A stretch of 64,000 bases of DNA from Maricaulaceae bacterium EIL42A08 (GTDB lineage: Bacteria; Pseudomonadota; Alphaproteobacteria; Caulobacterales; Maricaulaceae), in NCBI GenBank assembly GCA_024178355.1, contig JAMZNZ010000003.1:186001-250000 (forward strand). Direction: 5' to 3'. The notes under the pieces are model-generated. The model made no database searches. It had not been told where the DNA came from and saw only the letters and a program-made list of their open reading frames with translations. Position numbers and translations under genes: made by a program. Shown here one piece after another: positions 1 to 64,000 of this stretch. Numbering within the stretch: the first letter of the stretch is position 1; every line of letters begins with the position of its first letter.

Positions 1-1
1 A

Positions 2-1378
2 TATGACCTGAAATACTATGTCGCGATGGCCAAGGAGCTGGAGGCTGCCGGGGCCCATGTGCTGGGCCTGAAGGACATGGCTGGCCTGCTAAAACCGGCT
101 GCCGCCGAAGTGCTGATCCCGGCGCTTAAAGACGCAGTGGATCTGCCGATCCATTTCCATACCCACGACACGTCGGGGATGGCGTCGGGCACTATTCTGG
201 CGGCGTCTGCAGCTGGTGTGGACGCGGTGGATGCGGCGATGGATGCCCTGTCTGGAAACACCTCTCAGGCGACGCTCGGCACGATTGTCGAGGCGCTGGA
301 GTTTACTGATCGCGACACGGGTCTGAATACCGAAGCCATCCGCGAAATCTCCAACTACTGGGAGGCTGTACGCAATCACTATGTGGCGTTTGAAAGTGGG
401 CTGCAGTCGCCTGCGTCGGAAGTCTATCTCCATGAAATGCCAGGCGGTCAGTTCACCAATCTGAAGGCTCAGGCCCGGTCCATGGGGTTAGAAGAGCGCT
501 GGCATGAAGTCGCCCACATGTATTCACAGGTGAACCACATGTTCGGCGACATCGTGAAGGTGACGCCGTCCTCCAAGGTGGTTGGCGACATGGCGCTGAT
601 GATGGTGTCACAGAACCTGACCCGCGCCGAGGTGGAGGATCCCGAAACCGAGGTGACCTTTCCCGAATCGGTGATCGACGTGATGCGCGGCAATCTGGGC
701 CAGCCGCCTGGAGGCTTCCCGGACACCATCATCAAGAAGGTCCTTAAAGACGAAAAACCCAATCTTGACCGGCCCGGAAAAGGCGTTCCGCCGACCGATC
801 TGGACGCGGTGCGCGCTGAGCTCTGTGAAACCCTCGACCGCGAGATCACGGGCGAAAATCTGATGGGATATCTGATGTATCCCAAAGTCTTCACCGACTA
901 CATGACCCGCTACAAAGATTATGGCCCGGTCCGGACCCTTCCCACTCACGCCTTTTTCTACGGCATGCAGCCCGGTGAAGAGATCGAGGTTGAAATTGAT
1001 CCCGGCGTCACGCTGGTGATCCGGCTTCAGACCGTGGGCCAGACCCATGACGATGGCGAAGTTCGTGTTTTCTTTGAGCTAAACGGTCAGCCGCGAACCA
1101 TCCGTGTGCCCAACCGTAAGGTCGCCGCCAAGACGGCCAAGCGCAAGAAAGCTGAGGCCGGTAACGCCAAACAGATCGGCGCGCCGATGCCGGGTGTCAT
1201 TGGCTCGGTCGCGGTAAAAGAGGGCCAGAGGGTCAAAGCCGGCACCAAGCTATTCACTATCGAGGCCATGAAAATGGAAAGCGCAATCAACGCTGAAGCG
1301 GACGGCCGGATCGCCGCTATCCACGTGGCTGCCGGGGATCAGATCGACGCCAAGGACCTGCTTCTGGAGTTCAAATAA
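2..1378 (+). CDS. pyc: Pyruvate carboxylase, C-terminal part (5' end outside window)
   Basis: The frame is open from the first bases of the window, so this is the 3' part of a gene that begins upstream; about 458 codons are visible. The visible protein starts inside the carboxyltransferase TIM barrel (IHFHTHDTSG near residue 50, a metal/substrate-site segment). It continues through the pyruvate carboxylase conserved and linker region and ends in a biotinyl domain whose lysine lies in EAMKMES, about 30 residues before the stop. In the family the enzyme carboxylates pyruvate to oxaloacetate with biotin and ATP, in the cytoplasm. In an aerobic anoxygenic phototroph this anaplerotic step would matter when light supplies ATP, but that link is inference. 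Identification is strong; the missing N-terminal biotin carboxylase domain cannot be checked here. Confidence 0.93.
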   Translation, partial: YDLKYYVAMAKELEAAGAHVLGLKDMAGLLKPAAAEVLIPALKDAVDLPIHFHTHDTSGMASGTILAASAAGVDAVDAAMDALSGNTSQATLGTIVEALEFTDRDTGLNTEAIREISNYWEAVRNHYVAFESGLQSPASEVYLHEMPGGQFTNLKAQARSMGLEERWHEVAHMYSQVNHMFGDIVKVTPSSKVVGDMALMMVSQNLTRAEVEDPETEVTFPESVIDVMRGNLGQPPGGFPDTIIKKVLKDEKPNLDRPGKGVPPTDLDAVRAELCETLDREITGENLMGYLMYPKVFTDYMTRYKDYGPVRTLPTHAFFYGMQPGEEIEVEIDPGVTLVIRLQTVGQTHDDGEVRVFFELNGQPRTIRVPNRKVAAKTAKRKKAEAGNAKQIGAPMPGVIGSVAVKEGQRVKAGTKLFTIEAMKMESAINAEADGRIAAIHVAAGDQIDAKDLLLEFK

Positions 1379-1382
1379 TCGC

Positions 1383-2720
1383 CTAGTCGCCGGATGGGAT
1401 CAGGATGAGTTCAGTCTGGCGACCGTCGATATAGCGCACGGTTTCGCCGTCGAAGATGGCGTTCTTTTCTGACCTGAAATCAACCACCTGGCCGCCCCAC
1501 TCGGGCACGGGCGCATAGCTGGTCAGCTCAATGGCCCAGGCAGTGTTTGCTTTGATGGGCATGGCCCCGCGTGGATCGGCCTCCTGATTGTCCCAGAAGC
1601 CGATGGCGGGCCCGGCCCCGTGACCGTGGGTGCCAATGGGGTGGGTGTAAACCGACGGATCCAGCCCTTCCGCGATGGCCTGCTCCCGGGTCAGGCGGAG
1701 TGCTTCGTTGCCGCTGCGGCCGACCGCATAATTTCGGACCAGGATGTCCTGAACCTGATTGGTATTGGCCAGACCCTGACGCAATCCCGCGGGGGCCTCG
1801 GTTTCACCTTCGCGCAGCACATAGGCAAGCTGCTGGGTGTCGGTATTGAGCCTCAAGTAGGTGATCCCGAAATCGGTCCAGAGCAGGTCGCCCGGCTGAA
1901 TAATTTCATCGCCCCGCAGAAAGCCGTCCGCGCCCTCGCGCTGGATCGCGACCGAAGGCTGGAACCAGGGGACAAGACCTAGCCGATCCACCTCATCGCG
2001 ATACCACCAGACCACATCGTCTGCGGTGGTTTCTCCCGGCGTAATGACCTCGCGGGAAAACGCCCGCGCCATTATGGCATGGGCGATCTGGACAACGGTG
2101 GGGTAGAGCTCGATCTCAGAGGGCGTGCGGGTTTCCAGCCAGCGCACCGCAAGGGTTTCACCCGATACGATGCGGTCTTCGTAGTCATCGGGCAGGGCCG
2201 CCATCATCGAGCGATACTGGCTGAGCGTCATGCCATCGCCAAAGGCGGTGAGGTCGGAATAATTGATCGCCAGTCGCTGCGGATCACGCGCGGTGATGAT
2301 GTCGGCCACGGCCTGCCACTGATTGGGTTCCACGTCCGGGTCCCAGGCTGGCTCGAACAGACCCGCAAGGCCGTAGCGGCTTACCGTCATGCGCTCGATC
2401 GGCTGACCGTCACCGGGGTCGAAGAAGATCAGGATGGTGCGCCGCCGCGCGGCCATGGAGCGGGCATCGAGCATGGTGTCGATCACCGGCTCTTCAAAAT
2501 ATTCACGCGCCATGAGCAGCCACATGTCCACGCCTTCTTCGCGCATTATCTGGGGGATAATCGTGTCTAGGCGCTCCTCGATGATGTCGTCGATCACCTC
2601 GACCCGTTCGCGCAGGGGCAGGATGTCTGGTGTGATGCCCGAGGCTTCATCCTGCGCCAAAGTCGGAGCGGCAAGACCAAGCGCCAGCGCGCCAAGCAAA
2701 GCAGATCGAAGCATCATCAT
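1383..2720 (-). CDS. Secreted M24-family metallopeptidase (Xaa-Pro aminopeptidase-like)
   Basis: 445 residues. The N-terminus is a clear signal peptide: a run of Met/Leu/Arg, then a hydrophobic Ala/Leu stretch ending in APTLAQ, so the protein is exported. The C-terminal half has the pita-bread fold signature: WTDFGITY and a second Asp in NTDTQQ as metal ligands, HGHGAGP as the conserved His segment, and AIELT and RSEKNAIF as the candidate Glu ligands. M24 enzymes cleave N-terminal residues, often before proline, with two metal ions. The last ligand is less canonical than in PepP, so catalytic type is assigned at family level only. It ends 4 bp from the convergent pyc gene. Export suggests use of peptides in the periplasm or outside the cell. 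Confidence 0.8.
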   Translation of the reverse strand: MMMLRSALLGALALGLAAPTLAQDEASGITPDILPLRERVEVIDDIIEERLDTIIPQIMREEGVDMWLLMAREYFEEPVIDTMLDARSMAARRRTILIFFDPGDGQPIERMTVSRYGLAGLFEPAWDPDVEPNQWQAVADIITARDPQRLAINYSDLTAFGDGMTLSQYRSMMAALPDDYEDRIVSGETLAVRWLETRTPSEIELYPTVVQIAHAIMARAFSREVITPGETTADDVVWWYRDEVDRLGLVPWFQPSVAIQREGADGFLRGDEIIQPGDLLWTDFGITYLRLNTDTQQLAYVLREGETEAPAGLRQGLANTNQVQDILVRNYAVGRSGNEALRLTREQAIAEGLDPSVYTHPIGTHGHGAGPAIGFWDNQEADPRGAMPIKANTAWAIELTSYAPVPEWGGQVVDFRSEKNAIFDGETVRYIDGRQTELILIPSGD

Positions 2721-2799
2721 GGGTAAAGCCGCCCTCCCGCAGCGCTTTTAAATGCGTTGTACGGGAAGGGTGCCCCGGTAAAGGGCGAGGGCGCAAGCC

Positions 2800-3576
2800 C
2801 TACTCGGCGGCACCCGCGCTCATGCGCCGCGCTTCGGCCGCACGGCGGCGATCATTGAACTGCTTGGCGACTTTCCAGCGGTGATAGAAAATCAGCGACA
2901 GGCCCACCACCAGCGGCACCGCCCACAGGGCCGGAGCCAGCGCCAGCTCGGGAATAAAGCGCACCGCACCGAAGGCGAAGAAGGCGGTGTAGACAGAAAT
3001 CCCGGTGCCCACGATCGCCTTGATATGCTCCAGGAGCCAGTCAATCGGGCTCGGTTTTGTTTTCATCAGGAACCACATATTCGTCGCCACCGTGGCAAAG
3101 CCGATGGTGGAAATGCCGATCATCATGGGCTGGCCAATGCGAATGCCCTCTATGGCACATTGCAACGCCGCCACGGTCAGCACGGCCTGAAGGCCCCATT
3201 GGATCCAGGTGCGATTTTTCGCGTGATCCATCTTGTTGACGGCCAGCCGCCAGCCATACCAGGCCAGATTGATGGTCAGGATCGCCAGATACAGCATCAT
3301 CCAGCCAAAGATGCCCCGCACCAGCACCGGATCAGAAAACTCCTCGTGGTGGAGGAGGTGGGGATGGGTTTCCATCGGCCAGATCAGCGACATGGTGGAC
3401 ATGCAAATCGCTGTCGTCGCGGCGACCAGCATGGCGATGGCAAACCAGCGTCCGGAAAGCTTGTGCAGATTGCCGCCCTTCTTTGATCCCACCGGAATCC
3501 AAAAACCAATTAGCCCTGGCGCGCCTGCGGTTATATGAATGGCGATCAAGGCAATGAAAATATCGTGCGCGGACAT
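2800..3576 (-). CDS. Multi-pass membrane protein of unknown function (DUF2306-like)
   Basis: 258 residues with about seven or eight hydrophobic segments spread over the whole length and a basic, Arg-rich C-terminal tail (RRRAAEARR). Histidines occur near the ends of membrane segments, among them one in AIHITAG and the cluster HPHLLHHEE. This layout recalls DUF2306 or cytochrome-b561-like small membrane proteins, but I do not recognise a defined function. It precedes, and is divergent from, the P450 gene with only 38 bp between starts, so the two promoters probably overlap. A heme or quinone role would be speculation. The start was chosen at the ATG giving a membrane segment immediately after MSAHD. 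Confidence 0.6.
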   Translation of the reverse strand: MSAHDIFIALIAIHITAGAPGLIGFWIPVGSKKGGNLHKLSGRWFAIAMLVAATTAICMSTMSLIWPMETHPHLLHHEEFSDPVLVRGIFGWMMLYLAILTINLAWYGWRLAVNKMDHAKNRTWIQWGLQAVLTVAALQCAIEGIRIGQPMMIGISTIGFATVATNMWFLMKTKPSPIDWLLEHIKAIVGTGISVYTAFFAFGAVRFIPELALAPALWAVPLVVGLSLIFYHRWKVAKQFNDRRRAAEARRMSAGAAE

Positions 3577-3614
3577 GGGTTTGGACCTTAAGCTGGGCCG
3601 GAAGGTGATCGGGA

Positions 3615-5018
3615 GTGGCAGACATGGATGACAGGCATGAGTTCACGCCGCCAAGGGCGTCGCGCCTGCCATCGGTGCTGTCGCTGGCGCGGACTGTCTG
3701 GCGCGGCGATGGCGATCTGCTTAGCCTTTTGCCCGGTGAAGCCTTCTCGATGGCGGCTGGCGAGCTGGGTTTCTCGCGCCGCTCTATCAAGCTGTTCAAT
3801 GATCCTGAGCTGGTGCGACAGATCCTTCAGGACTCCGAAGGCATCTATCCTAAAAGTGACCTGATGGTGGGCGCGCTGGAGCGGCTGATCGGTGACAGCA
3901 TTTTTGTGTCTGACGGGCCGAAATGGCGTCGCCAGCGGGCGATGATCGACCCGGCCTTTTCCAAGATGCGGCTTAATCTGGCTTTCTCGTCCATGCAGGC
4001 CGCCGTGGCCGATTACACTCAGCGCTTGAATGCCGCTGCCGATGCGGGATCGACGCTGTCGCTTGATCAGGTCACCAGCGAGCTGACCGCCGACATCATC
4101 TGCCGCACGGTGTTTTCTACCTCGCTGGACACGGAAATCTCCCAAGACGTGTTTGAGGATTTTGTGATCTTTGAGCGCAATGTCGCCCAGGTGAAGATCT
4201 GGCGCCTGATCGTGGACCCGGCCTGGACGCAGGTCGAGCAGGACCCTGAGGTCCTTGCCGCCTGTGAACGCATTCGCAAGCATCTGGGCACGCTCACCGA
4301 CACCCATCTCAACGCTGCACCGGGTGAGTATGACGATATCGCCAGCGCGGTGATTGCCGCGCGCGATGCGGACACTGGCGAAGCCTTCACCCGCGAAGGA
4401 TTGATCGACCAGCTGGGTGTCTTCTTTCTGGCAGGGCATGAAACATCTGCCAGCGCGCTGACCTGGGCCTTCTACCTGCTTGCCATGCAGCCGCAGGTCG
4501 CCCAGCGCCTGCGCGACGAGGTCGATGCGGTCACCGCCGGGGGTGACATCAGCTTTGAGGCCATCAAGAAGCTCGTCTTTACCCGTAGCGTCTTTAAAGA
4601 GACCTTGCGGCTTTACCCGCCGATCACCTTCATGCCGCGCGTAGCCGAGAAGGCCGGACAGGTCGGGCCCTACAAAATCCGCAAGGGCGCATTGTTGATG
4701 ATCGCGCCGTGGACGATGCATCGCCACGTCAAATACTGGGACCGACCGGACACCTTTGATCCTGATCGCTTCATGCCCGATGGCCCCGGAGAGACGACGC
4801 CCGGTGCCTATATCCCCTTTGGTGCGGGGCCCCACACCTGTGTGGGCGCAGGCTTTGCAGCAGTCGAAGCGGCCCTGATCCTGGCATCGCTGACCCGCAG
4901 CTTTGAGTTCCACATCGAGGACGCAGACCGCATCCGGCCCGCCGCGCGCCTGACGACCCGCCCGGCTGAACAGATCATGATGCAGGTCAGCCGTCATGAG
5001 GCGCGCGCCTCCAGCTGA
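3615..5018 (+). CDS. Cytochrome P450 monooxygenase
   Basis: 467 residues, soluble, with no membrane anchor. All hallmark motifs are present: the I-helix oxygen-binding segment AGHETSA near residue 275, the K-helix ExxR motif in KETLRLYPP near residue 330, FDPDRF, and the heme-binding loop FGAGPHTCVG with the cysteine ligand near residue 413. Bacterial P450s of this class insert oxygen into lipids, terpenoids or xenobiotics using a separate ferredoxin/reductase. No redox partner gene is next to it, and the substrate cannot be told from sequence. Its 3' end overlaps the convergent ATP-grasp gene by 25 bp. Confidence 0.92.
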   Translation: MADMDDRHEFTPPRASRLPSVLSLARTVWRGDGDLLSLLPGEAFSMAAGELGFSRRSIKLFNDPELVRQILQDSEGIYPKSDLMVGALERLIGDSIFVSDGPKWRRQRAMIDPAFSKMRLNLAFSSMQAAVADYTQRLNAAADAGSTLSLDQVTSELTADIICRTVFSTSLDTEISQDVFEDFVIFERNVAQVKIWRLIVDPAWTQVEQDPEVLAACERIRKHLGTLTDTHLNAAPGEYDDIASAVIAARDADTGEAFTREGLIDQLGVFFLAGHETSASALTWAFYLLAMQPQVAQRLRDEVDAVTAGGDISFEAIKKLVFTRSVFKETLRLYPPITFMPRVAEKAGQVGPYKIRKGALLMIAPWTMHRHVKYWDRPDTFDPDRFMPDGPGETTPGAYIPFGAGPHTCVGAGFAAVEAALILASLTRSFEFHIEDADRIRPAARLTTRPAEQIMMQVSRHEARASS

Positions 5019-6178
5019 TCTGGCGTGGCGACGCTGATATTGTCGGCATCGGGCTGCCACTCGGTATCCAGCGTTGCGGCCTCACCAAAATTGCGGCCCT
5101 CGAAGATGGCCTGTTTAAGGACCGGCCAGGACATGGGCGTCATCAGCGGAAACACGAAGGGATCGCGCGATGACCACAGCACATCGCGACAGCTGGCAAT
5201 GGTCTTGAGTGTCTGAAAATAGCGCCGGGGCTTTAAAATCGTGCTGTAGGCCTTGGTCAGTGCCGTGTGACCTTCCTGGAAGCGGGTCTGCGGTTTAAAA
5301 CGCATGGGATGGTCCAGCGCCCCGCCCATCACCAGTGTTGCCAGATCCTCATGGTTGAAGAAGTGGATACCGCTCGTCAGGCGCGGATTGCATTCCAGCG
5401 GCCAGGGCTTGCCGTCCTCATCGATGATGAAGTCAAAGGCGGTAAAACCGGAAAAATCCGTGGCCGCCACATGGCGACGAACCCAGTCGTCAACGGCGGG
5501 ACGATCAATGCGCTCGAACGCCACTGAAACCGTGCCGGAATAGATAAGGCCGCGATAAACGACGTGACCCAGAACTTCGCCATTCCGGCAGATCGACTGG
5601 GTGCTGACCTCGTGTCCGCGTATGGCTTTCTGAATGACCCAGTCACGGGTTTTCAGGGCGGTCGAAATGGGCGCTCCGGCGGTCAGAAAATGCAGCTTCG
5701 CGCCAGAGCATCCAAAGCGTGCCTTGGCCACTGTATCTGTTCTCGCGGCCAGGTCTGCAGCGCGCGGGTCATCACCCAGATAGCTTTCGGGGGCTGGCAG
5801 CCCGGCGTCGGCCACGTCTTCAATGAAGGCGAACTTATCGTGCAGGTTCAAAAGGGTGGGGTGGGTCTCGCAGAGAAGCTGTGTGTGCACTGGAAGCTGA
5901 TCGGCCAGCAGCGCGACATGCATCACCTCTTCTGAAACCGGGATAACAAGGTCGACGCGTTGGGTGCGACAGATATGAGCCAGGGCGTCCAGATACGCTG
6001 CCTGATCGCGTGCCGGGGCCGGGACCTGAAAACTGCGCGCAACGGCGCGCGAGGGCTTTGACAGGTGCAGGCTGAAGGGGTCAGCCACAAGGACGCGATG
6101 GCCTGCGCCGTGAAGGCAGCGCGCCAGCTCCAGACCCTTGGGGAGCCGCCCCAGGGTTAAAAGGACCGTCTTGCCCAT
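4994..6178 (-). CDS. ATP-grasp domain protein
   Basis: About 394 residues from the ATG giving MGKTVLLTLGR; a further in-frame start 13 codons upstream exists but adds a charged stretch before an obvious beta-strand start, so I prefer the shorter form. The N-terminal 100 residues form a Rossmann-like pre-ATP-grasp domain. The middle carries the ATP-grasp fold with VAKARFGCSGAK (ATP lysine region) and the end motif LECNPRLTSGIHFF, which holds the Mg2+-binding Glu and Asn. Members ligate a carboxylate to an amine or thiol, or act in carbamoyl-phosphate-type reactions. The neighbours (P450, TSUP) do not define the substrate. The last 25 bp overlap the P450 coding sequence on the other strand. Confidence 0.75.
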   Translation of the reverse strand: MGKTVLLTLGRLPKGLELARCLHGAGHRVLVADPFSLHLSKPSRAVARSFQVPAPARDQAAYLDALAHICRTQRVDLVIPVSEEVMHVALLADQLPVHTQLLCETHPTLLNLHDKFAFIEDVADAGLPAPESYLGDDPRAADLAARTDTVAKARFGCSGAKLHFLTAGAPISTALKTRDWVIQKAIRGHEVSTQSICRNGEVLGHVVYRGLIYSGTVSVAFERIDRPAVDDWVRRHVAATDFSGFTAFDFIIDEDGKPWPLECNPRLTSGIHFFNHEDLATLVMGGALDHPMRFKPQTRFQEGHTALTKAYSTILKPRRYFQTLKTIASCRDVLWSSRDPFVFPLMTPMSWPVLKQAIFEGRNFGEAATLDTEWQPDADNISVATPDQLEARAS

Positions 6179-6280
6179 GGGCGCGTCCTGTTCTCGCTGG
6201 CGGGCGAGCCCCGCCAAAGCGTCAACAAAACTTTACACGAGGGTGTCATAGGCGTCGAGCGATGGGGTTTCGGGTCCCGC

Positions 6281-7204
6281 CTAGAAAGACATCGCAATCA
6301 GTACGAGGCTGGATGCCACAATCCAGATCGCTGCGCACAGTTTCAAAAGGTAAGCGCCGAGCGCGTGGGCCAGCCGGCGCGCCAGGAAGCCACCCAGCAT
6401 GACCGCCGGGGCGGCATAGATCAGGATCTCAAACACCAGATTGCCCTGGCCAATATGGTAAGGCGTGCCCGCGATCACCGATAGCGCGGAGACGATGACG
6501 GCCGGCGGGACGCAGACTTCCAGTGGATAGCGGCGCAAGAAGAGATAGAGCGCCATCAGCTCGCCGACACCAACTGAAAACATGGCGGTCGCAACCCCGC
6601 CCACAAGGCCAATGACTGCCAGCGCCCACAGATCGGTCGCGGTCAGCTGGGTCTGGCGGTCCGCTTTCTTCTGGGAGAATAAAAGCTGGGCGAGCAGGGT
6701 CAGTCCCAGCACGATGGAAAACGCCTTGAACAGGATAAAGGCGAAGGCCGGATCCGGGCGGATGACAAGCTGGGTAAAGATCAGCGCGGCAATCGAAAGC
6801 GGCGCGCAGATCGCCACAATCCGCAGCCGTGCCATGTCGGCCATCGGCGTGTCGGGAACGGCGCGCAGGCGGCTCAGCCAGGTCAGCGAGCCCACGCTCA
6901 TGCCAAAGGATTGAATGGCAAAGCTGACCCCAACCGTCTGGCTCGGGCTTAAATCCATCACTCCGGTCTCGCGCAGCATGGAAAAAGCTGGCACGAAGAC
7001 CACGCCGCCCCCGACACCGGTGGAGTTCGCGATCAGCGCTCCCAGAAGGCCAACCCCGAAAAAGCTCCAGAAATCACCGAGGCGCGTAATGTCGGGCTGG
7101 CCGAGTACCCAAAGCGCGACATAGGCGCAGACGAGCAGGCACAGGCCAGCTATAATCGCCAGACGGAATACAAAAGCGCCGCGCGCTGAGTCCGGTGTTG
7201 CCAT
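6281..7204 (-). CDS. TSUP (TauE/SafE) family membrane transporter
   Basis: 307 residues with about eight or nine hydrophobic segments. The N-terminal repeat includes GALIANSTGVGGGVVFVP, a typical TSUP signature, and the second half has an equivalent GGVATAMFSVGVGELM. The family exports or imports sulfite, sulfoacetate and other small organosulfur anions, or unrelated organic acids; the substrate here is unknown. It lies downstream of the leftward halogenase operon, but a 114-bp gap with a GC hairpin separates them, so co-transcription is uncertain. Confidence 0.82.
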   Translation of the reverse strand: MATPDSARGAFVFRLAIIAGLCLLVCAYVALWVLGQPDITRLGDFWSFFGVGLLGALIANSTGVGGGVVFVPAFSMLRETGVMDLSPSQTVGVSFAIQSFGMSVGSLTWLSRLRAVPDTPMADMARLRIVAICAPLSIAALIFTQLVIRPDPAFAFILFKAFSIVLGLTLLAQLLFSQKKADRQTQLTATDLWALAVIGLVGGVATAMFSVGVGELMALYLFLRRYPLEVCVPPAVIVSALSVIAGTPYHIGQGNLVFEILIYAAPAVMLGGFLARRLAHALGAYLLKLCAAIWIVASSLVLIAMSF

Positions 7205-7223
7205 GGAGTGTCCAGCCCTGCCC

Positions 7224-7243
7224 CGCCCACTCAGCGGTGGGCG
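7224..7243. terminator. GC-rich hairpin between TSUP and halogenase operon
   Basis: CGCCCAC (7224-7230) and GTGGGCG (7237-7243) form a perfect 7-bp stem around a 6-base loop. An outer CCTG/CAGG pair can extend it. There is no long T tract on either strand, so it may be a weak terminator of the halogenase transcript or simply a structured leader of the TSUP gene. Confidence 0.35.
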
Positions 7244-7318
7244 CAGGCTTAACTACGCTGTGACCGGGATAAAGCAATCCCTGATCGCTCGTGCTCAGGA
7301 TAGGGTGCCCCTTGGGGC

Positions 7319-8827
7319 TCAGGCCATCTGAACGCGCCGTTTAAGGTAGGGCTCGTGATCCTCAAACTGCTCCAGGCATTTGCCCATGGCACGCCGGATT
7401 TCCGTCATCCGCCGCTCCAGCATCTCGTCGGACATATTGTTGATCACCGGGTGGTAGCGCTTGGGCCGGATATTCTGGCCTTCAAACACCGCAAACCAGC
7501 TATCGATGCCGAACAGCTCGTTGTCATGGCGGTAGAGGCGACCATTTTCCTTGTAGACAGCAATCCGCTGCTCCAGCGAGTCGGGCAGCTTCATGGTGCG
7601 CACATGGTTCCAGAACTCGCTGTCGTCACGCTCTGTGGCGCAATAGTGCAGGATCAGGAAGTCGCGCACCTGTTCAAATTCGGCCAGCGTGCGCGCGTTG
7701 TAGTAATCGATATCGGCCTGATTAAAGAGCTTGTCCGGGAAGTTGGTCATCAACCGGCCAATGGCCGATTGCACCAGGTGGATCGAGGTGGATTCCAGCG
7801 GCTCGAGGAAGCCTGAGGCCAGGCCCAGCGAGACCACATTCTTGTTCCAGGGCTTTTTGCGAATTCCGGTTTTAAACCGCAGGAAGCGCGGGTCGCCGGT
7901 GGGCGCGCCATCAAGGCCCGACTGTAGCGTCGCCAGGGCCTCATCATCGCTGATGAACTCGCTGCAGTAGACATGGCCATTGCCCGTGCGATGCTGCAGC
8001 GGGATGCGCCATTGCCAGCCAGCCTTGTGCGCGGTGGCGCGAGTGTAAGGGGTCAGAGTGCCGACATTCTCGCACTGTTGGGCAATGGCGCGATCAACGG
8101 GAAGATAGTTTGACCAGTCGTCATAGCCTGACTGAAGCGTTTGCTCGATCAGGAGCCCGCGGAACCCCGAACAATCGATGAAGAGCTCGCCGGAAACCTC
8201 TTCACCGGATTCCAGCTTCACGCTTTGAATATGCCCATCCTCGGCGCGCTGATTCACGTCGACAATCCGGCCTTCGATGCGCTGGACGCCGCGCTTCTCG
8301 GCAACCTCGCGCATATACTGGCCATAAAGGGCCGCATCGAACTGGAAGGCGTATTCCAGAGAGGCGAGCGGAGAATTGCGCGCCTGTGGCTGGGGGTGGG
8401 TAAACTTGTTCTGCTTGGCTGCGAGGACCGCCAGATTGTAGTCGTCCGCCGACCGTGCGTTTGCAGACTGAGCCTCACGCAGCCAGAAATGATGGAAGTG
8501 GATACCTTCCATCGCCACGCCGTAGGGGCCAAACGGATGGATATAGCTATCCCCAATCTTGCCCCAGTTCACAAACTCGATGCCGAGCTTGAAGGTCGCA
8601 TTGGTGCGGCGCAGATATTCGTTTTCATCCAGCCCGACGAGCTTGTTGAAGTAGCGAATATGCGGGATCGTCGCTTCGCCGACACCCACCGTGCCGATCT
8701 GTTCAGATTCAATCAGGCGGATATTGATGGACGGGTCGCGCAACAGGATGGAAAGCCCGGCTGCTGCCATCCAGCCAGCGGTGCCACCGCCAACAATCAC
8801 GATATCCTTGATGGTCAGGTCTTGCAT
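7319..8827 (-). CDS. Flavin-dependent halogenase (tryptophan halogenase family), paralogue 1
   Basis: 502 residues, full length for the PrnA/RebH superfamily. The FAD-binding GGGTAGWM motif begins near residue 13. Lys80 in TFKLGIEF aligns with the catalytic lysine (Lys79 in PrnA and RebH). WQWRIP is the flavin-dependent halogenase signature, and the Glu in EPLESTSIHL is the second catalytic residue. It should therefore be able to form HOX from FADH2, O2 and halide and pass it through the tunnel to a substrate. Free tryptophan need not be the substrate: relatives linked to TonB receptors, such as BrvH, prefer indole and bromide. It is last of four paralogues in one leftward operon, 18 bp after paralogue 2. 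No flavin reductase gene is nearby. Confidence 0.92.
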   Translation of the reverse strand: MQDLTIKDIVIVGGGTAGWMAAAGLSILLRDPSINIRLIESEQIGTVGVGEATIPHIRYFNKLVGLDENEYLRRTNATFKLGIEFVNWGKIGDSYIHPFGPYGVAMEGIHFHHFWLREAQSANARSADDYNLAVLAAKQNKFTHPQPQARNSPLASLEYAFQFDAALYGQYMREVAEKRGVQRIEGRIVDVNQRAEDGHIQSVKLESGEEVSGELFIDCSGFRGLLIEQTLQSGYDDWSNYLPVDRAIAQQCENVGTLTPYTRATAHKAGWQWRIPLQHRTGNGHVYCSEFISDDEALATLQSGLDGAPTGDPRFLRFKTGIRKKPWNKNVVSLGLASGFLEPLESTSIHLVQSAIGRLMTNFPDKLFNQADIDYYNARTLAEFEQVRDFLILHYCATERDDSEFWNHVRTMKLPDSLEQRIAVYKENGRLYRHDNELFGIDSWFAVFEGQNIRPKRYHPVINNMSDEMLERRMTEIRRAMGKCLEQFEDHEPYLKRRVQMA

Positions 8828-8845
8828 TTTTCTGTCCTGCTTTGA

Positions 8846-10369
8846 TCAGGCGACCGCTTGGGCCCACGCATAGTTTTTAAGAAAGGCTTCGTGTGAGGGC
8901 ATCTTGGTCACCGCGCCATCCATGGCCGCCTTCATGGACTTCAGACTGCGCGTGATATCGTCTGGGGCCACAGTGCTCGCGATGGGGTCGATTGTCTTTG
9001 GTGCGATATTCTGACCTAGAAGAACGGCTATCCAGCTGGGTTTTGAAAACAGCTCGTCTTCATAGCGAAAGACGCGGCCTGCCTGGCTAAAAAGCTCAAT
9101 CCGGCTTTGTAGCGAGTCCGGGATGTCCATGGTGCGCGTGTGGTTCCAGAAGTCGCTGTCGTCTCGTGCGGTGGCCTTGTAGTGCAGGATAATGAAGTCG
9201 CGCACCTGCTCGAACTTCTGGGTCAGCTGGCGATTATATTCATTGCGAACGACGTCAGGCATATCTGCGGTCGGGAACAAGGCGACGAACTTGCTGATGC
9301 CCTCCTGAATAAGGAAAAGCGAGGTGGATTCCAGCGGTTCCAGGAAGCCGCCTGACAGCCCGATCGCTACGCAATTCTTTTCCCAGAAAGTCTCGCGATG
9401 ACCGGTGCGGAAGCGGATCTTTCGTGGATCGCCAAGCGGCTTGCCATCAAGATCTGCGAGCAGGCTTTCAATTGCCTCGTCATCGCTCATCAGGCTGCTG
9501 GAATAGATGTGACCGTTGCCGGTGCGATGCTGGGTGGGAATGCGCCACTGCCAGCCTGCGCTTTTCGCGGTCGAGATCGTGTAGGGCAGGATGTCACCGG
9601 TTCGCTCACAGGCCACTGCCTGGGCGGTATCGCAGGGCAGCCAGTGGCTCCAGTCCTTGAACCCCACGCCCAGCGTCTTCTCCATGAGGAGCGCACGAAA
9701 GCCCGTGCAGTCAAAGAAGACATCGCCGGGTATGGGCTGCCCGCCTTCAAGCTCGATACCGGTGATGAAGCCGCTTTCGCTGTCCTGCTGGACGTCGACA
9801 ACTTTGCCTTCAACCCGGCGCACCCCGCGGTGTTCGGCATAGCCTCGCAGATATCGCGCATAGGCGGTTGCATCGAAATGGTAGGCATAGCGCAGCTGCG
9901 ACAGGACCGAGCGCGGATTGGGATCGGGCATCGCAAACTTGCCGCCCTTGGCCGCCACGGCGCTGAGGCTGAAATCCTCGATTGAACTGCCCGGATTGTC
10001 CTGAAGATAGCGCAGCCAGAACTGGTGAAAGTCGATACCCTTCATGTCCACGCCGTGAGGACCGAAGGGATGGAAGTAGGTTTCGCCCTGTCGTCCCCAA
10101 TTCTTAAACTGGATGCCCAGCTTGAAGGTCCCGTTGGTCGCCTTCAGAAACTCGGCCTCGCGAATGCCGAGGATGGCGTTGAAATTGATGATGTCGGGGA
10201 TGGTCGCTTCGCCGACGCCCACCGTTCCGATCTGCTCAGATTCCACCAGCGTGATTTCAACCGATTGCGCTGGTAACAGACTCGATAGCGCCGCCGCTGT
10301 CATCCAGCCTGCGGACCCACCGCCGACAATGACAATTTTCTTGATGGAGGGGGACGCTGGGTCAGCCAT
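8846..10369 (-). CDS. Flavin-dependent halogenase, paralogue 2
   Basis: 507 residues from the ATG giving MADPASPSIKK, which overlaps the 3' end of paralogue 3 by 8 bp; a TTG five codons upstream is a less likely start. The FAD motif GGGSAGWM, the catalytic lysine (Lys83 in TFKLGIQF), WQWRIP and the Glu of EPLESTSLFL are all present, so an active halogenase is expected. The C-terminal half has the RTMDIPDSLQSR-type segment shared with the other copies. Translational coupling to the degenerate paralogue 3 suggests the proteins are made in fixed proportion. The substrate is unknown; bromination or chlorination of an indole or phenol is possible from the family. Confidence 0.92.
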   Translation of the reverse strand: MADPASPSIKKIVIVGGGSAGWMTAAALSSLLPAQSVEITLVESEQIGTVGVGEATIPDIINFNAILGIREAEFLKATNGTFKLGIQFKNWGRQGETYFHPFGPHGVDMKGIDFHQFWLRYLQDNPGSSIEDFSLSAVAAKGGKFAMPDPNPRSVLSQLRYAYHFDATAYARYLRGYAEHRGVRRVEGKVVDVQQDSESGFITGIELEGGQPIPGDVFFDCTGFRALLMEKTLGVGFKDWSHWLPCDTAQAVACERTGDILPYTISTAKSAGWQWRIPTQHRTGNGHIYSSSLMSDDEAIESLLADLDGKPLGDPRKIRFRTGHRETFWEKNCVAIGLSGGFLEPLESTSLFLIQEGISKFVALFPTADMPDVVRNEYNRQLTQKFEQVRDFIILHYKATARDDSDFWNHTRTMDIPDSLQSRIELFSQAGRVFRYEDELFSKPSWIAVLLGQNIAPKTIDPIASTVAPDDITRSLKSMKAAMDGAVTKMPSHEAFLKNYAWAQAVA

Positions 10370-11795
10370 GGGCCTGTCTTTCAAGATAGTCTTTCAGCTT
10401 CGCAACATAGAGCCCATGCGGTGGAATTCTGGGCGTTATCTGCTCGATGGATTGGCGAATGCTTGCGAGGGTTTGAGTGGCGTCGACCTGGCTCATGGCA
10501 TCAGCGGTTCGATCATACTGGCGCGGGCGAAGCCCTTTGCCCCAGTGCAGGATCGTCCAGTCCTCGTCATTGAACGGTTCCAGGTCATAGCTCACCAGTA
10601 GCCCGCGGTGCTCAAACTGTGCCAGCTTGCGCTGAAGTTTCTCATCCGGCTCGGTGGGTTGAGCGTCGCGCCAATACACTGAATCCGGTACATCGTCAGA
10701 CTTAACTAGCGTGGTGAGAAACAGGCTGATATGTGCGATATCGTCTCGGTACTGGCGATTATATTCACGCCGCTCCACCTCCATGTTCACGCCAGTTGGA
10801 ATCAAACCCAGCAAGCGCTCGATATCGCGTTGGAGCAACATCATCGGAGCCGGGGTTAGCGGTTCGACGACCGCCGCAGCGTGACCGATGGCAACGCAAT
10901 TGCCGTTCCAGGCCGCGTCCAGTTGGCCAAGCGCGATGTTGAAGCCCTGTTGCTCTGCGTTATTGCCGCGAACAGCCGAGACGTTGAGGCCAAGGGCGCG
11001 ATCCTGAAGGAAGGCGGTGCTGACCCAGCCTTGCGCGCTGGCCTCAACGCTTTGACAGGCCGGGCCTGTTTGGGGCGTTGAGGTCTGGTTTGCCTGGGCG
11101 TGGACCGTGCGCTTGGTGGTAAAAGCTCCGCCCGAACAAAGACTTTCCCGCCGACTGGGACCATTCGCATCGATAACGAGTGTTGCTGTGAGCGTGTCAC
11201 CGTTCTCCAGCGTTAGAGCTGTTATGTTGCCGGCTTGTGTTTCCACCTCGCTGACGCCGCATTCCACGATCTCGACCGGGCTCGATTGCAGGCTTTGATC
11301 AAGGAGGCAGGCCCACTCCATTGGATCAAACTGATAGCCATATTCGGCTCTTGATAAGACTGAGCCCGGGTCACTTGGCGGATGGGCAAAACGCCCGGCA
11401 AGTGCCACTTGCGCTGAAACCAGAAGCGGCTCCAGATCAAGCCCGAGGCGCGTGAGTTGATGGTGCAGGGGTGCCCCGGCCGGCGTGGCAAAAGGCGAAT
11501 GGTGACACTGCATCCAGGACGCGCCACCCAGCCAGTTTTTGAAATGTGTGCCCAACGAGAATGCTGTTGAGCTTCGTCGCAGCAGCCGCGGTTCGTCCAA
11601 TCCCACCGAGCGAAGGAAATTATACGCGGTTGGCGCAGTCACATTGCCATAGAAGCTGTCTTCCGGAGGCGTACTGGGCTGGCCAACCTGGACTATGCGC
11701 CAGGATGGTCCGAGGCTGTTTGAAAGCGCCAAGGCCGCAAGATTGCCCGCAAGTCCGCGACCGATCACGACAAGGGTCTTTTGTGAGGCTACCAT
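10362..11795 (-). CDS. Catalytically degenerate halogenase-family protein (paralogue 3)
   Basis: 477 residues, with an intact open frame and the same overall fold as its neighbours (FKNW after position 80, a late YNRQY segment, a REYNRQYRDDIAHISLF helix). Every recognised active-site feature is changed. The FAD loop reads GRGLAGN instead of GGGxAGW. Ser80 replaces the catalytic lysine. The WQWRIP segment is GWVSTAF. EPLEST is EPLTPA, so the catalytic Glu is Thr. The N-terminal GTVGVGEATIP flavin segment is also missing. It may still bind FAD, or serve as a structural partner, substrate carrier or regulator of the active paralogues. It starts 3 bp after paralogue 4 stops and overlaps paralogue 2, so it is translated within the operon and is not an obvious pseudogene. 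Confidence 0.85.
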   Translation of the reverse strand: MVASQKTLVVIGRGLAGNLAALALSNSLGPSWRIVQVGQPSTPPEDSFYGNVTAPTAYNFLRSVGLDEPRLLRRSSTAFSLGTHFKNWLGGASWMQCHHSPFATPAGAPLHHQLTRLGLDLEPLLVSAQVALAGRFAHPPSDPGSVLSRAEYGYQFDPMEWACLLDQSLQSSPVEIVECGVSEVETQAGNITALTLENGDTLTATLVIDANGPSRRESLCSGGAFTTKRTVHAQANQTSTPQTGPACQSVEASAQGWVSTAFLQDRALGLNVSAVRGNNAEQQGFNIALGQLDAAWNGNCVAIGHAAAVVEPLTPAPMMLLQRDIERLLGLIPTGVNMEVERREYNRQYRDDIAHISLFLTTLVKSDDVPDSVYWRDAQPTEPDEKLQRKLAQFEHRGLLVSYDLEPFNDEDWTILHWGKGLRPRQYDRTADAMSQVDATQTLASIRQSIEQITPRIPPHGLYVAKLKDYLERQAHG

Positions 11796-11798
11796 GGA

Positions 11799-13325
11799 TC
11801 AGCTCGCCGCTTTTGCACGAGGAGACCGGGATGCGGCTCCGTATTGAGCCAGGAATTCCGCCTGAGTTGGCGTTGCTCTTACCGCGTCTGCAGTCTGTGT
11901 CCGGATCGTTTCAAGGCGCTGGTGCAGCTCATCCATCTCATATCGGTCCAGGCGTGGATCGTAATCAGTGGGCATCAGGTTTTGTCCCAACATGACGGCT
12001 AACCAGCTTGGCGGCAGGAAGACGCCGAACTCATAGGCCGGGATATGCCCACGTGACAGCCAGGCCTGAAGTCGCTCATCAAGACTGTCAGGAAGTTTAA
12101 GCGCTCGAAAGTGCCGCCACATCTCGCTGTCATCGCGCTGCGTGGCGATATAGTGAAGAAGCAGGAAGTCACGAACACGCTCGAAGTTGAGGCCCATACG
12201 CCTGTTATATTCATCCACATCAAGTGCTTCGATGCCGGCGGACGGGAAGAGCTCGATCAGCGTCGTAATTCCCTCCTGAATCAAGTGGATCGATGTGGAC
12301 TCAAGAGGCTCCAGGAAGCCAGCCGAGAGGCCTATGCTGACGACGTTGCGATTCCAGAACTTCTTACGGCGCCCGGTCTTGAAATAGAGCTGGTTAGGGT
12401 CTGCGAGCTGGGCACCCTCAAGATTATCGAGTAATTGGGCTATGGCCTCATCATCGGAGATGAACTCGCTGCAATAGACATGGCCATTGCCGGTGCGGTG
12501 CTGCAGGGGGATGCGCCACTGCCAACCGGCGGTACGTGCAGTGGCCCGGGTGTAGGGAGATAGTTCGCCTTTTGACTCACACGGAATGGCTACCGCGCGG
12601 TTGCAAGGGAGCCATTCGCTCCAGTCCTCATAGCCGGTTTCCAGCGTCTGCTCGATCAGGACGCCTCTGAATCCGGAGCAGTCGACAAACAGGTCAGCCT
12701 CGACCTTTGAGCCGTCTTCCAGGCTCAGGGTCTCGACGTGACCTGTTGTCGCGCCCAATCCGATGTCCACGACCCGGCCTTCGACCCTCTTTACGCCTCT
12801 GGCTTCGCTAAAGCTCCGGAGGAATTTTGCGTAAAGGCTGGAATCGAACTGGTAGGCGTATCCGAAGTTTGAACCCACCTCATTCACGTCGCCCTCGGGG
12901 ATTTTGAAGCGGTCCTCCTGCGCAGCGAGAATCGGAAAGGAATAGTCATCAATCCGGTGAGCTTTGCCCGCTTGATGAAGCTTCAGCCAGGCCTGGTGGA
13001 AGTCCAGCTCATCGACAGGAAAGCCATAATCTCCAAAAGGATGGATGTATCGATCGCCCCGTTTGCCCCAGTCGCAAAATTCAATGCCAAGCTTGAAGGT
13101 TGCCTTGGTTGTTTTCATGAAAGTCGGCTCGTCGATTCCCAGCGCCTGATTAAAAAATCGGATGTGTGGCAGTGTTGCCTCACCCACGCCGACGGTGCCG
13201 ATTTGCTCGGATTCAATCAGCGTTATTTCCCCGCCGGCATTAGGGAATTTCGTTGCCAGTGCGGCTGCGGTCATCCAGCCAGCGGAGCCACCACCAAGGA
13301 TGCAGATGCGTGGAAATTGGGGCAC
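11799..13325 (-). CDS. Flavin-dependent halogenase, paralogue 4 (first gene of the operon)
   Basis: 508 residues, beginning at a GTG preceded by an AAGGA ribosome-binding site; no ATG lies closer to the conserved ICILGGGSAGWM strand. Lys78 in TFKLGIEF, WQWRIP and the Glu in EPLESTSIHL are intact, so the enzyme is probably active. It is promoter-proximal and divergent from the TonB receptor, with 146 bp between starts. A GACAACG operator-like site overlaps its ribosome-binding region, which would let one repressor shut off both directions. As with the other copies, halide and substrate are unknown. Confidence 0.92.
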   Translation of the reverse strand: MPQFPRICILGGGSAGWMTAAALATKFPNAGGEITLIESEQIGTVGVGEATLPHIRFFNQALGIDEPTFMKTTKATFKLGIEFCDWGKRGDRYIHPFGDYGFPVDELDFHQAWLKLHQAGKAHRIDDYSFPILAAQEDRFKIPEGDVNEVGSNFGYAYQFDSSLYAKFLRSFSEARGVKRVEGRVVDIGLGATTGHVETLSLEDGSKVEADLFVDCSGFRGVLIEQTLETGYEDWSEWLPCNRAVAIPCESKGELSPYTRATARTAGWQWRIPLQHRTGNGHVYCSEFISDDEAIAQLLDNLEGAQLADPNQLYFKTGRRKKFWNRNVVSIGLSAGFLEPLESTSIHLIQEGITTLIELFPSAGIEALDVDEYNRRMGLNFERVRDFLLLHYIATQRDDSEMWRHFRALKLPDSLDERLQAWLSRGHIPAYEFGVFLPPSWLAVMLGQNLMPTDYDPRLDRYEMDELHQRLETIRTQTADAVRATPTQAEFLAQYGAASRSPRAKAAS

Positions 13326-13329
13326 AGAT

Positions 13330-13344
13330 TGTCCTTCGTTGTCT
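13330..13344 (-). promoter_or_regulatory. LacI-type operator candidate, halogenase/TonB-receptor divergent promoter
   Basis: On the minus strand this reads AGACAACGAAGGACA, which differs from the site before GH16 (TGACAACGGTGGACA) at only three positions. It covers the ribosome-binding region of halogenase 4 and is about 130 bp upstream of the TonB receptor. Assignment to the LacI protein encoded at 21573 is inference from motif sharing. Confidence 0.55.
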
Positions 13345-13389
13345 TTTTTTGTTTGCCAAGTATGGATTTGGCTTTATCAAAAAGATAGC

Positions 13390-13403
13390 GCGTCAGCTAA
13401 CGC
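13390..13403. promoter_or_regulatory. Imperfect palindrome in the divergent promoter
   Basis: GCGTCAGCTAACGC is self-complementary except for one mismatched pair. It sits in the middle of the divergent region between halogenase 4 and the TonB receptor, so it could be a second regulator site. It does not resemble the GACAACG motif. Confidence 0.3.
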
Positions 13404-13471
13404 GTTCAAAATGAGGTAAAAAACCTGCCTTTGCATGCGACAATTTGGCAGGCGCCCGGGGAGGGAATTAA

Positions 13472-16400
13472 ATGATTGATCCAAAAAGCGCTGACCCGTG
13501 GCGGTCGGTGAAGTGTGCCTTGCTTGGCACGTCTGCGCTCGTTGCTGCTGTCAGTATGCCAACGGCGATGGCCCAAGAAGCCGAAGACGCAGACGAGGAG
13601 GCGACGACCGAAGCTGCTGACGTCATCACCGTAACCGGTGTGCGCGGCGCGCTTCTCAACGCTCGTAACTTGCGTCGTGACGCTGACACCTTTGTCGACG
13701 CGATCACGTCCACAGACGTGAACCAGCTTCCAGACCTGTCGGTTGCTGAAGCGTTGTCACGTGTGCCTGGCGTTGTAACCCAGCGCTTCGAGCTTGGTGG
13801 CAGTGACGGTGACTTCCCGTCTCCGGAAGGCTCCGGCAACATCATTCGCGGTCTTCAGTATGCGCGCTCCGAATTCAACGGGCGTGACTCATTTTCCGCG
13901 ACAGGCGGTCGTGCCCTGGAGTGGGCCAGCATCCCGCCAGAGCTGATCGGGGCGGTTGAGGTCTTCAAAAACCAGACAGCGTCCATGATTGAGGGCGGTA
14001 TCTCAGGTACGGTGAACCTGCGCACGCTTGAGCCGTTCGACCGCGACGGTCGGTTTGGTGTGCTCGCTGCGGAAACCATCTATACTGACCTGGCAGAAGA
14101 GTGGAGCCCGGGCTTTAGCGCCATCGTGGGCGACCGCTGGGAAAATGACGCTGGCGAGTTTGGTCTGCTGGCTTCCTTCTCCACCTCTGAGCTGAACTCC
14201 AATGTGGATGGCTTCCAGTACGGCCCGCCGCTGGCGATCCCGAACCCGGACGTTGCCGGCTCAACGATCGCCCTTCCTGGCGGTTGGCAGGCTCGCGATG
14301 CGTCCATCGGGCGTGAACGCGACAGCTACTATGTCGCTGGTCAGTGGCGCTCGCCGAACGGTGACATGGAGCTGACCGTCAAGGCGGTTCGCGTCGAGAA
14401 CGAAATCACGACTCGTGAAAACACGATCGAATTCTTCACCGACGCTGAATCCTGGGCGGCCTGGTCCGTTCTGGGCGGCCCCGAGACCCGCAGCATTGTT
14501 CCGTTCACTTCAGCCGGCATCCCGCGCTGTAACGGTGCTGGTGAAGCTGCAAACGGTGGCATTGGTATCTGTGAGGAGCTCTTCCCGATTGACGGCGGGC
14601 TTATGGAATCCGGTGTTGTGTCCAACAACCTGCGTGACTGGCTGGGTCAGACCGGCAACCTGCAGACACCTCTGCAGTCGCTGGCGATCAATCAGGTCGA
14701 AGAGTCCATGACTCAGGACTTCAGCGCAAACTTCAAGTGGCGTGCAAACGACCGTCTCTTCATTGAGCTGGACGCGCATTACACCGACGCTGAAGCCTCG
14801 CTGGAGCGCCTGTGGGCTGGTGGTAACCACTTTGCTGATTACCGCTTCGATTTCTCTGATGCAGAGAATCCGGAAATCGAGCTGTTCATGTCTGATGCTG
14901 TTCAGCTTGCTACCTGGGGCACCACCCGTGGTCCGAACCCGGGCACGCTGGGCGATCTGGCTGACCCGCGCTTTGGCTACCTGCTCTATTCGGCTGACGA
15001 ATATCAGGACAACTCTGGCGACGCGTTCGCATTCCGCGCAGACGCTGAGTACGAGTTTGACGGTGACGGCTGGTTTGACTCAATTGAGTTCGGTGCCCGT
15101 TTCGCCGAGCGTGAGCAGATCAACCGCAGTGCGGGCCTGAACTGGGGTGGCATCGCTCCGCCTTGGGCTGGTGGCTATCTGCCTTATGCCAACATGAACA
15201 ACCCGAACTTCTATGAGACGTTCAACTTTGCTGGCTTCCAGCGCGGTGGTGTGTTCAGCGGCTTCACTGAGATCGTGTTCCCGAGCCAGGCGAATATGAG
15301 CAATATCGACGCCTACGTTGAATCGCTCTCCAATGAGCCGCTTTTGAATCCGGGCATCAATGCCGATGGCAACCTGCAAATCGGTGATTGGGTTCCGCTC
15401 AAGCAGAACGGTGTGATCGACTATGCCAACCGCGGCATTGACGGCTCCGTTCGCGAGGAGACCACCAACCTTTACACCCAAGTGAACTTCGGTCAGGAGT
15501 TTGCCGGTGGTCAGGCCCTTTCCGGTAACTTCGGTCTGCGCTATGTGCGCACCGAAAATACCGGCGGCGGCGTCATTGGCTATGCGGAGTTCGCACCGGA
15601 TAATCCGGCGGACAACACTGAGCCGCGTGACTTTCTGCCGGAACTTGCAGCGTTGCTTGATACCGCGAATACCCGCAACAGCTTGAGCAATAGCTACGAG
15701 TACGTCCTGCCGTCGTTCAATGCCAAGTGGGATCTCAACGACGATATGTTGCTCCGCTTTGCGGCAAGCCAGGCGATCACGCGTCCAGATATTTCGGCGA
15801 TCAACTCTACTCGTATCGCAGTGTCTGATCTTGGATTTGTGACGTCTCAGGCGACCAACCCGCCGTCTGTTGTGGATGTGGTGCCAAACCGCCTGAACCA
15901 GTTTGGCGGTAACCCACTCCTCGATCCGATCGAGTCCACCAACTATGACGTGGCATTCGAATGGTATTTCGGTGACGATGGTCTGTTCTCGGCGTCCTGG
16001 TTCTACAAGGACCTCGACAATGTGATCGTCTACGGCACCGAGACCCAGGACGTGCTGAACCTTGATGGGTATCAAATTCCTGTTGTCTACAATGGTAATA
16101 TCAACCTGCGTGATGGCACGGTGAATGGTATCGAATTTGCCTACCAGGACTTCTTCACTCAGCTTCCGGGGCTGTTCGGCAATCTTGGTGTTCAGGCCAA
16201 CCTGACCCTTATCTCGTCGGATGCTGAGCCTCTGCCGGCTGTGCGCGACACTGATGGTGATGGCGTTGAAGGCTTCCTGACCGTCTATCGTTGGGGCATC
16301 GATGAGCTGCTCGGCTTGTCCGATACCTCGTACAACCTGATCGGTATCTATCAGGACGACCGGTTTGAGGCCCGTCTGGCTTATAACTGGCGTTCCGAGT

Positions 16401-16642
16401 ACTGGAGTTCCTATCGCGACTACGTGACCGGTAATCCGATCCGTCAGGACGATATCGGGTTCCTCGACGCCTCGGTACGCTGGACGGTCACCGATAATCT
16501 CGAGTTCAGCGTGCAGGCTGCAAACCTTCTGGACACCAAGTCTACGGCAAGCCAGCAAATCGATGCGGCAGGGCAGACCTATGCCCGTTCGGTCTTTGTA
16601 AACGACCGTCGCTTCGAGTTCGGAATTCGCTACGACTTCTAA
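13472..16642 (+). CDS. TonB-dependent outer-membrane receptor
   Basis: 1056 residues with a GGGAGG ribosome-binding site 7-8 bp before the ATG. The signal peptide ends near residue 31 (PTAMAQ). A TonB-box-like DVITVTGVRGA follows, then the plug domain (LPDLSVAEALSRVPGV) and a large 22-strand barrel ending in RRFEFGIRYDF, with the terminal Phe typical of barrels. Length and plug style fit the large alphaproteobacterial receptors that import oligosaccharides rather than the smaller siderophore receptors. Position at the head of a beta-1,3-glucan hydrolase locus suggests uptake of laminarin oligosaccharides; divergence from four halogenase genes is a recurring association for this receptor class. 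Substrate is inference. Confidence 0.93.
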   Translation: MIDPKSADPWRSVKCALLGTSALVAAVSMPTAMAQEAEDADEEATTEAADVITVTGVRGALLNARNLRRDADTFVDAITSTDVNQLPDLSVAEALSRVPGVVTQRFELGGSDGDFPSPEGSGNIIRGLQYARSEFNGRDSFSATGGRALEWASIPPELIGAVEVFKNQTASMIEGGISGTVNLRTLEPFDRDGRFGVLAAETIYTDLAEEWSPGFSAIVGDRWENDAGEFGLLASFSTSELNSNVDGFQYGPPLAIPNPDVAGSTIALPGGWQARDASIGRERDSYYVAGQWRSPNGDMELTVKAVRVENEITTRENTIEFFTDAESWAAWSVLGGPETRSIVPFTSAGIPRCNGAGEAANGGIGICEELFPIDGGLMESGVVSNNLRDWLGQTGNLQTPLQSLAINQVEESMTQDFSANFKWRANDRLFIELDAHYTDAEASLERLWAGGNHFADYRFDFSDAENPEIELFMSDAVQLATWGTTRGPNPGTLGDLADPRFGYLLYSADEYQDNSGDAFAFRADAEYEFDGDGWFDSIEFGARFAEREQINRSAGLNWGGIAPPWAGGYLPYANMNNPNFYETFNFAGFQRGGVFSGFTEIVFPSQANMSNIDAYVESLSNEPLLNPGINADGNLQIGDWVPLKQNGVIDYANRGIDGSVREETTNLYTQVNFGQEFAGGQALSGNFGLRYVRTENTGGGVIGYAEFAPDNPADNTEPRDFLPELAALLDTANTRNSLSNSYEYVLPSFNAKWDLNDDMLLRFAASQAITRPDISAINSTRIAVSDLGFVTSQATNPPSVVDVVPNRLNQFGGNPLLDPIESTNYDVAFEWYFGDDGLFSASWFYKDLDNVIVYGTETQDVLNLDGYQIPVVYNGNINLRDGTVNGIEFAYQDFFTQLPGLFGNLGVQANLTLISSDAEPLPAVRDTDGDGVEGFLTVYRWGIDELLGLSDTSYNLIGIYQDDRFEARLAYNWRSEYWSSYRDYVTGNPIRQDDIGFLDASVRWTVTDNLEFSVQAANLLDTKSTASQQIDAAGQTYARSVFVNDRRFEFGIRYDF

Positions 16643-16675
16643 GAGCGTGTTCTGATTTGAACTCAGACAGACAGG

Positions 16676-16701
16676 AGGGGTAGGCGTTCGCGTCTGCCCC
16701 T
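16676..16701 (+). terminator. Rho-independent-like terminator after the TonB receptor
   Basis: An 11-bp stem (16676-16686 with 16691-16701, two G-T wobbles) closes a TTCG tetraloop and is followed by TTCTG. It lies 34 bp after the receptor stop, before the GH3 gene, so the receptor message may end here or be partly attenuated. Confidence 0.65.
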
Positions 16702-16855
16702 TTCTGCTTCAGGCATCCTCCCGTGCCCAATCAGTGGGGCGGTCGAGAGTGTCGCGGTGCGTTTGGCACCGCATCCTTCTAGACTTGCGGTTCTACGGCG
16801 TTGTGCCCTCGACCGGGCCGGGCTTTCCCGGCATCAGGCCCTCATGGAGACCCAC

Positions 16856-19438
16856 ATGAAGACCCTTTCTTCCAAATTCAACGCGCTCTTCACGACTGCT
16901 TCGGTCTGCGTTCTGGCGCTGGCGGCATGCGCTCCGGATGAGGATGCCGCGCCAGCTTCATCCCGAAACGATGCGCAGACGTCATCTGACGTCCAAAGCA
17001 CGGCCATTACAGTGTCCAACGGCACCAGCAGTGTCGTGGTAGATCCGGCCAACTGGCCGGAAGGTCAGTCCGGCGTGGCCCGCGACCCGGACGTCGAGGC
17101 TTTTGTTGCCGATCTGGTGTCGCGCATGAGCGTTGAAGAAAAAGTCGGTCAGGTTCTGCAAGCCGATATCTCCGAAGTTACACCGGAGCTGGCTCAGCAG
17201 TATAATCTTGGCTCTGTCCTCAACGGCGGAAATTCCGGGCCTTACAACAATAACTTCGCGCCACCATCCGACTGGCTGCAGTTGGCGGACGAGTATTATG
17301 TGGCCTCCACCGACACCTCAGATGGCGGCGTCGGCATTCCCATAATCTGGGGTACGGACGCGGTGCACGGCCACTCCAACATTGTTGGGGCCACGCTCTT
17401 TCCCCACAATATCGGGCTGGGCGCAGCGAACAGTCCCGAGCTGATGTATCAGATTGGCGAAATCACCGCGCTTGAGATTCGGGCCACGGGCCAGGACTGG
17501 ACGTTTGCTCCGACCCTGGCTGTTGTTCAGAACGATACCTGGGGGCGGACATATGAGGGGTTCTCCGAGCGTCCGGAAATCGTCGCCAATCTCAGCGCGC
17601 CGCTGGTGGAAGGCCTGCAGGGCGCGGCCGACACCGATGAGTTTCTGAATGGCCCCCACATCGTGTCGACGGCCAAGCACTGGGTTGGCGATGGTGGCAC
17701 CTATCTGGGCCGAGACCAGGGCGATAACCGAGCCAGCGAAGCAGACATGCGCGACATTCATGCGGCGGGCTATCCGCCAGCGATTGCTGCGGGTGTACAG
17801 ACGGTGATGGCCTCGTTTAATTCCTGGCATGGCGTGAAGATGCACGGCAATGGAGCCATGCTTCAGGACGTGCTGGTCGACCGGATGGGCTTTGATGGTT
17901 TTGTCGTGGGCGACTGGGAAGGCCATGGACAGATTGCCGGCTGCACCAATGAGGACTGTCCTCAGGCCCTGATCGCCGGTGTCGATATGTATATGGCTTC
18001 CGGTAGCTGGCAGGAGCTCTACTACTCGCTACTCGAAGACGTGCAGGACGGGACCGTCCCGATGGAGCGTCTGGACGAGGCTGTGACGCGCATCCTGCGT
18101 GTAAAGGCCCGCGCTGGCCTGTTTGAAGGCCTTGCCCCGTCTGAGCGCCCGCAGGCCGGTGACTTTGACCTTCTGGGCCATCCCGATCACCGCGCCGTGG
18201 CCCGTGAGGCTGTGCGTAGCTCGCTGGTTCTTCTGAAGAATGACACTGGACTGCTCCCGCTCGACCCGAGCCTGAATATCCTTATGGCTGGCGACGGCGC
18301 CGATAATATCGGCAAGCAGTCGGGCGGCTGGACGATCAACTGGCAGGGTGATGGCCACAGCAATGACGTCTTCCCCGGTGGCCAGTCCATCTATGACGGC
18401 TTTGTCGATGCGGTTGCCGGGTCTGGTGGCTCTGTAGCCTTGAGCGAAGATGGCTCCTACACCGAGCGTCCCGATGTGGCGGTCGTCGTGTTTGGCGAAG
18501 ATCCCTATGCGGAGTTTGTCGGTGATCAGGAGTTTGTGAACTTCCCGGATGAACGCGGCCTCAATCTTCTGCGCCAGTACCAGGCCGATGGCATCCCGAC
18601 GCTGGCGATTTTCCTGTCAGGCCGTCCGCTCTGGATGAACCGCGAGCTTAATGCGTCAGATGCTTTCGTCGCGGCCTGGCTTCCAGGCTCTGAAGGTGGC
18701 GGTGTGGCAGACGTATTGGTGGGCAATGCCGAGGGCGCAGCGCGCCACGATTTCGTTGGCCAACTCTCCTATTCCTGGCCGCAGCGCGCCGACCAGACGG
18801 TCCTGAATCCCCATGATGAGGGCTATGATCCGCTCTTTGCTTATGGCTATGGCCTGAGCTACGCTGAACCCGGTGAACCGGTGGGTGAGCTCAGCGAAGA
18901 GAGCGGTCTGACTGAAAGCGATGCTGGCACGGCCACGGCCTTGATGACCAACGGCCGCGTCGCAGCCGGGATGGAGCTGGCTCTGGTGTCCGGTGACGAG
19001 CGTGTTGCTGTCAGTGGCCCTGATGCTGCGATCGGTGACACGTCTATCGCCATCACCCTCGACGATCGTGACGTGCAGGATGACAGCCGTCGCGTGAACT
19101 GGACCGCTGAAGCCGGCTTCCAGATCACTGGCGAAGCCATGTCGCTCGATGCAAGTCAGCTCCTGCAGATATCATATCAGGTCACCGAGCGTGGCGAAGG
19201 TCCCGTGACGGTGTCTGTTGGCGGTGCCGCGATCGACATCACAGCGGGCATTCGACTGGCGGAGGGCAAGGGCTGGCGCTCCGGTGTCATTGCGATGTCC
19301 TGCTTTGCTGATGCTGGCGCAGACCTCAGTGCCGTTGATATGCCGTTTGCAATGACGGGCCCGGCCGGGCTTGAGTTCTGGGTTGATGATGTCTCGGTCG
19401 GCGGTGAAGCCACTGACGACATGACCTGCGAGCTGTAA
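16856..19438 (+). CDS. GH3 exo-beta-glucosidase/glucanase, lipoprotein
   Basis: About 860 residues from the ATG at 16856, which has GGAGA six bases upstream; longer in-frame starts lack a ribosome-binding site. The signal peptide ends in the lipobox LALAAC, so the mature protein is lipid-anchored, probably facing the periplasm or cell surface. The GH3 N-terminal barrel holds KHWVGDGGT and the nucleophile Asp in VVGDWEGHG; the second alpha/beta domain contains VVVFGEDPYAEFVGD. A C-terminal beta-rich extension of about 170 residues ends with FWVDDVSVGG. This layout resembles exo-1,3/1,4-beta-glucanases such as ExoP of Pseudoalteromonas. It would release glucose from the ends of laminarin-type glucans beside the TonB receptor. 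Confidence 0.9.
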   Translation: MKTLSSKFNALFTTASVCVLALAACAPDEDAAPASSRNDAQTSSDVQSTAITVSNGTSSVVVDPANWPEGQSGVARDPDVEAFVADLVSRMSVEEKVGQVLQADISEVTPELAQQYNLGSVLNGGNSGPYNNNFAPPSDWLQLADEYYVASTDTSDGGVGIPIIWGTDAVHGHSNIVGATLFPHNIGLGAANSPELMYQIGEITALEIRATGQDWTFAPTLAVVQNDTWGRTYEGFSERPEIVANLSAPLVEGLQGAADTDEFLNGPHIVSTAKHWVGDGGTYLGRDQGDNRASEADMRDIHAAGYPPAIAAGVQTVMASFNSWHGVKMHGNGAMLQDVLVDRMGFDGFVVGDWEGHGQIAGCTNEDCPQALIAGVDMYMASGSWQELYYSLLEDVQDGTVPMERLDEAVTRILRVKARAGLFEGLAPSERPQAGDFDLLGHPDHRAVAREAVRSSLVLLKNDTGLLPLDPSLNILMAGDGADNIGKQSGGWTINWQGDGHSNDVFPGGQSIYDGFVDAVAGSGGSVALSEDGSYTERPDVAVVVFGEDPYAEFVGDQEFVNFPDERGLNLLRQYQADGIPTLAIFLSGRPLWMNRELNASDAFVAAWLPGSEGGGVADVLVGNAEGAARHDFVGQLSYSWPQRADQTVLNPHDEGYDPLFAYGYGLSYAEPGEPVGELSEESGLTESDAGTATALMTNGRVAAGMELALVSGDERVAVSGPDAAIGDTSIAITLDDRDVQDDSRRVNWTAEAGFQITGEAMSLDASQLLQISYQVTERGEGPVTVSVGGAAIDITAGIRLAEGKGWRSGVIAMSCFADAGADLSAVDMPFAMTGPAGLEFWVDDVSVGGEATDDMTCEL

Positions 19439-19451
19439 CCGGGTTGGAGCA

Positions 19452-19493
19452 GCGCTCCTTTCGTGCGCCGTGATTGGCAGACGAAAGGAGCGC
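19452..19493 (+). terminator. 13-bp perfect inverted repeat after lipoprotein GH3
   Basis: GCGCTCCTTTCGT (19452-19464) and its exact complement (19481-19493) flank a 16-base loop, 13 bp after the GH3 stop. The absence of a T run makes it an atypical terminator; mRNA 3'-end protection or attenuation before the GH17 genes is equally possible. Confidence 0.55.
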
Positions 19494-19542
19494 ATCGTCA
19501 ACGCACCGCCTGCGAATGGAATAAAAACCCCTCTGGACAAGT

Positions 19543-19560
19543 AATGACATCGTTGTCATT
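19543..19560. promoter_or_regulatory. LacI-type operator, GH17 promoter
   Basis: AATGACA and TGTCATT form a perfect 7-bp dyad around TCGT (read on the other strand, core TGACAACG). This is the most symmetric of the shared motifs and lies 50 bp before the first GH17 start, where a repressor would block transcription. Confidence 0.7.
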
Positions 19561-19610
19561 AGTGCGAGCAGGGCGAATAAACCGCCCAGTCCATGCCATG
19601 GGAGTATCAG

Positions 19611-20513
19611 ATGTCGAACCCTTATAACCGCAAGCTGGCCCTGTCTGGCCTTGATATGAGCCGGATTGACGAGCCGTCGATGGGGTCGATTATCGAAGAG
19701 GTCGTAACTGACAAGCTCCATGGTCTGGCCTTTAGTCCCTATGTGGATGGCCAGGACAATATGACCGAGGTAAGCGCCGATCAGATCCGTGAGCGCATGG
19801 CCATGCTAGCACCCCATACCAGGTGGATCCGTACGTTTTCCTGTACTCGTGGCAATGAATTGAGCCCGGGCGTTGCTCAGGAGCTGGGCCTGAAAACCAT
19901 GGTTGGTGTCTGGATTGATGACGATCTGGAGCACAATGAAGAAGAGCTTGCCAACGGGCTGGAGATCGCCAAGCGCGGCGAGGCCGGCATTCTCGCCATT
20001 GGCAATGAGGTCATGCTGCGCGAGGAAATCTCGGAAGACCAGCTCATTGCCTATATCGAGCGCGCCAAGGCCGAGCTGAAAGAAGCGGGCGTGGACGTAC
20101 CGGTGGGCTACGTGGACGCCTACTTCCTGTTTGAAAACCATCCGCGTGTGGCTGATGCCTGTGATGTGGTGCTGGTCAATTGCTATCCCTTCTGGGAGGG
20201 CTACCCGATCGAGCATGCCAATATCTATATGCGTGAAATGTATCGCCGGGCCCAGAATGTGGCCAAGGGCAAGAAGGTTATCATTGCCGAAACCGGCTGG
20301 CCCAATATCGGCACGGCAGATCGCGGAGCGGTTCCATCGCGCGCCAACGCCATGAAATACTTCATCGATGCGGTGCGCTGGACCGATGAAGAGGGCATCG
20401 AGCTTTTCTACTTCGCCGGTTTTGATGAAGCCTGGAAAATCGCCAAGGAAGGCGATGTTGGGGCCTATTGGGGCCTCTGGGACAAGGATGGCAATCCGAA
20501 ATACTTCGCCTGA
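19611..20513 (+). CDS. GH17 family beta-1,3-glucanase, cytoplasmic form 1
   Basis: 300 residues from the ATG at 19611, which has GGGAG six bases upstream; an earlier in-frame ATG lacks this. GH17 TIM-barrel signatures are clear: the acid/base Glu in AIGNEVMLRE and the nucleophile Glu in IAETGWPN, which matches the plant/fungal GH17 pattern. The protein begins with a polar stretch and no signal peptide or lipobox, so it should stay in the cytoplasm. It would cleave or transglycosylate beta-1,3-glucan oligosaccharides after import. The stop overlaps the next GH17 start (TGATG), so the two are translationally coupled. Confidence 0.87.
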   Translation: MSNPYNRKLALSGLDMSRIDEPSMGSIIEEVVTDKLHGLAFSPYVDGQDNMTEVSADQIRERMAMLAPHTRWIRTFSCTRGNELSPGVAQELGLKTMVGVWIDDDLEHNEEELANGLEIAKRGEAGILAIGNEVMLREEISEDQLIAYIERAKAELKEAGVDVPVGYVDAYFLFENHPRVADACDVVLVNCYPFWEGYPIEHANIYMREMYRRAQNVAKGKKVIIAETGWPNIGTADRGAVPSRANAMKYFIDAVRWTDEEGIELFYFAGFDEAWKIAKEGDVGAYWGLWDKDGNPKYFA

Positions 20514-21466
20514 TGTTTGGCCTGTTTACTCACCGTCGCGGCTTTGCGCCCGACTATGCGCCGGCCATTTGCTACTCGGGTTATCGTGAGGGGCAGAGCC
20601 CGCCATCGGGCATCTTCCCGAGCTATGAAGAGGTTCGCGAGGACCTCCTCATTCTGGCTCAGCACTGGCGTTACTTGCGCATCTATGACTGCACCACCCA
20701 TGCCGATCTTGTGCTGGAGGTCATCCGCAAGGAGAAGCTTCCGCTTCAGGTCATGTTGGGCATGGGTCTGCAGGCTGAAGTGAACAATCCTGACTGCCCG
20801 TGGGGCGCGGACTATCCAAAGCGGGTTCTGAAGCAAAATCGGCGGTCCAACGAGGCTGAACTCCGCAAGATCATCGAGCTGTCCAGACGCTATCGCGACG
20901 AAGTGCTGGCGCTGTCGATTGGCAATGAGGCAAGCGTGGACTGGAATGACCACATGGTCCCCGTGTCACGACTGGTGCATTTTGCAAAGACACTCCAGCA
21001 CAAGGCCCGACACCCGGTCACGTTTTGCGAGAATTATGTGCCTTGGGCGGACAAGCTTCAGCCGCTGGTGCCTTATCTGGATGTGATCAGCGTGCACACC
21101 TATCCGGTGTGGGAATACAAATCGATTGATGAGGCGCTGGCCTATACCCAGGACAATTATAACAGCGTCAGGGATCGATACCCTCACAAGCCGGTCATCA
21201 TCACCGAGGCGGGCTGGACTACGACGGCGAATGGCCGGGGCATAGAGCCGGAAAACGCCAATGTGGCGCTGCAGGAGATCTACTTTCAGCAGCTGACAGC
21301 CTGGGCGGATGAGAACCAGATTCTGACCTTCGTGTTTGAAGCCTTTGATGAGCCCTGGAAGGGTTCAGATGAACCGGATGAACCGGAAAAGCACTGGGGC
21401 CTGTTTACAGTGGATCGCAAGCCCAAGCCGGTCGTGGCCAAACGCTTCGCCCATCTGCTTGATTGA
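20513..21466 (+). CDS. GH17 family beta-1,3-glucanase, cytoplasmic form 2
   Basis: 317 residues from the ATG overlapping the stop of the previous gene; an upstream in-frame start would run into that gene. Catalytic residues are in SIGNEASVDW (acid/base) and IITEAGWTT (nucleophile), with VHTYPVWEY on a barrel strand. It is clearly GH17 but distant from its neighbour, so the pair is probably functionally split, for example hydrolase and transglycosidase, rather than a recent duplicate. No signal peptide is visible. Together with the cytoplasmic GH3 it would finish imported beta-1,3-oligosaccharides to glucose. Confidence 0.85.
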   Translation: MFGLFTHRRGFAPDYAPAICYSGYREGQSPPSGIFPSYEEVREDLLILAQHWRYLRIYDCTTHADLVLEVIRKEKLPLQVMLGMGLQAEVNNPDCPWGADYPKRVLKQNRRSNEAELRKIIELSRRYRDEVLALSIGNEASVDWNDHMVPVSRLVHFAKTLQHKARHPVTFCENYVPWADKLQPLVPYLDVISVHTYPVWEYKSIDEALAYTQDNYNSVRDRYPHKPVIITEAGWTTTANGRGIEPENANVALQEIYFQQLTAWADENQILTFVFEAFDEPWKGSDEPDEPEKHWGLFTVDRKPKPVVAKRFAHLLD

Positions 21467-21477
21467 ACAATTAGCCG

Positions 21478-21496
21478 CATGATTTTGAAAATCATG
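21478..21496. promoter_or_regulatory. Perfect palindrome upstream of the LacI gene
   Basis: CATGATTTT-G-AAAATCATG is a 9-bp perfect inverted repeat with a one-base centre, 11 bp after the GH17 stop and 77 bp before the regulator start. It could be an autoregulatory operator or a small terminator of the GH17 pair; its sequence differs from the GACAACG motif. Confidence 0.4.
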
Positions 21497-21572
21497 GCGT
21501 TATAAGCGGGTTGCTATTTCCCTACTCGCAGGTCAGATATAAGCAGTAGAGCTGCGTATCGGCAAAAAGACC

Positions 21573-22595
21573 ATGGCAACAATTATCGACGTCGCAAACC
21601 GGGCAGGGGTCTCAATCAAGACCGTGTCGCGGGTCATGAATAACGCAAAGAATGTGCGCGCCAATACCGCTGAGCGCGTCCGCGACGCGATTCGTGAGCT
21701 CAATTATCAGCCGAGCACCGCCGCGCGCGAGCTGCGCAGTGGGCGCTCGCGCTTCATCGGCATGCTGTTCTCTGACCCGTCCAGTGGCTTCCAGGCGAAG
21801 CTTCACCACGCCGCCCTCGAGGCGTGTAGCGAAGCGGGCTATTTCCTGGCCGCGGGTCTTTTTGACGAATCGTCTCCCGACTGGAGCCAGCAATTTAAAG
21901 ACTTCCAGCGGCGCACCCGATCCGACAATGTTGTGCTGGTCCCACCGCTGTGCGATTCCGAGGCGCTCCGACAGGAACTGGCCAGTCATGAGATTGCCGC
22001 GGTCGTCATTTCGCCGAGCGCATCTTTTGCCGATGCCCACACGGTACGCATGGACGATTATGGGGCCGCGCGTGAAATCACGCAGCACCTTCTGGATCTG
22101 GGGCATACGCGACTTGGTCACCTGACAGGTCCGGTGGGTCACACCGCCTCGGTTCAGCGCCGCGCCGGGTTTGAGGATGCGATCAAGGACCACCCGTCCG
22201 CCGAAGTGCGTGAGGACTGGATCAAGCCTGGCCAGTTCCGTTTCAAGGAAGCTGTCGCATCGGCTGAGGCCATGCTGTCTGGTCCTGACCGTCCTACCGC
22301 CATTTTTGCTGCGAACGATGATACCGCTGCGGCTGTGTGTTTCACCGCGGCACGTCTGGGCTTGCGGGTTCCCGATGACCTGTCTGTGGCCGGGTTTGAT
22401 GATGTGCCGATCGCCACAACAATGTGGCCGCCCCTGACCACAATCGCCCAACCGTTTGAAGCGATGGCCAGAGCGATGGTCGAGCTGATTTCTGAAACGC
22501 CGACCGGTCCAGGTCAGTCCTGGGAGCCCAGAACCATGACCATCGGCCATGAATTGAAGGTTCGGGCGTCGACGTCGCCGCCTTCGAAGGCCTGA
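21573..22595 (+). CDS. LacI-family transcriptional regulator of the glucan locus
   Basis: 340 residues. The N-terminal helix-turn-helix reads IDVANRAGVSIKTVSRVMNN and is followed by the hinge helix (PSTAARELRSGRS). The remainder is a periplasmic-binding-protein-like sensor domain with FAANDDTAAAV and VAGFDDVPIA. LacI proteins bind palindromic operators and leave DNA, or sometimes bind it, upon sugar binding. It sits in the middle of the GH17-GH16-transporter-GH3 array. Repeated GACAACG sites upstream of those genes and in the halogenase/receptor promoter are its likely operators; a glucan oligosaccharide or glucose is the probable effector. Both are inference. Confidence 0.92.
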   Translation: MATIIDVANRAGVSIKTVSRVMNNAKNVRANTAERVRDAIRELNYQPSTAARELRSGRSRFIGMLFSDPSSGFQAKLHHAALEACSEAGYFLAAGLFDESSPDWSQQFKDFQRRTRSDNVVLVPPLCDSEALRQELASHEIAAVVISPSASFADAHTVRMDDYGAAREITQHLLDLGHTRLGHLTGPVGHTASVQRRAGFEDAIKDHPSAEVREDWIKPGQFRFKEAVASAEAMLSGPDRPTAIFAANDDTAAAVCFTAARLGLRVPDDLSVAGFDDVPIATTMWPPLTTIAQPFEAMARAMVELISETPTGPGQSWEPRTMTIGHELKVRASTSPPSKA

Positions 22596-22638
22596 AAGTT
22601 TTTGAGATTAGAACTGGATCGGCAAGGTGCGACCGTTT

Positions 22639-22653
22639 TGACAACGGTGGACA
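22639..22653 (+). promoter_or_regulatory. LacI-type operator candidate, GH16 promoter
   Basis: TGACAACGGTGGACA shares the GACAACG core and the GGACA half-site with the motif in the halogenase/TonB-receptor region. It lies about 90 bp before the GH16 start, just upstream of a TTGACA promoter-like hexamer. Confidence 0.6.
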
Positions 22654-22745
22654 TTTTGTTTGACAGGCTTCGCGCGACTGGTGTCTTCTTCCGCAATAAC
22701 GGACCGCTCTAAAAAAAATTTGCGGCCGCCAGGGAGGACATCGCG

Positions 22746-23747
22746 ATGAGAATTCCAGGGCGTTTTGCGCTTTTGGCATCGGCTTGCGCCGTCGCAGGGC
22801 TGGGGTCAGCCTGCAGCCAGGCTTCCGACACTGAGGATCATGATGATGCCACCGGCTGGCAGCTGGTCTGGGCCGATGAGTTTGACGGCGATGCGCTCGA
22901 TGACAGCCGCTGGAACCGCGAGCATGACTGCTGGGGTGGCGGTAATGAAGAGCGCCAGTGCTACCTGCCGCGCGAGGAAAACGCCCGCGTTGAAGACGGT
23001 CGCCTGATCATCGAGGCGCATTTCGAAGAAGCCACGGGCCCGGCCCTGCCGGAGCGTCTCTGGCAAACCGAAGCGGACCGAACCAACACCAATACCCAGC
23101 CTTTCACCTCTGGCCGGATCAATACCAGGGGCAAGGGCGACTGGACCTATGGCCGAATCGAAGTGCGCGCGCGCCTTCCGGAAGGTCAGGGTACCTGGCC
23201 GGCGATCTGGATGCTGCCAACTGATAATGTCTATGGCGGTTGGGCGCTGTCCGGTGAGATCGATATTCTTGAAGCAGTCAATCTCGGTGCGGTGTGCCTG
23301 GAGTGCGAAGACGGTGTTGAGAACCGCATGTTTGGGACGCTCCATTTCGGCGGGGCCTGGCCCCATAACCAGTATCAGAACCGCCGCCGCACCCTTCCTG
23401 TTGGCGAAGATGGCGACCAGATCTGGCATGAGTTTGCGATCGAGTGGAGCGAGGGCCGCGTGGAGTGGTTCCTCGATGGAGAGAGCTACGGCTATCTCAC
23501 CCCGGAACACTGGAATACCCAGTCTGAAGTGGCTGAGGCTCAGGATAATCCCAACGCGCCGTTCGATCAGCGTTTCCACCTGATTTTGAACCTCGCCATT
23601 GGTGGCCATCTGGCCGAAAGCCACACGGCAGGCGGCCTTGATATGACGGGCTACCCCAAGCAATTCGAGATCGACTATGTGCGCGTCTATGAGTGCGCCG
23701 GTGACGCCACCGCCGTGGCCTGCCGCCACGATGCCGACGACGCATAA
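22746..23747 (+). CDS. GH16 endo-beta-1,3-glucanase (laminarinase), exported
   Basis: 333 residues with GGGAGGA upstream of the ATG. The N-terminal signal peptide ends near GLGSAC; this is a weak lipobox (Gly at -3), so either lipoprotein or secreted enzyme is possible. The catalytic motif GEIDILE carries the nucleophile and acid/base Glu residues of GH16. WADEFDG at the start of the domain, TWPAIWMLP and HFGGAWPHNQYQN fit the laminarinase subfamily. It would cut long beta-1,3-glucans outside the inner membrane into pieces for the TonB receptor and the GH3 lipoprotein. Confidence 0.92.
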   Translation: MRIPGRFALLASACAVAGLGSACSQASDTEDHDDATGWQLVWADEFDGDALDDSRWNREHDCWGGGNEERQCYLPREENARVEDGRLIIEAHFEEATGPALPERLWQTEADRTNTNTQPFTSGRINTRGKGDWTYGRIEVRARLPEGQGTWPAIWMLPTDNVYGGWALSGEIDILEAVNLGAVCLECEDGVENRMFGTLHFGGAWPHNQYQNRRRTLPVGEDGDQIWHEFAIEWSEGRVEWFLDGESYGYLTPEHWNTQSEVAEAQDNPNAPFDQRFHLILNLAIGGHLAESHTAGGLDMTGYPKQFEIDYVRVYECAGDATAVACRHDADDA

Positions 23748-23757
23748 CGGCTCAAAA

Positions 23758-23769
23758 TAACAACGATAA
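23758..23769 (+). promoter_or_regulatory. Weak operator-like site before the GPH transporter
   Basis: TAACAACGATAA keeps the ACAACG core of the motif found before GH16, GH17 and GH3, but the flanks differ. It lies 14 bp before the transporter start. Weak on its own; supported only by its position in the series. Confidence 0.3.
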
Positions 23770-23782
23770 AGGCAGCTGATTT

Positions 23783-25231
23783 ATGACCGAAGCTCAAAGC
23801 ATGACCCGGCCCGAAGACCGCGTCTCCTTCCTTCATCGGCTCGCCTATGGCTCGGGTGCCTTTGCCAATAATCTGCTGGCCGGTGCCATTGTCGGCATGA
23901 TCGTTTTGCTGAACGAGAATCTCGGCGTCAGCCTTGTCATGCTTGGGGTCATAACTGCTCTGCCGCGCCTTTTTGATGCGGTGACGGACCCAATCGTTGG
24001 CTACATCTCTGACAATTTCAAATCGCGTTGGGGGCGCCGCCGCCCCTTTATCTTTGTTGGCGCAATTCTGGTGGGCATCAGCTTCTTTGCCCTCTGGCAA
24101 TTCCCTGACGGTATGGAGCCGGGCTTTTACGTGTGGTGGTACACGATCGGCTCGATCATCTTCTTCCTGGCGTACACGATTTATGCGACGCCCTGGGTGG
24201 CGCTCGGGTATGAGCTGACGCCGGACTATGACCAGCGTACACTTCTGATGGGCACTCAGAACTTCATTGGCCAGCTCGCCTTCTTCCTGCCGCCCTTCAT
24301 GCTCGTGATCGCAAAGCAGTCAGAGTGGTTTGACAATCCGATTGATGGCGCGCGCCTTGTGGCCCTTGGGGTCGGTGTTGTCGTCATCGTTTGCGGCACG
24401 ATCCCCGCAATTTTCCTGCGCGAGCGGCTTGCTGAAGTTGCGGCTGAGGAGAACAAGCCAAAGCCTAGCCTTTTGGCCGAAATTCGCGGCTTCCTAAGCT
24501 CGATGGGACAGGCGCTCAGCTTCGTGCCATTTCTGAAGGTCTGCTTCATCACCTTCCTGGTGTTCAATGGCTTCATCCTGATCGCCAGTTATATTTACTG
24601 GGTGCTGAGCTATTACGTGTATGCGGGCAATACCGAGGCCGGTGCCGAAATGGCGGCCCTGGTTGCGTCGGTCGGGACGTTCTCGACATTCGGCGTTGTG
24701 GCGTTTGTGACCTGGCTTGCGTCCCGAATCGGTCAAAAGCGAACCTTCGTGATTGCCATCGGTCTGGCGATCTTGGGCTATGCGATGAAGACATTCGCCT
24801 ATAACCCGGATTATCCTTGGCTGATCCTGATCCCGGCACCGCTCATGGCGTTTGGCCTGGGCTCTCTTTTCACGCTCATGCCGTCGATGATGGCTGACAT
24901 TGTCGATCAGGACGAGCTACGCACCGGCCAGCGCCGAGAGGGCATGTTTGCCTCGATTTTCTGGTGGGTGGTCAAGCTGGGGCAATCCGTTGCCGCAATG
25001 GCCGGAGCGTGGCTCCTTGCCAGCACGGGTCTTGATGCCAGCCTCGGCGGCGATCAGAGCGACGCGACTCTTCTGATGCTTCGCGTCTATGATATCGGCT
25101 TGCCGATCCTGCTCTACGGCCTCGCCATTGGCATTGTCCTGACGCTCAACGTCTCCAGGGAAAAATCCGCCGCCGTGCGCGCTCAGCTGGAAGAGCGCCG
25201 CGGGACTCCAGACGCCATACCGGCTGAATAA
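23783..25231 (+). CDS. GPH-family (MFS) glycoside:cation symporter
   Basis: 482 residues with about 12 hydrophobic segments. The family signature FDAVTDPIVGYISDNFKSRW lies near residues 55-75 and is followed by GRRRP, as in MelB/XylP-type transporters that move oligosaccharides or glycosides with H+ or Na+. A charged loop (EVAAEENKPKP) separates the two six-helix halves. Its place between GH16 and the cytoplasmic GH3 suggests inner-membrane uptake of short beta-1,3-glucan oligosaccharides. The ATG is preceded by AAAGGCAG. Confidence 0.9.
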   Translation: MTEAQSMTRPEDRVSFLHRLAYGSGAFANNLLAGAIVGMIVLLNENLGVSLVMLGVITALPRLFDAVTDPIVGYISDNFKSRWGRRRPFIFVGAILVGISFFALWQFPDGMEPGFYVWWYTIGSIIFFLAYTIYATPWVALGYELTPDYDQRTLLMGTQNFIGQLAFFLPPFMLVIAKQSEWFDNPIDGARLVALGVGVVVIVCGTIPAIFLRERLAEVAAEENKPKPSLLAEIRGFLSSMGQALSFVPFLKVCFITFLVFNGFILIASYIYWVLSYYVYAGNTEAGAEMAALVASVGTFSTFGVVAFVTWLASRIGQKRTFVIAIGLAILGYAMKTFAYNPDYPWLILIPAPLMAFGLGSLFTLMPSMMADIVDQDELRTGQRREGMFASIFWWVVKLGQSVAAMAGAWLLASTGLDASLGGDQSDATLLMLRVYDIGLPILLYGLAIGIVLTLNVSREKSAAVRAQLEERRGTPDAIPAE

Positions 25232-25269
25232 ACAGCCAAGATTGGCGTGCGGCACGGGTTGAAACTCAA

Positions 25270-25286
25270 AATGACAACGTTTACCA
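25270..25286 (+). promoter_or_regulatory. LacI-type operator candidate, cytoplasmic GH3 promoter
   Basis: AATGACAACGTTTACCA has a perfect left half-site identical to the GH17 operator read on its minus strand, and a degenerate right half. It ends 30 bp before the GH3 start. Confidence 0.55.
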
Positions 25287-25316
25287 GCATCCTTAAAACT
25301 ATTGGGGAGATGGCCA

Positions 25317-27539
25317 ATGGCTGAAGCTGTGATCACAGACGATCTTATGCCTGCTTCCGTTGAAGAGCTGGTCGAGGCCATCCTGAGCGAGATGACGCTG
25401 GAGGAGAAGGCTGGCCAGCTTAACAGCGTGGACGCCTCTAATCCGACGCCGTCTGAGCGCATCGGCGATGACATCCGTGCCGGTCGTGTCGGCGCTGTTC
25501 TCAACCAGGTCGAGCTGCATGAGGTCTGCGCGCTCCAACATATTGCGCTGGAAGAAACCCGCCTGGGTGTGCCGCTTCTGTTTTCGCGCGATGTGATCCA
25601 CGGCTTTAATACCGTCTTCCCTCTACCCATTGGTCAGGCGTCGAGCTGGAACCCCGATATGGTGCGTGAAGGCGCGCGGATCGCGGCGGCTGAAGCGGCC
25701 GCTACGGGCGTGCGCTGGACATTTGCGCCAATGGTCGACATTTCCCGCGATGCGCGCTGGGGCCGCATTGCTGAATCTCTAGGCGAGGATCCCTATCTCG
25801 CCTCGGTTCTGGGCGCAGCCATGGTCAAGGGCTTTCAGGGCGATGACTTGAGCGCACCAGGCTCCATCGCGGCCTGTGTGAAGCATTATGCAGGCTATGG
25901 CGCGTCTGAAGCCGGGCGCGATTACGCGGCCACCACCATCGCCGACAACGAAATGCGCAATGTATACCTGCCGCCCTTCAAGGCCGCAGCAGACGCTGGC
26001 GCGGCGACCTTCATGACGTCCTTTGGCGATATTGATGGCGTTCCGGCGACGGGCAACGACTATCTGATCAATGGCATCCTGCGCGGTGAGATCGGCTTTG
26101 AAGGCCTGATGATTTCTGACTGGGATTCCATCGGTCAGCTCATCATCCACGGCTTCTGCGAAGACCCGACTGAGGCTGCCAAGGTCGCGGCTGAAGCCGG
26201 TGTTGACATGGACATGATGTCATCGGCCTTCGTTGACTGCCTGCCTGCGTTGGTGCGCGAAGGCCAGATGGATGAAGCCGTACTCGACACCATGGCGCGC
26301 CGTGTCCTGACGCTGAAGTTCAAGCTTGGTGTAGTGGACGACCCTTATGCTGACCTTCACCGCGATGGTACGCCGCCGGTCAAGGACGCTCTGGCAGCGG
26401 CCCAGCGCGCCGCGGCTGAGAGCATGGTGCTTTTAAAGAACAAGAATGACGTCCTGCCGCTGAATTTTGACGCGCTGGAGAGCCTCGCCGTGATTGGTCC
26501 GCTCGCTGATCAGCCTGAAGACCAGATGGGCACCTGGGTGTTTGACGGCGAGGCTGAGCGCAGCATCACGCCAGCCACCGCGTTTAAAGCCGCGCTCGAC
26601 GGTCGCGCTGAGGTCAAATTCGTTCCAGCACTCACTCACTCGCGCGACACCAACACGGCCCAGATTCGTCATGCAGTCGACGCTGCGCTGAAGAGCGATG
26701 CTGTTGTCCTGTGTCTGGGCGAAGAGGCAATCCTGTCGGGTGAAGCCCATAGCCGCGCCGACATTACCCTGCCCGGCGCGCAGGTTGAGCTTGCCCGTGC
26801 GATCAAGGCCACCGGCAAGCCGGTTATTGGCGTGATCCTGGCCGGTCGTCCGCTGGCGCTAACCAATGTCGAAAACTGCTTTGATGCGCTCATCTATGCC
26901 TGGCACCCCGGCAGCATGGGCGGTCCGGCGCTCGTTGATTTGGTCTCGGGCGCGGTTGCGCCATCGGGCAAGCTGCCGGTCAGCTTCCCAGTTTCGGTAG
27001 GCCAGATCCCGATCCACTATAATCACAAGAATTCCGGTCGTCCGGCCGAGCCCCATAATGTCGTCCACATCGACGATATTCCGGTGGGCGCGGGCCAGAC
27101 CTCGCTGGGGATGAGCAGCTTCCATCTCGACGATGGGTATCAGCCGCTTTACCCCTTTGGTCACGGCTTGAGCTATACGCAGTTTGACTATGGCCCCGTC
27201 ACCGTCAGCGCGCCTGGGTTTGCCGCGGGCGAAACCCTGACAGTGGAGTGCGAGCTCTCCAATACGGGTGAGCGCGACGGGGTTGAGGTTGTTCAGCTTT
27301 ATATCCGTGACCGCGCCGGGTCTTTGACCCGTCCGGTGCGCGAGCTGAAAGCCTTCAGGCGCGTCGCTTTGAAAGCCGGTGAAACCACAATCGTACGCTT
27401 TGAGCTCACCGAAGCAGATCTGGCCTTTTCGCGCCGGGACAAAAGCTTTGGCGCAGAGCCGGGCCTGTTTGACGTTTGGGTTGGTGGAGACAGCACTACA
27501 CAGAATGGTGCGCATTTTCGCCTGACCTCGGCCACGTAG
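25317..27539 (+). CDS. GH3 beta-glucosidase, cytoplasmic
   Basis: 740 residues from the ATG at 25317, with GGGGAG seven bases upstream; a TTG five codons earlier overlaps that site and is rejected. No signal peptide is present, in contrast to the lipoprotein GH3 of this locus. The barrel has WTFAPMVDISRDARWGR, KHYAGYGASEAGRDY and the nucleophile Asp in MISDWDSIG. The second domain follows, with YPFGHGLSYT, and then a C-terminal fibronectin-III-like domain (VVQLYIRDRAGSLTRPVREL). This is the BglX-type architecture. It would hydrolyse imported beta-glucan oligosaccharides or laminaribiose to glucose. Confidence 0.92.
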   Translation: MAEAVITDDLMPASVEELVEAILSEMTLEEKAGQLNSVDASNPTPSERIGDDIRAGRVGAVLNQVELHEVCALQHIALEETRLGVPLLFSRDVIHGFNTVFPLPIGQASSWNPDMVREGARIAAAEAAATGVRWTFAPMVDISRDARWGRIAESLGEDPYLASVLGAAMVKGFQGDDLSAPGSIAACVKHYAGYGASEAGRDYAATTIADNEMRNVYLPPFKAAADAGAATFMTSFGDIDGVPATGNDYLINGILRGEIGFEGLMISDWDSIGQLIIHGFCEDPTEAAKVAAEAGVDMDMMSSAFVDCLPALVREGQMDEAVLDTMARRVLTLKFKLGVVDDPYADLHRDGTPPVKDALAAAQRAAAESMVLLKNKNDVLPLNFDALESLAVIGPLADQPEDQMGTWVFDGEAERSITPATAFKAALDGRAEVKFVPALTHSRDTNTAQIRHAVDAALKSDAVVLCLGEEAILSGEAHSRADITLPGAQVELARAIKATGKPVIGVILAGRPLALTNVENCFDALIYAWHPGSMGGPALVDLVSGAVAPSGKLPVSFPVSVGQIPIHYNHKNSGRPAEPHNVVHIDDIPVGAGQTSLGMSSFHLDDGYQPLYPFGHGLSYTQFDYGPVTVSAPGFAAGETLTVECELSNTGERDGVEVVQLYIRDRAGSLTRPVRELKAFRRVALKAGETTIVRFELTEADLAFSRRDKSFGAEPGLFDVWVGGDSTTQNGAHFRLTSAT

Positions 27540-27650
27540 GAAGATCGGCCTGAGCCGCGCCAAAGCCGCGCACTCTCGCATTATCCCTTTCTACTTATGG
27601 CCGATTTGCGCCAAACATAGCCCCTATAAATGTCCGGGGAGGGACACATA

Positions 27651-29297
27651 ATGGCTTTGGAATTGATCGATCTTTTGATCGTGGGCGTTTACGCGATTGT
27701 GCTATTTGGCATCGCCAACTGGGTGAGCCGCGAAAAGGCGGGCCACGAAAAGAACGCCGAGGACTATTTTCTGGCCGGCAAGGCCCTGCCCTGGTGGGCT
27801 GTGGGGGCCTCGCTGATTGCCGCCAATATCTCGGCCGAACAGATTATCGGTCAGTCCGGACAGGGCTATGTCGTGGGTCTGGCCATTGCCGCCTACGAGT
27901 GGCAGGCCGCCATTGTCCTTCTGATCGTGGCGAAATTCTTCCTGCCGATCTTCCTCGACAAGAAGATCTACACGATGCCGCAATTTCTCGATCTGCGCTT
28001 TGGCGGCCAGATCAAGACGATTATGGCGGTCTTCTGGATCACGCTGTTCACTGCTGTAAACCTGACCTCGATCCTGTGGCTTGGCGGTCTGGCGATCAAC
28101 GCTGTGACTGGGGTTTCGGTGCTCTACGCCATGATCGGGCTCGCGGCGTTTGCCGTCCTTTACTCGATCTATGGTGGCCTGAAGGCTGTGGCACTCACCG
28201 ACGTGATCCAGGTGGTCATCCTGATTGCGGGCGGTGCCATCATCACCGTGATCTCGCTCTCGCTTGTAGGCGATGGCGCGGGCGCGCTTGCTGGTTTCAA
28301 TACGCTTCTGGCTCAATTCCCGGGGCATTTTGAAATGATCCTGGAGCCTGATAACCCGAGCTATGGCTCGCTTCCAGGGATCTGGACCCTGCTGGGTGGT
28401 CTGTGGGTGCTGCACTTCAGCTATTGGGGCTTTAACCAGTACATCATCCAGCGAGCGCTGGGCTCGAAAAGCCTTAACGAAGCCCAGAAGGGTCTCGCCT
28501 TTGCTGCCGCCCTGAAGCTACTTATCCCGGTGATCGTTGTGGTGCCCGGTATCGCCGCGCTTTATCTGGCTCAAAACGGCATGCTGGACCAGACCGCGCT
28601 CGATGCCCGTCCGGACAGCACTTATGGCGTTCTGATGACGCTGGTGCCGGGCGGCCTTCGCGGTCTCGTCTTTGCCGCGTTGATTGCGGCCATCGTGTCC
28701 TCGCTGGCCTCGATGATGAATTCCATCTCGACCATCTTCACCATGGACGTCTATCGCGCTGCGCGCCCCAGCCAGTCAGAGCATCACTATGTGACTGTCG
28801 GCCGGGTGACCTCGTTCAGTGCCATGGTGCTGGCCCTGATCCTGGCTCAGCCCTTCCTGGGCGGTATGGAAAGCGCCTTCCAGACGATCCAGGAATACAC
28901 CGGCTTTGTTGCACCGGGCGTTGTTGGCGTCTTCTTGCTGGGCCTGTTCTGGCAGCGGGCGAACACCTTCGGCGCCTTTGCCATGCTGGTGGTTTCGATC
29001 GGGCTCAGCTTCTTCTTCTGGCTGATCGCGAACCCGGCCGCCATGGGCGGTGTGGGGTCTGGCCTCTTGGCTGCGATGGGCCTTGAGTCGGCTAACCTGC
29101 CGTTCGTGATCCGCATCTGGATTGTCTTCCTGACCTGTCTGGTCGCTGGTGTCGCCGCGTCGCTTCTGACGCCGAAACCGGATCAGGAGCGCGTTGTTGT
29201 GCTCGGCCAGATGAATTTCGCCACTCAGCCCGTGTTCAACATCTCGGCAGTGGCGATCGCGGTCATCCTGATCGGGATCTATTTCGTCTACTGGTAG
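27651..29297 (+). CDS. SSS-family Na+/sugar symporter (SGLT-like)
   Basis: 548 residues from the ATG at 27651 (GGGGAGGG seven bases before); an earlier ATG overlaps that site. About 14 membrane segments are visible. AEDYFLAGKALPWW, SLIAANISAEQIIGQSG and YSIYGGLKAVALTDVIQ are strong signatures of the sodium/glucose or galactose branch. It is last in the glucan locus and has no clear GACAACG motif in its leader, so it could read through from the GH3 gene. Role: import of released glucose driven by Na+, complementing the oligosaccharide-type GPH transporter. Substrate is by analogy. Confidence 0.9.
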   Translation: MALELIDLLIVGVYAIVLFGIANWVSREKAGHEKNAEDYFLAGKALPWWAVGASLIAANISAEQIIGQSGQGYVVGLAIAAYEWQAAIVLLIVAKFFLPIFLDKKIYTMPQFLDLRFGGQIKTIMAVFWITLFTAVNLTSILWLGGLAINAVTGVSVLYAMIGLAAFAVLYSIYGGLKAVALTDVIQVVILIAGGAIITVISLSLVGDGAGALAGFNTLLAQFPGHFEMILEPDNPSYGSLPGIWTLLGGLWVLHFSYWGFNQYIIQRALGSKSLNEAQKGLAFAAALKLLIPVIVVVPGIAALYLAQNGMLDQTALDARPDSTYGVLMTLVPGGLRGLVFAALIAAIVSSLASMMNSISTIFTMDVYRAARPSQSEHHYVTVGRVTSFSAMVLALILAQPFLGGMESAFQTIQEYTGFVAPGVVGVFLLGLFWQRANTFGAFAMLVVSIGLSFFFWLIANPAAMGGVGSGLLAAMGLESANLPFVIRIWIVFLTCLVAGVAASLLTPKPDQERVVVLGQMNFATQPVFNISAVAIAVILIGIYFVYW

Positions 29298-29439
29298 GCT
29301 GGGCGGGACGCCTCGGCGGTGGTTGGCCTTTACCGGCTGACCACCGGACGGGACACCGGGGCAAACCGAACTACCTCTCCTGCGTCAAGCAGGCGCAAAG
29401 CGGCCCCTTGCGGGTCGTTTTGTGTATGGAGGCTCAGCC

Positions 29440-30744
29440 ATGGCCGATACCGGTCGCAAGGTACCTACTGGTCGTCTGACGCGGCTTGCGCGTCTCGGCG
29501 CATGGGGATTTGAGACCGCAAGCGCGGCAGCGGTTGGCGGTGCGGGCGCAGCGCTCAGCGGGCGTAAGGCGAGCCTGTCTGAGCTGGTGGTCACGCCCAC
29601 CTCAGTCCGTCGACTGGGCGAGGAGCTGGCGCGGTTGCGTGGGGCGGCGCTGAAAGCCGGGCAGATGCTGTCCATGGATGCCGGGGACTTCCTGCCGCCG
29701 GAGCTGGCCCAGCTTACCGATCATTTGCGCGACAGCGTGGAGCCCATGGCACCGCATCAGCTTCGCCGCACCCTTGATCGGGCCTGGGGTCCGGGCTGGC
29801 TCCAGACCTTCAAACGCTTTTTGTCTCGACCTGCTGCATCGGCCTCCATCGGCCAGGTCCACAAGGCCTGGCTGAAGGATGGGCGCGCGGTCGCCGTGAA
29901 GGTCCAGCACCCCGGTGTGAAGGAGAGCATCGACAGCGACATGGCCAATGTCGGTGCGTTGCTACGCATGTCCGGTCTGGTTCCCAAAGGTGTCGATCTG
30001 GCGGCTATTCTGGAAGAGGCGCGCCTCCAGTTGCATGACGAGACTGATTATGAGCGCGAGGCCGACAATGCCCGGCGCTATACCGATGTGCTCGGTGATG
30101 ATCCGCGATTTGTGATCCCGGGCGTCCACCCCGACCGGTCCGGTCCCACCATTCTGGTGATGGACTGGATTGAAGGGAGCGGCATCGAGCGGGCCGCCGA
30201 TCAACCGCTTGCGGAGCGCGAGCGTGTCTTTCACGCCTTCCTCGATTTGACGCTAGGCGAGCTGTTTGACCTCGGTCTGATGCAAACCGATCCCAATTTC
30301 GCAAACTTTCTTTACGCTGGACCCGACCAGCCCATCGGTCTGATCGACTTTGGAGCGGTCCGAGACATTCCCAGCGAAATCTCAGAGGCCTACCGGACAG
30401 TCCTCGCTGCGGCGCTTGATGGCTCGCGCGATGACCTGGCAGCCGCTTTAGTGGGGCTTGGTGTTATCAATCCAGCTGCAGACGCCGATTTCCGCGAGCA
30501 GGTAATAGGACTGACAGAACAGTCGCTTGCGCCACTCAAATCCGGTGAGCCATTTGATTTTACCGACCGTAGCGTGACCGCCAGTGTGCGCGATGATGCC
30601 ATGACACTGCGCACCCGGGATCTGACCCATACCCCGCCGCCGGAGCTGATTTTCATCCAGCGAAAGCTGGCGGGTGTATATCTTCTGGGGGCTCGTCTGG
30701 GGCTGAAAACTGATATCAGAACAGCCCTGCGCGCGCATTTGTAG
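29440..30744 (+). CDS. ABC1/AarF/UbiB-family atypical kinase
   Basis: 434 residues from the ATG with GGAGG eight bases upstream. The family-specific KxGQ motif is LKAGQMLSMD. AVKVQHPGV supplies the ATP lysine; DPNFANFLY and IDFGAV are the metal-binding catalytic segments. The N-terminus has a Gly/Ala-rich stretch before the KxGQ helix, as in family members. UbiB/COQ8 proteins support quinone synthesis; plastid ABC1 kinases influence prenyl-lipid metabolism. It lies 92 bp upstream of bchI and reads in the same direction, but the PpsR site between them suggests separate control. A link to photosynthesis is possible but not shown. Confidence 0.85.
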   Translation: MADTGRKVPTGRLTRLARLGAWGFETASAAAVGGAGAALSGRKASLSELVVTPTSVRRLGEELARLRGAALKAGQMLSMDAGDFLPPELAQLTDHLRDSVEPMAPHQLRRTLDRAWGPGWLQTFKRFLSRPAASASIGQVHKAWLKDGRAVAVKVQHPGVKESIDSDMANVGALLRMSGLVPKGVDLAAILEEARLQLHDETDYEREADNARRYTDVLGDDPRFVIPGVHPDRSGPTILVMDWIEGSGIERAADQPLAERERVFHAFLDLTLGELFDLGLMQTDPNFANFLYAGPDQPIGLIDFGAVRDIPSEISEAYRTVLAAALDGSRDDLAAALVGLGVINPAADADFREQVIGLTEQSLAPLKSGEPFDFTDRSVTASVRDDAMTLRTRDLTHTPPPELIFIQRKLAGVYLLGARLGLKTDIRTALRAHL

Positions 30745-30786
30745 CGGCTTTTCCCTACGCAAAGAAGGGAAAAGGGTTTGTAGAAG

Positions 30787-30804
30787 TGTCCAGTTTGTTA
30801 GACA
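30787..30804. promoter_or_regulatory. PpsR/CrtJ-type site upstream of bchI
   Basis: TGTC-CAGTTTGTTA-GACA matches the PpsR/CrtJ consensus TGT-N12-ACA with the extended C/G pair, within AAGTGTC...GACACTA. It ends 32 bp before bchI. PpsR represses bch, crt and puc genes under oxygen or light; no ppsR gene is in the window. Confidence 0.75.
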
Positions 30805-30836
30805 CTAAGAGGTGTTAAGCCAGCAAAGGCGCACCT

Positions 30837-31844
30837 ATGACCTTACCCTTTCCCTTCCCCGCCATTGTCGGGCAGGAGGAGATGAAGCAGGCGCTTCTGA
30901 TCGCCTGCGTCGAGCCGCGCATTGGCGGTGTGCTCGTTTTTGGTGATCGCGGCACTGCCAAGTCTACCGCCGTTCGGGCGCTGGCGAGCTTGCTGCCACC
31001 GATCCAGACCTATGAGCATTGCCCCTACAACTCCGCACCCGGCACACCCTCCATCAATGGGCATGACCGTAATCGTGGCGGCGAGGTGACCAAGGCCACG
31101 CCGGTTGTGGACCTGCCTCTGGGTGTGACCGAGGATCGGGTGGTTGGCGCGCTCGACATCGAAAAAGCGCTGCGCAAGGGTGAGAAGGCGTTTGAGCCAG
31201 GCCTGCTGGCCAGGGCCAATCGCGGCTTTCTCTATATCGATGAGGTCAATCTGCTTGAAGACCATATCGTTGATCTGCTGCTTGATGTGGCGGCGACCGG
31301 CGAGAATGTCGTGGAGCGCGATGGTCTGAGTATTCGCCACCCCGCACGCTTTGTTCTGGTCGGCAGTGGCAACCCTGAAGAAGGCGAGCTGCGCCCACAG
31401 CTTCTCGATCGCTTCGGTCTATCGGTGGAGGTGGAAACCCCGCGTGACATCGAAGCGCGCATCGAAGTTGTCCGCCGCCGCGACGCGTTTGAGCGCGACC
31501 CGGACGCATTCTGTGCTGAGTGGGAAGAGCCGCAGGCTGAGCTGCGCGAGCGCATCGCATCTGCTCAGGCCCGCGTGAACAACCTTGAGGCCAGCGAAGA
31601 GGTGCTGCGCAAGGCGTCGGAACTCTGTCTCAATCTCGGCGCAGATGGCCTGCGTGGTGAGTTGACGTTGATCCGCGCGGCCCGTGCACGCGCCGCGCTT
31701 GACGGTGATGAGCGTGTCGAGATCAAGCATCTCAAAGCCGTGGCGCCTTCAGCGCTGCGACACCGCCTGCGCCGTGATCCGCTGGATGAAGCGGGCTCGT
31801 CCACCCGCATTGAGCGCAGTCTTGAAGAGGTGTTCGTCGCGTGA
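30837..31844 (+). CDS. bchI: Magnesium chelatase ATPase subunit I
   Basis: 335 residues, usual length. AAA+ signatures: Walker A GDRGTAKST, Walker B FLYIDEVNLLEDH, and the LLDRFG sensor region. BchI hexamers work with BchD and BchH to insert Mg2+ into protoporphyrin IX, the first committed step of bacteriochlorophyll synthesis, using ATP in the cytoplasm. It is the first gene of the rightward arm of the photosynthesis cluster, behind a PpsR-like palindrome. Its stop overlaps the bchD GTG start by 4 bp. Confidence 0.97.
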   Translation: MTLPFPFPAIVGQEEMKQALLIACVEPRIGGVLVFGDRGTAKSTAVRALASLLPPIQTYEHCPYNSAPGTPSINGHDRNRGGEVTKATPVVDLPLGVTEDRVVGALDIEKALRKGEKAFEPGLLARANRGFLYIDEVNLLEDHIVDLLLDVAATGENVVERDGLSIRHPARFVLVGSGNPEEGELRPQLLDRFGLSVEVETPRDIEARIEVVRRRDAFERDPDAFCAEWEEPQAELRERIASAQARVNNLEASEEVLRKASELCLNLGADGLRGELTLIRAARARAALDGDERVEIKHLKAVAPSALRHRLRRDPLDEAGSSTRIERSLEEVFVA

Positions 31845-33571
31845 GTGAGGGCGACCATACGCACGGGCCGTGGGCCGACGCGCGTCTGGTCGCTGGACTG
31901 CTCGCGATTGATCCAGGCCTCGGGGGTGCGGTGCTGACCGCGCGTGCCGGGCCTGTGCGCAACGCCTGGCTCCATCTTTATCACGCGATCCTCAATGATG
32001 ATGTGGTCTGGCGGCGCATTCCCCCTGGCGTCAGCGACGAAGCCCTGCTCGGCGGTATTGATCTGGCCGCAACGCTAAAATCCGGCAAGGCCGTGGAACG
32101 CGCCGGCTTGCTGGAAACCATTGGTACAGGCGTTGGCGTTTTGCCCATGGCTGAGCGGGCTGAGGCGGGATTGGCCGGGCGGCTGGCTGTTGCTCTGGAT
32201 AGTCCCAAGCCGCCGGTGATCGTGGCTCTTGATGAGAGCGCTGAACCCGACGAGGTGGTGCCAGAGGCTCTGTCTGAGCGCCTCGCTTTCCACATTGATC
32301 TGTCGAGCGTCGCGCTGGCCGATTTGAAGTTCGGCGGGCTGGAGCTTGATCCTGAGATCCTCGCCATGGCGCGCATGCATCTGCCCCACGTGCTCAATGG
32401 CGGGGCTGAGCGGGCGCTGACGGCTGCGGCTCTGGCGCTGGGGATCGACAGCTTGCGCGCGCCGATCTTTGCGCTGCGTGCTGCCCGTGCTGCTGCTGCG
32501 CTGGATGGCCGCGACGAGATCTCTGCTGACGATGTGTCGCTGGTGGCAAGGTTGATCCTGGCCCCTCGGGCAACGCGCCTGCCGACCGCCGAGGAAGAAG
32601 ACCAGCCCGAGCCGGAAGCTCCGGACGAGGCTGAAGGTGCAGCCAGAGCGGATACTCCTGAAGGCGATAGCGACGACGCGCCAGCACCGGACGATCTGAC
32701 CGAGATCACGACTGAAGCGGCAAAGACTGCGATCCCGCCAGGTCTGCTGGCGAAGCTCGCCGCAGGTGCCTCGGCACCGAAGTCGCGAGGCGCTGGCAAG
32801 GCCGGAGCCGTCCAGAAAGACGGCGTTCGCGGTCGACCCGCTGGCACGCGTCGCGGCGATGTGGGGCAGGGCCGCCGCCTTGATGTCTTGGCGACGCTGC
32901 GCGCGGCTGCGCCCTGGGGCAAGGCGCGTCGCAAGGGGCTGGCGCGCTTCAAGCCCGGCCCGTCCGTGGAAGTGCGCACCGAGGACTTCCGCATCAAGCG
33001 CTTCAAGCAGAAGGCGGAGACCGAGACGATCTTCGTCGTCGATGCCTCGGGCTCACTCGCGCTTAATCGCCTGGCTGAAGCCAAAGGCGCGGTGGAGCTG
33101 ATGCTCGCTGAATCTTATGTGCGCCGCGATCAGGTCGCGGTGATTGCGTTTCGTGGCAAGGGCGCTGAAATGCTACTGCCGCCGACCCGCTCGCTGACCC
33201 GTGCCAAGCGCAGCCTGGCGGCTCTACCCGGTGGGGGCGGAACGCCGCTCGCAGCCGCCATTGATGCTGCCGAAGCCGCGGCTCACGCCGCTAAGCGTCA
33301 GGGGCGCAGCGTGACGCTGGTTTTCCTGACCGACGGGGCGGCCAATATCACTCGAGAGGGCGAGGCGGGCCGTGAACGCGCCCTGGCTGAAGCCCGGCAG
33401 GCCGCGCGCCAGCTGCGCGCTGCCGGACACGCCGCCATTCTGGTGGATGTCTCCAAGCGAGGGGCCGAGGCCGCGCGCGACATGGCAACGGACATGGGCG
33501 CACGTTATGCCCGCCTGCCGAACAATAATCCTGGCGCGCTCGCCGATTTGGCGCTGGGGGCGGCGGCATGA
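31841..33571 (+). CDS. bchD: Magnesium chelatase subunit D
   Basis: 576 residues from a GTG overlapping the bchI stop. It has three parts: a degenerate AAA+ domain without a good Walker A (residues about 1-240), an acidic, Pro/Ala-rich linker (EEEDQPEPEAPDEAEG...), and a C-terminal integrin-I (VWA) domain with the MIDAS motif VVDASGS and LTDGAAN. BchD is the platform that joins the BchI ATPase ring to BchH. The stop overlaps bchO by 4 bp, giving a coupled bchIDO unit. Confidence 0.95.
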   Translation: MSEGDHTHGPWADARLVAGLLAIDPGLGGAVLTARAGPVRNAWLHLYHAILNDDVVWRRIPPGVSDEALLGGIDLAATLKSGKAVERAGLLETIGTGVGVLPMAERAEAGLAGRLAVALDSPKPPVIVALDESAEPDEVVPEALSERLAFHIDLSSVALADLKFGGLELDPEILAMARMHLPHVLNGGAERALTAAALALGIDSLRAPIFALRAARAAAALDGRDEISADDVSLVARLILAPRATRLPTAEEEDQPEPEAPDEAEGAARADTPEGDSDDAPAPDDLTEITTEAAKTAIPPGLLAKLAAGASAPKSRGAGKAGAVQKDGVRGRPAGTRRGDVGQGRRLDVLATLRAAAPWGKARRKGLARFKPGPSVEVRTEDFRIKRFKQKAETETIFVVDASGSLALNRLAEAKGAVELMLAESYVRRDQVAVIAFRGKGAEMLLPPTRSLTRAKRSLAALPGGGGTPLAAAIDAAEAAAHAAKRQGRSVTLVFLTDGAANITREGEAGRERALAEARQAARQLRAAGHAAILVDVSKRGAEAARDMATDMGARYARLPNNNPGALADLALGAAA

Positions 33572-34467
33572 CTTTGCCTGTGCCGGAAGACTGGCCCCAT
33601 CAGGGCGCAAGCGAGATGATCGAGGCTGGCAGCGTGAGCTGGCATGTCCAGCGTTTTGGCGTTGGCCCTGTCCTGCTGCTGATCCACGGGACAGCCGCGT
33701 CCACTCACTCTTTTCGCAAGCTGGCCGACACGTTGTCGGGTGAGTTTCAGATCGTGATGATCGACCTGCCCGGCCATGGCTTCTCCTCTGCGCTGGAGGC
33801 TCCCACCCTGCCGCGCGTGGCTGAAGCGCTGGGCCAGCTCCTGCGCAAGATGGCGGTCAAACCCTTGCTGATCGCTGGTCACTCAGCGGGGGCCGCAATC
33901 GCCATTCGCATGGCGCTTGATGGCTGGATCGATCCGCGTGAGATCATCGGGATTGGGGCTGCATTGAAGCCCTATGGGGGCGCAGCCAACGGTATAGCTT
34001 CGCGGCTTGCCAAGCTTGCCTTCATGAACCCGATTACGCCGCGGCTTTTTGCGGGCAGCGCCAGCTCAACGCGCGTAGAGCGCCTGATCCGCAAGACCGG
34101 CTCTCGTATTGGCGTTGGTGGGACTGCCTACTACGCGGCACTGTTGAAACAGCCTGAGCATGTCAAAGGCGCGCTGCGCATGATGGCGCACTGGGACTTG
34201 CGTCCCCTGCTGGATGACTTGCCGGACCTCAAGCCTAAGCTGACGCTGGTGGTTGGCGATCGTGACAAGGCGACTCCACCGCGCGATGCCCAGGCCCCTG
34301 CGCGCCTGGCGCCCAACAGCGAAGTCATCACCCTGCCGGGGCTTGGTCATCTTGCCCATGAGGAAGCCCCCGGCTCCATCGCCCAGATTATCCGCAAGGC
34401 GGCCCGGAAGACCGGTCTTTTCGGCCCCGATATTGACACAGCGCCCCGCCTTGCGGTCGTGCGCTAA
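33568..34467 (+). CDS. bchO: BchO, alpha/beta-hydrolase of the Mg-chelatase operon
   Basis: 299 residues with an alpha/beta-hydrolase fold: oxyanion-loop segment LLIHGTAASTHSF, nucleophile elbow GHSAGAA, a late Asp in VVGDRDKATPP and the His in GLGHLAHEE. BchO is consistently encoded after bchID in purple bacteria; a role helping Mg-protoporphyrin formation has been proposed but its reaction is not settled. It is coupled to bchD (ATGA overlap). The next gene, crtI, starts 12 bp on, where Rhodobacter has crtA. Confidence 0.9.
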   Translation: MTLPVPEDWPHQGASEMIEAGSVSWHVQRFGVGPVLLLIHGTAASTHSFRKLADTLSGEFQIVMIDLPGHGFSSALEAPTLPRVAEALGQLLRKMAVKPLLIAGHSAGAAIAIRMALDGWIDPREIIGIGAALKPYGGAANGIASRLAKLAFMNPITPRLFAGSASSTRVERLIRKTGSRIGVGGTAYYAALLKQPEHVKGALRMMAHWDLRPLLDDLPDLKPKLTLVVGDRDKATPPRDAQAPARLAPNSEVITLPGLGHLAHEEAPGSIAQIIRKAARKTGLFGPDIDTAPRLAVVR

Positions 34468-34479
34468 AAAGGAAGCATC

Positions 34480-36012
34480 ATGCTTAAACGTACCGATGAA
34501 GAGACCCATCGCGAGGATGATCGCCCCCATGCGGTGGTGATTGGCTCCGGCTTTGGTGGATTGGCCGCTGCGGTGCGCCTCGGCGCGCGCGGCTATCGCG
34601 TGACCGTTCTTGAAAAGCTCGATGCGCCAGGTGGCCGCGCCTACGTGTTCAAGGACGAAGGCTATGTTTTTGATGCCGGGCCCACCATCATCACCGTGCC
34701 CTTCTTGCTGGAAGAGCTGTGGGAGATGTGCGGACGCAAGCTTGAGGATGATATCGAGCTTCGCGAGATGAACCCCTTCTACGGCATCCGCTTTGACGAC
34801 GGCGATGTGGTCCATTGCTATCGCGATGCCGATGTCATGCGCGAAGAGGTCAAGCGCATCGCGCCCGATGATGCGGCTGGCTATGAGCGCTTTTTAAAGA
34901 AGAGTCAGGACATATTTGAGGTGGGCTTTAAGCAGCTCGCCCACGTGCCCTTCCATACGCTCAAATCCATGGCGGAGGTCACGCCTGACCTGATCCGGCT
35001 TGAGTCCTATCGCTCAGTCCACTCGTTGGTCTCGCAATATGTGAAGAACCCCAAGCTGCAGGTGGCGCTGAACTTCCACCCGCTTCTGGTGGGTGGCAAT
35101 CCCTTTGCAGCCAGCAGCTTCTATTGCCTCATCTCCTATCTGGAGCGTGAATGGGGCGTGCATTTCGTGATGGGCGGGACCGGCAAGCTGGTTGATGGCC
35201 TGGTCGACCTGATTGAAGGCCAGGGCGGGCAGGTGCTCTGCGATTCAGAGGTCTCCCAGATCACTACTGAAAACGGCAAAGCCACCGGCGTGCGGCTGGG
35301 AGATGGCCGTCATGTGAAAGCCGATGTCGTGGTGTCCAATGCCGAGGTCGGCCACACCTATAAATACCTGCTTTCAGAGACCAGGCGGAAGCGCTGGACC
35401 GACCGCAAGGTGGAGAGTGCCCGCCAGTCCATGAGCCTTTTCCTGTGGTATTTCGGGACCAATCGCAAATATGACGATGTGGATCACCACACCATTATTC
35501 TGGGGCCGCGCTACAAGGGCCTGCTGAACGACATCTTCAACAAGAAGAAGCTCGCCGACGATTTCAGCCTTTATCTGCATCGCCCCACGGCCACCGATCC
35601 GTCCATGGCCCCTGAGGGGTGTGAAGCCTTCTACGTGCTCTCGCCGGTGCCCAACCTTCAGGGCGATACAGACTGGGAAACCGAGGCTGAGCGCTATCGC
35701 CAGGCGGTCGAGCAACGGCTTCAGGAGACTGTCCTGCCCGGACTGAAAGATGCGGTGACGGTGTCGCGCATCATGACGCCGCTAGACTTCCGTGACCGTC
35801 TTAATTCTACGCACGGGGCTGCATTTGGGTTGGAGCCGATTCTGACGCAATCAGCCTGGTTCCGCGCCCATAACAAGAGCGAGGAAGTCGACGGGCTTTA
35901 TCTGGTTGGGGCTGGTACCCACCCGGGCGCAGGTGTGCCCGGTGTGCTGTCCTCAGCCCGCGTGCTCGATGCCATTGTTCCGGACGCAAGCTCAGTGAAG
36001 GTTCATGGCTAG
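34480..36012 (+). CDS. crtI: Phytoene desaturase
   Basis: 510 residues with AAGGAAG before the ATG. FAD-binding N-terminus VVIGSGFGGLAAAVRLGA and DAGPTIITVP; bacterial CrtI C-terminal signature GAGTHPGAGVPGVLSSA. CrtI introduces three or four double bonds into phytoene, giving neurosporene or lycopene, at the membrane surface. Number of steps, and so the spheroidene versus spirilloxanthin branch, cannot be read from the sequence. It overlaps crtB by 8 bp. Confidence 0.96.
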   Translation: MLKRTDEETHREDDRPHAVVIGSGFGGLAAAVRLGARGYRVTVLEKLDAPGGRAYVFKDEGYVFDAGPTIITVPFLLEELWEMCGRKLEDDIELREMNPFYGIRFDDGDVVHCYRDADVMREEVKRIAPDDAAGYERFLKKSQDIFEVGFKQLAHVPFHTLKSMAEVTPDLIRLESYRSVHSLVSQYVKNPKLQVALNFHPLLVGGNPFAASSFYCLISYLEREWGVHFVMGGTGKLVDGLVDLIEGQGGQVLCDSEVSQITTENGKATGVRLGDGRHVKADVVVSNAEVGHTYKYLLSETRRKRWTDRKVESARQSMSLFLWYFGTNRKYDDVDHHTIILGPRYKGLLNDIFNKKKLADDFSLYLHRPTATDPSMAPEGCEAFYVLSPVPNLQGDTDWETEAERYRQAVEQRLQETVLPGLKDAVTVSRIMTPLDFRDRLNSTHGAAFGLEPILTQSAWFRAHNKSEEVDGLYLVGAGTHPGAGVPGVLSSARVLDAIVPDASSVKVHG

Positions 36013-37054
36013 ACGCTTTGCCAGCCTTGAAGACATGCAGGCCTGTCGCGTTGCCATTCGCGGGGGATCGAAGAGCTTTTATGCCGCCTCGCTGTTGATG
36101 CCGTCTGAATATCGCGACCGGGCCTATGCGCTGTATGGCTTTTGCCGTTTTGCCGATGACGAGGTGGACGATGGCGATGATGCGCTGGCGGCCTGTAATC
36201 GTTTAAGTGCGCGGCTTGATCAGATCTATGCCGGTGAGCCGGGTGATAGCCCGGTGGACCGCGCCTTTGCCGATGTGGTGCGCGAGTGTGACATTCCCCA
36301 GGCGCTTCCCGCCGCTCTCATTGAAGGCTTTGCATGGGATGCCGCTGAGCGGCGCTATGAAACCCTGTCTGATGTCCGGGCCTATGGGGCGCGTGTTGCA
36401 AGCTCGGTCGGGGCGATGATGGCGCTGGTCATGGGCGTGCGCAGCCCTGAAGCTCTCGCGCGAGCCTGTGATCTGGGCGTCGCTATGCAGCTGACGAATA
36501 TCGCCCGTGATGTGGGTGAAGATGCCCGAAACGGACGGCTTTACCTGCCACGAGCCTGGTTTGCCGAAGCCCGGATCGATCCTGATGCCTGGCTAGACAA
36601 GCCGGACTTCAACGTTCAGGTGGCTGAGTTCGTGCGCCGTATTCTGGCTGAAGCCGACCGGCTTTATGACCGGGCAAGGCCCGGGATTGCCCACCTGCCC
36701 AAGCGTTGCCGACCTGCGATTCACGCCGCCTCTCGCATTTATCGCGAGATCGGAGTGGAGGCTGAAAAGGCACGCTTTGATACCGTCAATCGACGGGTTG
36801 TCACTTCGACCTCCCGCAAGCTTCGGCTGGCGTTGGGCGCGCTTGTCGATGCAGCGCTGAGCGGTGGGAACTCAGAGTTTGATCCGTTGCCTGAAACCCA
36901 ATTTCTCGTGGATGCGATGCCCGTGCTGGCAGAGCCGGATACGCCGCCGTCCTGGTGGCGTGTCGATGAGGACTGGGATCGGGCATGGGCGATTTTTTAC
37001 GATGTGAATGAGCGTCGCCGCGCAAGCGCTCAAACCTCAGCAAAACGCGTATAA
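36005..37054 (+). CDS. crtB: Phytoene synthase
   Basis: 349 residues. It shows the squalene/phytoene synthase signatures YGFCRFADDEVDD (first Asp-rich motif) and QLTNIARDVGEDARNGRLYLP-like second motif around residues 160-185. It condenses two geranylgeranyl diphosphates to phytoene, the first carotenoid-specific step, supplied by CrtE in the same cluster. The start lies inside the crtI 3' end (ATGGCTAG), so translation is coupled. Confidence 0.96.
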   Translation: MARRFASLEDMQACRVAIRGGSKSFYAASLLMPSEYRDRAYALYGFCRFADDEVDDGDDALAACNRLSARLDQIYAGEPGDSPVDRAFADVVRECDIPQALPAALIEGFAWDAAERRYETLSDVRAYGARVASSVGAMMALVMGVRSPEALARACDLGVAMQLTNIARDVGEDARNGRLYLPRAWFAEARIDPDAWLDKPDFNVQVAEFVRRILAEADRLYDRARPGIAHLPKRCRPAIHAASRIYREIGVEAEKARFDTVNRRVVTSTSRKLRLALGALVDAALSGGNSEFDPLPETQFLVDAMPVLAEPDTPPSWWRVDEDWDRAWAIFYDVNERRRASAQTSAKRV

Positions 37055-37071
37055 GTAAGGGAGCCAGAACC

Positions 37072-37191
37072 ATGGCCCATTATGCCTTTTTCGCCCTTGA
37101 GATCGCTTTTGCGATCGCGGTCGCTATATGGGGGGTAAGAACGCTTCGGCGTATGGACCGCAACAAGAATAAACCAGGTACCCCCGATTAA
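37072..37191 (+). CDS. Small single-span membrane protein, 39 residues
   Basis: 39 codons with a GGGAG ribosome-binding site 10 bp before the ATG. Residues 5-22 are hydrophobic (FFALEIAFAIAVAIWG) and are followed by a basic patch RTLRRMDRNKNK, so one membrane span with the C-terminus in the cytoplasm is expected. The stop overlaps the tspO start (TAATG), strong evidence that it is translated. It is of CcmD/CcoQ-like size but I recognise no family. Being in the crtIB-tspO operon suggests a small assembly or regulatory role for pigment-protein complexes (inference). Confidence 0.65.
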   Translation: MAHYAFFALEIAFAIAVAIWGVRTLRRMDRNKNKPGTPD

Positions 37192-37658
37192 TGGATGCAC
37201 CGCTCTGGACGATTTTGCCCTTCCTTGCGCTGGTATTTCTGGCCTCTCTGAGCGGCGCGTGCTTCCGTCCAGGCACCTGGTATAAAAAGCTCGACAAGCC
37301 GTCGTGGACGCCGCCTGACTGGCTGTTTCCGGTCGCCTGGCTTGTGCTTTATATCATGATGGCGGTTGCTGCGTGGCGGATCTGGGACTTCGCCGGTTTC
37401 GGCATACCGCTTTATATGTGGGGCGTTCAGCTGGTGCTCAATGCCCTCTGGTCAGCGGTGTTCTTCGGCCTGCGCAGCCCGTTGCTGGGGCTTGTGGAGG
37501 TTAGTGCGCTGTGGCTCAGCGTTGCCGCGACGATCTTCACCTTTGCCACGGTTGACCTGTTTTCAGCGGCTTTGCTCCTGCCTTATCTGGTCTGGGTCAG
37601 CTTTGCGGCCGCTCTGAACGGCGCGATCGTTCGTCGCCGTCTTGGGGCAGCGGCATGA
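37191..37658 (+). CDS. tspO: TspO/CrtK tryptophan-rich sensory protein
   Basis: 155 residues with five membrane spans and abundant Trp/Tyr. Signature segments are FRPGTWYKKLDKPSWTPPDW and FPVAWLVLYIMMA, as in Rhodobacter TspO (CrtK). TspO binds porphyrins and modulates pigment gene expression in R. sphaeroides. It starts in a TAATG overlap with a 39-residue gene and ends in an ATGA overlap with a 52-residue gene, so it is embedded in a chain of coupled small membrane proteins between crtB and crtC. Confidence 0.93.
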   Translation: MDAPLWTILPFLALVFLASLSGACFRPGTWYKKLDKPSWTPPDWLFPVAWLVLYIMMAVAAWRIWDFAGFGIPLYMWGVQLVLNALWSAVFFGLRSPLLGLVEVSALWLSVAATIFTFATVDLFSAALLLPYLVWVSFAAALNGAIVRRRLGAAA

Positions 37659-37813
37659 GTGGCGGTACGCTTTTGATGCTTTTCAAGTTTGGGCTGGGTG
37701 GAGCGCTAATCCTCGCCTTTGGCTATTGGCAGCTCCGTCAGCTGGACCGTGATGCGAAAGCGCTCAAGGACCAGGACGCCAAATCAGAACCAGAGACGGG
37801 AGATCACCCATGA
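37655..37813 (+). CDS. Small single-span membrane protein, 52 residues
   Basis: 52 codons, start overlapping the tspO stop (ATGA). Hydrophobic residues 5-24 (LLMLFKFGLGGALILAFGYW) form one span, followed by QLRQLDRDAKALKDQD, a charged, helix-prone tail. The stop overlaps the next small gene by 4 bp. Coupling on both sides and the membrane-then-helix design argue for a real gene; the family is not recognised. Confidence 0.65.
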   Translation: MSGGTLLMLFKFGLGGALILAFGYWQLRQLDRDAKALKDQDAKSEPETGDHP

Positions 37814-37965
37814 GCTCGGAAGAATATTATCTGTTCAAAGGCCTGTTGGTCTTCGGCAGCATTTTCGCCTTTCTGGGCTGGCAGTGGTGGGATGTCGAAC
37901 GCGACATCAAGCGCGCCAAAGCCAGAAAAGAGTTAGAAAGCACGGGGCATTCTGAAGGGGAGTAG
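37810..37965 (+). CDS. Small single-span membrane protein, 51 residues
   Basis: 51 codons, start in an ATGA overlap with the previous gene. One membrane segment (LFKGLLVFGSIFAFLGWQWW) is followed by a basic/acidic helix DVERDIKRAKARKELE. The layout resembles the preceding 52-residue protein, so the two may be paralogous or partner subunits. The last 33 bp overlap the 3' end of crtC on the other strand. Confidence 0.65.
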   Translation: MSSEEYYLFKGLLVFGSIFAFLGWQWWDVERDIKRAKARKELESTGHSEGE

Positions 37966-38982
37966 GCATTTCACCCAGGTGGAATCAAAACGCTTCAGAT
38001 CCAGACTCTCATGCATGGAAATGCGGGTCTCACCCAACAGCTCCGTTTCGATCATGGACCGCGTGTAGAAGGGCGTATCCTCCAGCGTCTTGACCACGCG
38101 CCCGGCACCGTCTGAGCGCGATGGCCTCGCCACCCCCCACATCACATCGGGAAGCGCGATTACCGGCGGAGCCTCGAAGTGTTCTGTCGTGCCGTCTTCG
38201 TGGATGCGCAGAGCCAGTCCATATTCGCCCCCGCCGGCAGGCTGGCAGTCGTAAAGGATGGCCGCGCCATCTGGCATCGCCGTACGCGCCCAGCTCCACG
38301 ATTTGAAGCCTGCCTCCAGCGGTTCTAGCCCGGCATTCATGTCCACATAGCCATCACCCGACCAGTCAAGGCCGGGCTTTTCGAATTTGGCCTCCACCCG
38401 CGCCTTGGGCCAGACGGGACGCCAGGCATGGCGGCCGTTGGGGTCCAGAGTAAATTGCTCGCCCTGTTCGACTTCGGGATGGATGACGATCTGCCCGCGC
38501 ACGGGGAAGGGGATGGGCGCTGCGGTTTCGCAGATATCGAAGATCAGCTTGCCATCCTCAAAGCGCACACGACTCGGCCCGAAGGTGAAGTGATCATCGC
38601 CGCGATCAATGGCTTTGGCGGTGCGCTCGGTCATGGCCCAGCGGGTTTTGCCGCCGCCATAGAGGCCCACATTGAGCGCGCAATGGTTCTCCGGTCGCCC
38701 CCGGCCTGACCATGCGTAATAGGGCGAAAAAACACTGCCGATCAGGGCAATCAGGATGAGGCCGTGGCGTCCGTCGTCGCTGAAGGCGTCTGCGTAGAGC
38801 CAGCGATACCCGCCGGGCGGGATCGGGGCGTTAAAGCCAAATCGGCCAAGATCGAGCGTGCCGCCGTTCGACCCGAAATCATGGAGGTTGGCACCCCCGG
38901 ACCCGGATGCGTCCCGCCGCCGGCGAGATAAAGTCCCGGGATCTGCGTGCGCGCGCCCGGCCTTTGAAACGCTGATTGCCAT
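37933..38982 (-). CDS. crtC: Carotenoid 1,2-hydratase (hydroxyneurosporene synthase)
   Basis: Recognised by PIPPGGYRWLYADAFSDD, FSPYYAW and WGVARPSRSDG, typical of CrtC; adds water across the terminal double bond of neurosporene or lycopene. The first clearly conserved residues lie near 38880, already inside crtD. The only in-frame ATG/GTG/TTG upstream of them that is plausible is the ATG at 38982 (349 residues), which would give a 232-bp out-of-frame overlap with crtD. The real start may instead be a non-standard codon nearer 38890. The stop is 33 bp inside the convergent small gene. Confidence 0.85.
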   Translation of the reverse strand: MAISVSKAGRAHADPGTLSRRRRDASGSGGANLHDFGSNGGTLDLGRFGFNAPIPPGGYRWLYADAFSDDGRHGLILIALIGSVFSPYYAWSGRGRPENHCALNVGLYGGGKTRWAMTERTAKAIDRGDDHFTFGPSRVRFEDGKLIFDICETAAPIPFPVRGQIVIHPEVEQGEQFTLDPNGRHAWRPVWPKARVEAKFEKPGLDWSGDGYVDMNAGLEPLEAGFKSWSWARTAMPDGAAILYDCQPAGGGEYGLALRIHEDGTTEHFEAPPVIALPDVMWGVARPSRSDGAGRVVKTLEDTPFYTRSMIETELLGETRISMHESLDLKRFDSTWVKCLLPFRMPRAF

Positions 38983-40319
38983 CCGTGCAGGGCGCGCCCG
39001 TAAATGGCCCCGCTGGAGCCGGGGCAGAGCCTGGCAAAGCCGTCGGGACCGGTGGCCGTCGCGGCGTCGAGGTCGAGGTTGAGCCCCGAGGCTCGTAACC
39101 GGTTGAGCGTCAGGTCGAGCCATGGGTCTGTCTCCTCGGCTGTATAGGTGTGCGTATCCCCATCAGCCGGTGCATTGATCAGGATTAAAAAACGTTCCGC
39201 GCCATCGCGAGTCGAACCTGCGCCACGATCCTGCGCGCAGATATAAATGGTCGGATCATCAGGGATGCGGTTGTCGGTAAACAGCGCGTCGAACTCGGCG
39301 CGATAATCGGGCGAGAACACCACATTGTGGCGATCAAGCTCAAAGCCAGTGGGTTTGCCGGTGGCCGTCCAGACCAACGCGGACAGGCTGCGCTGCATTT
39401 TAGCTGGCTTCAGGCCCTTGCGAGCGTCATCGCCCAAGAGCCCGGACCGAAGGGCGTCTGGATCAGCCGCCGATAGCACGGCGCGTGCGCGGATCGTTTC
39501 TCCAGACTGAAGCCGGACGCCCTTGGCTGTGCCGCCTTCGATCAGGATTTCATCAACGGGCGCGTCATAGCGGATGTCCGCGCCAAGTTGGGACGCAAAG
39601 CCCGCCATGCCGTGGGCGAGACGGCTCATCCCGCCTTTGACATACCAGACGCCGCGCTGCTCCAGCTCGGCGATCATCATCAGCGTGGCCGGTGCGCTCC
39701 ACGGCGAGGCCCCGCAATAGGTGGCATAGCGCCCGAACAACTGGCGCAGGCGCGCATCGGGGAAGTAGTCGCCCAGCGCACTCCAAAGGGTCGAGAAGGG
39801 CCGCAAGGTGAGCGCGCCGCCTGGATTATTCATCAGCATGCGTGTGGTCAGGCCGATGGGGTTGGTTTGCGGTTGAAGCAGGAAATTCGTGGTCAGAGCG
39901 TCGTAGAGCTTCGACCCGTCTTTCAGGAATTTGGCAAAAAGCCGGGCCTGCTTGCCGCCAAAGAAGCGGTTTACTTCTTCGACAGAGGCTTCGGGGTCCG
40001 CCATCAGGTCAAAGGTGTCGTGATCATCCCATGCATGGCGTGCAAGGCGCTCAGCGGTGACGAGACCTACATGATCTTCAAAGCGCGATCCCGCCTCTTC
40101 AAACAAATCATCAAAGGCGCTGCGTAGAGTCATGACGGTGGGGCCAGCGTCGATATGCTGGCCGCCAACTTCAAGCGTGCGCATCTTGCCGCCGGGCGTG
40201 GAGGCCTTCTCCACCACAGTCACGGGTACGCCCTTGCCAGCCAGATCGATGGCTGCGCCAAGCCCGCCCATTCCTGCGCCGATGATTACGACGCCGTCGC
40301 CTGAAGGCCCCTGTGTCAT
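38751..40319 (-). CDS. crtD: Methoxyneurosporene/hydroxyneurosporene dehydrogenase
   Basis: 522 residues from the ATG giving MTQGPSGDG; the frame stays open upstream but runs through the PpsR site and into crtE. The FAD motif VVIIGAGMGGLGAAIDLAGK starts near residue 10, with DAGPTVMT, and the CrtI-family C-terminal segment LAGGGTHPGPGVPTSM. CrtD desaturates C-3,4 of hydroxylated carotenoids after CrtC. It is divergent from crtE with a PpsR-type palindrome in the 84-bp space. Its 3' end overlaps the start of crtC. Confidence 0.93.
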   Translation of the reverse strand: MTQGPSGDGVVIIGAGMGGLGAAIDLAGKGVPVTVVEKASTPGGKMRTLEVGGQHIDAGPTVMTLRSAFDDLFEEAGSRFEDHVGLVTAERLARHAWDDHDTFDLMADPEASVEEVNRFFGGKQARLFAKFLKDGSKLYDALTTNFLLQPQTNPIGLTTRMLMNNPGGALTLRPFSTLWSALGDYFPDARLRQLFGRYATYCGASPWSAPATLMMIAELEQRGVWYVKGGMSRLAHGMAGFASQLGADIRYDAPVDEILIEGGTAKGVRLQSGETIRARAVLSAADPDALRSGLLGDDARKGLKPAKMQRSLSALVWTATGKPTGFELDRHNVVFSPDYRAEFDALFTDNRIPDDPTIYICAQDRGAGSTRDGAERFLILINAPADGDTHTYTAEETDPWLDLTLNRLRASGLNLDLDAATATGPDGFARLCPGSSGAIYGRALHGWQSAFQRPGARTQIPGLYLAGGGTHPGPGVPTSMISGRTAARSILADLALTPRSRPAGIAGSTQTPSATTDATASS

Positions 40320-40337
40320 TGACAGCTTACCATAAAG

Positions 40338-40355
40338 TGTCCAGTCTTCATGACA
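40338..40355. promoter_or_regulatory. PpsR/CrtJ-type site between crtD and crtE
   Basis: TGTC-CAGTCTTCAT-GACA within the perfect 7-bp dyad AAGTGTC...GACACTT. It is placed 19 bp from crtD and 49 bp from crtE, so one bound repressor could control both directions. Confidence 0.78.
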
Positions 40356-40403
40356 CTTAAGGTGACAGGTAATCTGGACGCCTGCAAGCGACGGGGAATG
40401 GTC

Positions 40404-41273
40404 ATGGACGCTGATGCACGAATTGAAGCTGAGCTTCATGCTGCAATTGACCGGGCCGGGGGCAAGGGATGCCCGCCGCGCTTCTCTGAAGCGCTGGCCT
40501 ATGCCGTCTTTCCAGGTGGCGCGCGGGTTCGTCCCCAGCTCCTGCTGGCCGTGGCCGGGGCCTGCGGTGATCCTGATCCGGGTCTGACGGATGCGGCCGG
40601 GGCGGCGCTGGAGTTTCTCCACTGCGCCTCACTCGTACACGACGACCTTCCTGCTTTTGATGACGCCAGCCAGCGCCGGGGCAAGCCCTCAGTGCATTCG
40701 GTGTTCGGCGAGCCGCTGGCGATCCTGACTGGCGACGCGCTGATTGTGCTCGCCTTTGAAACCATCGCGCGGGCTGGGGTGGCGACGCCAGACCGCATGC
40801 CAGCCCTGACCTCCCTGGTTGCCCGCGCGGTGGGCGCACCCCACGGCATTGCTGCAGGACAGGCCTGGGAGAGTGAACCCAATGTGCCGGTGCAGCAGTA
40901 TCACCGCTCCAAGACCGGCGCGCTTTTTGTCGGCGCGACCATGGCTGGGGCGATTGTGGCGGGCGAAGATCCGCGCAAGTGGCGCACGTTGGGCGAAAAG
41001 ATTGGTGAGGCCTATCAGGTCGCAGATGATCTTCTCGATGCGGCCGGCATGGGCGAAGATGGTGGCAAGGGCCACGGCAAAGATGAATTGCTCGGTCGCC
41101 CAAGCTGCGTCACCGAGCTTGGCATCGATGGATCGGTCGCGCGCCTGAAAACGCTGGTAAAAGATGCCGTCGACTCCATCCCTGAAGTTTATGGCTCTGA
41201 CAGCTTGCGCGAGCTGGTGATGGCTCAGGCCAATCGTCTCGTTCCCAAAAATCTCGTTGTTGCAGCAGAGTAG
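40404..41273 (+). CDS. crtE: Geranylgeranyl diphosphate synthase
   Basis: 289 residues from the ATG at 40404 (GGGGA six bases before); upstream in-frame ATGs at 40350 and 40398 are less likely, the first lying inside the PpsR palindrome. Two Asp-rich motifs are present: VHDDLPAFDDA (first, FARM) and YQVADDLLDA (second). The enzyme extends farnesyl diphosphate or DMAPP with IPP to GGPP for carotenoids and for the bacteriochlorophyll side chain. IPP/DMAPP balance is served by idi in the same cluster. Confidence 0.93.
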   Translation: MDADARIEAELHAAIDRAGGKGCPPRFSEALAYAVFPGGARVRPQLLLAVAGACGDPDPGLTDAAGAALEFLHCASLVHDDLPAFDDASQRRGKPSVHSVFGEPLAILTGDALIVLAFETIARAGVATPDRMPALTSLVARAVGAPHGIAAGQAWESEPNVPVQQYHRSKTGALFVGATMAGAIVAGEDPRKWRTLGEKIGEAYQVADDLLDAAGMGEDGGKGHGKDELLGRPSCVTELGIDGSVARLKTLVKDAVDSIPEVYGSDSLRELVMAQANRLVPKNLVVAAE

Positions 41274-41281
41274 GCGATCTG

Positions 41282-42385
41282 ATGGCCTGGCCGGACGCAT
41301 TTGGCGATTTTAGAAACCGGCTCGTTTCTGATCCGAATTTCAGACGATCTGCGAAGGCGTTCGCGCCCACCCGAGCCAAGGCGCGCGATAACGCGCGTGC
41401 GCTGTTCGATCTGTTTGCGGGCTTTGTCTATTCGCAGACCGTGCTCGCCTGCACCCAGATCGATCTGTTCAACTTCCTGAAGGCCGGGCCACAGCCCTTG
41501 AGCGCCATCGCATCCCATGGCGAGCTGCCGCTGGATGGTGCGACGCGACTGGCGCGGGCGGCAGCATCGATCGAGCTGTTGGAGCAGCGCGGCAAGGACT
41601 GGTATGCGCTGGGCCCGCTCGGTGCGGCGCTTGTCGATGAGCCAGGCCTGGCGGCCATGATCCAGCATCACCAGCTCTTCTATGAAGACTTGCTCGATCC
41701 GCTGGCGCTTCTGCGCGGTGAGAAGAAGGGCAAGCTGGCGGAATTCTGGGGCTATGGCGAAGCAGAAGGCGAGGCCGGGCGGCCCGACGCCTATTCCCAG
41801 CTCATGGCCGACACGTTGCCCATGGTGGCTGAGGAAATCTTCGCCACGCTGGATTTATCGAAATATTCGAAATTGCTGGATGTGGGCGGCGGTGAGGGGG
41901 CCTTTGTCTCCGAAGTCGCGAGCCATATCACCAATCTTGACCTTGCCCTGTTTGATCTGCCCCCAGTGGCCGAGCGCGCGAAAGCGCAGCTTGCCGCCAA
42001 GGGTCTGGCTGACCGTGTCGACGTGCACGGGGGAAGTTTCCTGACAGATTCGCTGCCTGAAGGGGCGGATCTCATTTCGCTGGTTCGGATTATCCACGAT
42101 CACACCGATGCCCATGCGATGGCAGCGCTCAAGGCGTGCCGGACGGCGATCAAGCCGGGAGGCACCTTGCTTCTGGCCGAGCCGATGGCCGAGGCAAAAG
42201 GCGCTGCGCCCATGGGCGACGCCTATTTCGGCTTTTACCTTCTGGCCATGGGCGGCGGGCGAGCCCGTACTGCCGCGCGGCTCACCGAAATGTTGAATGA
42301 CGCGGGATTTGATGGGGTTCGAGTTCATCGCTCGCGCATCCCGCTCATCACCGATGTCATTACTGCGCGCGCGAATGCGGCGTAA
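41282..42385 (+). CDS. crtF: Carotenoid O-methyltransferase (hydroxyneurosporene methyltransferase)
   Basis: 367 residues, 8 bp after crtE. An N-terminal dimerisation domain with a winged-helix-like region (LFDLFAGFVYSQTVLACTQI) is followed by a Rossmann methyltransferase domain with the SAM loop LLDVGGGEGAFVSEV near residue 200 and LVRIIHDHTD. It methylates the 1-hydroxyl of demethylspheroidene or equivalent spirilloxanthin-pathway intermediates. Order crtEF-bchC is the conserved purple-bacterial core. Confidence 0.94.
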   Translation: MAWPDAFGDFRNRLVSDPNFRRSAKAFAPTRAKARDNARALFDLFAGFVYSQTVLACTQIDLFNFLKAGPQPLSAIASHGELPLDGATRLARAAASIELLEQRGKDWYALGPLGAALVDEPGLAAMIQHHQLFYEDLLDPLALLRGEKKGKLAEFWGYGEAEGEAGRPDAYSQLMADTLPMVAEEIFATLDLSKYSKLLDVGGGEGAFVSEVASHITNLDLALFDLPPVAERAKAQLAAKGLADRVDVHGGSFLTDSLPEGADLISLVRIIHDHTDAHAMAALKACRTAIKPGGTLLLAEPMAEAKGAAPMGDAYFGFYLLAMGGGRARTAARLTEMLNDAGFDGVRVHRSRIPLITDVITARANAA

Positions 42386-42406
42386 AACCTAATTGACTAT
42401 CAAGAG

Positions 42407-42424
42407 TGTCAATGTAAACTTACA
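42407..42424. promoter_or_regulatory. PpsR/CrtJ-type site upstream of bchC
   Basis: TGTC-AATGTAAACT-TACA fits TGT-N12-ACA, inside GAGTGT...ACACTC; one position departs from the extended palindrome. It lies 49 bp before the preferred bchC start and 22 bp after crtF, implying a separate promoter for bchCXYZ-puf. Confidence 0.65.
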
Positions 42425-42472
42425 CTCTTAGAATAGGGGCTCTGGAGAATGGCCCTTGGGGAGGCGATAGCC

Positions 42473-43411
42473 GTGGACGCACAAGCCGTCATACTGGAAC
42501 AGCCAAGGCATATTGCGCTTAAGCGCCTTGCCATTGCTGCGCCTGAAGATGGCGATGTCGTGGTGGAAATCGCCTGGAGTGGAATCAGTACCGGCACCGA
42601 GCGTTTGCTCTGGACCGGCGCGATGCCCGCCTTCCCCGGAATGGGCTACCCCCTTGTCCCTGGATATGAATCGGTTGGCCGTGTTGTTGAGGCAGGTCGC
42701 GCCTCCGGACGTTCAGTTGGCGACTGGGTCTTTGTCCCGGGTGCCCAATGCTATGGCGAAATTCGTGGCCTGTTTGGCGGGTCTGCCTCTCGCGTGACCG
42801 TGCCAGGTGCCCGCGTTACGCCCGTGGATGAGAATCTCGGCGAGCAAGGTGTCATGCTGGCGCTGGCCGGAACTGCCTATCACGCGATTGCCGCTGACAA
42901 GGCCGACGCGCCGGACCTGATCATCGGACATGGCGCATTGGGACGTTTGCTGGCTCGCATTGCTGTAGCCCGCGGCGGTCCTGCGCCAACTGTCTGGGAA
43001 ATCAACGACGCGCGCATGTGTGGGGCTGAAGGCTATTCGGTCGTTCACCCTGACGACGACAAGCGCTCGGACTACCGCGCCATCTATGATGTCAGCGGCG
43101 ATAGCGGTCTTCTCGACCAGCTTGTTGGCCGTCTGGCCAAGGGCGGCGAGATCGTCCTTGCTGGCTTTTATTCTGACCGCCTCAGCTTTGCGTTTGCGCC
43201 AGCTTTTATCAAGGAAGCGCGCCTGCGCATCGCGGCCGAATTCACCCCTCATGATCTTGATGCCGTCAGCCAGCTCATCGCACACGAGCAGCTGTCCCTG
43301 GACGGCCTGATCACCCACCGCAGCGAGCCTGAACATGCTGGCGCGGCTTATGAGACCGCCTTCTCTGAAAGCGGTTGTTTAAAGATGGTTCTGGACTGGA
43401 GTGCCCCATGA
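42473..43411 (+). CDS. bchC: 3-hydroxyethyl-bacteriochlorophyllide a dehydrogenase
   Basis: 312 residues from the GTG at 42473: GGGGAGG lies 8 bp upstream and the predicted N-terminus VDAQAVILEQPR matches the normal BchC beginning. An ATG at 42449 has its purine run directly against the codon and would add eight residues. BchC is an alcohol-dehydrogenase-like NAD enzyme: GISTGTERLLWTGAMP, GYESVGRV and the cofactor loop IIGHGALGRLLARI are visible. It oxidises the C3 hydroxyethyl group to acetyl. The stop overlaps the bchX start. Confidence 0.95.
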   Translation: MDAQAVILEQPRHIALKRLAIAAPEDGDVVVEIAWSGISTGTERLLWTGAMPAFPGMGYPLVPGYESVGRVVEAGRASGRSVGDWVFVPGAQCYGEIRGLFGGSASRVTVPGARVTPVDENLGEQGVMLALAGTAYHAIAADKADAPDLIIGHGALGRLLARIAVARGGPAPTVWEINDARMCGAEGYSVVHPDDDKRSDYRAIYDVSGDSGLLDQLVGRLAKGGEIVLAGFYSDRLSFAFAPAFIKEARLRIAAEFTPHDLDAVSQLIAHEQLSLDGLITHRSEPEHAGAAYETAFSESGCLKMVLDWSAP

Positions 43412-44403
43412 TGGACGGCGATTTTCGCGGCAAGCAAGGCGATGCCCTGCGCCACGAGGCAGCTCAGGAGCCCGATCCGGTACACACCGGACCGGTCAAA
43501 AAAGAAACTCAGATTATTGCGATCTACGGCAAGGGCGGGATTGGCAAATCCTTCACCCTGTCCAACCTGAGCTACATGATGGCTCAGCAGGGTAAAAAGG
43601 TGCTGCTGATCGGCTGCGATCCGAAGAGTGACACCACCTCCTTGCTGTTTGGCGGCAAGGCCTGCCCGACCATCATCGATACCTCGTCAAAGAAAAAGCT
43701 CGCGGGTGAAGCGGTCTCCATCGGAGATGTCTGTTTTAAGCGGGACGGTGTCTACGCCATGGAGCTGGGTGGCCCTGAAGTGGGTCGCGGCTGTGGCGGG
43801 CGTGGGATCATCCACGGTTTTGAGCTTCTGGAAAATCTGGGCTTCCACGAGTGGGACTTTGACTATGTCCTGCTGGACTTCCTGGGTGACGTTGTGTGCG
43901 GCGGCTTTGGTCTGCCGATCGCTCGGGACATGTGCCAGAAGGTGATTGTGGTCGGCTCAAACGACCTGCAGTCGCTCTACGTGGCCAATAATGTTTGCTC
44001 GGCGGTGGAGTATTTCCGCAAGCTGGGGGGCAATGTGGGTGTCGCTGGTCTTGTGATCAACAAGGATGACGGCACCGGCGAAGCCCAAGCGTTTGCTGAG
44101 ACGGTGGGCATCCCGGTTCTCGCCGCCATTCCGGCCGACGACGACATCCGCCGCAAGAGTGCCAACTACGAAATCATCGGCAAGCCGGGCTCGCCCTGGG
44201 CCTCGCTGTTTGAAGAGCTGGGGCAGAACGTGGCCGACGCGCCGCCGGTTCACCCTACCGCGCTCGACCAGGATGGTTTGCTCGCCCTGTTTGATTCTGA
44301 GGAAGGTGAAGGCTTCGGAATGGAGCCGGCCACCGCGGCTGACATGTGTGGCAAGTCCCATGTCGAAAAGCCCTCCCTTGAAGTGATCTACGACGAGGTT
44401 TGA
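43408..44403 (+). CDS. bchX: Chlorophyllide reductase iron protein subunit X
   Basis: 331 residues from the ATGATG overlapping the bchC stop; either ATG is possible. NifH-like: P-loop [10 protein letters not shown], switch/4Fe-4S cysteines in RGCGGRG and DVVCGGFG. A 35-residue polar N-terminal extension is normal for BchX and absent from BchL. The dimer hydrolyses ATP to pass electrons to BchY/BchZ, which reduce ring B of chlorophyllide. Oxygen-sensitive by family, notable in an aerobe. Confidence 0.96.
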   Translation: MMDGDFRGKQGDALRHEAAQEPDPVHTGPVKKETQIIAIYGKGGIGKSFTLSNLSYMMAQQGKKVLLIGCDPKSDTTSLLFGGKACPTIIDTSSKKKLAGEAVSIGDVCFKRDGVYAMELGGPEVGRGCGGRGIIHGFELLENLGFHEWDFDYVLLDFLGDVVCGGFGLPIARDMCQKVIVVGSNDLQSLYVANNVCSAVEYFRKLGGNVGVAGLVINKDDGTGEAQAFAETVGIPVLAAIPADDDIRRKSANYEIIGKPGSPWASLFEELGQNVADAPPVHPTALDQDGLLALFDSEEGEGFGMEPATAADMCGKSHVEKPSLEVIYDEV

Positions 44404-44413
44404 GACGCTATTC

Positions 44414-46069
44414 ATGACCGATCGTTCCACATCCATCGAAGACGGCACCCGCAACGGCGGTGAGCATGTCTATGACGGCGCCAGCGAGACACAGCTGGAC
44501 AGCGCAACTGCGCCTGTCGGCGGGACTGTCGAGCGCGATGTTGTGGATATGGCGGTTCCGGCGGACGTTGAAGCGACTGGTGACGGTGCCGGTTGTCATG
44601 CGGGTGCCGAAAAGATGCGCGCCCAGGCTGAGGCGGCCGGGAACAAGGAACTTCTGGAGCAGTTTGAAAAGGACTATCCAAAAGGTCCCCATGACCAGCC
44701 GCAATCCATGTGTCCGGCCTTTGGCTCATTGCGTGTGGGCTTGCGGATGCGCCGCACGGCAACCGTCCTGTCGGGCTCGGCTTGCTGTGTTTATGGTCTG
44801 ACCTTCACGTCCCACTTCTATGGGGCCCGCCGCACGGTCGGCTATGTGCCGTTCAATTCGGAAACCCTGGTCACCGGCAAGCTGTTTGAGGACATCCGTG
44901 AGGCCGTCCATGATCTAGCCGATCCGGAAAACTATGACGCCATCGTCATAACCAATCTGTGCGTGCCGACCGCATCCGGTGTGCCGCTGCGTCTGCTGCC
45001 CAAGGAAATCAACGGCGTGCGCATTATCGGCATTGATGTGCCGGGATTTGGCGTACCAACCCACGCCGAAGCCAAGGACGTGCTGGCCGGAGCGATGCTC
45101 AACTATGCGCGCACTGAGGCTGAGCTCGGCCCGGTTCAGGCCCCTGACCGTCCGCGTGATGACCGTCCGTCAGTGACCATGCTGGGTGAAATGTTCCCGG
45201 CTGATCCTATGGTGATTGGTCGCCTGTTGGAGCCGTTGGGCCTGAGTGCCGGTCCGGTCGTGCCAACCCGTGAATGGCGCGAGCTTTATGCTGCGCTGGA
45301 AAGCCCCGTCGTGGCTGCGATCCATCCCTTCTACACTGCGTCTGTGCGCGAGTTTGAAGCGGCAGGCCGGACGGTCGTGGGATCGGCACCTGTGGGCTAT
45401 GACGGCACGGCGGCCTGGCTGGAAAATATCGGCAAGGCGGCTGGTGTAACGTCTGAAAAGATCGAGGCGGCTAAACAGGCCATTCTGCCTGCCATCAAGG
45501 GCGCGCTCTCGTCCAAGCGGATCGATGGCCGCATCACCCTATCCGGCTATGAGGGCAGCGAGCTGATTGTGGCGCGCCTGTTAATCGAGAGCGGTGCCGA
45601 CGTGCGCTATGTCGGCACGGCTTGTCCCAAGACGCCGTGGTCGGCGGATGACCGCGGCTGGCTGGAAGCGCGCGGCGTGCAGGTTCAGTTCCGCGCATCG
45701 CTTGAGCAGGACCTGGCCGCCTTTGAAGAGTTCAAGCCAGACCTGGCCATTGGGACGACCCCGGTCGTGCAGAAGGCCAAGGAGGCGGGCACACCCTCGC
45801 TTTACTTCACAAATCTGATCTCTGCGCGTCCCCTGATGGGGCCGGCCGGTGCTGGTTCGCTGGCCGACGTGGTCAATGCGGCCATGGCCAACAAGGGCCG
45901 GTTCGATGAGATGCGCGACTTCTTTGAAGGCGTGGGTCAGGGTCACTCTGCGGGCGTTTGGGAAGATATTCCTGAAGACAGCCGAACTTTCCGCATGAAG
46001 GAAAAGCGCAAGCGGATCACTGCCGAACAGGCGCGAGAAAAAGCGATTGAGGCGCCAACGGGATGTTAG
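44414..46069 (+). CDS. bchY: Chlorophyllide reductase subunit Y
   Basis: 551 residues, slightly long through a polar, acidic N-terminal extension of about 80 residues. Cluster ligands are probably the cysteines in QSMCPAFG and GSACCVYGL; the NifD/K-like domains follow. With BchZ it forms the catalytic component of chlorophyllide reductase. The stop lies within the bchZ start region (7-bp overlap, ATGTTAG). Confidence 0.95.
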
Positions 46070-47517
46070 TGCTCGATCACGATAGAGCCGGTGGTTACTG
46101 GGGCGCGGTTTACGTGTTTACCGCCATCAAGGGCCTTCAGGTCGTCATTGATGGCCCGGTGGGCTGCGAGAATCTGCCTGTCACCTCCGTGCTTCATTAC
46201 ACGGACGCTTTGCCGCCGCATGAATTGCCCATCGTCGTCACCGGATTGAGTGAAGACGAGATGGGGGCTGGCACCGAAGATGCCATGAAGCGCGCCCATG
46301 AGGTGCTCGACCCTGAACTGCCCGCCGTGGTGGTGACCGGCTCGATTGCTGAAATGATTGGTGGCGGTGTGACTCCTGAAGGGCTGAACCTTCACCGCTT
46401 CCTGCCCCGCACGATCGATGAGGATCAGTGGCAAAGCGCGGATCGAGCCCTGTTGTGGCTGTGGACCGAGTATGGTGCCAAGCACGGCAAGCGGCCAAAG
46501 GCACGGCCTCGCAAAGAAGGCGACAAGCCGCGCATCAATATCGTTGGTCCGGCCTATGGCATGTTCAACATGCCCTCGGATCTGGCCGAAATCCGCCGCC
46601 TCGTCGAAGGCATCGGCGCTGAGGTCAACATTGTGATGCCGCTGGGCAGCCACCTGGCCAACATGCCGCGCATGGTCGATGCGGATGTGAATATCTGCAT
46701 GTATCGCGAGTTTGGGCGTCTGCTCTGTGAAGAGATGGACATGCCCTACCTGCAGGCGCCGATCGGCTTGCACTCGACGACGAAATTCCTGCGCAAGCTG
46801 GGTGAGCTTCTGGGTCTTGATCCTGAACCCTTCATTGAAAAGGAACGTCACACCACGATCAAACCGCTTTGGGATCTGTGGCGCTCGGTGACCCAGGATT
46901 TCTTCGGCACCGCCAATTTTGCTGTGGTGGCCAATGAGACCTATGCCCGCGGGCTGAAGCACTTCCTGTCTGAAGAGATGGGCTTGCCGTGCGCTTTTGC
47001 CTTTGCCCGCCAGTCCGGTGCGAAGACCGACAATGCGGCAGTGCGCCAGGCCATCAAGGACACGCCGCCTTTCATCCTGTTCGGCAGCTTTAACGAGCGG
47101 ATGTATCTGGCCGAAACAGGAGCACGGGCGCAATACATCCCGGCCAGCTTCCCCGGCGCTGTGATCCGCCGTCACACCGGCACGCCCTTCATGGGCTATG
47201 CGGGCGCGACCTATCTGGTTCAGGAAACCTGCAACGCATTGTTCGATGCGCTGTTCCACATCCTGCCGCTGGCGACCGACATGGACCGGGCTCCGCCCAC
47301 GCCGGCACGAATGGAGCGTCAACTGGCCTGGAAGGCGGAGGCGCGTGACGCGCTTGATGCTCTGGTGGAACGCCAGCCGGTTCTTACTCGAATTTCTGCG
47401 GCCAAGCGGCTGCGCGATGCGGCCGAAGCCCGTGCGCGTGCTGACGGGGACCGCGATGTGACCGTTGACGATGTCAGCGGAGCCAAAACCGCAATTCTGG
47501 AAGGGCAGGGCGCATGA
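46063..47517 (+). CDS. bchZ: Chlorophyllide reductase subunit Z
   Basis: 484 residues, normal length. The start [18 protein letters not shown] and the cluster cysteine in GPVGCENLP are typical. The C-terminus has a helical segment ([19 protein letters not shown]) shared with the PCP-reductase-type tail. Partner of BchY in the ring B reduction. It ends in an ATGA overlap with a 50-codon open frame that occupies the place of pufQ. Confidence 0.95.
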
Positions 47518-47666
47518 ACATGCTGACCGCTCTTTCCAGCCAACAGTCGAGTTTCGTGGTCGGGGTGCGCCCTGTTCACGGATGCAGTCGGGTCGTTTTC
47601 GAGCCGGCACCCATGCCGCGAGGGTTCTGCGCGGTAACGCCGAAAGGCAAGCAATGGAGGTCGTGA
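47514..47666 (+). CDS. Candidate small gene at the pufQ position, 50 codons
   Basis: Starts in an ATGA overlap with bchZ and stops 2 bp before the pufB ATG, so its translation could couple bchZ to pufB. Predicted protein: soluble, with Val, Gly, Pro and two Cys ([18 protein letters not shown]), no membrane span, and unlike PufQ, which is about 74 residues with one span. It may be a leader peptide or a chance frame. Only position and coupling support it. Confidence 0.35.
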
Positions 47667-47668
47667 AA

Positions 47669-47821
47669 ATGGCTTCAGATGGCGGGACCCCTTCGGGTCT
47701 CACACATGGAGAGGCACAAGAGATCCATCGCTACTTTGTAAAAAGTGCGATTGCGATGTCGCTTCTTCCTTTCCTCGCTCACATTTCGATGTGGATGTAT
47801 AAACCCTGGCTCGCCTTTTAG
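47669..47821 (+). CDS. pufB: Light-harvesting 1 beta polypeptide
   Basis: 50 residues from the ATG preceded by GGAGG at 8 bp. His20 (EIH) and His38 (FLAH) are spaced as in LH1 beta; His38 is the bacteriochlorophyll ligand at the end of the single span, followed by the conserved MYKPW aromatic end. It pairs with PufA around the reaction centre. The polar N-terminus (GLTHGEAQE) is typical. 28 bp to pufA. Confidence 0.96.
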   Translation: MASDGGTPSGLTHGEAQEIHRYFVKSAIAMSLLPFLAHISMWMYKPWLAF

Positions 47822-47849
47822 GTGAACCTTAGCCTAAGGACTTGAAACT

Positions 47850-48038
47850 ATGTGGAGAGTTTGGCTTCTTTTTGATCCGCGTCGTGCGTTTATCGCTCTC
47901 GCGGTCTTCCTGTTCACCTTGGCAATCTTCATCCATTTTATCCTTCTGTCTTCAGATCGGTACAACTGGATTGACGGTGCTGCGGGTGCTGGCGCGCAAG
48001 CGTCCATCAGCCAAGAGGTGGAAACAGTCCGCTTGTGA
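47850..48038 (+). CDS. pufA: Light-harvesting 1 alpha polypeptide
   Basis: 62 residues. The start WRVWLLFDPRRAFIALAVFL and the span ending in IHFILLSSDRYNW are classic LH1 alpha; the His in IHF binds bacteriochlorophyll. The C-terminal tail after RYNW is about 22 residues long, acidic/Ala-rich and may be processed. With PufB it forms the core antenna ring. Confidence 0.96.
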   Translation: MWRVWLLFDPRRAFIALAVFLFTLAIFIHFILLSSDRYNWIDGAAGAGAQASISQEVETVRL

Positions 48039-48057
48039 GGAGCTGACTGGCTGAACG

Positions 48058-48082
48058 CGGCTCCGCTGGGGGCCGCGAGCCG
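48058..48082 (+). other. puf intercistronic hairpin between pufA and pufL
   Basis: CGGCTC(C)GC and GCGAGCCG form an eight-pair stem with one bulged C around TGGGGGCC, 20 bp after pufA. In Rhodobacter, hairpins here protect the pufBA message and raise the antenna to reaction-centre ratio; the same role is inferred. Confidence 0.6.
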
Positions 48083-48187
48083 GACGCGGAGGGGCGATCT
48101 GGTTAACCCAACCGGCCGTACAGCGGAGCTGGGCGTTTTTAACGGCGCTCAGTTCCGCCCGGACGACCATCACCGGGGAATTATCAA

Positions 48188-49009
48188 ATGGCGTTACTTA
48201 GTTTTGAACGCAAATACCGGGTCCGCGGCGGAACGCTGATCGGCGGAGACTTGTTCGATTTTTGGGTCGGACCGTTCTACGTCGGCTTTTTCGGCGTCAC
48301 GACCCTGTTTTTTACCGCGCTGGGTACGGGCCTGATCTTCTTCGCCGCCTCTTTGGGCGACACGTGGAATTTCTGGCTCATCGACATTCAGCCGCCTGAT
48401 CTCAGCTACGGGCTAGCCTTAGCCCCGATGAGGGAAGGCGGGTTATGGCAAATTATCACAATATGCGCGACGGGGGCCTTCGTGTCCTGGGCGCTGCGTG
48501 AAGTCGAAATCTGTCGCAAGCTTGGGATGGGATACCATGTCCCGATCGCCTTCAGCTTTGCGATCCTTGCCTTTGCCACGCTGAATATCTTCCGGCCGCT
48601 CCTCCTTGGAGCCTGGGGGGAAGGTTTCCCCTATGGCATCATGAGTCACCTCGATTGGGTCTCCAATCTGGGCTACTCCTTCGTGAACTGGCACTACAAC
48701 CCGGTCCACATGATCGCGGTGACCTTCTTCTTCACCAACTGCCTGGCTCTGGGCCTGCACGGGGCTCTGGTCCTGTCAGCGACCAATCCGGGCCGTGGAC
48801 AAGAGGTCAAGACCCCAGATCACGAAGACACCTTCTTCCGCGACTTCATCAGCTACTCCATCGGTCCGCTAGGCATTCACCGCCTGGGCCTGTTCCTGGC
48901 GATCTCTGCGGCCTTCTTTAGCGCTGTTAGCGTGATCATTGCCGGCCCCTGGATCCAATCCTGGGTAGCCTGGTGGGATTGGTGGCGTGTGCTGCCGATC
49001 TGGAGCTGA
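48188..49009 (+). CDS. pufL: Photosynthetic reaction centre L subunit
   Basis: 273 residues, usual length, five membrane spans. The N-terminus [20 protein letters not shown] and the fourth-span region with [15 protein letters not shown] are typical; His residues for special-pair and iron binding lie in that region and in [16 protein letters not shown] and M hold the special pair, pheophytins and quinones in the inner membrane. 15 bp to pufM. Confidence 0.97.
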
Positions 49010-49024
49010 GAACTGGAGATCTAA

Positions 49025-49945
49025 ATGGCTTATCAAAACATCTTCACTCAGGTTCAGCTCCGGGGTCCGGCTGAAGAGGGTGTACACGTTGCGGACAGTG
49101 AACCGCGCTACAAGTACTACACTTTCAACTACTGGGCCGGCATTCTGGGCAATGCCCAGATCGGTCCGGTCTATCTGGGCCTGAGTGGCCTGCTCTCGCT
49201 GGTCTTTGGCGGTCTTGCGATCACCATTATCGGGCTGAACTTTGCAGCCTCGGTGGACTGGAATCCGCTGGCCTTCATGCGGGAGTTCTTCTGGCTGACT
49301 CTGGACCCGCCGGGTCCTGAGTATGGCTTCTCGCCCTTTGTCCCGCTGGCAGAAGGCGGCTGGTACATCATGACCGGCTTCTTCCTGACCGCGTCGGTCC
49401 TGTTGTGGTTCGTCCGCAGCTATCGCCGCGCTCGCGAGCTGGGCATGGGCACCCACGTAGCCTGGGCGTTTGCCTCGGCGATCTGGCTTTTCCTGGTGCT
49501 GGGCTTTATCCGCCCGCTGCTCATGGGAAGCTGGGCCGAAGCTGTGCCCTACGGCATCTTCTCGCACCTGGAATGGACGAATAATTTCTCGTTGATCTAC
49601 GGGAACCTGTTCTACAACCCGTTCCACATGTGGTCGATTTTCTTCCTCTATGGCTCAGCACTGCTGTTTGCCATGCACGGGGCGACCATCCTGGCTGTCG
49701 GCCGACTGGGCGGCGACCGGGAGATCGAACAGATCATCGACCGTGGTACCGCCAGTGAGCGTGCCGGCCTGTTCTGGCGCTGGACCATGGGCTTCAATGC
49801 GACCATGGAATCCATCCACCGCTGGGCCTGGTGGTTCGCAGTGCTGACCACCCTGACGGGCGGAATCGGCATCCTGCTGACGGGTACCGTCGTGAATAAC
49901 TGGTTCCTGTGGGCCAGTGAGAATGGGATTGCGCCGCCGCTCTAA
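49025..49945 (+). CDS. pufM: Photosynthetic reaction centre M subunit
   Basis: 306 residues with GGAG before the ATG. Five spans; N-terminal [18 protein letters not shown] and the [20 protein letters not shown] segment in the fourth span identify PufM. It holds QA and the non-heme iron with PufL. It is the last puf gene: no pufC (tetraheme cytochrome) or pufX follows, and a strong hairpin lies 27 bp downstream. Electrons must come from a soluble or membrane-bound cytochrome encoded elsewhere. Confidence 0.97.
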
Positions 49946-49971
49946 GTGCGACGATACAATCTTCCTCGGTG

Positions 49972-50010
49972 AAAAGGGGCGTGCTTGCCAAGTGGCGAGT
50001 GCGCCCTTTT
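49972..50010 (+). terminator. Terminator of the puf operon
   Basis: AAAAGGGGCG pairs with CGCCCTTTT (one bulged G) and an inner CTTGCC-AAGT-GGCGAG stem continues the helix; the 3' arm ends in TTTT. It lies 27 bp after pufM. This is a good rho-independent structure. Confidence 0.75.
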
Positions 50011-50368
50011 GCCGTTTTGGGGGATAGCGGGACAATTATCCGCCTGCATAACTTTCGCAAATTCGAGTATCGGGCCACGCCCTCTATCCACGCCGCAAGG
50101 TGGGGATAGACTCGCGGCGCGCCTGAAGGCTGCACCGACCAGGTCCGGGTGAAGCTGACTTCAATTCAGGTGAAACCTGACCCGTGCGATGTTTTGCACA
50201 GCGCTGCCCTCACCTGTCCCGGACGCGCAACGATCCAGGATCGAGGGTCGGCATCTGTGTCGCGAGATTATGGCGGTATCAGGAGGTCGCGGCTCTTCGC
50301 CCTGATTAGCTCGGCCGGGATAGGGGGGCATGCCAAAACCCCTGACCGTCATCGGCGAATTTAATTCA

Positions 50369-50402
50369 GGACCCAGTCGCGCTGTCAGAGCTGCCTGGGT
50401 CC
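50369..50402 (-). terminator. Hairpin at the end of the idi operon
   Basis: GGACCCAG (50369-50376) and CTGGGTCC (50395-50402) form a perfect 8-bp stem. A second dyad, CCCAAA/TTTGGG, overlaps its right arm. For leftward transcripts from idi (stop at 50469) these would act as alternative or tandem terminators. Confidence 0.5.
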
Positions 50403-50468
50403 CAAATCAGGTTTGGGATGACGATTGAGTTTGGGGCCGAGCTTCCGCCAGCAAATAGAAGAAGCGGC

Positions 50469-51026
50469 TTAAGCCGCCACGCCCAGCGTTGCCCAGCGAT
50501 CAAGATAGATTCGCAGCCAGGGGGCGAAGCGGTCGGGGTGGCTGGCGACCTCGGTAATGAGGTCTTCGGGACGGGCCCAGCGTACTGCGCTCACCTCGTC
50601 CGGGTGCAGATTGAAGGTGAGCGTGTTCCGGTCGGCTTCGCCGCGGAAGATGCGCACGCGCTCATGTTCGATAAGGCCATTACCCACATCGGCCTTGTAG
50701 GTGGTCAGTCCCACCTCGGTCAGGGCCAGGTCAATGCCCAGCTCCTCGCCAAGGCGGCGCCGGGCGCTTGCGGCGGCGTCCTCGCCCCAGTCAGGATGGG
50801 TGCAGCAGGCGTTCGCCCATAGGCCCGGGCAGTGGTATTTCGCGGCTGCGCGCTGCTGGATCAGCATGTCCTCCCCATCAAAGACGAAGACCGAGACCGC
50901 GTCGTGCAGCAGTCCTTTACGGTGGGCCTCCAGCTTGTCGATCGCAAAGCGCTGCCCGTCGCCATCAATGGCGGCGATCAGACGTGCGTCATCAGAAGCA
51001 TCTTTCACAGGCATGGCCTTGCTCAA
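50469..51026 (-). CDS. idi: Isopentenyl-diphosphate delta-isomerase (type 1)
   Basis: 185 residues with a Nudix-like fold. Key segments: LIQQRAAAKYHCPGLWANACC with the active-site Cys, THPDWGED, then RRRLGEELGI as the Nudix metal-binding region, and the late Glu pair in RVRIF...EVSAVRW. It interconverts IPP and DMAPP, supplying GGPP for carotenoids and the phytyl-type tail. It is the last gene of the leftward photosynthesis operon, 21 bp after hemA. Confidence 0.93.
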   Translation of the reverse strand: MSKAMPVKDASDDARLIAAIDGDGQRFAIDKLEAHRKGLLHDAVSVFVFDGEDMLIQQRAAAKYHCPGLWANACCTHPDWGEDAAASARRRLGEELGIDLALTEVGLTTYKADVGNGLIEHERVRIFRGEADRNTLTFNLHPDEVSAVRWARPEDLITEVASHPDRFAPWLRIYLDRWATLGVAA

Positions 51027-51047
51027 ACTCGCGCCTGGACCTTGATA

Positions 51048-52268
51048 CTACGCCACCGCGTATTTGCGATGCAGGGCGCATTGAGACCAGATATCGCACA
51101 GCGCGGTCACCAGTCGATCGATGTCGGCATCGGAATGGACCGGTGACGGTGTGATCCGTAGCCGCTCTGTCCCCTTGGGCACCGTGGGGTAGTTGATCGG
51201 CTGAACATAGATGCCGTGATTGGCCATCAGCCAGTCACTGATTTCCTTCGCCTTGACCGGATCGCCCACCATGACCGGAACGATATGGCTGGGGTTGTCC
51301 AGGGTCGGGATGCCAATCTCCGCAAGCTTGCCGCGCACCACGCGCACATTGCGTTGCTGGCGCTGGCGCTCGATCTCGGACTCCTTGAGATGCTTCACCG
51401 CCGCGCATGCACCGGCGGCGACGGCCGGCGGCAGGGCGGTGGTGAAGATGAAGCCCGAAGCAAAGGAGCGGATGAAGTCGCACAGCGCCGTTGAGGCGGC
51501 GATATATCCGCCCAGGACGCCATAGGCCTTGCCCAGCGTGCCTTCGATCACCGTGATCCGGTCCATCAGGCCCTCACGCTCGGCAATGCCACCGCCGCGC
51601 GGCCCGTAAAGGCCAACCGCGTGAACCTCATCCAGATAGGTCATGGCGTTATGCTTGTCGGCGACGTCGCAAATTTCCGCGATCGGCGCGATATCACCGT
51701 CCATGGAGTAGACAGACTCAAACGCGACCAGCTTGGGCCGGTCCGGATCCATCTCAGACAGCATCCGATCCAGATCCTCCGGGTCGTTATGGGCCCAGAT
51801 ATGTTTGTCTGCCTTGGAGTGGCGAATGCCCTCAATCATGGAGGCGTGGTTCTGCTCATCTGACAGCACAATACAGCCCGGGATCTTGGCGGCCAGGGTC
51901 GATAACGCGGCCCAGTTGGACACATAGCCGGAGGTGAACAGAAGCGCGGATTCCTTGTTGTGCAGGTCGGCCAGCTCCTGTTCCAGAAGAACATGGTGGT
52001 GGTTCGTGCCCGAGATATTGCGCGTGCCGCCAGCGCCAGCGCCACAGCTATCGAGCGCTTCATGCATGGCGTTCAGAACCGTGGGGTGCTGGCCCATGCC
52101 CAGATAGTCGTTGGAGCACCAGACGGTGACGTCGTGGGTGTCGCCATCTTCGTGGCGCGTCGCAGCCGGGAAATTGCCCTTGTGGCGTTCGATATCGGTG
52201 AAAACCCGATAATTGCCCTCAGCTTTGAGATCCTCGAGCCGGTTCTTGAAAAAGCCCTCGAAATCCAT
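51048..52268 (-). CDS. hemA: 5-aminolevulinate synthase
   Basis: 406 residues. PLP-dependent alpha-oxoamine synthase: [22 protein letters not shown] and the PLP lysine in EGTLGKAYG. It condenses glycine and succinyl-CoA to 5-aminolevulinate (Shemin route of Alphaproteobacteria), the first tetrapyrrole precursor. Placement behind puhE couples precursor supply to the photosynthesis operon; whether another copy exists elsewhere in the genome is unknown. Confidence 0.96.
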
Positions 52269-52283
52269 GGGCGATCCCCCCTC

Positions 52284-53060
52284 TTAAAGTCTGCGCGCGC
52301 GAGCAGCATCACGCGATGGTAAAAGCCAGCGCCACAGCGCTGCGTCTGGCAGCGGAGAGGCAAAGAAGATGTGTTCCAGAGCGCCCAGCGCTGCGAGCGC
52401 ACCCAAAAGCGCAAAGCCCACCGTTTCAAACGGCAGGCTGGCCGTGGCGGCGATCCAGAAGAAGACGGCAGCGGCGATCGCGCAGCTACCGGCGGTAAAG
52501 ACAAAGAACAGACCGGCCGGACGCGGACTGAAATAGCTGGGCAGATAGCTTAAGCGTTCAGGCAGGAACTGGTCTGTGAAGTGTGGCGCGCCCACAAACA
52601 GGTTGAACTTGCTCGACAGGCGCAGGGCAAAAAGAAGTGCAAAGATCTGAACGCCCACAAGGTTGGCCGCACCCAGGCTCATCACCCCAAGGCTCACCAC
52701 CGTGGCGGCCAGCGCCAGCTCGTGATGGATCAGGGTTGCCGTTGCGGCCTTGAAGCGCGCCCAGCCGGTCAGGTCTGGCGGGCAGCGGGCTTTGTTGGGG
52801 CCGGTGATCCAGCCAAACAGGAAGCTCATCTCATGCCAGGCCCACAGGATCAGGGCGGAGAAGGCGGCCGTGTAGGCCCCCATCGGCGTCGACAGTTCAC
52901 GGGTCAGCCACAAACCGGCGAGCGCAAGAAGCGCCAACCCGCTGATAATCACCATGGCGGCGATCCGGGCGATCTTTCCCTGTCGGCCAAGCACCAGGAT
53001 GGCTCCGGTGGAGAGCCACCAGAGCACCAGGGTTGCCAGGATTGGACCGACCAGGGACAT
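52284..53060 (-). CDS. puhE: Photosynthetic complex assembly protein PuhE
   Basis: 258 residues, about seven hydrophobic spans, matching the DUF3623/PuhE family: AWHEMSFLFGWITGP, IHHELALA and FNLFVGAPH are recognisable. In Rhodobacter capsulatus PuhE affects bacteriochlorophyll levels and complex assembly. It lies between acsF and hemA, 14-15 bp from each, in the usual order puhABC-acsF-puhE-hemA. Confidence 0.9.
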   Translation of the reverse strand: MSLVGPILATLVLWWLSTGAILVLGRQGKIARIAAMVIISGLALLALAGLWLTRELSTPMGAYTAAFSALILWAWHEMSFLFGWITGPNKARCPPDLTGWARFKAATATLIHHELALAATVVSLGVMSLGAANLVGVQIFALLFALRLSSKFNLFVGAPHFTDQFLPERLSYLPSYFSPRPAGLFFVFTAGSCAIAAAVFFWIAATASLPFETVGFALLGALAALGALEHIFFASPLPDAALWRWLLPSRDAARARRL

Positions 53061-53074
53061 GACGCTTCAGGGCC

Positions 53075-54163
53075 TTACCAGGTCGGTTCCAGGCGCACGT
53101 CGGCGGGCGCCTCGTTCCGGATGGTTGGCAGGAAGTAGAGCTTGGCAAACAGCGCCGCAGCCTGAACACCGCAGACGCCGCGCTTCAGGGCGCCCATGAT
53201 GCCGCCCTCCTCACGGGCCGCCCACATGCGGTCCATGATCTTGCGCATGCTTTCAAGACCAGCGCGGAACTTGGGATTGTCGATATCCAGCGTCAGCGGG
53301 AAGACCTGCTTGCAGATCTCGGACGTGATGCGGAAGACCTCGTAATCATACTCGGTCGGATCAACACCCAGCGCCTTGTGGAAGGCCGGACGGGCGTGGT
53401 CGCGCACATACATGGTGGCAAACACGGCCAGCTGGAAGAATTTGATCCACAGCTTGTTGGTGCCTTCCAGCAGCTTTGGATTGGCCCGCATGATCAAGGC
53501 AAAGGCTTCGCCATGGCGAAACTCGTCGTTACACCACTCCTCAAACCAGTTGAAGATCGGGTGGAACATATTGTCGGGATTGCGCTCCAGATGACGGTAG
53601 ATCGTGATGTAGCGCGCATAGCCGATCTTCTCGGACAGATAGGTCGCGTAGAAGATGAATTTGGGTCTGAAGAAGGTGTATTTCTTGGTCTTCGTCAGGA
53701 AGCCCAGATCCACCCCGATGCCGTAATCCTTCAGACAGGTATTGATGAAGCCGGCATGGCGGCTTTCATCGCGGGCCATGAATTTGAACAGCTTCTTCAC
53801 GTCCGGGTTCTTGATGTTCTTGACGATTTCGCCGTAGAGCACGCAGCCGGAAAACTCAGCCGTCAGAGAGCTCACCAGGAAGTCGACGAATTCCTTGCGC
53901 AGGTCTTCTGGAAGGCTCATCAGCGCGTTTTCAAACGCTTCGGTGCGACGGAAGTGGCCCTTGTTGGGATCGGCTTCCATCTCGCCTAAAAGCTTGTCCC
54001 ATTCGGCGCGGACCGGCTCGACATCCATGGCGTCGATTTCGGCAAAATCGGTGGTGTAGAAGCGCGGGCTGAGCATGGTCGTTTCCTGAGCCATGCGGGT
54101 GGTTTCGCTCGGCTCGGCGCGCCTGGCGCGGGCCATTTCGGCTTCAGTGACAGCGATATTCAT
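53075..54163 (-). CDS. acsF: Mg-protoporphyrin IX monomethyl ester oxidative cyclase
   Basis: 362 residues. A diiron ferritin-like protein with ligands in [15 protein letters not shown] and DESRHAGF (EXXH type), and further Glu/His in [15 protein letters not shown]. It closes ring E using O2, so the cell can make bacteriochlorophyll under air; no anaerobic bchE is in the window. The start overlaps the stop of the small 97-residue gene (ATGA), consistent with that gene being its partner subunit. Confidence 0.96.
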
Positions 54164-54453
54164 AGCTTCCTCCCAGCTGAAAAGCTGACTTCGTACAATT
54201 CGGTAATCTCAAGGCTGGCCAGGAAGCGCGTCCACTGGCGCGACAGCCAGTTTGCGCGCATCACCGTGGCCGTGCGGCTATAGCTGGCCGCTTCGCCAAA
54301 CCCGACCTGGATGGGATCGCCGTGAACTCTCACCCGGTCGCCGGGAAAGATCGGCACATCGCCTTCCAGCGCCACATGGGCGTGGAGATGTTCATTGGTG
54401 TGCTCCACCTCGATGGTGCAGGGCACGTCAAACTTTCGCGGGTTGGCGCTCAT
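54160..54453 (-). CDS. bciE: Putative BciE, small partner of the AcsF cyclase
   Basis: 97 residues, all-beta appearance at first ([31 protein letters not shown]) then a short helical part ([21 protein letters not shown]). No membrane span or signal. It is coupled on both sides by ATGA overlaps to puhC and acsF. Alphaproteobacterial AcsF enzymes need a small extra subunit, BciE, encoded beside acsF; size and position fit, but the assignment is mainly from context. Confidence 0.65.
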
Positions 54454-54929
54454 TGCGCTCCTCCTGCCAGCTCAGCCTCGGCCAGCTGGTCCTGCGGGTA
54501 TAAAAGGGCAGCGAAAGCGTCCCGGTTATCCGGTCCGAACGCGCCCAGGAAAATCTCGATTTCATTGGTGGGATCGGTCAGCCACATCTCCCCGTCGGGA
54601 AACTCGGCCAGTGTGACCGGATCGCGGCTCTCGCTGCCGCGCAGGCGGCGCTGGCGGGCCACGCCGCGCATGACCGAGCGGACAAACACGCCCTCATCCA
54701 TGCCGTAGGCGGCAAGCTCTGCCCCGGTATCGGCATTGTAAACGGTCACGAGGCCATCGGCCCCGTCTTCAAAGCGAAGCTCGACCATGGCCACCGGCTC
54801 CACCGACGCCGGCTCATAGTGCAATCCCATGCCGGTAACCCGGGCAAAGGTGACCACCGCCAGGGTGATCGCGATGAAGATGCCAATGGCAATCATGGCG
54901 CGTTGGTGGATGACTTCTTGCGGGCTCAT
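54450..54929 (-). CDS. puhC: Photosynthetic complex assembly protein PuhC
   Basis: 159 residues: one N-terminal membrane span (AMIAIGIFIAITLAVVTFAR), then a periplasmic domain with VTVYNADTGAELAAY and FVRSVMRGVARQRR, which are recognisable in the PuhC family. In Rhodobacter PuhC is needed for efficient RC-LH1 assembly. 27 bp after puhB. Confidence 0.88.
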   Translation of the reverse strand: MSPQEVIHQRAMIAIGIFIAITLAVVTFARVTGMGLHYEPASVEPVAMVELRFEDGADGLVTVYNADTGAELAAYGMDEGVFVRSVMRGVARQRRLRGSESRDPVTLAEFPDGEMWLTDPTNEIEIFLGAFGPDNRDAFAALLYPQDQLAEAELAGGAQ

Positions 54930-54956
54930 GGTCGTATCGCTTCGTGTCTATGGGTC

Positions 54957-55631
54957 TTAGCTGTTGGCAGCCGCAGTGCGGCCTGGCATCGCCTTGGGGC
55001 GCACCGGTTCAGGACTGTCGACGGCAATCGGGGTGGGGGCCTGTCCGGCCTTGGCGGCAAGTGCCCGGGCCAGAACCTCAGCGCCAGCCTTTGCGTCGGG
55101 CAGGCCGCGCAACATTGGCTGGGCATTGAACAGCCGCCACGGGCGCACATGCGGCCAGAGCGGCATGTAATAGGCCTTGTGGTGGCCGTTGAGCTGAAGC
55201 GGAATGTCGCCATTGCCGCTCTTACGCAGATTCAAGGCGGCTGACCCCACCAGCGAGAACGGGATGTTGATCGCCTTGGGCAGGGCTACGCCCGCCCGGA
55301 TCACAACCCGGTCGGTGGTGATGGTGTAGATGGTCGATCGGGCGATCAGCCATGCCAGGAGGCCAAGCAGGCTGATCACTCCGAACGCCATCGGGATCAG
55401 GAACAGCGCGTTGGCAAGGGCCACGTTAAATGCTGTTCCGGCCATGACCGCAGATGTGATCTGCCAGACCATCACGGCGGCGAAATAGATGGCGATGGCG
55501 CGCACGTGAAACACGTGCATGGCCAGCGCTTTCCAGGCCGGTCCACCGCGCCAGAGGATGTCCTCGCCTTCCGGCAGGTCGTCGGGAAGGCCGGGGATGG
55601 GTTCATCCTTGAACTTGTCAGGATCACACAT
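54957..55631 (-). CDS. puhB: Photosynthetic complex assembly protein PuhB
   Basis: 224 residues with about three hydrophobic spans and a bPH2-type domain: GEDILWRGGPAW, STIYTITTDRVVIRAGVALP and NIPFSLV are typical. PuhB helps reaction-centre assembly. It is followed by a Pro/Ala-rich C-terminus (PTPIAVDSPEPVRPK). 18 bp after puhA. Confidence 0.9.
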   Translation of the reverse strand: MCDPDKFKDEPIPGLPDDLPEGEDILWRGGPAWKALAMHVFHVRAIAIYFAAVMVWQITSAVMAGTAFNVALANALFLIPMAFGVISLLGLLAWLIARSTIYTITTDRVVIRAGVALPKAINIPFSLVGSAALNLRKSGNGDIPLQLNGHHKAYYMPLWPHVRPWRLFNAQPMLRGLPDAKAGAEVLARALAAKAGQAPTPIAVDSPEPVRPKAMPGRTAAANS

Positions 55632-55649
55632 GGGTCTGTTCCTCTTCTT

Positions 55650-56423
55650 TTAGATGAGGGGTTTGACACGCTCGGACGTCGCGTAGAGCGTGCCGCCGGC
55701 GTAGTAGGCGCTGATCTTGTCTTCCTCCAGACGCGTCACCTGGGTGGATGAAGCGTGGGCAGGAACACCGGTGAACTGCGCGGCGGTGATGGACGGCACG
55801 TCGACAACCGACGCTTTGCCCTTCACGTCGGCAAACGCGTACGGCATCAGCACCTTGCGGCCATCAGCAGCCACTTCGACTTCGTAGTAGCGAACCAGCG
55901 CTTCAGCGCGGTCCATCCAGATGTCGGAGATCTTGCCAGCCACTTCACCATCAGCGCCGACAACGTCGAAGCCGCGCGGGTCAGCGCTTTCCTTGGCCAC
56001 GGAGAATTCCGGCATGGCCGACAGCGGCACGATCTTCGGCAGATTCTCGTGCGTCATGTCGGGGATGTCTTCGCGCATCGTGTAGGCACCCGGACCGATG
56101 CCGGACTGCATGGGATCGCCCACCGGCTCGATCGGCGCGCCAGCCCACGGGGCCATGCGGGTCGCCTTGTCATCAATGCTCGGGTCGCGAACACCGTCGG
56201 GTTTGTGGATTTCACGGCCGTCAGACAGCTTGTAGGTCTTCGGCTTCGGCATCCAGTTGGCACCGATGGATTCCAGCTTGCCGGTCTCGTCAGATTCCAG
56301 CGGATAACCTTCGCGCCGACCTTCGCGAGCGAGGTAAAACACCAGGCCAACAAAGAAAAGGTTGAAGAGGGTGAAAATCAGCGTTGCGAGATCAAATGAT
56401 CCAACGATGGGTATGCCTTCCAT
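55650..56423 (-). CDS. puhA: Photosynthetic reaction centre H subunit
   Basis: 257 residues, one N-terminal span (FDLATLIFTLFNLFFVGLVF) after a short periplasmic start, then REGRREGYPL, the standard PuhA transition. The cytoplasmic PRC-barrel domain contains VDGADGEV-like GEVAGKISDIWMDRAE, the segment near the QB proton pathway. It caps L and M on the cytoplasmic side. Confidence 0.96.
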   Translation of the reverse strand: MEGIPIVGSFDLATLIFTLFNLFFVGLVFYLAREGRREGYPLESDETGKLESIGANWMPKPKTYKLSDGREIHKPDGVRDPSIDDKATRMAPWAGAPIEPVGDPMQSGIGPGAYTMREDIPDMTHENLPKIVPLSAMPEFSVAKESADPRGFDVVGADGEVAGKISDIWMDRAEALVRYYEVEVAADGRKVLMPYAFADVKGKASVVDVPSITAAQFTGVPAHASSTQVTRLEEDKISAYYAGGTLYATSERVKPLI

Positions 56424-56444
56424 GATCAGGCCTCCTTTTAAGCC

Positions 56445-57878
56445 CTAGCCGGGGAACTCGGTCAGACCGAATTTGCCCCGCGCACGCTCCTGACCGCTGC
56501 CCGCATGGCGAGCGAGCGGACCGATCGCCACAATGGCGGCGAACAGAAGCGCAATTTCGATGTGATAAACGGCCTGATACCCGACAGCGGGCCCCTGAAG
56601 GGCCGTGCCAAGCTGGCCGGCGTCGGCCATCGCGCCGACAAGGTCACGCAAGCCTCCGCCCAGAGCCATTGCGATCCCGGCCGCTGTGGCCTGAACCGCG
56701 CCCCAGGCGCCTAGAGCAATGCCGGCACCGCCAGCTTCACCCAATTCCATAACCGCGGTGAGCGTGCCCACCGCAAACAATCCCCCGCCCAGCCCGATCA
56801 GCATCGTGCCCAGACGGAAAATCCACGCTGACCCCAGCGGGTCAGACAAGACAACAAAGGCAAAGGCGAACACGCCAATCACCATGCCGTAGGCGGCCAA
56901 CCGATGAGCGTCATGACCTCGGGTCAGACCGCGTCCGGCCAGGCCAAATCCGATCAGCGCCCCAAAGGCCCAGATCGCCGTCAGCAAGGTTGTGCCCCCC
57001 ACCGACAGGCCCAGCACTTCGCCGCCATAGGGTTCAAGCAGGATGTCCTGCATGGCAAAGGCTGCAGCCCCCAGGCCCACCGCGATCAGAAGCCGCGCCG
57101 GACGACCGCCATCCATGAAGGCGGCCCAGGCCTCTTTAAAGACCGGGCGCTCTTTTTCCGGATCGGTCAGCGCCGGCTGGCGCGCTTCCTGGCGCCACAG
57201 GGCCACCAGATTGAGGATTAGCGAGACCACCGCCGCGCCCTGGATTACCTGGATCAGGCGTTGGTGTGAGAAGTCCGCCAAGAGAAGGCCGATGGCCACC
57301 GCGCTGATCAGCATGCCCACCAGCAGCATCACATAAAGCAGCGCCACCACGCGTGGACGGGTGTCCTCGTCGGCCAGGTCCGTTGCCAGTGCCAGACCGG
57401 CAGTCTGGGTGGTGTGAAGTCCGGCGCCGACCAGCAGGAAAGCCACCGCACAGGTCAGCGTGCCGTAAATGCTGGTCCCGCTGACATCGCCCGACAAGAG
57501 CAGGAGCGAGAAGGGCATGATGGCCAGACCGCCATACTGCATCAGCGAGCCAAACCAGATGTAGGGCAGACGGCGCAGCCCCAGCACCGAGGCATGGGTG
57601 TCGGATTTAAACCCGATCAGGGCGCGCAAGGGCGCAAACACCAGCGGCAGAGCCACCATCAGGGCCACAATCCAGGCCGGAACGCCCAGCTCTGTAATCA
57701 TCACCCGGTTCAATGTGCCGGTCAGAAGAACGGTCGCCATGCCCACAGAAATCTGGAACAGCGACAGCCGCAGCAGACGGCGGAGCGGCAGCTCCGTCGT
57801 GGCCGCATCAGCAAAGGGGAGCATCGCCTTGAAAAGGCGGCCCCATGCTTTTGCGTTTTCTGCGGCGCGATCATTCAT
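56445..57878 (-). CDS. lhaA: Light-harvesting 1 assembly protein LhaA (PucC/BCD family MFS)
   Basis: 477 residues with 12 hydrophobic spans. PucC-family signatures: LFQISVGMATVLLTGTLNRV and RALIGFKSDTHASVLGLRR, and LATDLADEDTRPRVVALLYV in the middle. LhaA helps insertion and assembly of LH1 with bacteriochlorophyll. The bchM stop overlaps the lhaA start (ATGA), continuing the conserved bchHLM-lhaA-puhA order. Confidence 0.93.
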   Translation of the reverse strand: MNDRAAENAKAWGRLFKAMLPFADAATTELPLRRLLRLSLFQISVGMATVLLTGTLNRVMITELGVPAWIVALMVALPLVFAPLRALIGFKSDTHASVLGLRRLPYIWFGSLMQYGGLAIMPFSLLLLSGDVSGTSIYGTLTCAVAFLLVGAGLHTTQTAGLALATDLADEDTRPRVVALLYVMLLVGMLISAVAIGLLLADFSHQRLIQVIQGAAVVSLILNLVALWRQEARQPALTDPEKERPVFKEAWAAFMDGGRPARLLIAVGLGAAAFAMQDILLEPYGGEVLGLSVGGTTLLTAIWAFGALIGFGLAGRGLTRGHDAHRLAAYGMVIGVFAFAFVVLSDPLGSAWIFRLGTMLIGLGGGLFAVGTLTAVMELGEAGGAGIALGAWGAVQATAAGIAMALGGGLRDLVGAMADAGQLGTALQGPAVGYQAVYHIEIALLFAAIVAIGPLARHAGSGQERARGKFGLTEFPG

Positions 57879-58572
57879 GCGCGGATCAGCTCCATGGCTT
57901 GAGAGATGTAGAAAAAGCTGTCGATCCGCTGAGTGCGCCCGACCTTCCAGCCCTGAAGCTCAGGGTGGGCGGCGATGCGCTTGCGCAAATGGCCTTCAGA
58001 CACCGGCACAATGGCGGGCGAGCGGTCCGACTTTGGAAACAGCTGGCCGACCGCATGCATCACGGTGAGCATCGGCGTGCGCGGCGCGAAGGTGAAGATG
58101 ACCTGATCTTCAGCGCGTGAGGCCAGATCGGCAATCATCTGCACCATGTCGGCGGGCTGATAGTGAATAACAGAGTCCATGGACACGACCCGGTTTACCG
58201 GGCCTTCAGAGGCATCCAGCATGTCGCCAGCGCGGAAATGGATCTCACCGGCAAGCCCGGTTGGCGCGCGCTCTGCTGCCAGCTCCACCAGCGTTGGCGA
58301 TAGGTCCACGGCTTCAACGCGCGCTCCGCGTTCAGCCGCCGCAAAGGCCAGCTGGCCTGCGCCACAACCGGCATCGAGCAGCCGCTCACCGGTCAGGTCT
58401 GACGGTAACCAGGACAGGATGGTCTCGCGAATGCTGTCGCGGCCGGCGCGCACCGTGGCGCGGATACCGCTGACTTCAGCATCGCTGGTCAGTTTCGCCC
58501 AAGCCTCAACCGCGGTGCGGTCAAAATAGGTTTCCAGCGCGTCGCGGCGGGCGGTGTAAGTCTCTGTGGCCA

Positions 58573-58573
<1 letters not shown>
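57875..58573 (-). CDS. bchM: Mg-protoporphyrin IX O-methyltransferase
   Basis: 232 residues. A class I SAM methyltransferase with RLLDAGCGAGQLAFAAAERG as motif I and VVSMDSVIHYQ as the motif II/III region; N-terminal YFDRTAVEAW is typical of BchM. It methylates the ring C propionate of Mg-protoporphyrin, the substrate for AcsF. The start overlaps the bchL stop (TAATG). Confidence 0.95.
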
Positions 58574-59475
<902 letters not shown>

Positions 59476-59483
59476 TCAGTCCT

Positions 59484-62400
59484 TTAGGTCGATCCAGAGC
59501 TGGTGGGCGTGACGCCTTCCAGCTGATCTTCAATGGCTTCACCGGCGCGTTTCAGCGCCTCAAGCGTTTCAGGGTCGGGCCGCCAGTAGCTGCGCTCATG
59601 GGCTTCGATGAGCCGTTCAGACAGGCGGGCGGCTGATTTCGGATTCAGGGCGGCGAGACGGTCGCGCATGGTTTCGTCCAGCACGTAGGTCTCGGTGATT
59701 TTCTGATAGACCCAGGGGGCGACCTGGCCGGTCGTGGCCGACCAGCCCATCGTGTTGGTCACCTGGGCTTCGATATTGCGCACGCCTTCGTGGCCGTGCT
59801 GCAGCATGCCCTCATACCAGCGCGGATTGAGAATGCGGGTTCGCGTTTCAAGGGCGACCTGTTCGGTCAGGCTGCGCACCTTGCCTTCGCCGCCGGTCTG
59901 GTCGCCGATATAGACCGGTGCCTCCTCGCCTCCCTTGGCGCGGCGCACTGCTCGGTCGATGCCGCCGAGCGTGTCGAAATAGTGGTCGATGGTGGTCACG
60001 CCGAGTTCCACCGAATCCAGATTCTGGTAGGCCAGATCCACATCGGACAGGATTTCGCCAAGCAGCGCGTCTTGCTTCACCGCTTTACCGTTGCGGCCAA
60101 AGGCGTAGCATTTGCGCTTTTGATAGGCGTCAGCAAGCTCGTCTTCATCGTCCCACATGCCGCTGTCGATCAGCTGATTGACGTTGGCGCCATAGGCCCC
60201 GTCAGCATTGGAAAAGACGCGCAGCGATGCGGTTTCCAGATCAATGCCCCGCTTTTCAGCATAGGCGAGCGCGTGGCGGCGGATCGGATTCATCTCCAGC
60301 GGCTCGTCAGCGCTGGCGGCCAGGTATGCCGCTTCAGCCAGCATCCGGCTTTGCAGCGGTAACAGATCACGGAAAATACCCGACAGGGTCATCATCACAT
60401 CGATGCGCGGGCGTCCCAGCTCTTCAAGGCTGATCAGCTCGGCACCGGCCAGGCGGCCAAAGGCGTCCTGGCGTGGCTTTGCGCCCATCAGCGCCAGGCA
60501 TTGGGCAATCGGCCCGCCCTCGGTTTTCAGATTGTCTGTGCCCCACAGCACCATGGCGATGGTCTGAGGGATTTCGCCACTATCCGTCAGGCTGCGGTCG
60601 ATCAGGCGCTGGGCCTGGTCAAAGCCGTCCTTCACCGCCCAGGCGCTGGGCAGGCGGAAGGGGTCAAAGCCATGCAGATTGCGGCCCGTGGGCAGGATGT
60701 CAGCCGAGCGCATCAGGTCGCCACCGGCCACCGGGCGCATATAGCCGCCATTGAGCGCGTGGAGTGCGCTGTCCAGTTCGCGATTGGCTTGCAAGCCCGT
60801 CTCGGTGGCTTCAAGGCGACCAAAGATCGGGGCCCAGCGCTCACGCTGGGACGTAGGCAGAAGCGACAGGGCAGACTTCGCATTGCCGGTCTTGATAAGG
60901 CGCTCCACTGTTTCTTCGGGGGCGGCCTCACCGGCTTCGACCTCGGCGATAGCCTTTAGAAGATCAAGGCGCGCGTCTTCGCTGGGGATCTCACCAAAGA
61001 CGTGAAGCCCGTGCGGGATCAGTGTTGATTCCAGCTCCATCACGTCGCCGCGAAGGATCTCGATCTGGGCGGCGTCTGCGCCGGTCCAGGGCGGTTCAGG
61101 GTCCACCAGCTCTAGCTCAACCGCCTGGGCCTGGATCAGTTCAGCCAGGCTGTCGCGCTTCGACGCGGGCGCGTCCTCAGGCAGGGTGCGCCAGTCATTA
61201 AGGCTGGCCTTCAGCTCGGTCAGGCCGCGATAAAGCCCGGCCTGGGCAATCGGCGGGGTCAGATAGCTGATCAGCGTGGCCGCACCGCGGCGCTTGGCGA
61301 TCAGGCCTTCAGACGGATTGTCGGCCGAGTAGAGATAGAAGTTGGGAAGGTCGCCAATCAGGCGGTCCGACCAGCAATCGCCCGAAAGTCCCGATTGCTT
61401 GCCGGGCATGAATTCCAGTGCGCCATGGGTGCCAAAGTGCAGCACGGCGTGGGCGCCAAAGTCTTCGCGCAGATAGCGGTAGAAGGCGGAGAACGCATGG
61501 GTCGGGGCAAAGCCGCCTTCAAACAGAAGGCGCATCGGATCGCCCTCATAGCCAAAGCCCGGCTGCAGGCCGACCATGACATTGCCGAATTGCTGGCCCA
61601 GCACGAAGATATTGCGGCCATCGGTCTGCTGGCGACCCGGCGCGGGACCCCACTGCTCTTCAATGGCTTTCAGGTGCGGCTCGCGGCGGACATGGTCGTT
61701 CACATCAATGCGGTGAAGGATGTTGGCGTCCTGGCCATAGGTGGCTGCATCGCCCTCAAGCACAGCGCTTTTCAGCGCGTCCAGCGTGTCGGGCACGTCC
61801 ACGGTATAGCCCTCGGCCTTCATCGCCTTGAGCATGTTGTGAAGCGAGGCGAAGACTGAAAGATTCGCTGCCGTGCCCGCTGCGCCTGCGTTCGGCGGGA
61901 AGTTGAACAGGACGATGGCGACCTTGCGTTCGGCCAGTTCCGCCCGGCGCAGGGCCACAAGCTTCTGGGCGCGATCAGCCAGCGTGTCGGCGCGTTCAGC
62001 GCAAACATGCATCGCGCGGGGCTCGCAGTCTGTGAATGTGCATTCGCGTTTGCAACCGGAGCAGGTCATGCCGCCCGCAACCCGGCCGCCATAGACGATG
62101 GGGTTGGTGGCGCCATCGAGCTCCGGGATCGTCACCATGATGGAGGATTCCACCGGGGTGAGGCCTTGCGTCGACGCCTGCCACTCCTCCAGCGGCTGGA
62201 ACTCCAGCGGGTGGGCGGCGATATAGGGCACGTCCAGCTTGGCCAGCACCGCTTCAGCGGCATGCGCGTCGTTATAGGCAGGCCCGCCCACCAGCGAGAA
62301 GCCGGTCAGTGAGATCACCAGATCGACCGTGGGGCGGCCGTCTTTGAGGAAGAATTTCTCAATGGCCGGACGCGAGTCCAGACCAGAAGCGAAAGCCGGG

Positions 62401-63251
62401 ACAACGTTGAGCCCACGCGCTTCCAGCGCTGCAATGACACCGTCATAGTGATCGGCATCACCGGCAAGCACATAGGAACGCATGATGAGGAGCCCAACGG
62501 TCCCGGCTCCAACACCGCGCGGCGCGGGGAGGGCCGACACTCGCTCGGTGATCCTGGCCTCACAGCCTGGATGGTATAATCCCTCTTCGGGATATTCGAT
62601 GGGCGGCTGGACCTTGATCCGGCCGCGCAGGGTCTCACGCGGACCGCTGGCATAGCGGTCGATGAGATTGGCAATCATGCCTGTAAAATTGGCCTCAGAA
62701 CCGGCGAGCCAGTACTGCAGCGTCAGGAAGTAGTTGCGCAGGTCCTGGGCCTTGCCCGGCACAAAGCGCAACAGCTTGGGCAGGCGGCGCAGCATGGCCA
62801 TCTGCGACTTGCCGCCAGCCTTGGACGGGTCCTTGGTGGTATTGCCGCGGAGCTTTTTCAGCGCCGCCATCAACCCGGATTGCGGCCCGTCCATATTCAG
62901 CCCGCCCATGCGGGTAATGCGCACGATTTCAGGGGCCGACATGGAGCCTACCACCGCATCGCAATGGGGCGCGCGCGCCTTCAGGGCTGGCAGCACCTTT
63001 TCCACCTGGTCTTCCAGGAAGAGCATGTTGGCAACGATGATATCCGCCTGGCCGATATCGGCGATGCAGTGCTCCAGTGCGTTGGAGGTGTCGGTCCAGT
63101 CCGATGCCGCATGAAACGCCAGCTCCAACCCCGGGAAGGTCTGACGCAGCTTGGCCGTCGCACGGCTTGCCGCGCTTGCCAGGTGGTTATCCAGCGTAAC
63201 CACGACGACCCGGATCGGGGTCGCTTCAGCGTCCGAAGTGGGCTTTAGCAT
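59484..63251 (-). CDS. bchH: Magnesium chelatase subunit H
   Basis: About 1255 residues, full length for BchH/CobN family. The start is taken as the ATG giving [12 protein letters not shown]; a TTG five codons earlier is also open. Segments such as [39 protein letters not shown] and [14 protein letters not shown] are recognisable. BchH binds protoporphyrin IX and Mg2+ and is the catalytic subunit with BchI and BchD. It overlaps the bchB 3' end by about 26 bp. Confidence 0.96.
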
Positions 63252-64000
63252 CGTAGAGCGTTTCAACCGTGATGGTGTCAGTGCCGTGTTCAGCGGCGTA
63301 GGTTTCGGTGTTGCGGCGAGCCTTGCCGCGCACGAAGAACGGAATTTTCTTCAATTCCTTCATGGCGTCGTCATCCCAAACCGGCTCGCCGGGTGCGGTG
63401 GGTTCAACGGTGTTGGTGACGGGTTCAGGGGCGGGTGCAGCTTCGACGGGGACTGGTGCGGGCTTGCGAGGAGCGGGCGCATGACCGCCCAAATGTGAAG
63501 GGCCATTCTCATCTGAGAATTCCCAGTCTTCGCGGAACATACCCAGCAAGTGCTCTTCCAGACCCATCACGAGCGGATGGACCCAGGTGTCGAACAGCAC
63601 ATTCGCGCCTTCATAGCCCATCACCGGCGCATAGCGGGCCGGGAAGTCTTCCACGTGCACCGGCGCAGAGATCACGGTGCATGCGACGCCCAGCCGCTTG
63701 GCGATGTGGCGCTCCATCTGGGTGCCCAGCACCAGCTCCGGGCGCGCTGCCTCGATGGCGGCTTCAACTTCCAGATAGTCGTCGATGATCAGCGGCTCTA
63801 CGCCATATTTGGCAGCCGCCTCACGGACATCGCGGCCAAACTCGCGATTGTAAGCGCCAAGGCCCACCAGCTCGAAGCCCATCTCCTCGACCGCAACGCG
63901 GGCCGCGGCGATCGCATGGGTGGCATCGCCGAACACAAAGACGCGCTTGCCGGTCAGGTAATTGCTATCGACCGAGCGGGTCCACCAGGGCAGGCGAAGG
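63226..64000 (-). CDS. bchB: Protochlorophyllide reductase subunit B, C-terminal part
   Basis: About 257 codons are visible; the frame remains open to the window edge, so the N-terminus lies outside. Visible: [18 protein letters not shown] (NifK-like strand), [19 protein letters not shown], a Pro/Ala linker, then the C-terminal PCP-reductase tail ([16 protein letters not shown]). With BchN it reduces protochlorophyllide without light. The next genes upstream are expected to be bchN and bchF. Confidence 0.95.

Follow-up and report, generated by a model that had tools for sequence, protein, structure and literature searches.

A receptor-linked array of three predicted halogenases and a conserved degenerate paralogue in Maricaulaceae bacterium EIL42A08

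Halogenase genes beside TonB receptors are already known, and neighbourhoods combining a receptor, a halogenase and a cupin have been viewed in terms of halogenated siderophores. The enzymes described here belong to the Pfam family Trp_halogenase (PF04820), as does the peptide tryptophan halogenase MibH (PDB 5uao), which acts on a peptide. Their closest studied relatives are BrvH (PDB 6frl) and Xcc4156 of Xanthomonas campestris (PDB 6y1w). According to the available portions of the two accounts, both enzymes halogenate in vitro at low rates and the native substrate of each is unknown (PMC5945002, PMC7336383), so that the preliminary description of this DNA was right to call the physiological substrate of such relatives unsettled. 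BrvH brominates indole weakly and has a second halogenase gene upstream of its own (PMC5945002), and a peptide substrate has been proposed for both BrvH and Xcc4156 (PMC7336383), again as far as the accessible text of these papers extends. The same portion of the BrvH account is silent on a dead paralogue, on an order of four genes and on a receptor, with zero occurrences of "tonb" (PMC5945002). Xcc4156 has been studied as one enzyme, and a quartet like the one described below is absent there. A literature search at title and abstract level, with subscription literature mostly outside its scope, found no publication describing the receptor-halogenase association; the available part of one paper (PMC11337851) uses the same terms in another context.

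Gene order and active sites

The window, a stretch of 64,000 nucleotides of the EIL42A08 genome, contains four PF04820 genes on the minus strand, running from 13325 to 7319. In transcription order these are position 1 (P0004, 11799–13325, 627 bits), position 2 (P0003, 10362–11795, 192 bits), position 3 (P0002, 8846–10384, 620 bits) and position 4 (P0001, 7319–8827, 648 bits), all above the Pfam cut-off of 21 bits and separated by a 3-bp gap, a 23-bp overlap and an 18-bp gap, respectively. The start of P0002 was placed at a TTG at 10384, the choice that makes the frame longest; an ATG in the same frame 15 bases inward is equally likely. The array lies head to head with a TonB-dependent receptor gene of the TIGR01782 type on the plus strand (13472–16642; 565 bits, cut-off 310), and the divergent promoter region between the two starts measures 146 bp (13326–13471). 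Thus, the open reading frames, family scores and active-site residues agree with the initial account of three apparently intact halogenases and a degenerate paralogue in a tight array, back to back with a TonB receptor.

Directly behind the array, on the same strand, lies a gene for a TauE/SafE-family membrane protein (6281–7204), homologues of which occur near the array in two other genomes (G002 and G036); a dyad at 7224 may mark the operon end ahead of this gene. Farther on, at 2800–5060, two open reading frames of 258 and 490 aa located by an ATP-grasp gene gave no Pfam match at 0.001.

We aligned 133 halogenase-family proteins from 39 loci; in the window, positions 1, 3 and 4 keep the GxGxxG and WxWxIP motifs together with the catalytic lysine and glutamate (K78 and E342 in position 1), residues and motifs whose roles we take to be those established for PrnA and RebH. 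These three proteins are predicted flavin-dependent halogenases with apparently complete active sites. Across the 27 loci with a dead copy that we used, both catalytic residues are kept in all 76 other array members with readable columns, two further members cut by contig ends being left out of the count. The N-termini of the quartet, inspected by eye, open straight into the flavin-binding fold with no evident signal peptide; the enzymes appear to be cytoplasmic, and as such would not meet external phlorotannins. As had been stated, no flavin reductase is near: the sole PF01613 match of the genome is on a different contig.

Using P0001 and P0003 as queries, we compared the quartet with relatives of solved structure. 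The top match of P0001 is PDB 9luq (E 1.1e-157), titled "Tryptophan halogenase", followed by BrvH (5.7e-141) and Xcc4156 (3.3e-138); P0001 is thereby of the BrvH/Xcc4156 type, both entries scoring below 1e-137, as against 1e-86 and weaker for the tryptophan halogenases. Xcc4156 is also the best solved relative of P0003 (7.8e-38). MibH, one of the weaker matches that P0001 has over its full length (E 1.5e-54), is not its closest kin, a distance that by itself leaves a peptide substrate possible. It is conceivable that halogenation is not what the three intact members do in the cell, and that they serve there as flavin oxidases, monooxygenases or sensors, given that the native activity of their closest studied relatives is unknown and the in vitro rates are low in the accessible text (PMC5945002, PMC7336383). 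We consider this rather unlikely, because the lysine and glutamate are retained without exception among the readable active members and the relatives, by the same accounts, do halogenate in vitro.

The degenerate second member

In P0003, serine stands in place of the catalytic lysine, threonine in place of the glutamate, and GWVSTAF in place of WxWxIP. Judged by its fold and sequence the protein is a member of the family; judged by its active site it is no halogenase. Among 398 genomes of the order, 29, representing 12 of 59 genera, gave matches to this dead copy (E up to 1e-60), with one match per genome among the best four or fewer scored candidates; as each genome search scored at most 4 or 5 candidates, copy numbers are lower bounds. 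Together with one more genome, G033, this gives 30 carriers, of which 27 loci were used (G390, G399 and G232 were left out), and residues were counted on 26 because the ORF caller missed the dead copy of G272. Both catalytic residues are missing in all 26: the lysine site holds serine in 23, alanine in 2 and cysteine in 1, and the glutamate site holds threonine in 21 and serine in 5. The loss extends to 61 columns that reach a conservation of 97 percent or more among active members and are kept in less than 30 percent of dead copies; since residues of the flavin-binding loop are among them, flavin binding by the dead copy is doubtful. At the same time, the dead copies hold invariant residues of their own, such as W94, A137, H138, G153 and P317. 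A model of the dead copy built with AlphaFold2 from five sequences reached a mean pLDDT of 41.7 and was set aside.

Such extensive loss, along with non-synonymous change two to four times faster than in the sister genes, is what a decaying pseudogene would display. Against this identity, none of the 29 listed frames of the dead copy contains a stop codon, its place in the array is fixed, it has its own invariant residues, and its dN/dS is well below 1 wherever this could be measured: 0.27 in the two least saturated pairs, for which the sisters gave 0.05–0.11, and 0.08–0.22 in three other pairs with high saturation, three more pairs being saturated. By these ratios the dead copy is under purifying selection, and we reject decay as its identity, leaving that reading a minimal residual chance. 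In a tree of 129 rows, the dead copies form one clade with a support of 100, although their long branches make its exact place unsure. An orthologue is also found beyond the order, in locus L145 (575 bits to a dead-copy HMM). Separately, further degenerate second members were seen in loci L041, L042, L043 and L048.

The position of the dead copy is part of a conserved arrangement. At 22 of the 27 loci, four same-strand genes occur with the dead copy second; in two of the others the dead copy is third and the receptor gene splits the array, two are three-gene arrays (one of them contig-cut), and the fifth is the locus with the dead copy missed by the ORF caller. The receptor stands beside the array in 23 of the 27, with 19 head to head, 3 convergent and 1 co-directional; among the remaining four, one lies on a very short contig, and one was untabulated, its dead copy being uncalled, though a receptor ORF is nearby. 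When the labels of the three active positions were mapped on the 129-row tree, 2, 2 and 3 changes sufficed; the positions form separate clades, and P0004 falls into that of the position-1 genes. As judged from this gene order and tree, the receptor and the quartet have long been inherited together as one block, and its recurrence in relatives means that the arrangement is not due to chance. Two genomes carry second four-gene arrays (G116:C41:197608-203247 and G209:C7:411237-416879), each with a weakly matching second gene and its own TIGR01782 receptor.

The receptor and its glycan neighbours

A hand count in six genomes of the order, leaving out one weak PF04820 row (19 bits, G031), placed 40 of 41 PF04820 genes in arrays adjoining a TIGR01782 receptor, and 12 of 19 above-cut-off TIGR01782 receptors had such an array. 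In nine further genomes, a TIGR01782 receptor is located no more than 4.5 kb from 55 of the 70 PF04820 genes and no more than 8 kb from 62, with the other 8 farther away, and 39 of 95 receptors are halogenase-linked while 56 are without a halogenase (95 of 98 receptor rows were used, three fragment or low-scoring rows being left out). We also sampled the phylum at 60 loci, chosen non-randomly among the strong matches listed, six of which (L127, L132, L133, L134, L143 and L170) dropped out as no halogenase ORF was called in them. In this sample, a receptor is found within 5 kb in 45 of the 54 remaining loci, and two of the other nine have another receptor type.

Typing the receptors of the phylum sample with a purpose-built HMM separated two sorts of locus. 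Of the 14 loci with a close, window-like receptor, 8 have a degenerate halogenase, versus 1 of the 40 others, and overall 45 of the 54 are without one, whereas SapC is present in none of the 14 and in 14 of the 40. The dead partner is thus tied to one receptor type and SapC to the other. Loci with the order receptor, SapC, Cupin_8 and halogenase resemble the present one in that a TIGR01782-like receptor and a PF04820 enzyme are adjacent, but their receptor is more distant and mostly co-directional, and SapC and a cupin take the place of the dead paralogue.

Downstream of the receptor, all on the plus strand, the window carries a GH3 glycosidase gene (16757–19438), two GH17 genes (19593–20513 and 20468–21466, together spanning 19593–21466), a LacI-family regulator (21573–22595), a GH16 gene (22746–23747), and then an MFS_2 transporter, a second GH3 and an SSF transporter (23783–29297). 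Receptor, glycoside hydrolases, LacI regulator and inner-membrane transporter are therefore found together, the combination of a TonB-receptor carbohydrate locus, and from the gene content we infer a substrate of the beta-glucan type. The genome has six PF04820 genes in total, the quartet and one pair on contig 4; that pair flanks another TIGR01782 receptor with a LacI gene, an MFS gene and an alpha-amylase homologue that clusters with the alpha-amylase of a sister genome. Other halogenase loci carry GH43, alpha-amylase, pullulanase-type or fucosidase genes. On these neighbourhood counts, the constant partner of the halogenases is the receptor, and the glycan genes vary.

How far the glucan link extends was gauged from two of the hydrolases, with GH typing near the quartets based on window seeds and selected Pfam checks, so that apparent GH absences stand as lower bounds. 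Eleven loci have a receptor that scores above 1400 against that of the window, and 8 of these carry a GH3 homologue scoring above 1200 just past it; none of the 12 with a more distant receptor does. GH17 was matched in 16 of the 398 genomes and the dead copy in 29, with 8 in common (hypergeometric p 2.6e-6, uncorrected for relatedness), and 21 of the 29 dead-copy genomes gave no GH17 match; on these figures we reject a strict GH17 specificity of the quartet. Taken together, these counts make the glucan link, by gene content, a real property confined to one receptor subclade. The association of the array with beta-glucan genes proposed at the outset is thus non-random, and a neighbourhood search does recover a conserved link to glucan hydrolases, though for that subclade alone.

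This limit weakens the idea that indoles, phenols or phlorotannin-like compounds met during feeding on algal laminarin are the substrates. Laminarin-type genes do adjoin the receptor, GH17 and the dead copy co-occur, the same GH3 recurs in most close-receptor loci, and BrvH brominates indole, if weakly, in the available text (PMC5945002). Set against these points are the many dead-copy genomes that yielded no GH17, the like enzymes at alpha-amylase, GH43 and fucosidase loci, and the apparently cytoplasmic location. We find this reading quite improbable, and the counts do not support glucan feeding or algal aromatics as the explanation of the halogenases that was proposed earlier; the receptor is the more constant neighbour. 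The retention of the dead copy in related bacteria likewise suggests that it is the receptor, and no single algal sugar, for which the quartet works.

An alternative tied to the receptor is that the enzymes produce a halogenated small molecule, such as a siderophore-like compound, a signal or an antibiotic, exported and then re-imported by the linked receptor. Other PF04820 enzymes, including the PDB relatives PrnA and RebH, serve secondary metabolism, and import of such a product by the receptor is conceivable. However, a scan of 40 window proteins found biosynthetic scaffold genes for carotenoid and bacteriochlorophyll only, the receptors lie among glycan genes, and three active copies are kept in fixed order; we judge the small-molecule reading unlikely.

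Proposed function and control region

We favour a different explanation, at a probability of about 0.4, namely that the quartet is a halogenase module of the cytoplasm that is coupled to the receptor, includes a conserved pseudo-halogenase as partner, and has as its target an aromatic, perhaps peptidyl, substrate associated with the receptor. In this receptor module the quartet would supply the enzymes on the cytoplasmic side, and receptor, hydrolases and halogenases would be made together once a sugar lifts LacI-type repression. The three enzymes would take FADH2 from a flavin reductase encoded elsewhere in the genome and use it with O2 and bromide or chloride on an aromatic target tied to receptor function, a peptidyl or tryptophan-like group being likelier than an algal phenol. 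The dead paralogue could serve its sisters as a non-catalytic partner, through heteromer formation, substrate presentation or regulation. In favour of this explanation we count the consistent loss of catalytic residues in a dead copy kept under constraint, the fixed gene block, the constancy of the receptor amid varied glycan genes, a palindrome that recurs in the divergent regions (see below) and the peptide substrate proposed for BrvH and Xcc4156; against it stand the halogenase-family genes that have no receptor nearby, the many receptors that lack a halogenase, the scarcity of degenerate members in the phylum sample, the missing palindrome in the window's own divergent region, which also shares no 10-mer with the GH promoters, and a tryptophan excess of linked receptors that did not recur outside the order.

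A more specific version holds that the enzymes act in the cytoplasm and halogenate tryptophans either in the precursor of the linked receptor or in a small partner protein, that the dead paralogue is the subunit presenting the substrate, and that this tunes the aromatic surface with which the receptor binds sugar. Within the order, halogenase-linked receptors contain 1.74 percent tryptophan (n=12) versus 0.85 percent in unlinked ones (n=7; p 4.5e-4). The excess was not repeated in nine further genomes, at 1.37 (n=19) versus 1.21 percent (n=11; p 0.20; 30 sequences of the nine-genome receptor set), and we rejected tryptophan enrichment as a trait of linked receptors, the pooled value being carried by the first set alone. 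For this reason the receptor tryptophan stays a guess as substrate, and we hold the specific version to be highly doubtful.

The enzymes of the quartet are themselves of a known kind. Novelty appears to lie in the conservation of the dead member, in four orthologous positions that keep their order, and in the inheritance of the array together with a receptor type over differing glycan loci. Three intact genes and a dead sister, recurring as a set with one kind of receptor while the glycan genes differ, narrow the search for the substrate of BrvH-type enzymes to features that these receptors share, and the dead sister offers an experimental handle beyond those that single enzymes provide. If the product were a halogenated protein or peptide, it would add to the known modifications of bacterial proteins a new type, one linked to nutrient uptake.

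We separately explored the divergent regions between array and receptor, using 21 regions from related loci (19 with a dead copy, the window included, and two others), each extended by 60 bases into both flanking frames. A 16-bp palindrome with a central CG, a class picked after a first look, occurs in 14 of the 21, compared with 0.51 expected from dinucleotide shuffles. Its forms include TTGACAGCGCTGTCAA and ATGATAACGTTATCAT, which resemble operators of the LacI family. The window's own divergent region is one of the 7 without this palindrome, and different palindromes precede its LacI and GH16 genes. A shared operator in the window, represented by the dyad at 13389, was tried and dropped, with 5 matches against 4.4 expected, not above chance; nor were any 10-mers of the divergent region found in the other gaps of at least 40 bp between 6 and 31 kb, the GH promoters among them.

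Two kinds of accompanying genes deserve mention. At 9 to 11 of the 39 loci, mostly directly behind the array, are genes for a secreted TPR protein and a secreted protein of about 205 aa (both, for instance, at L040:2274-2972:+ and L040:3052-3678:+), neither of which is present in the EIL42A08 window. The TPR protein has a TonB-box-like stretch of the IDEIIVTGT type near its N-terminus, and the protein of about 205 aa has, by eye, the look of a carbohydrate-binding jelly roll. In the window, the glucan locus is adjoined by a photosynthesis gene cluster (34480–63266) with phytoene synthase and desaturase-like genes, TspO, NifH/BchX-type and nitrogenase-like reductases, a reaction-centre protein, PucC and CobN/Mg-chelatase, and aerobic anoxygenic phototrophy is a possible lifestyle of the organism.
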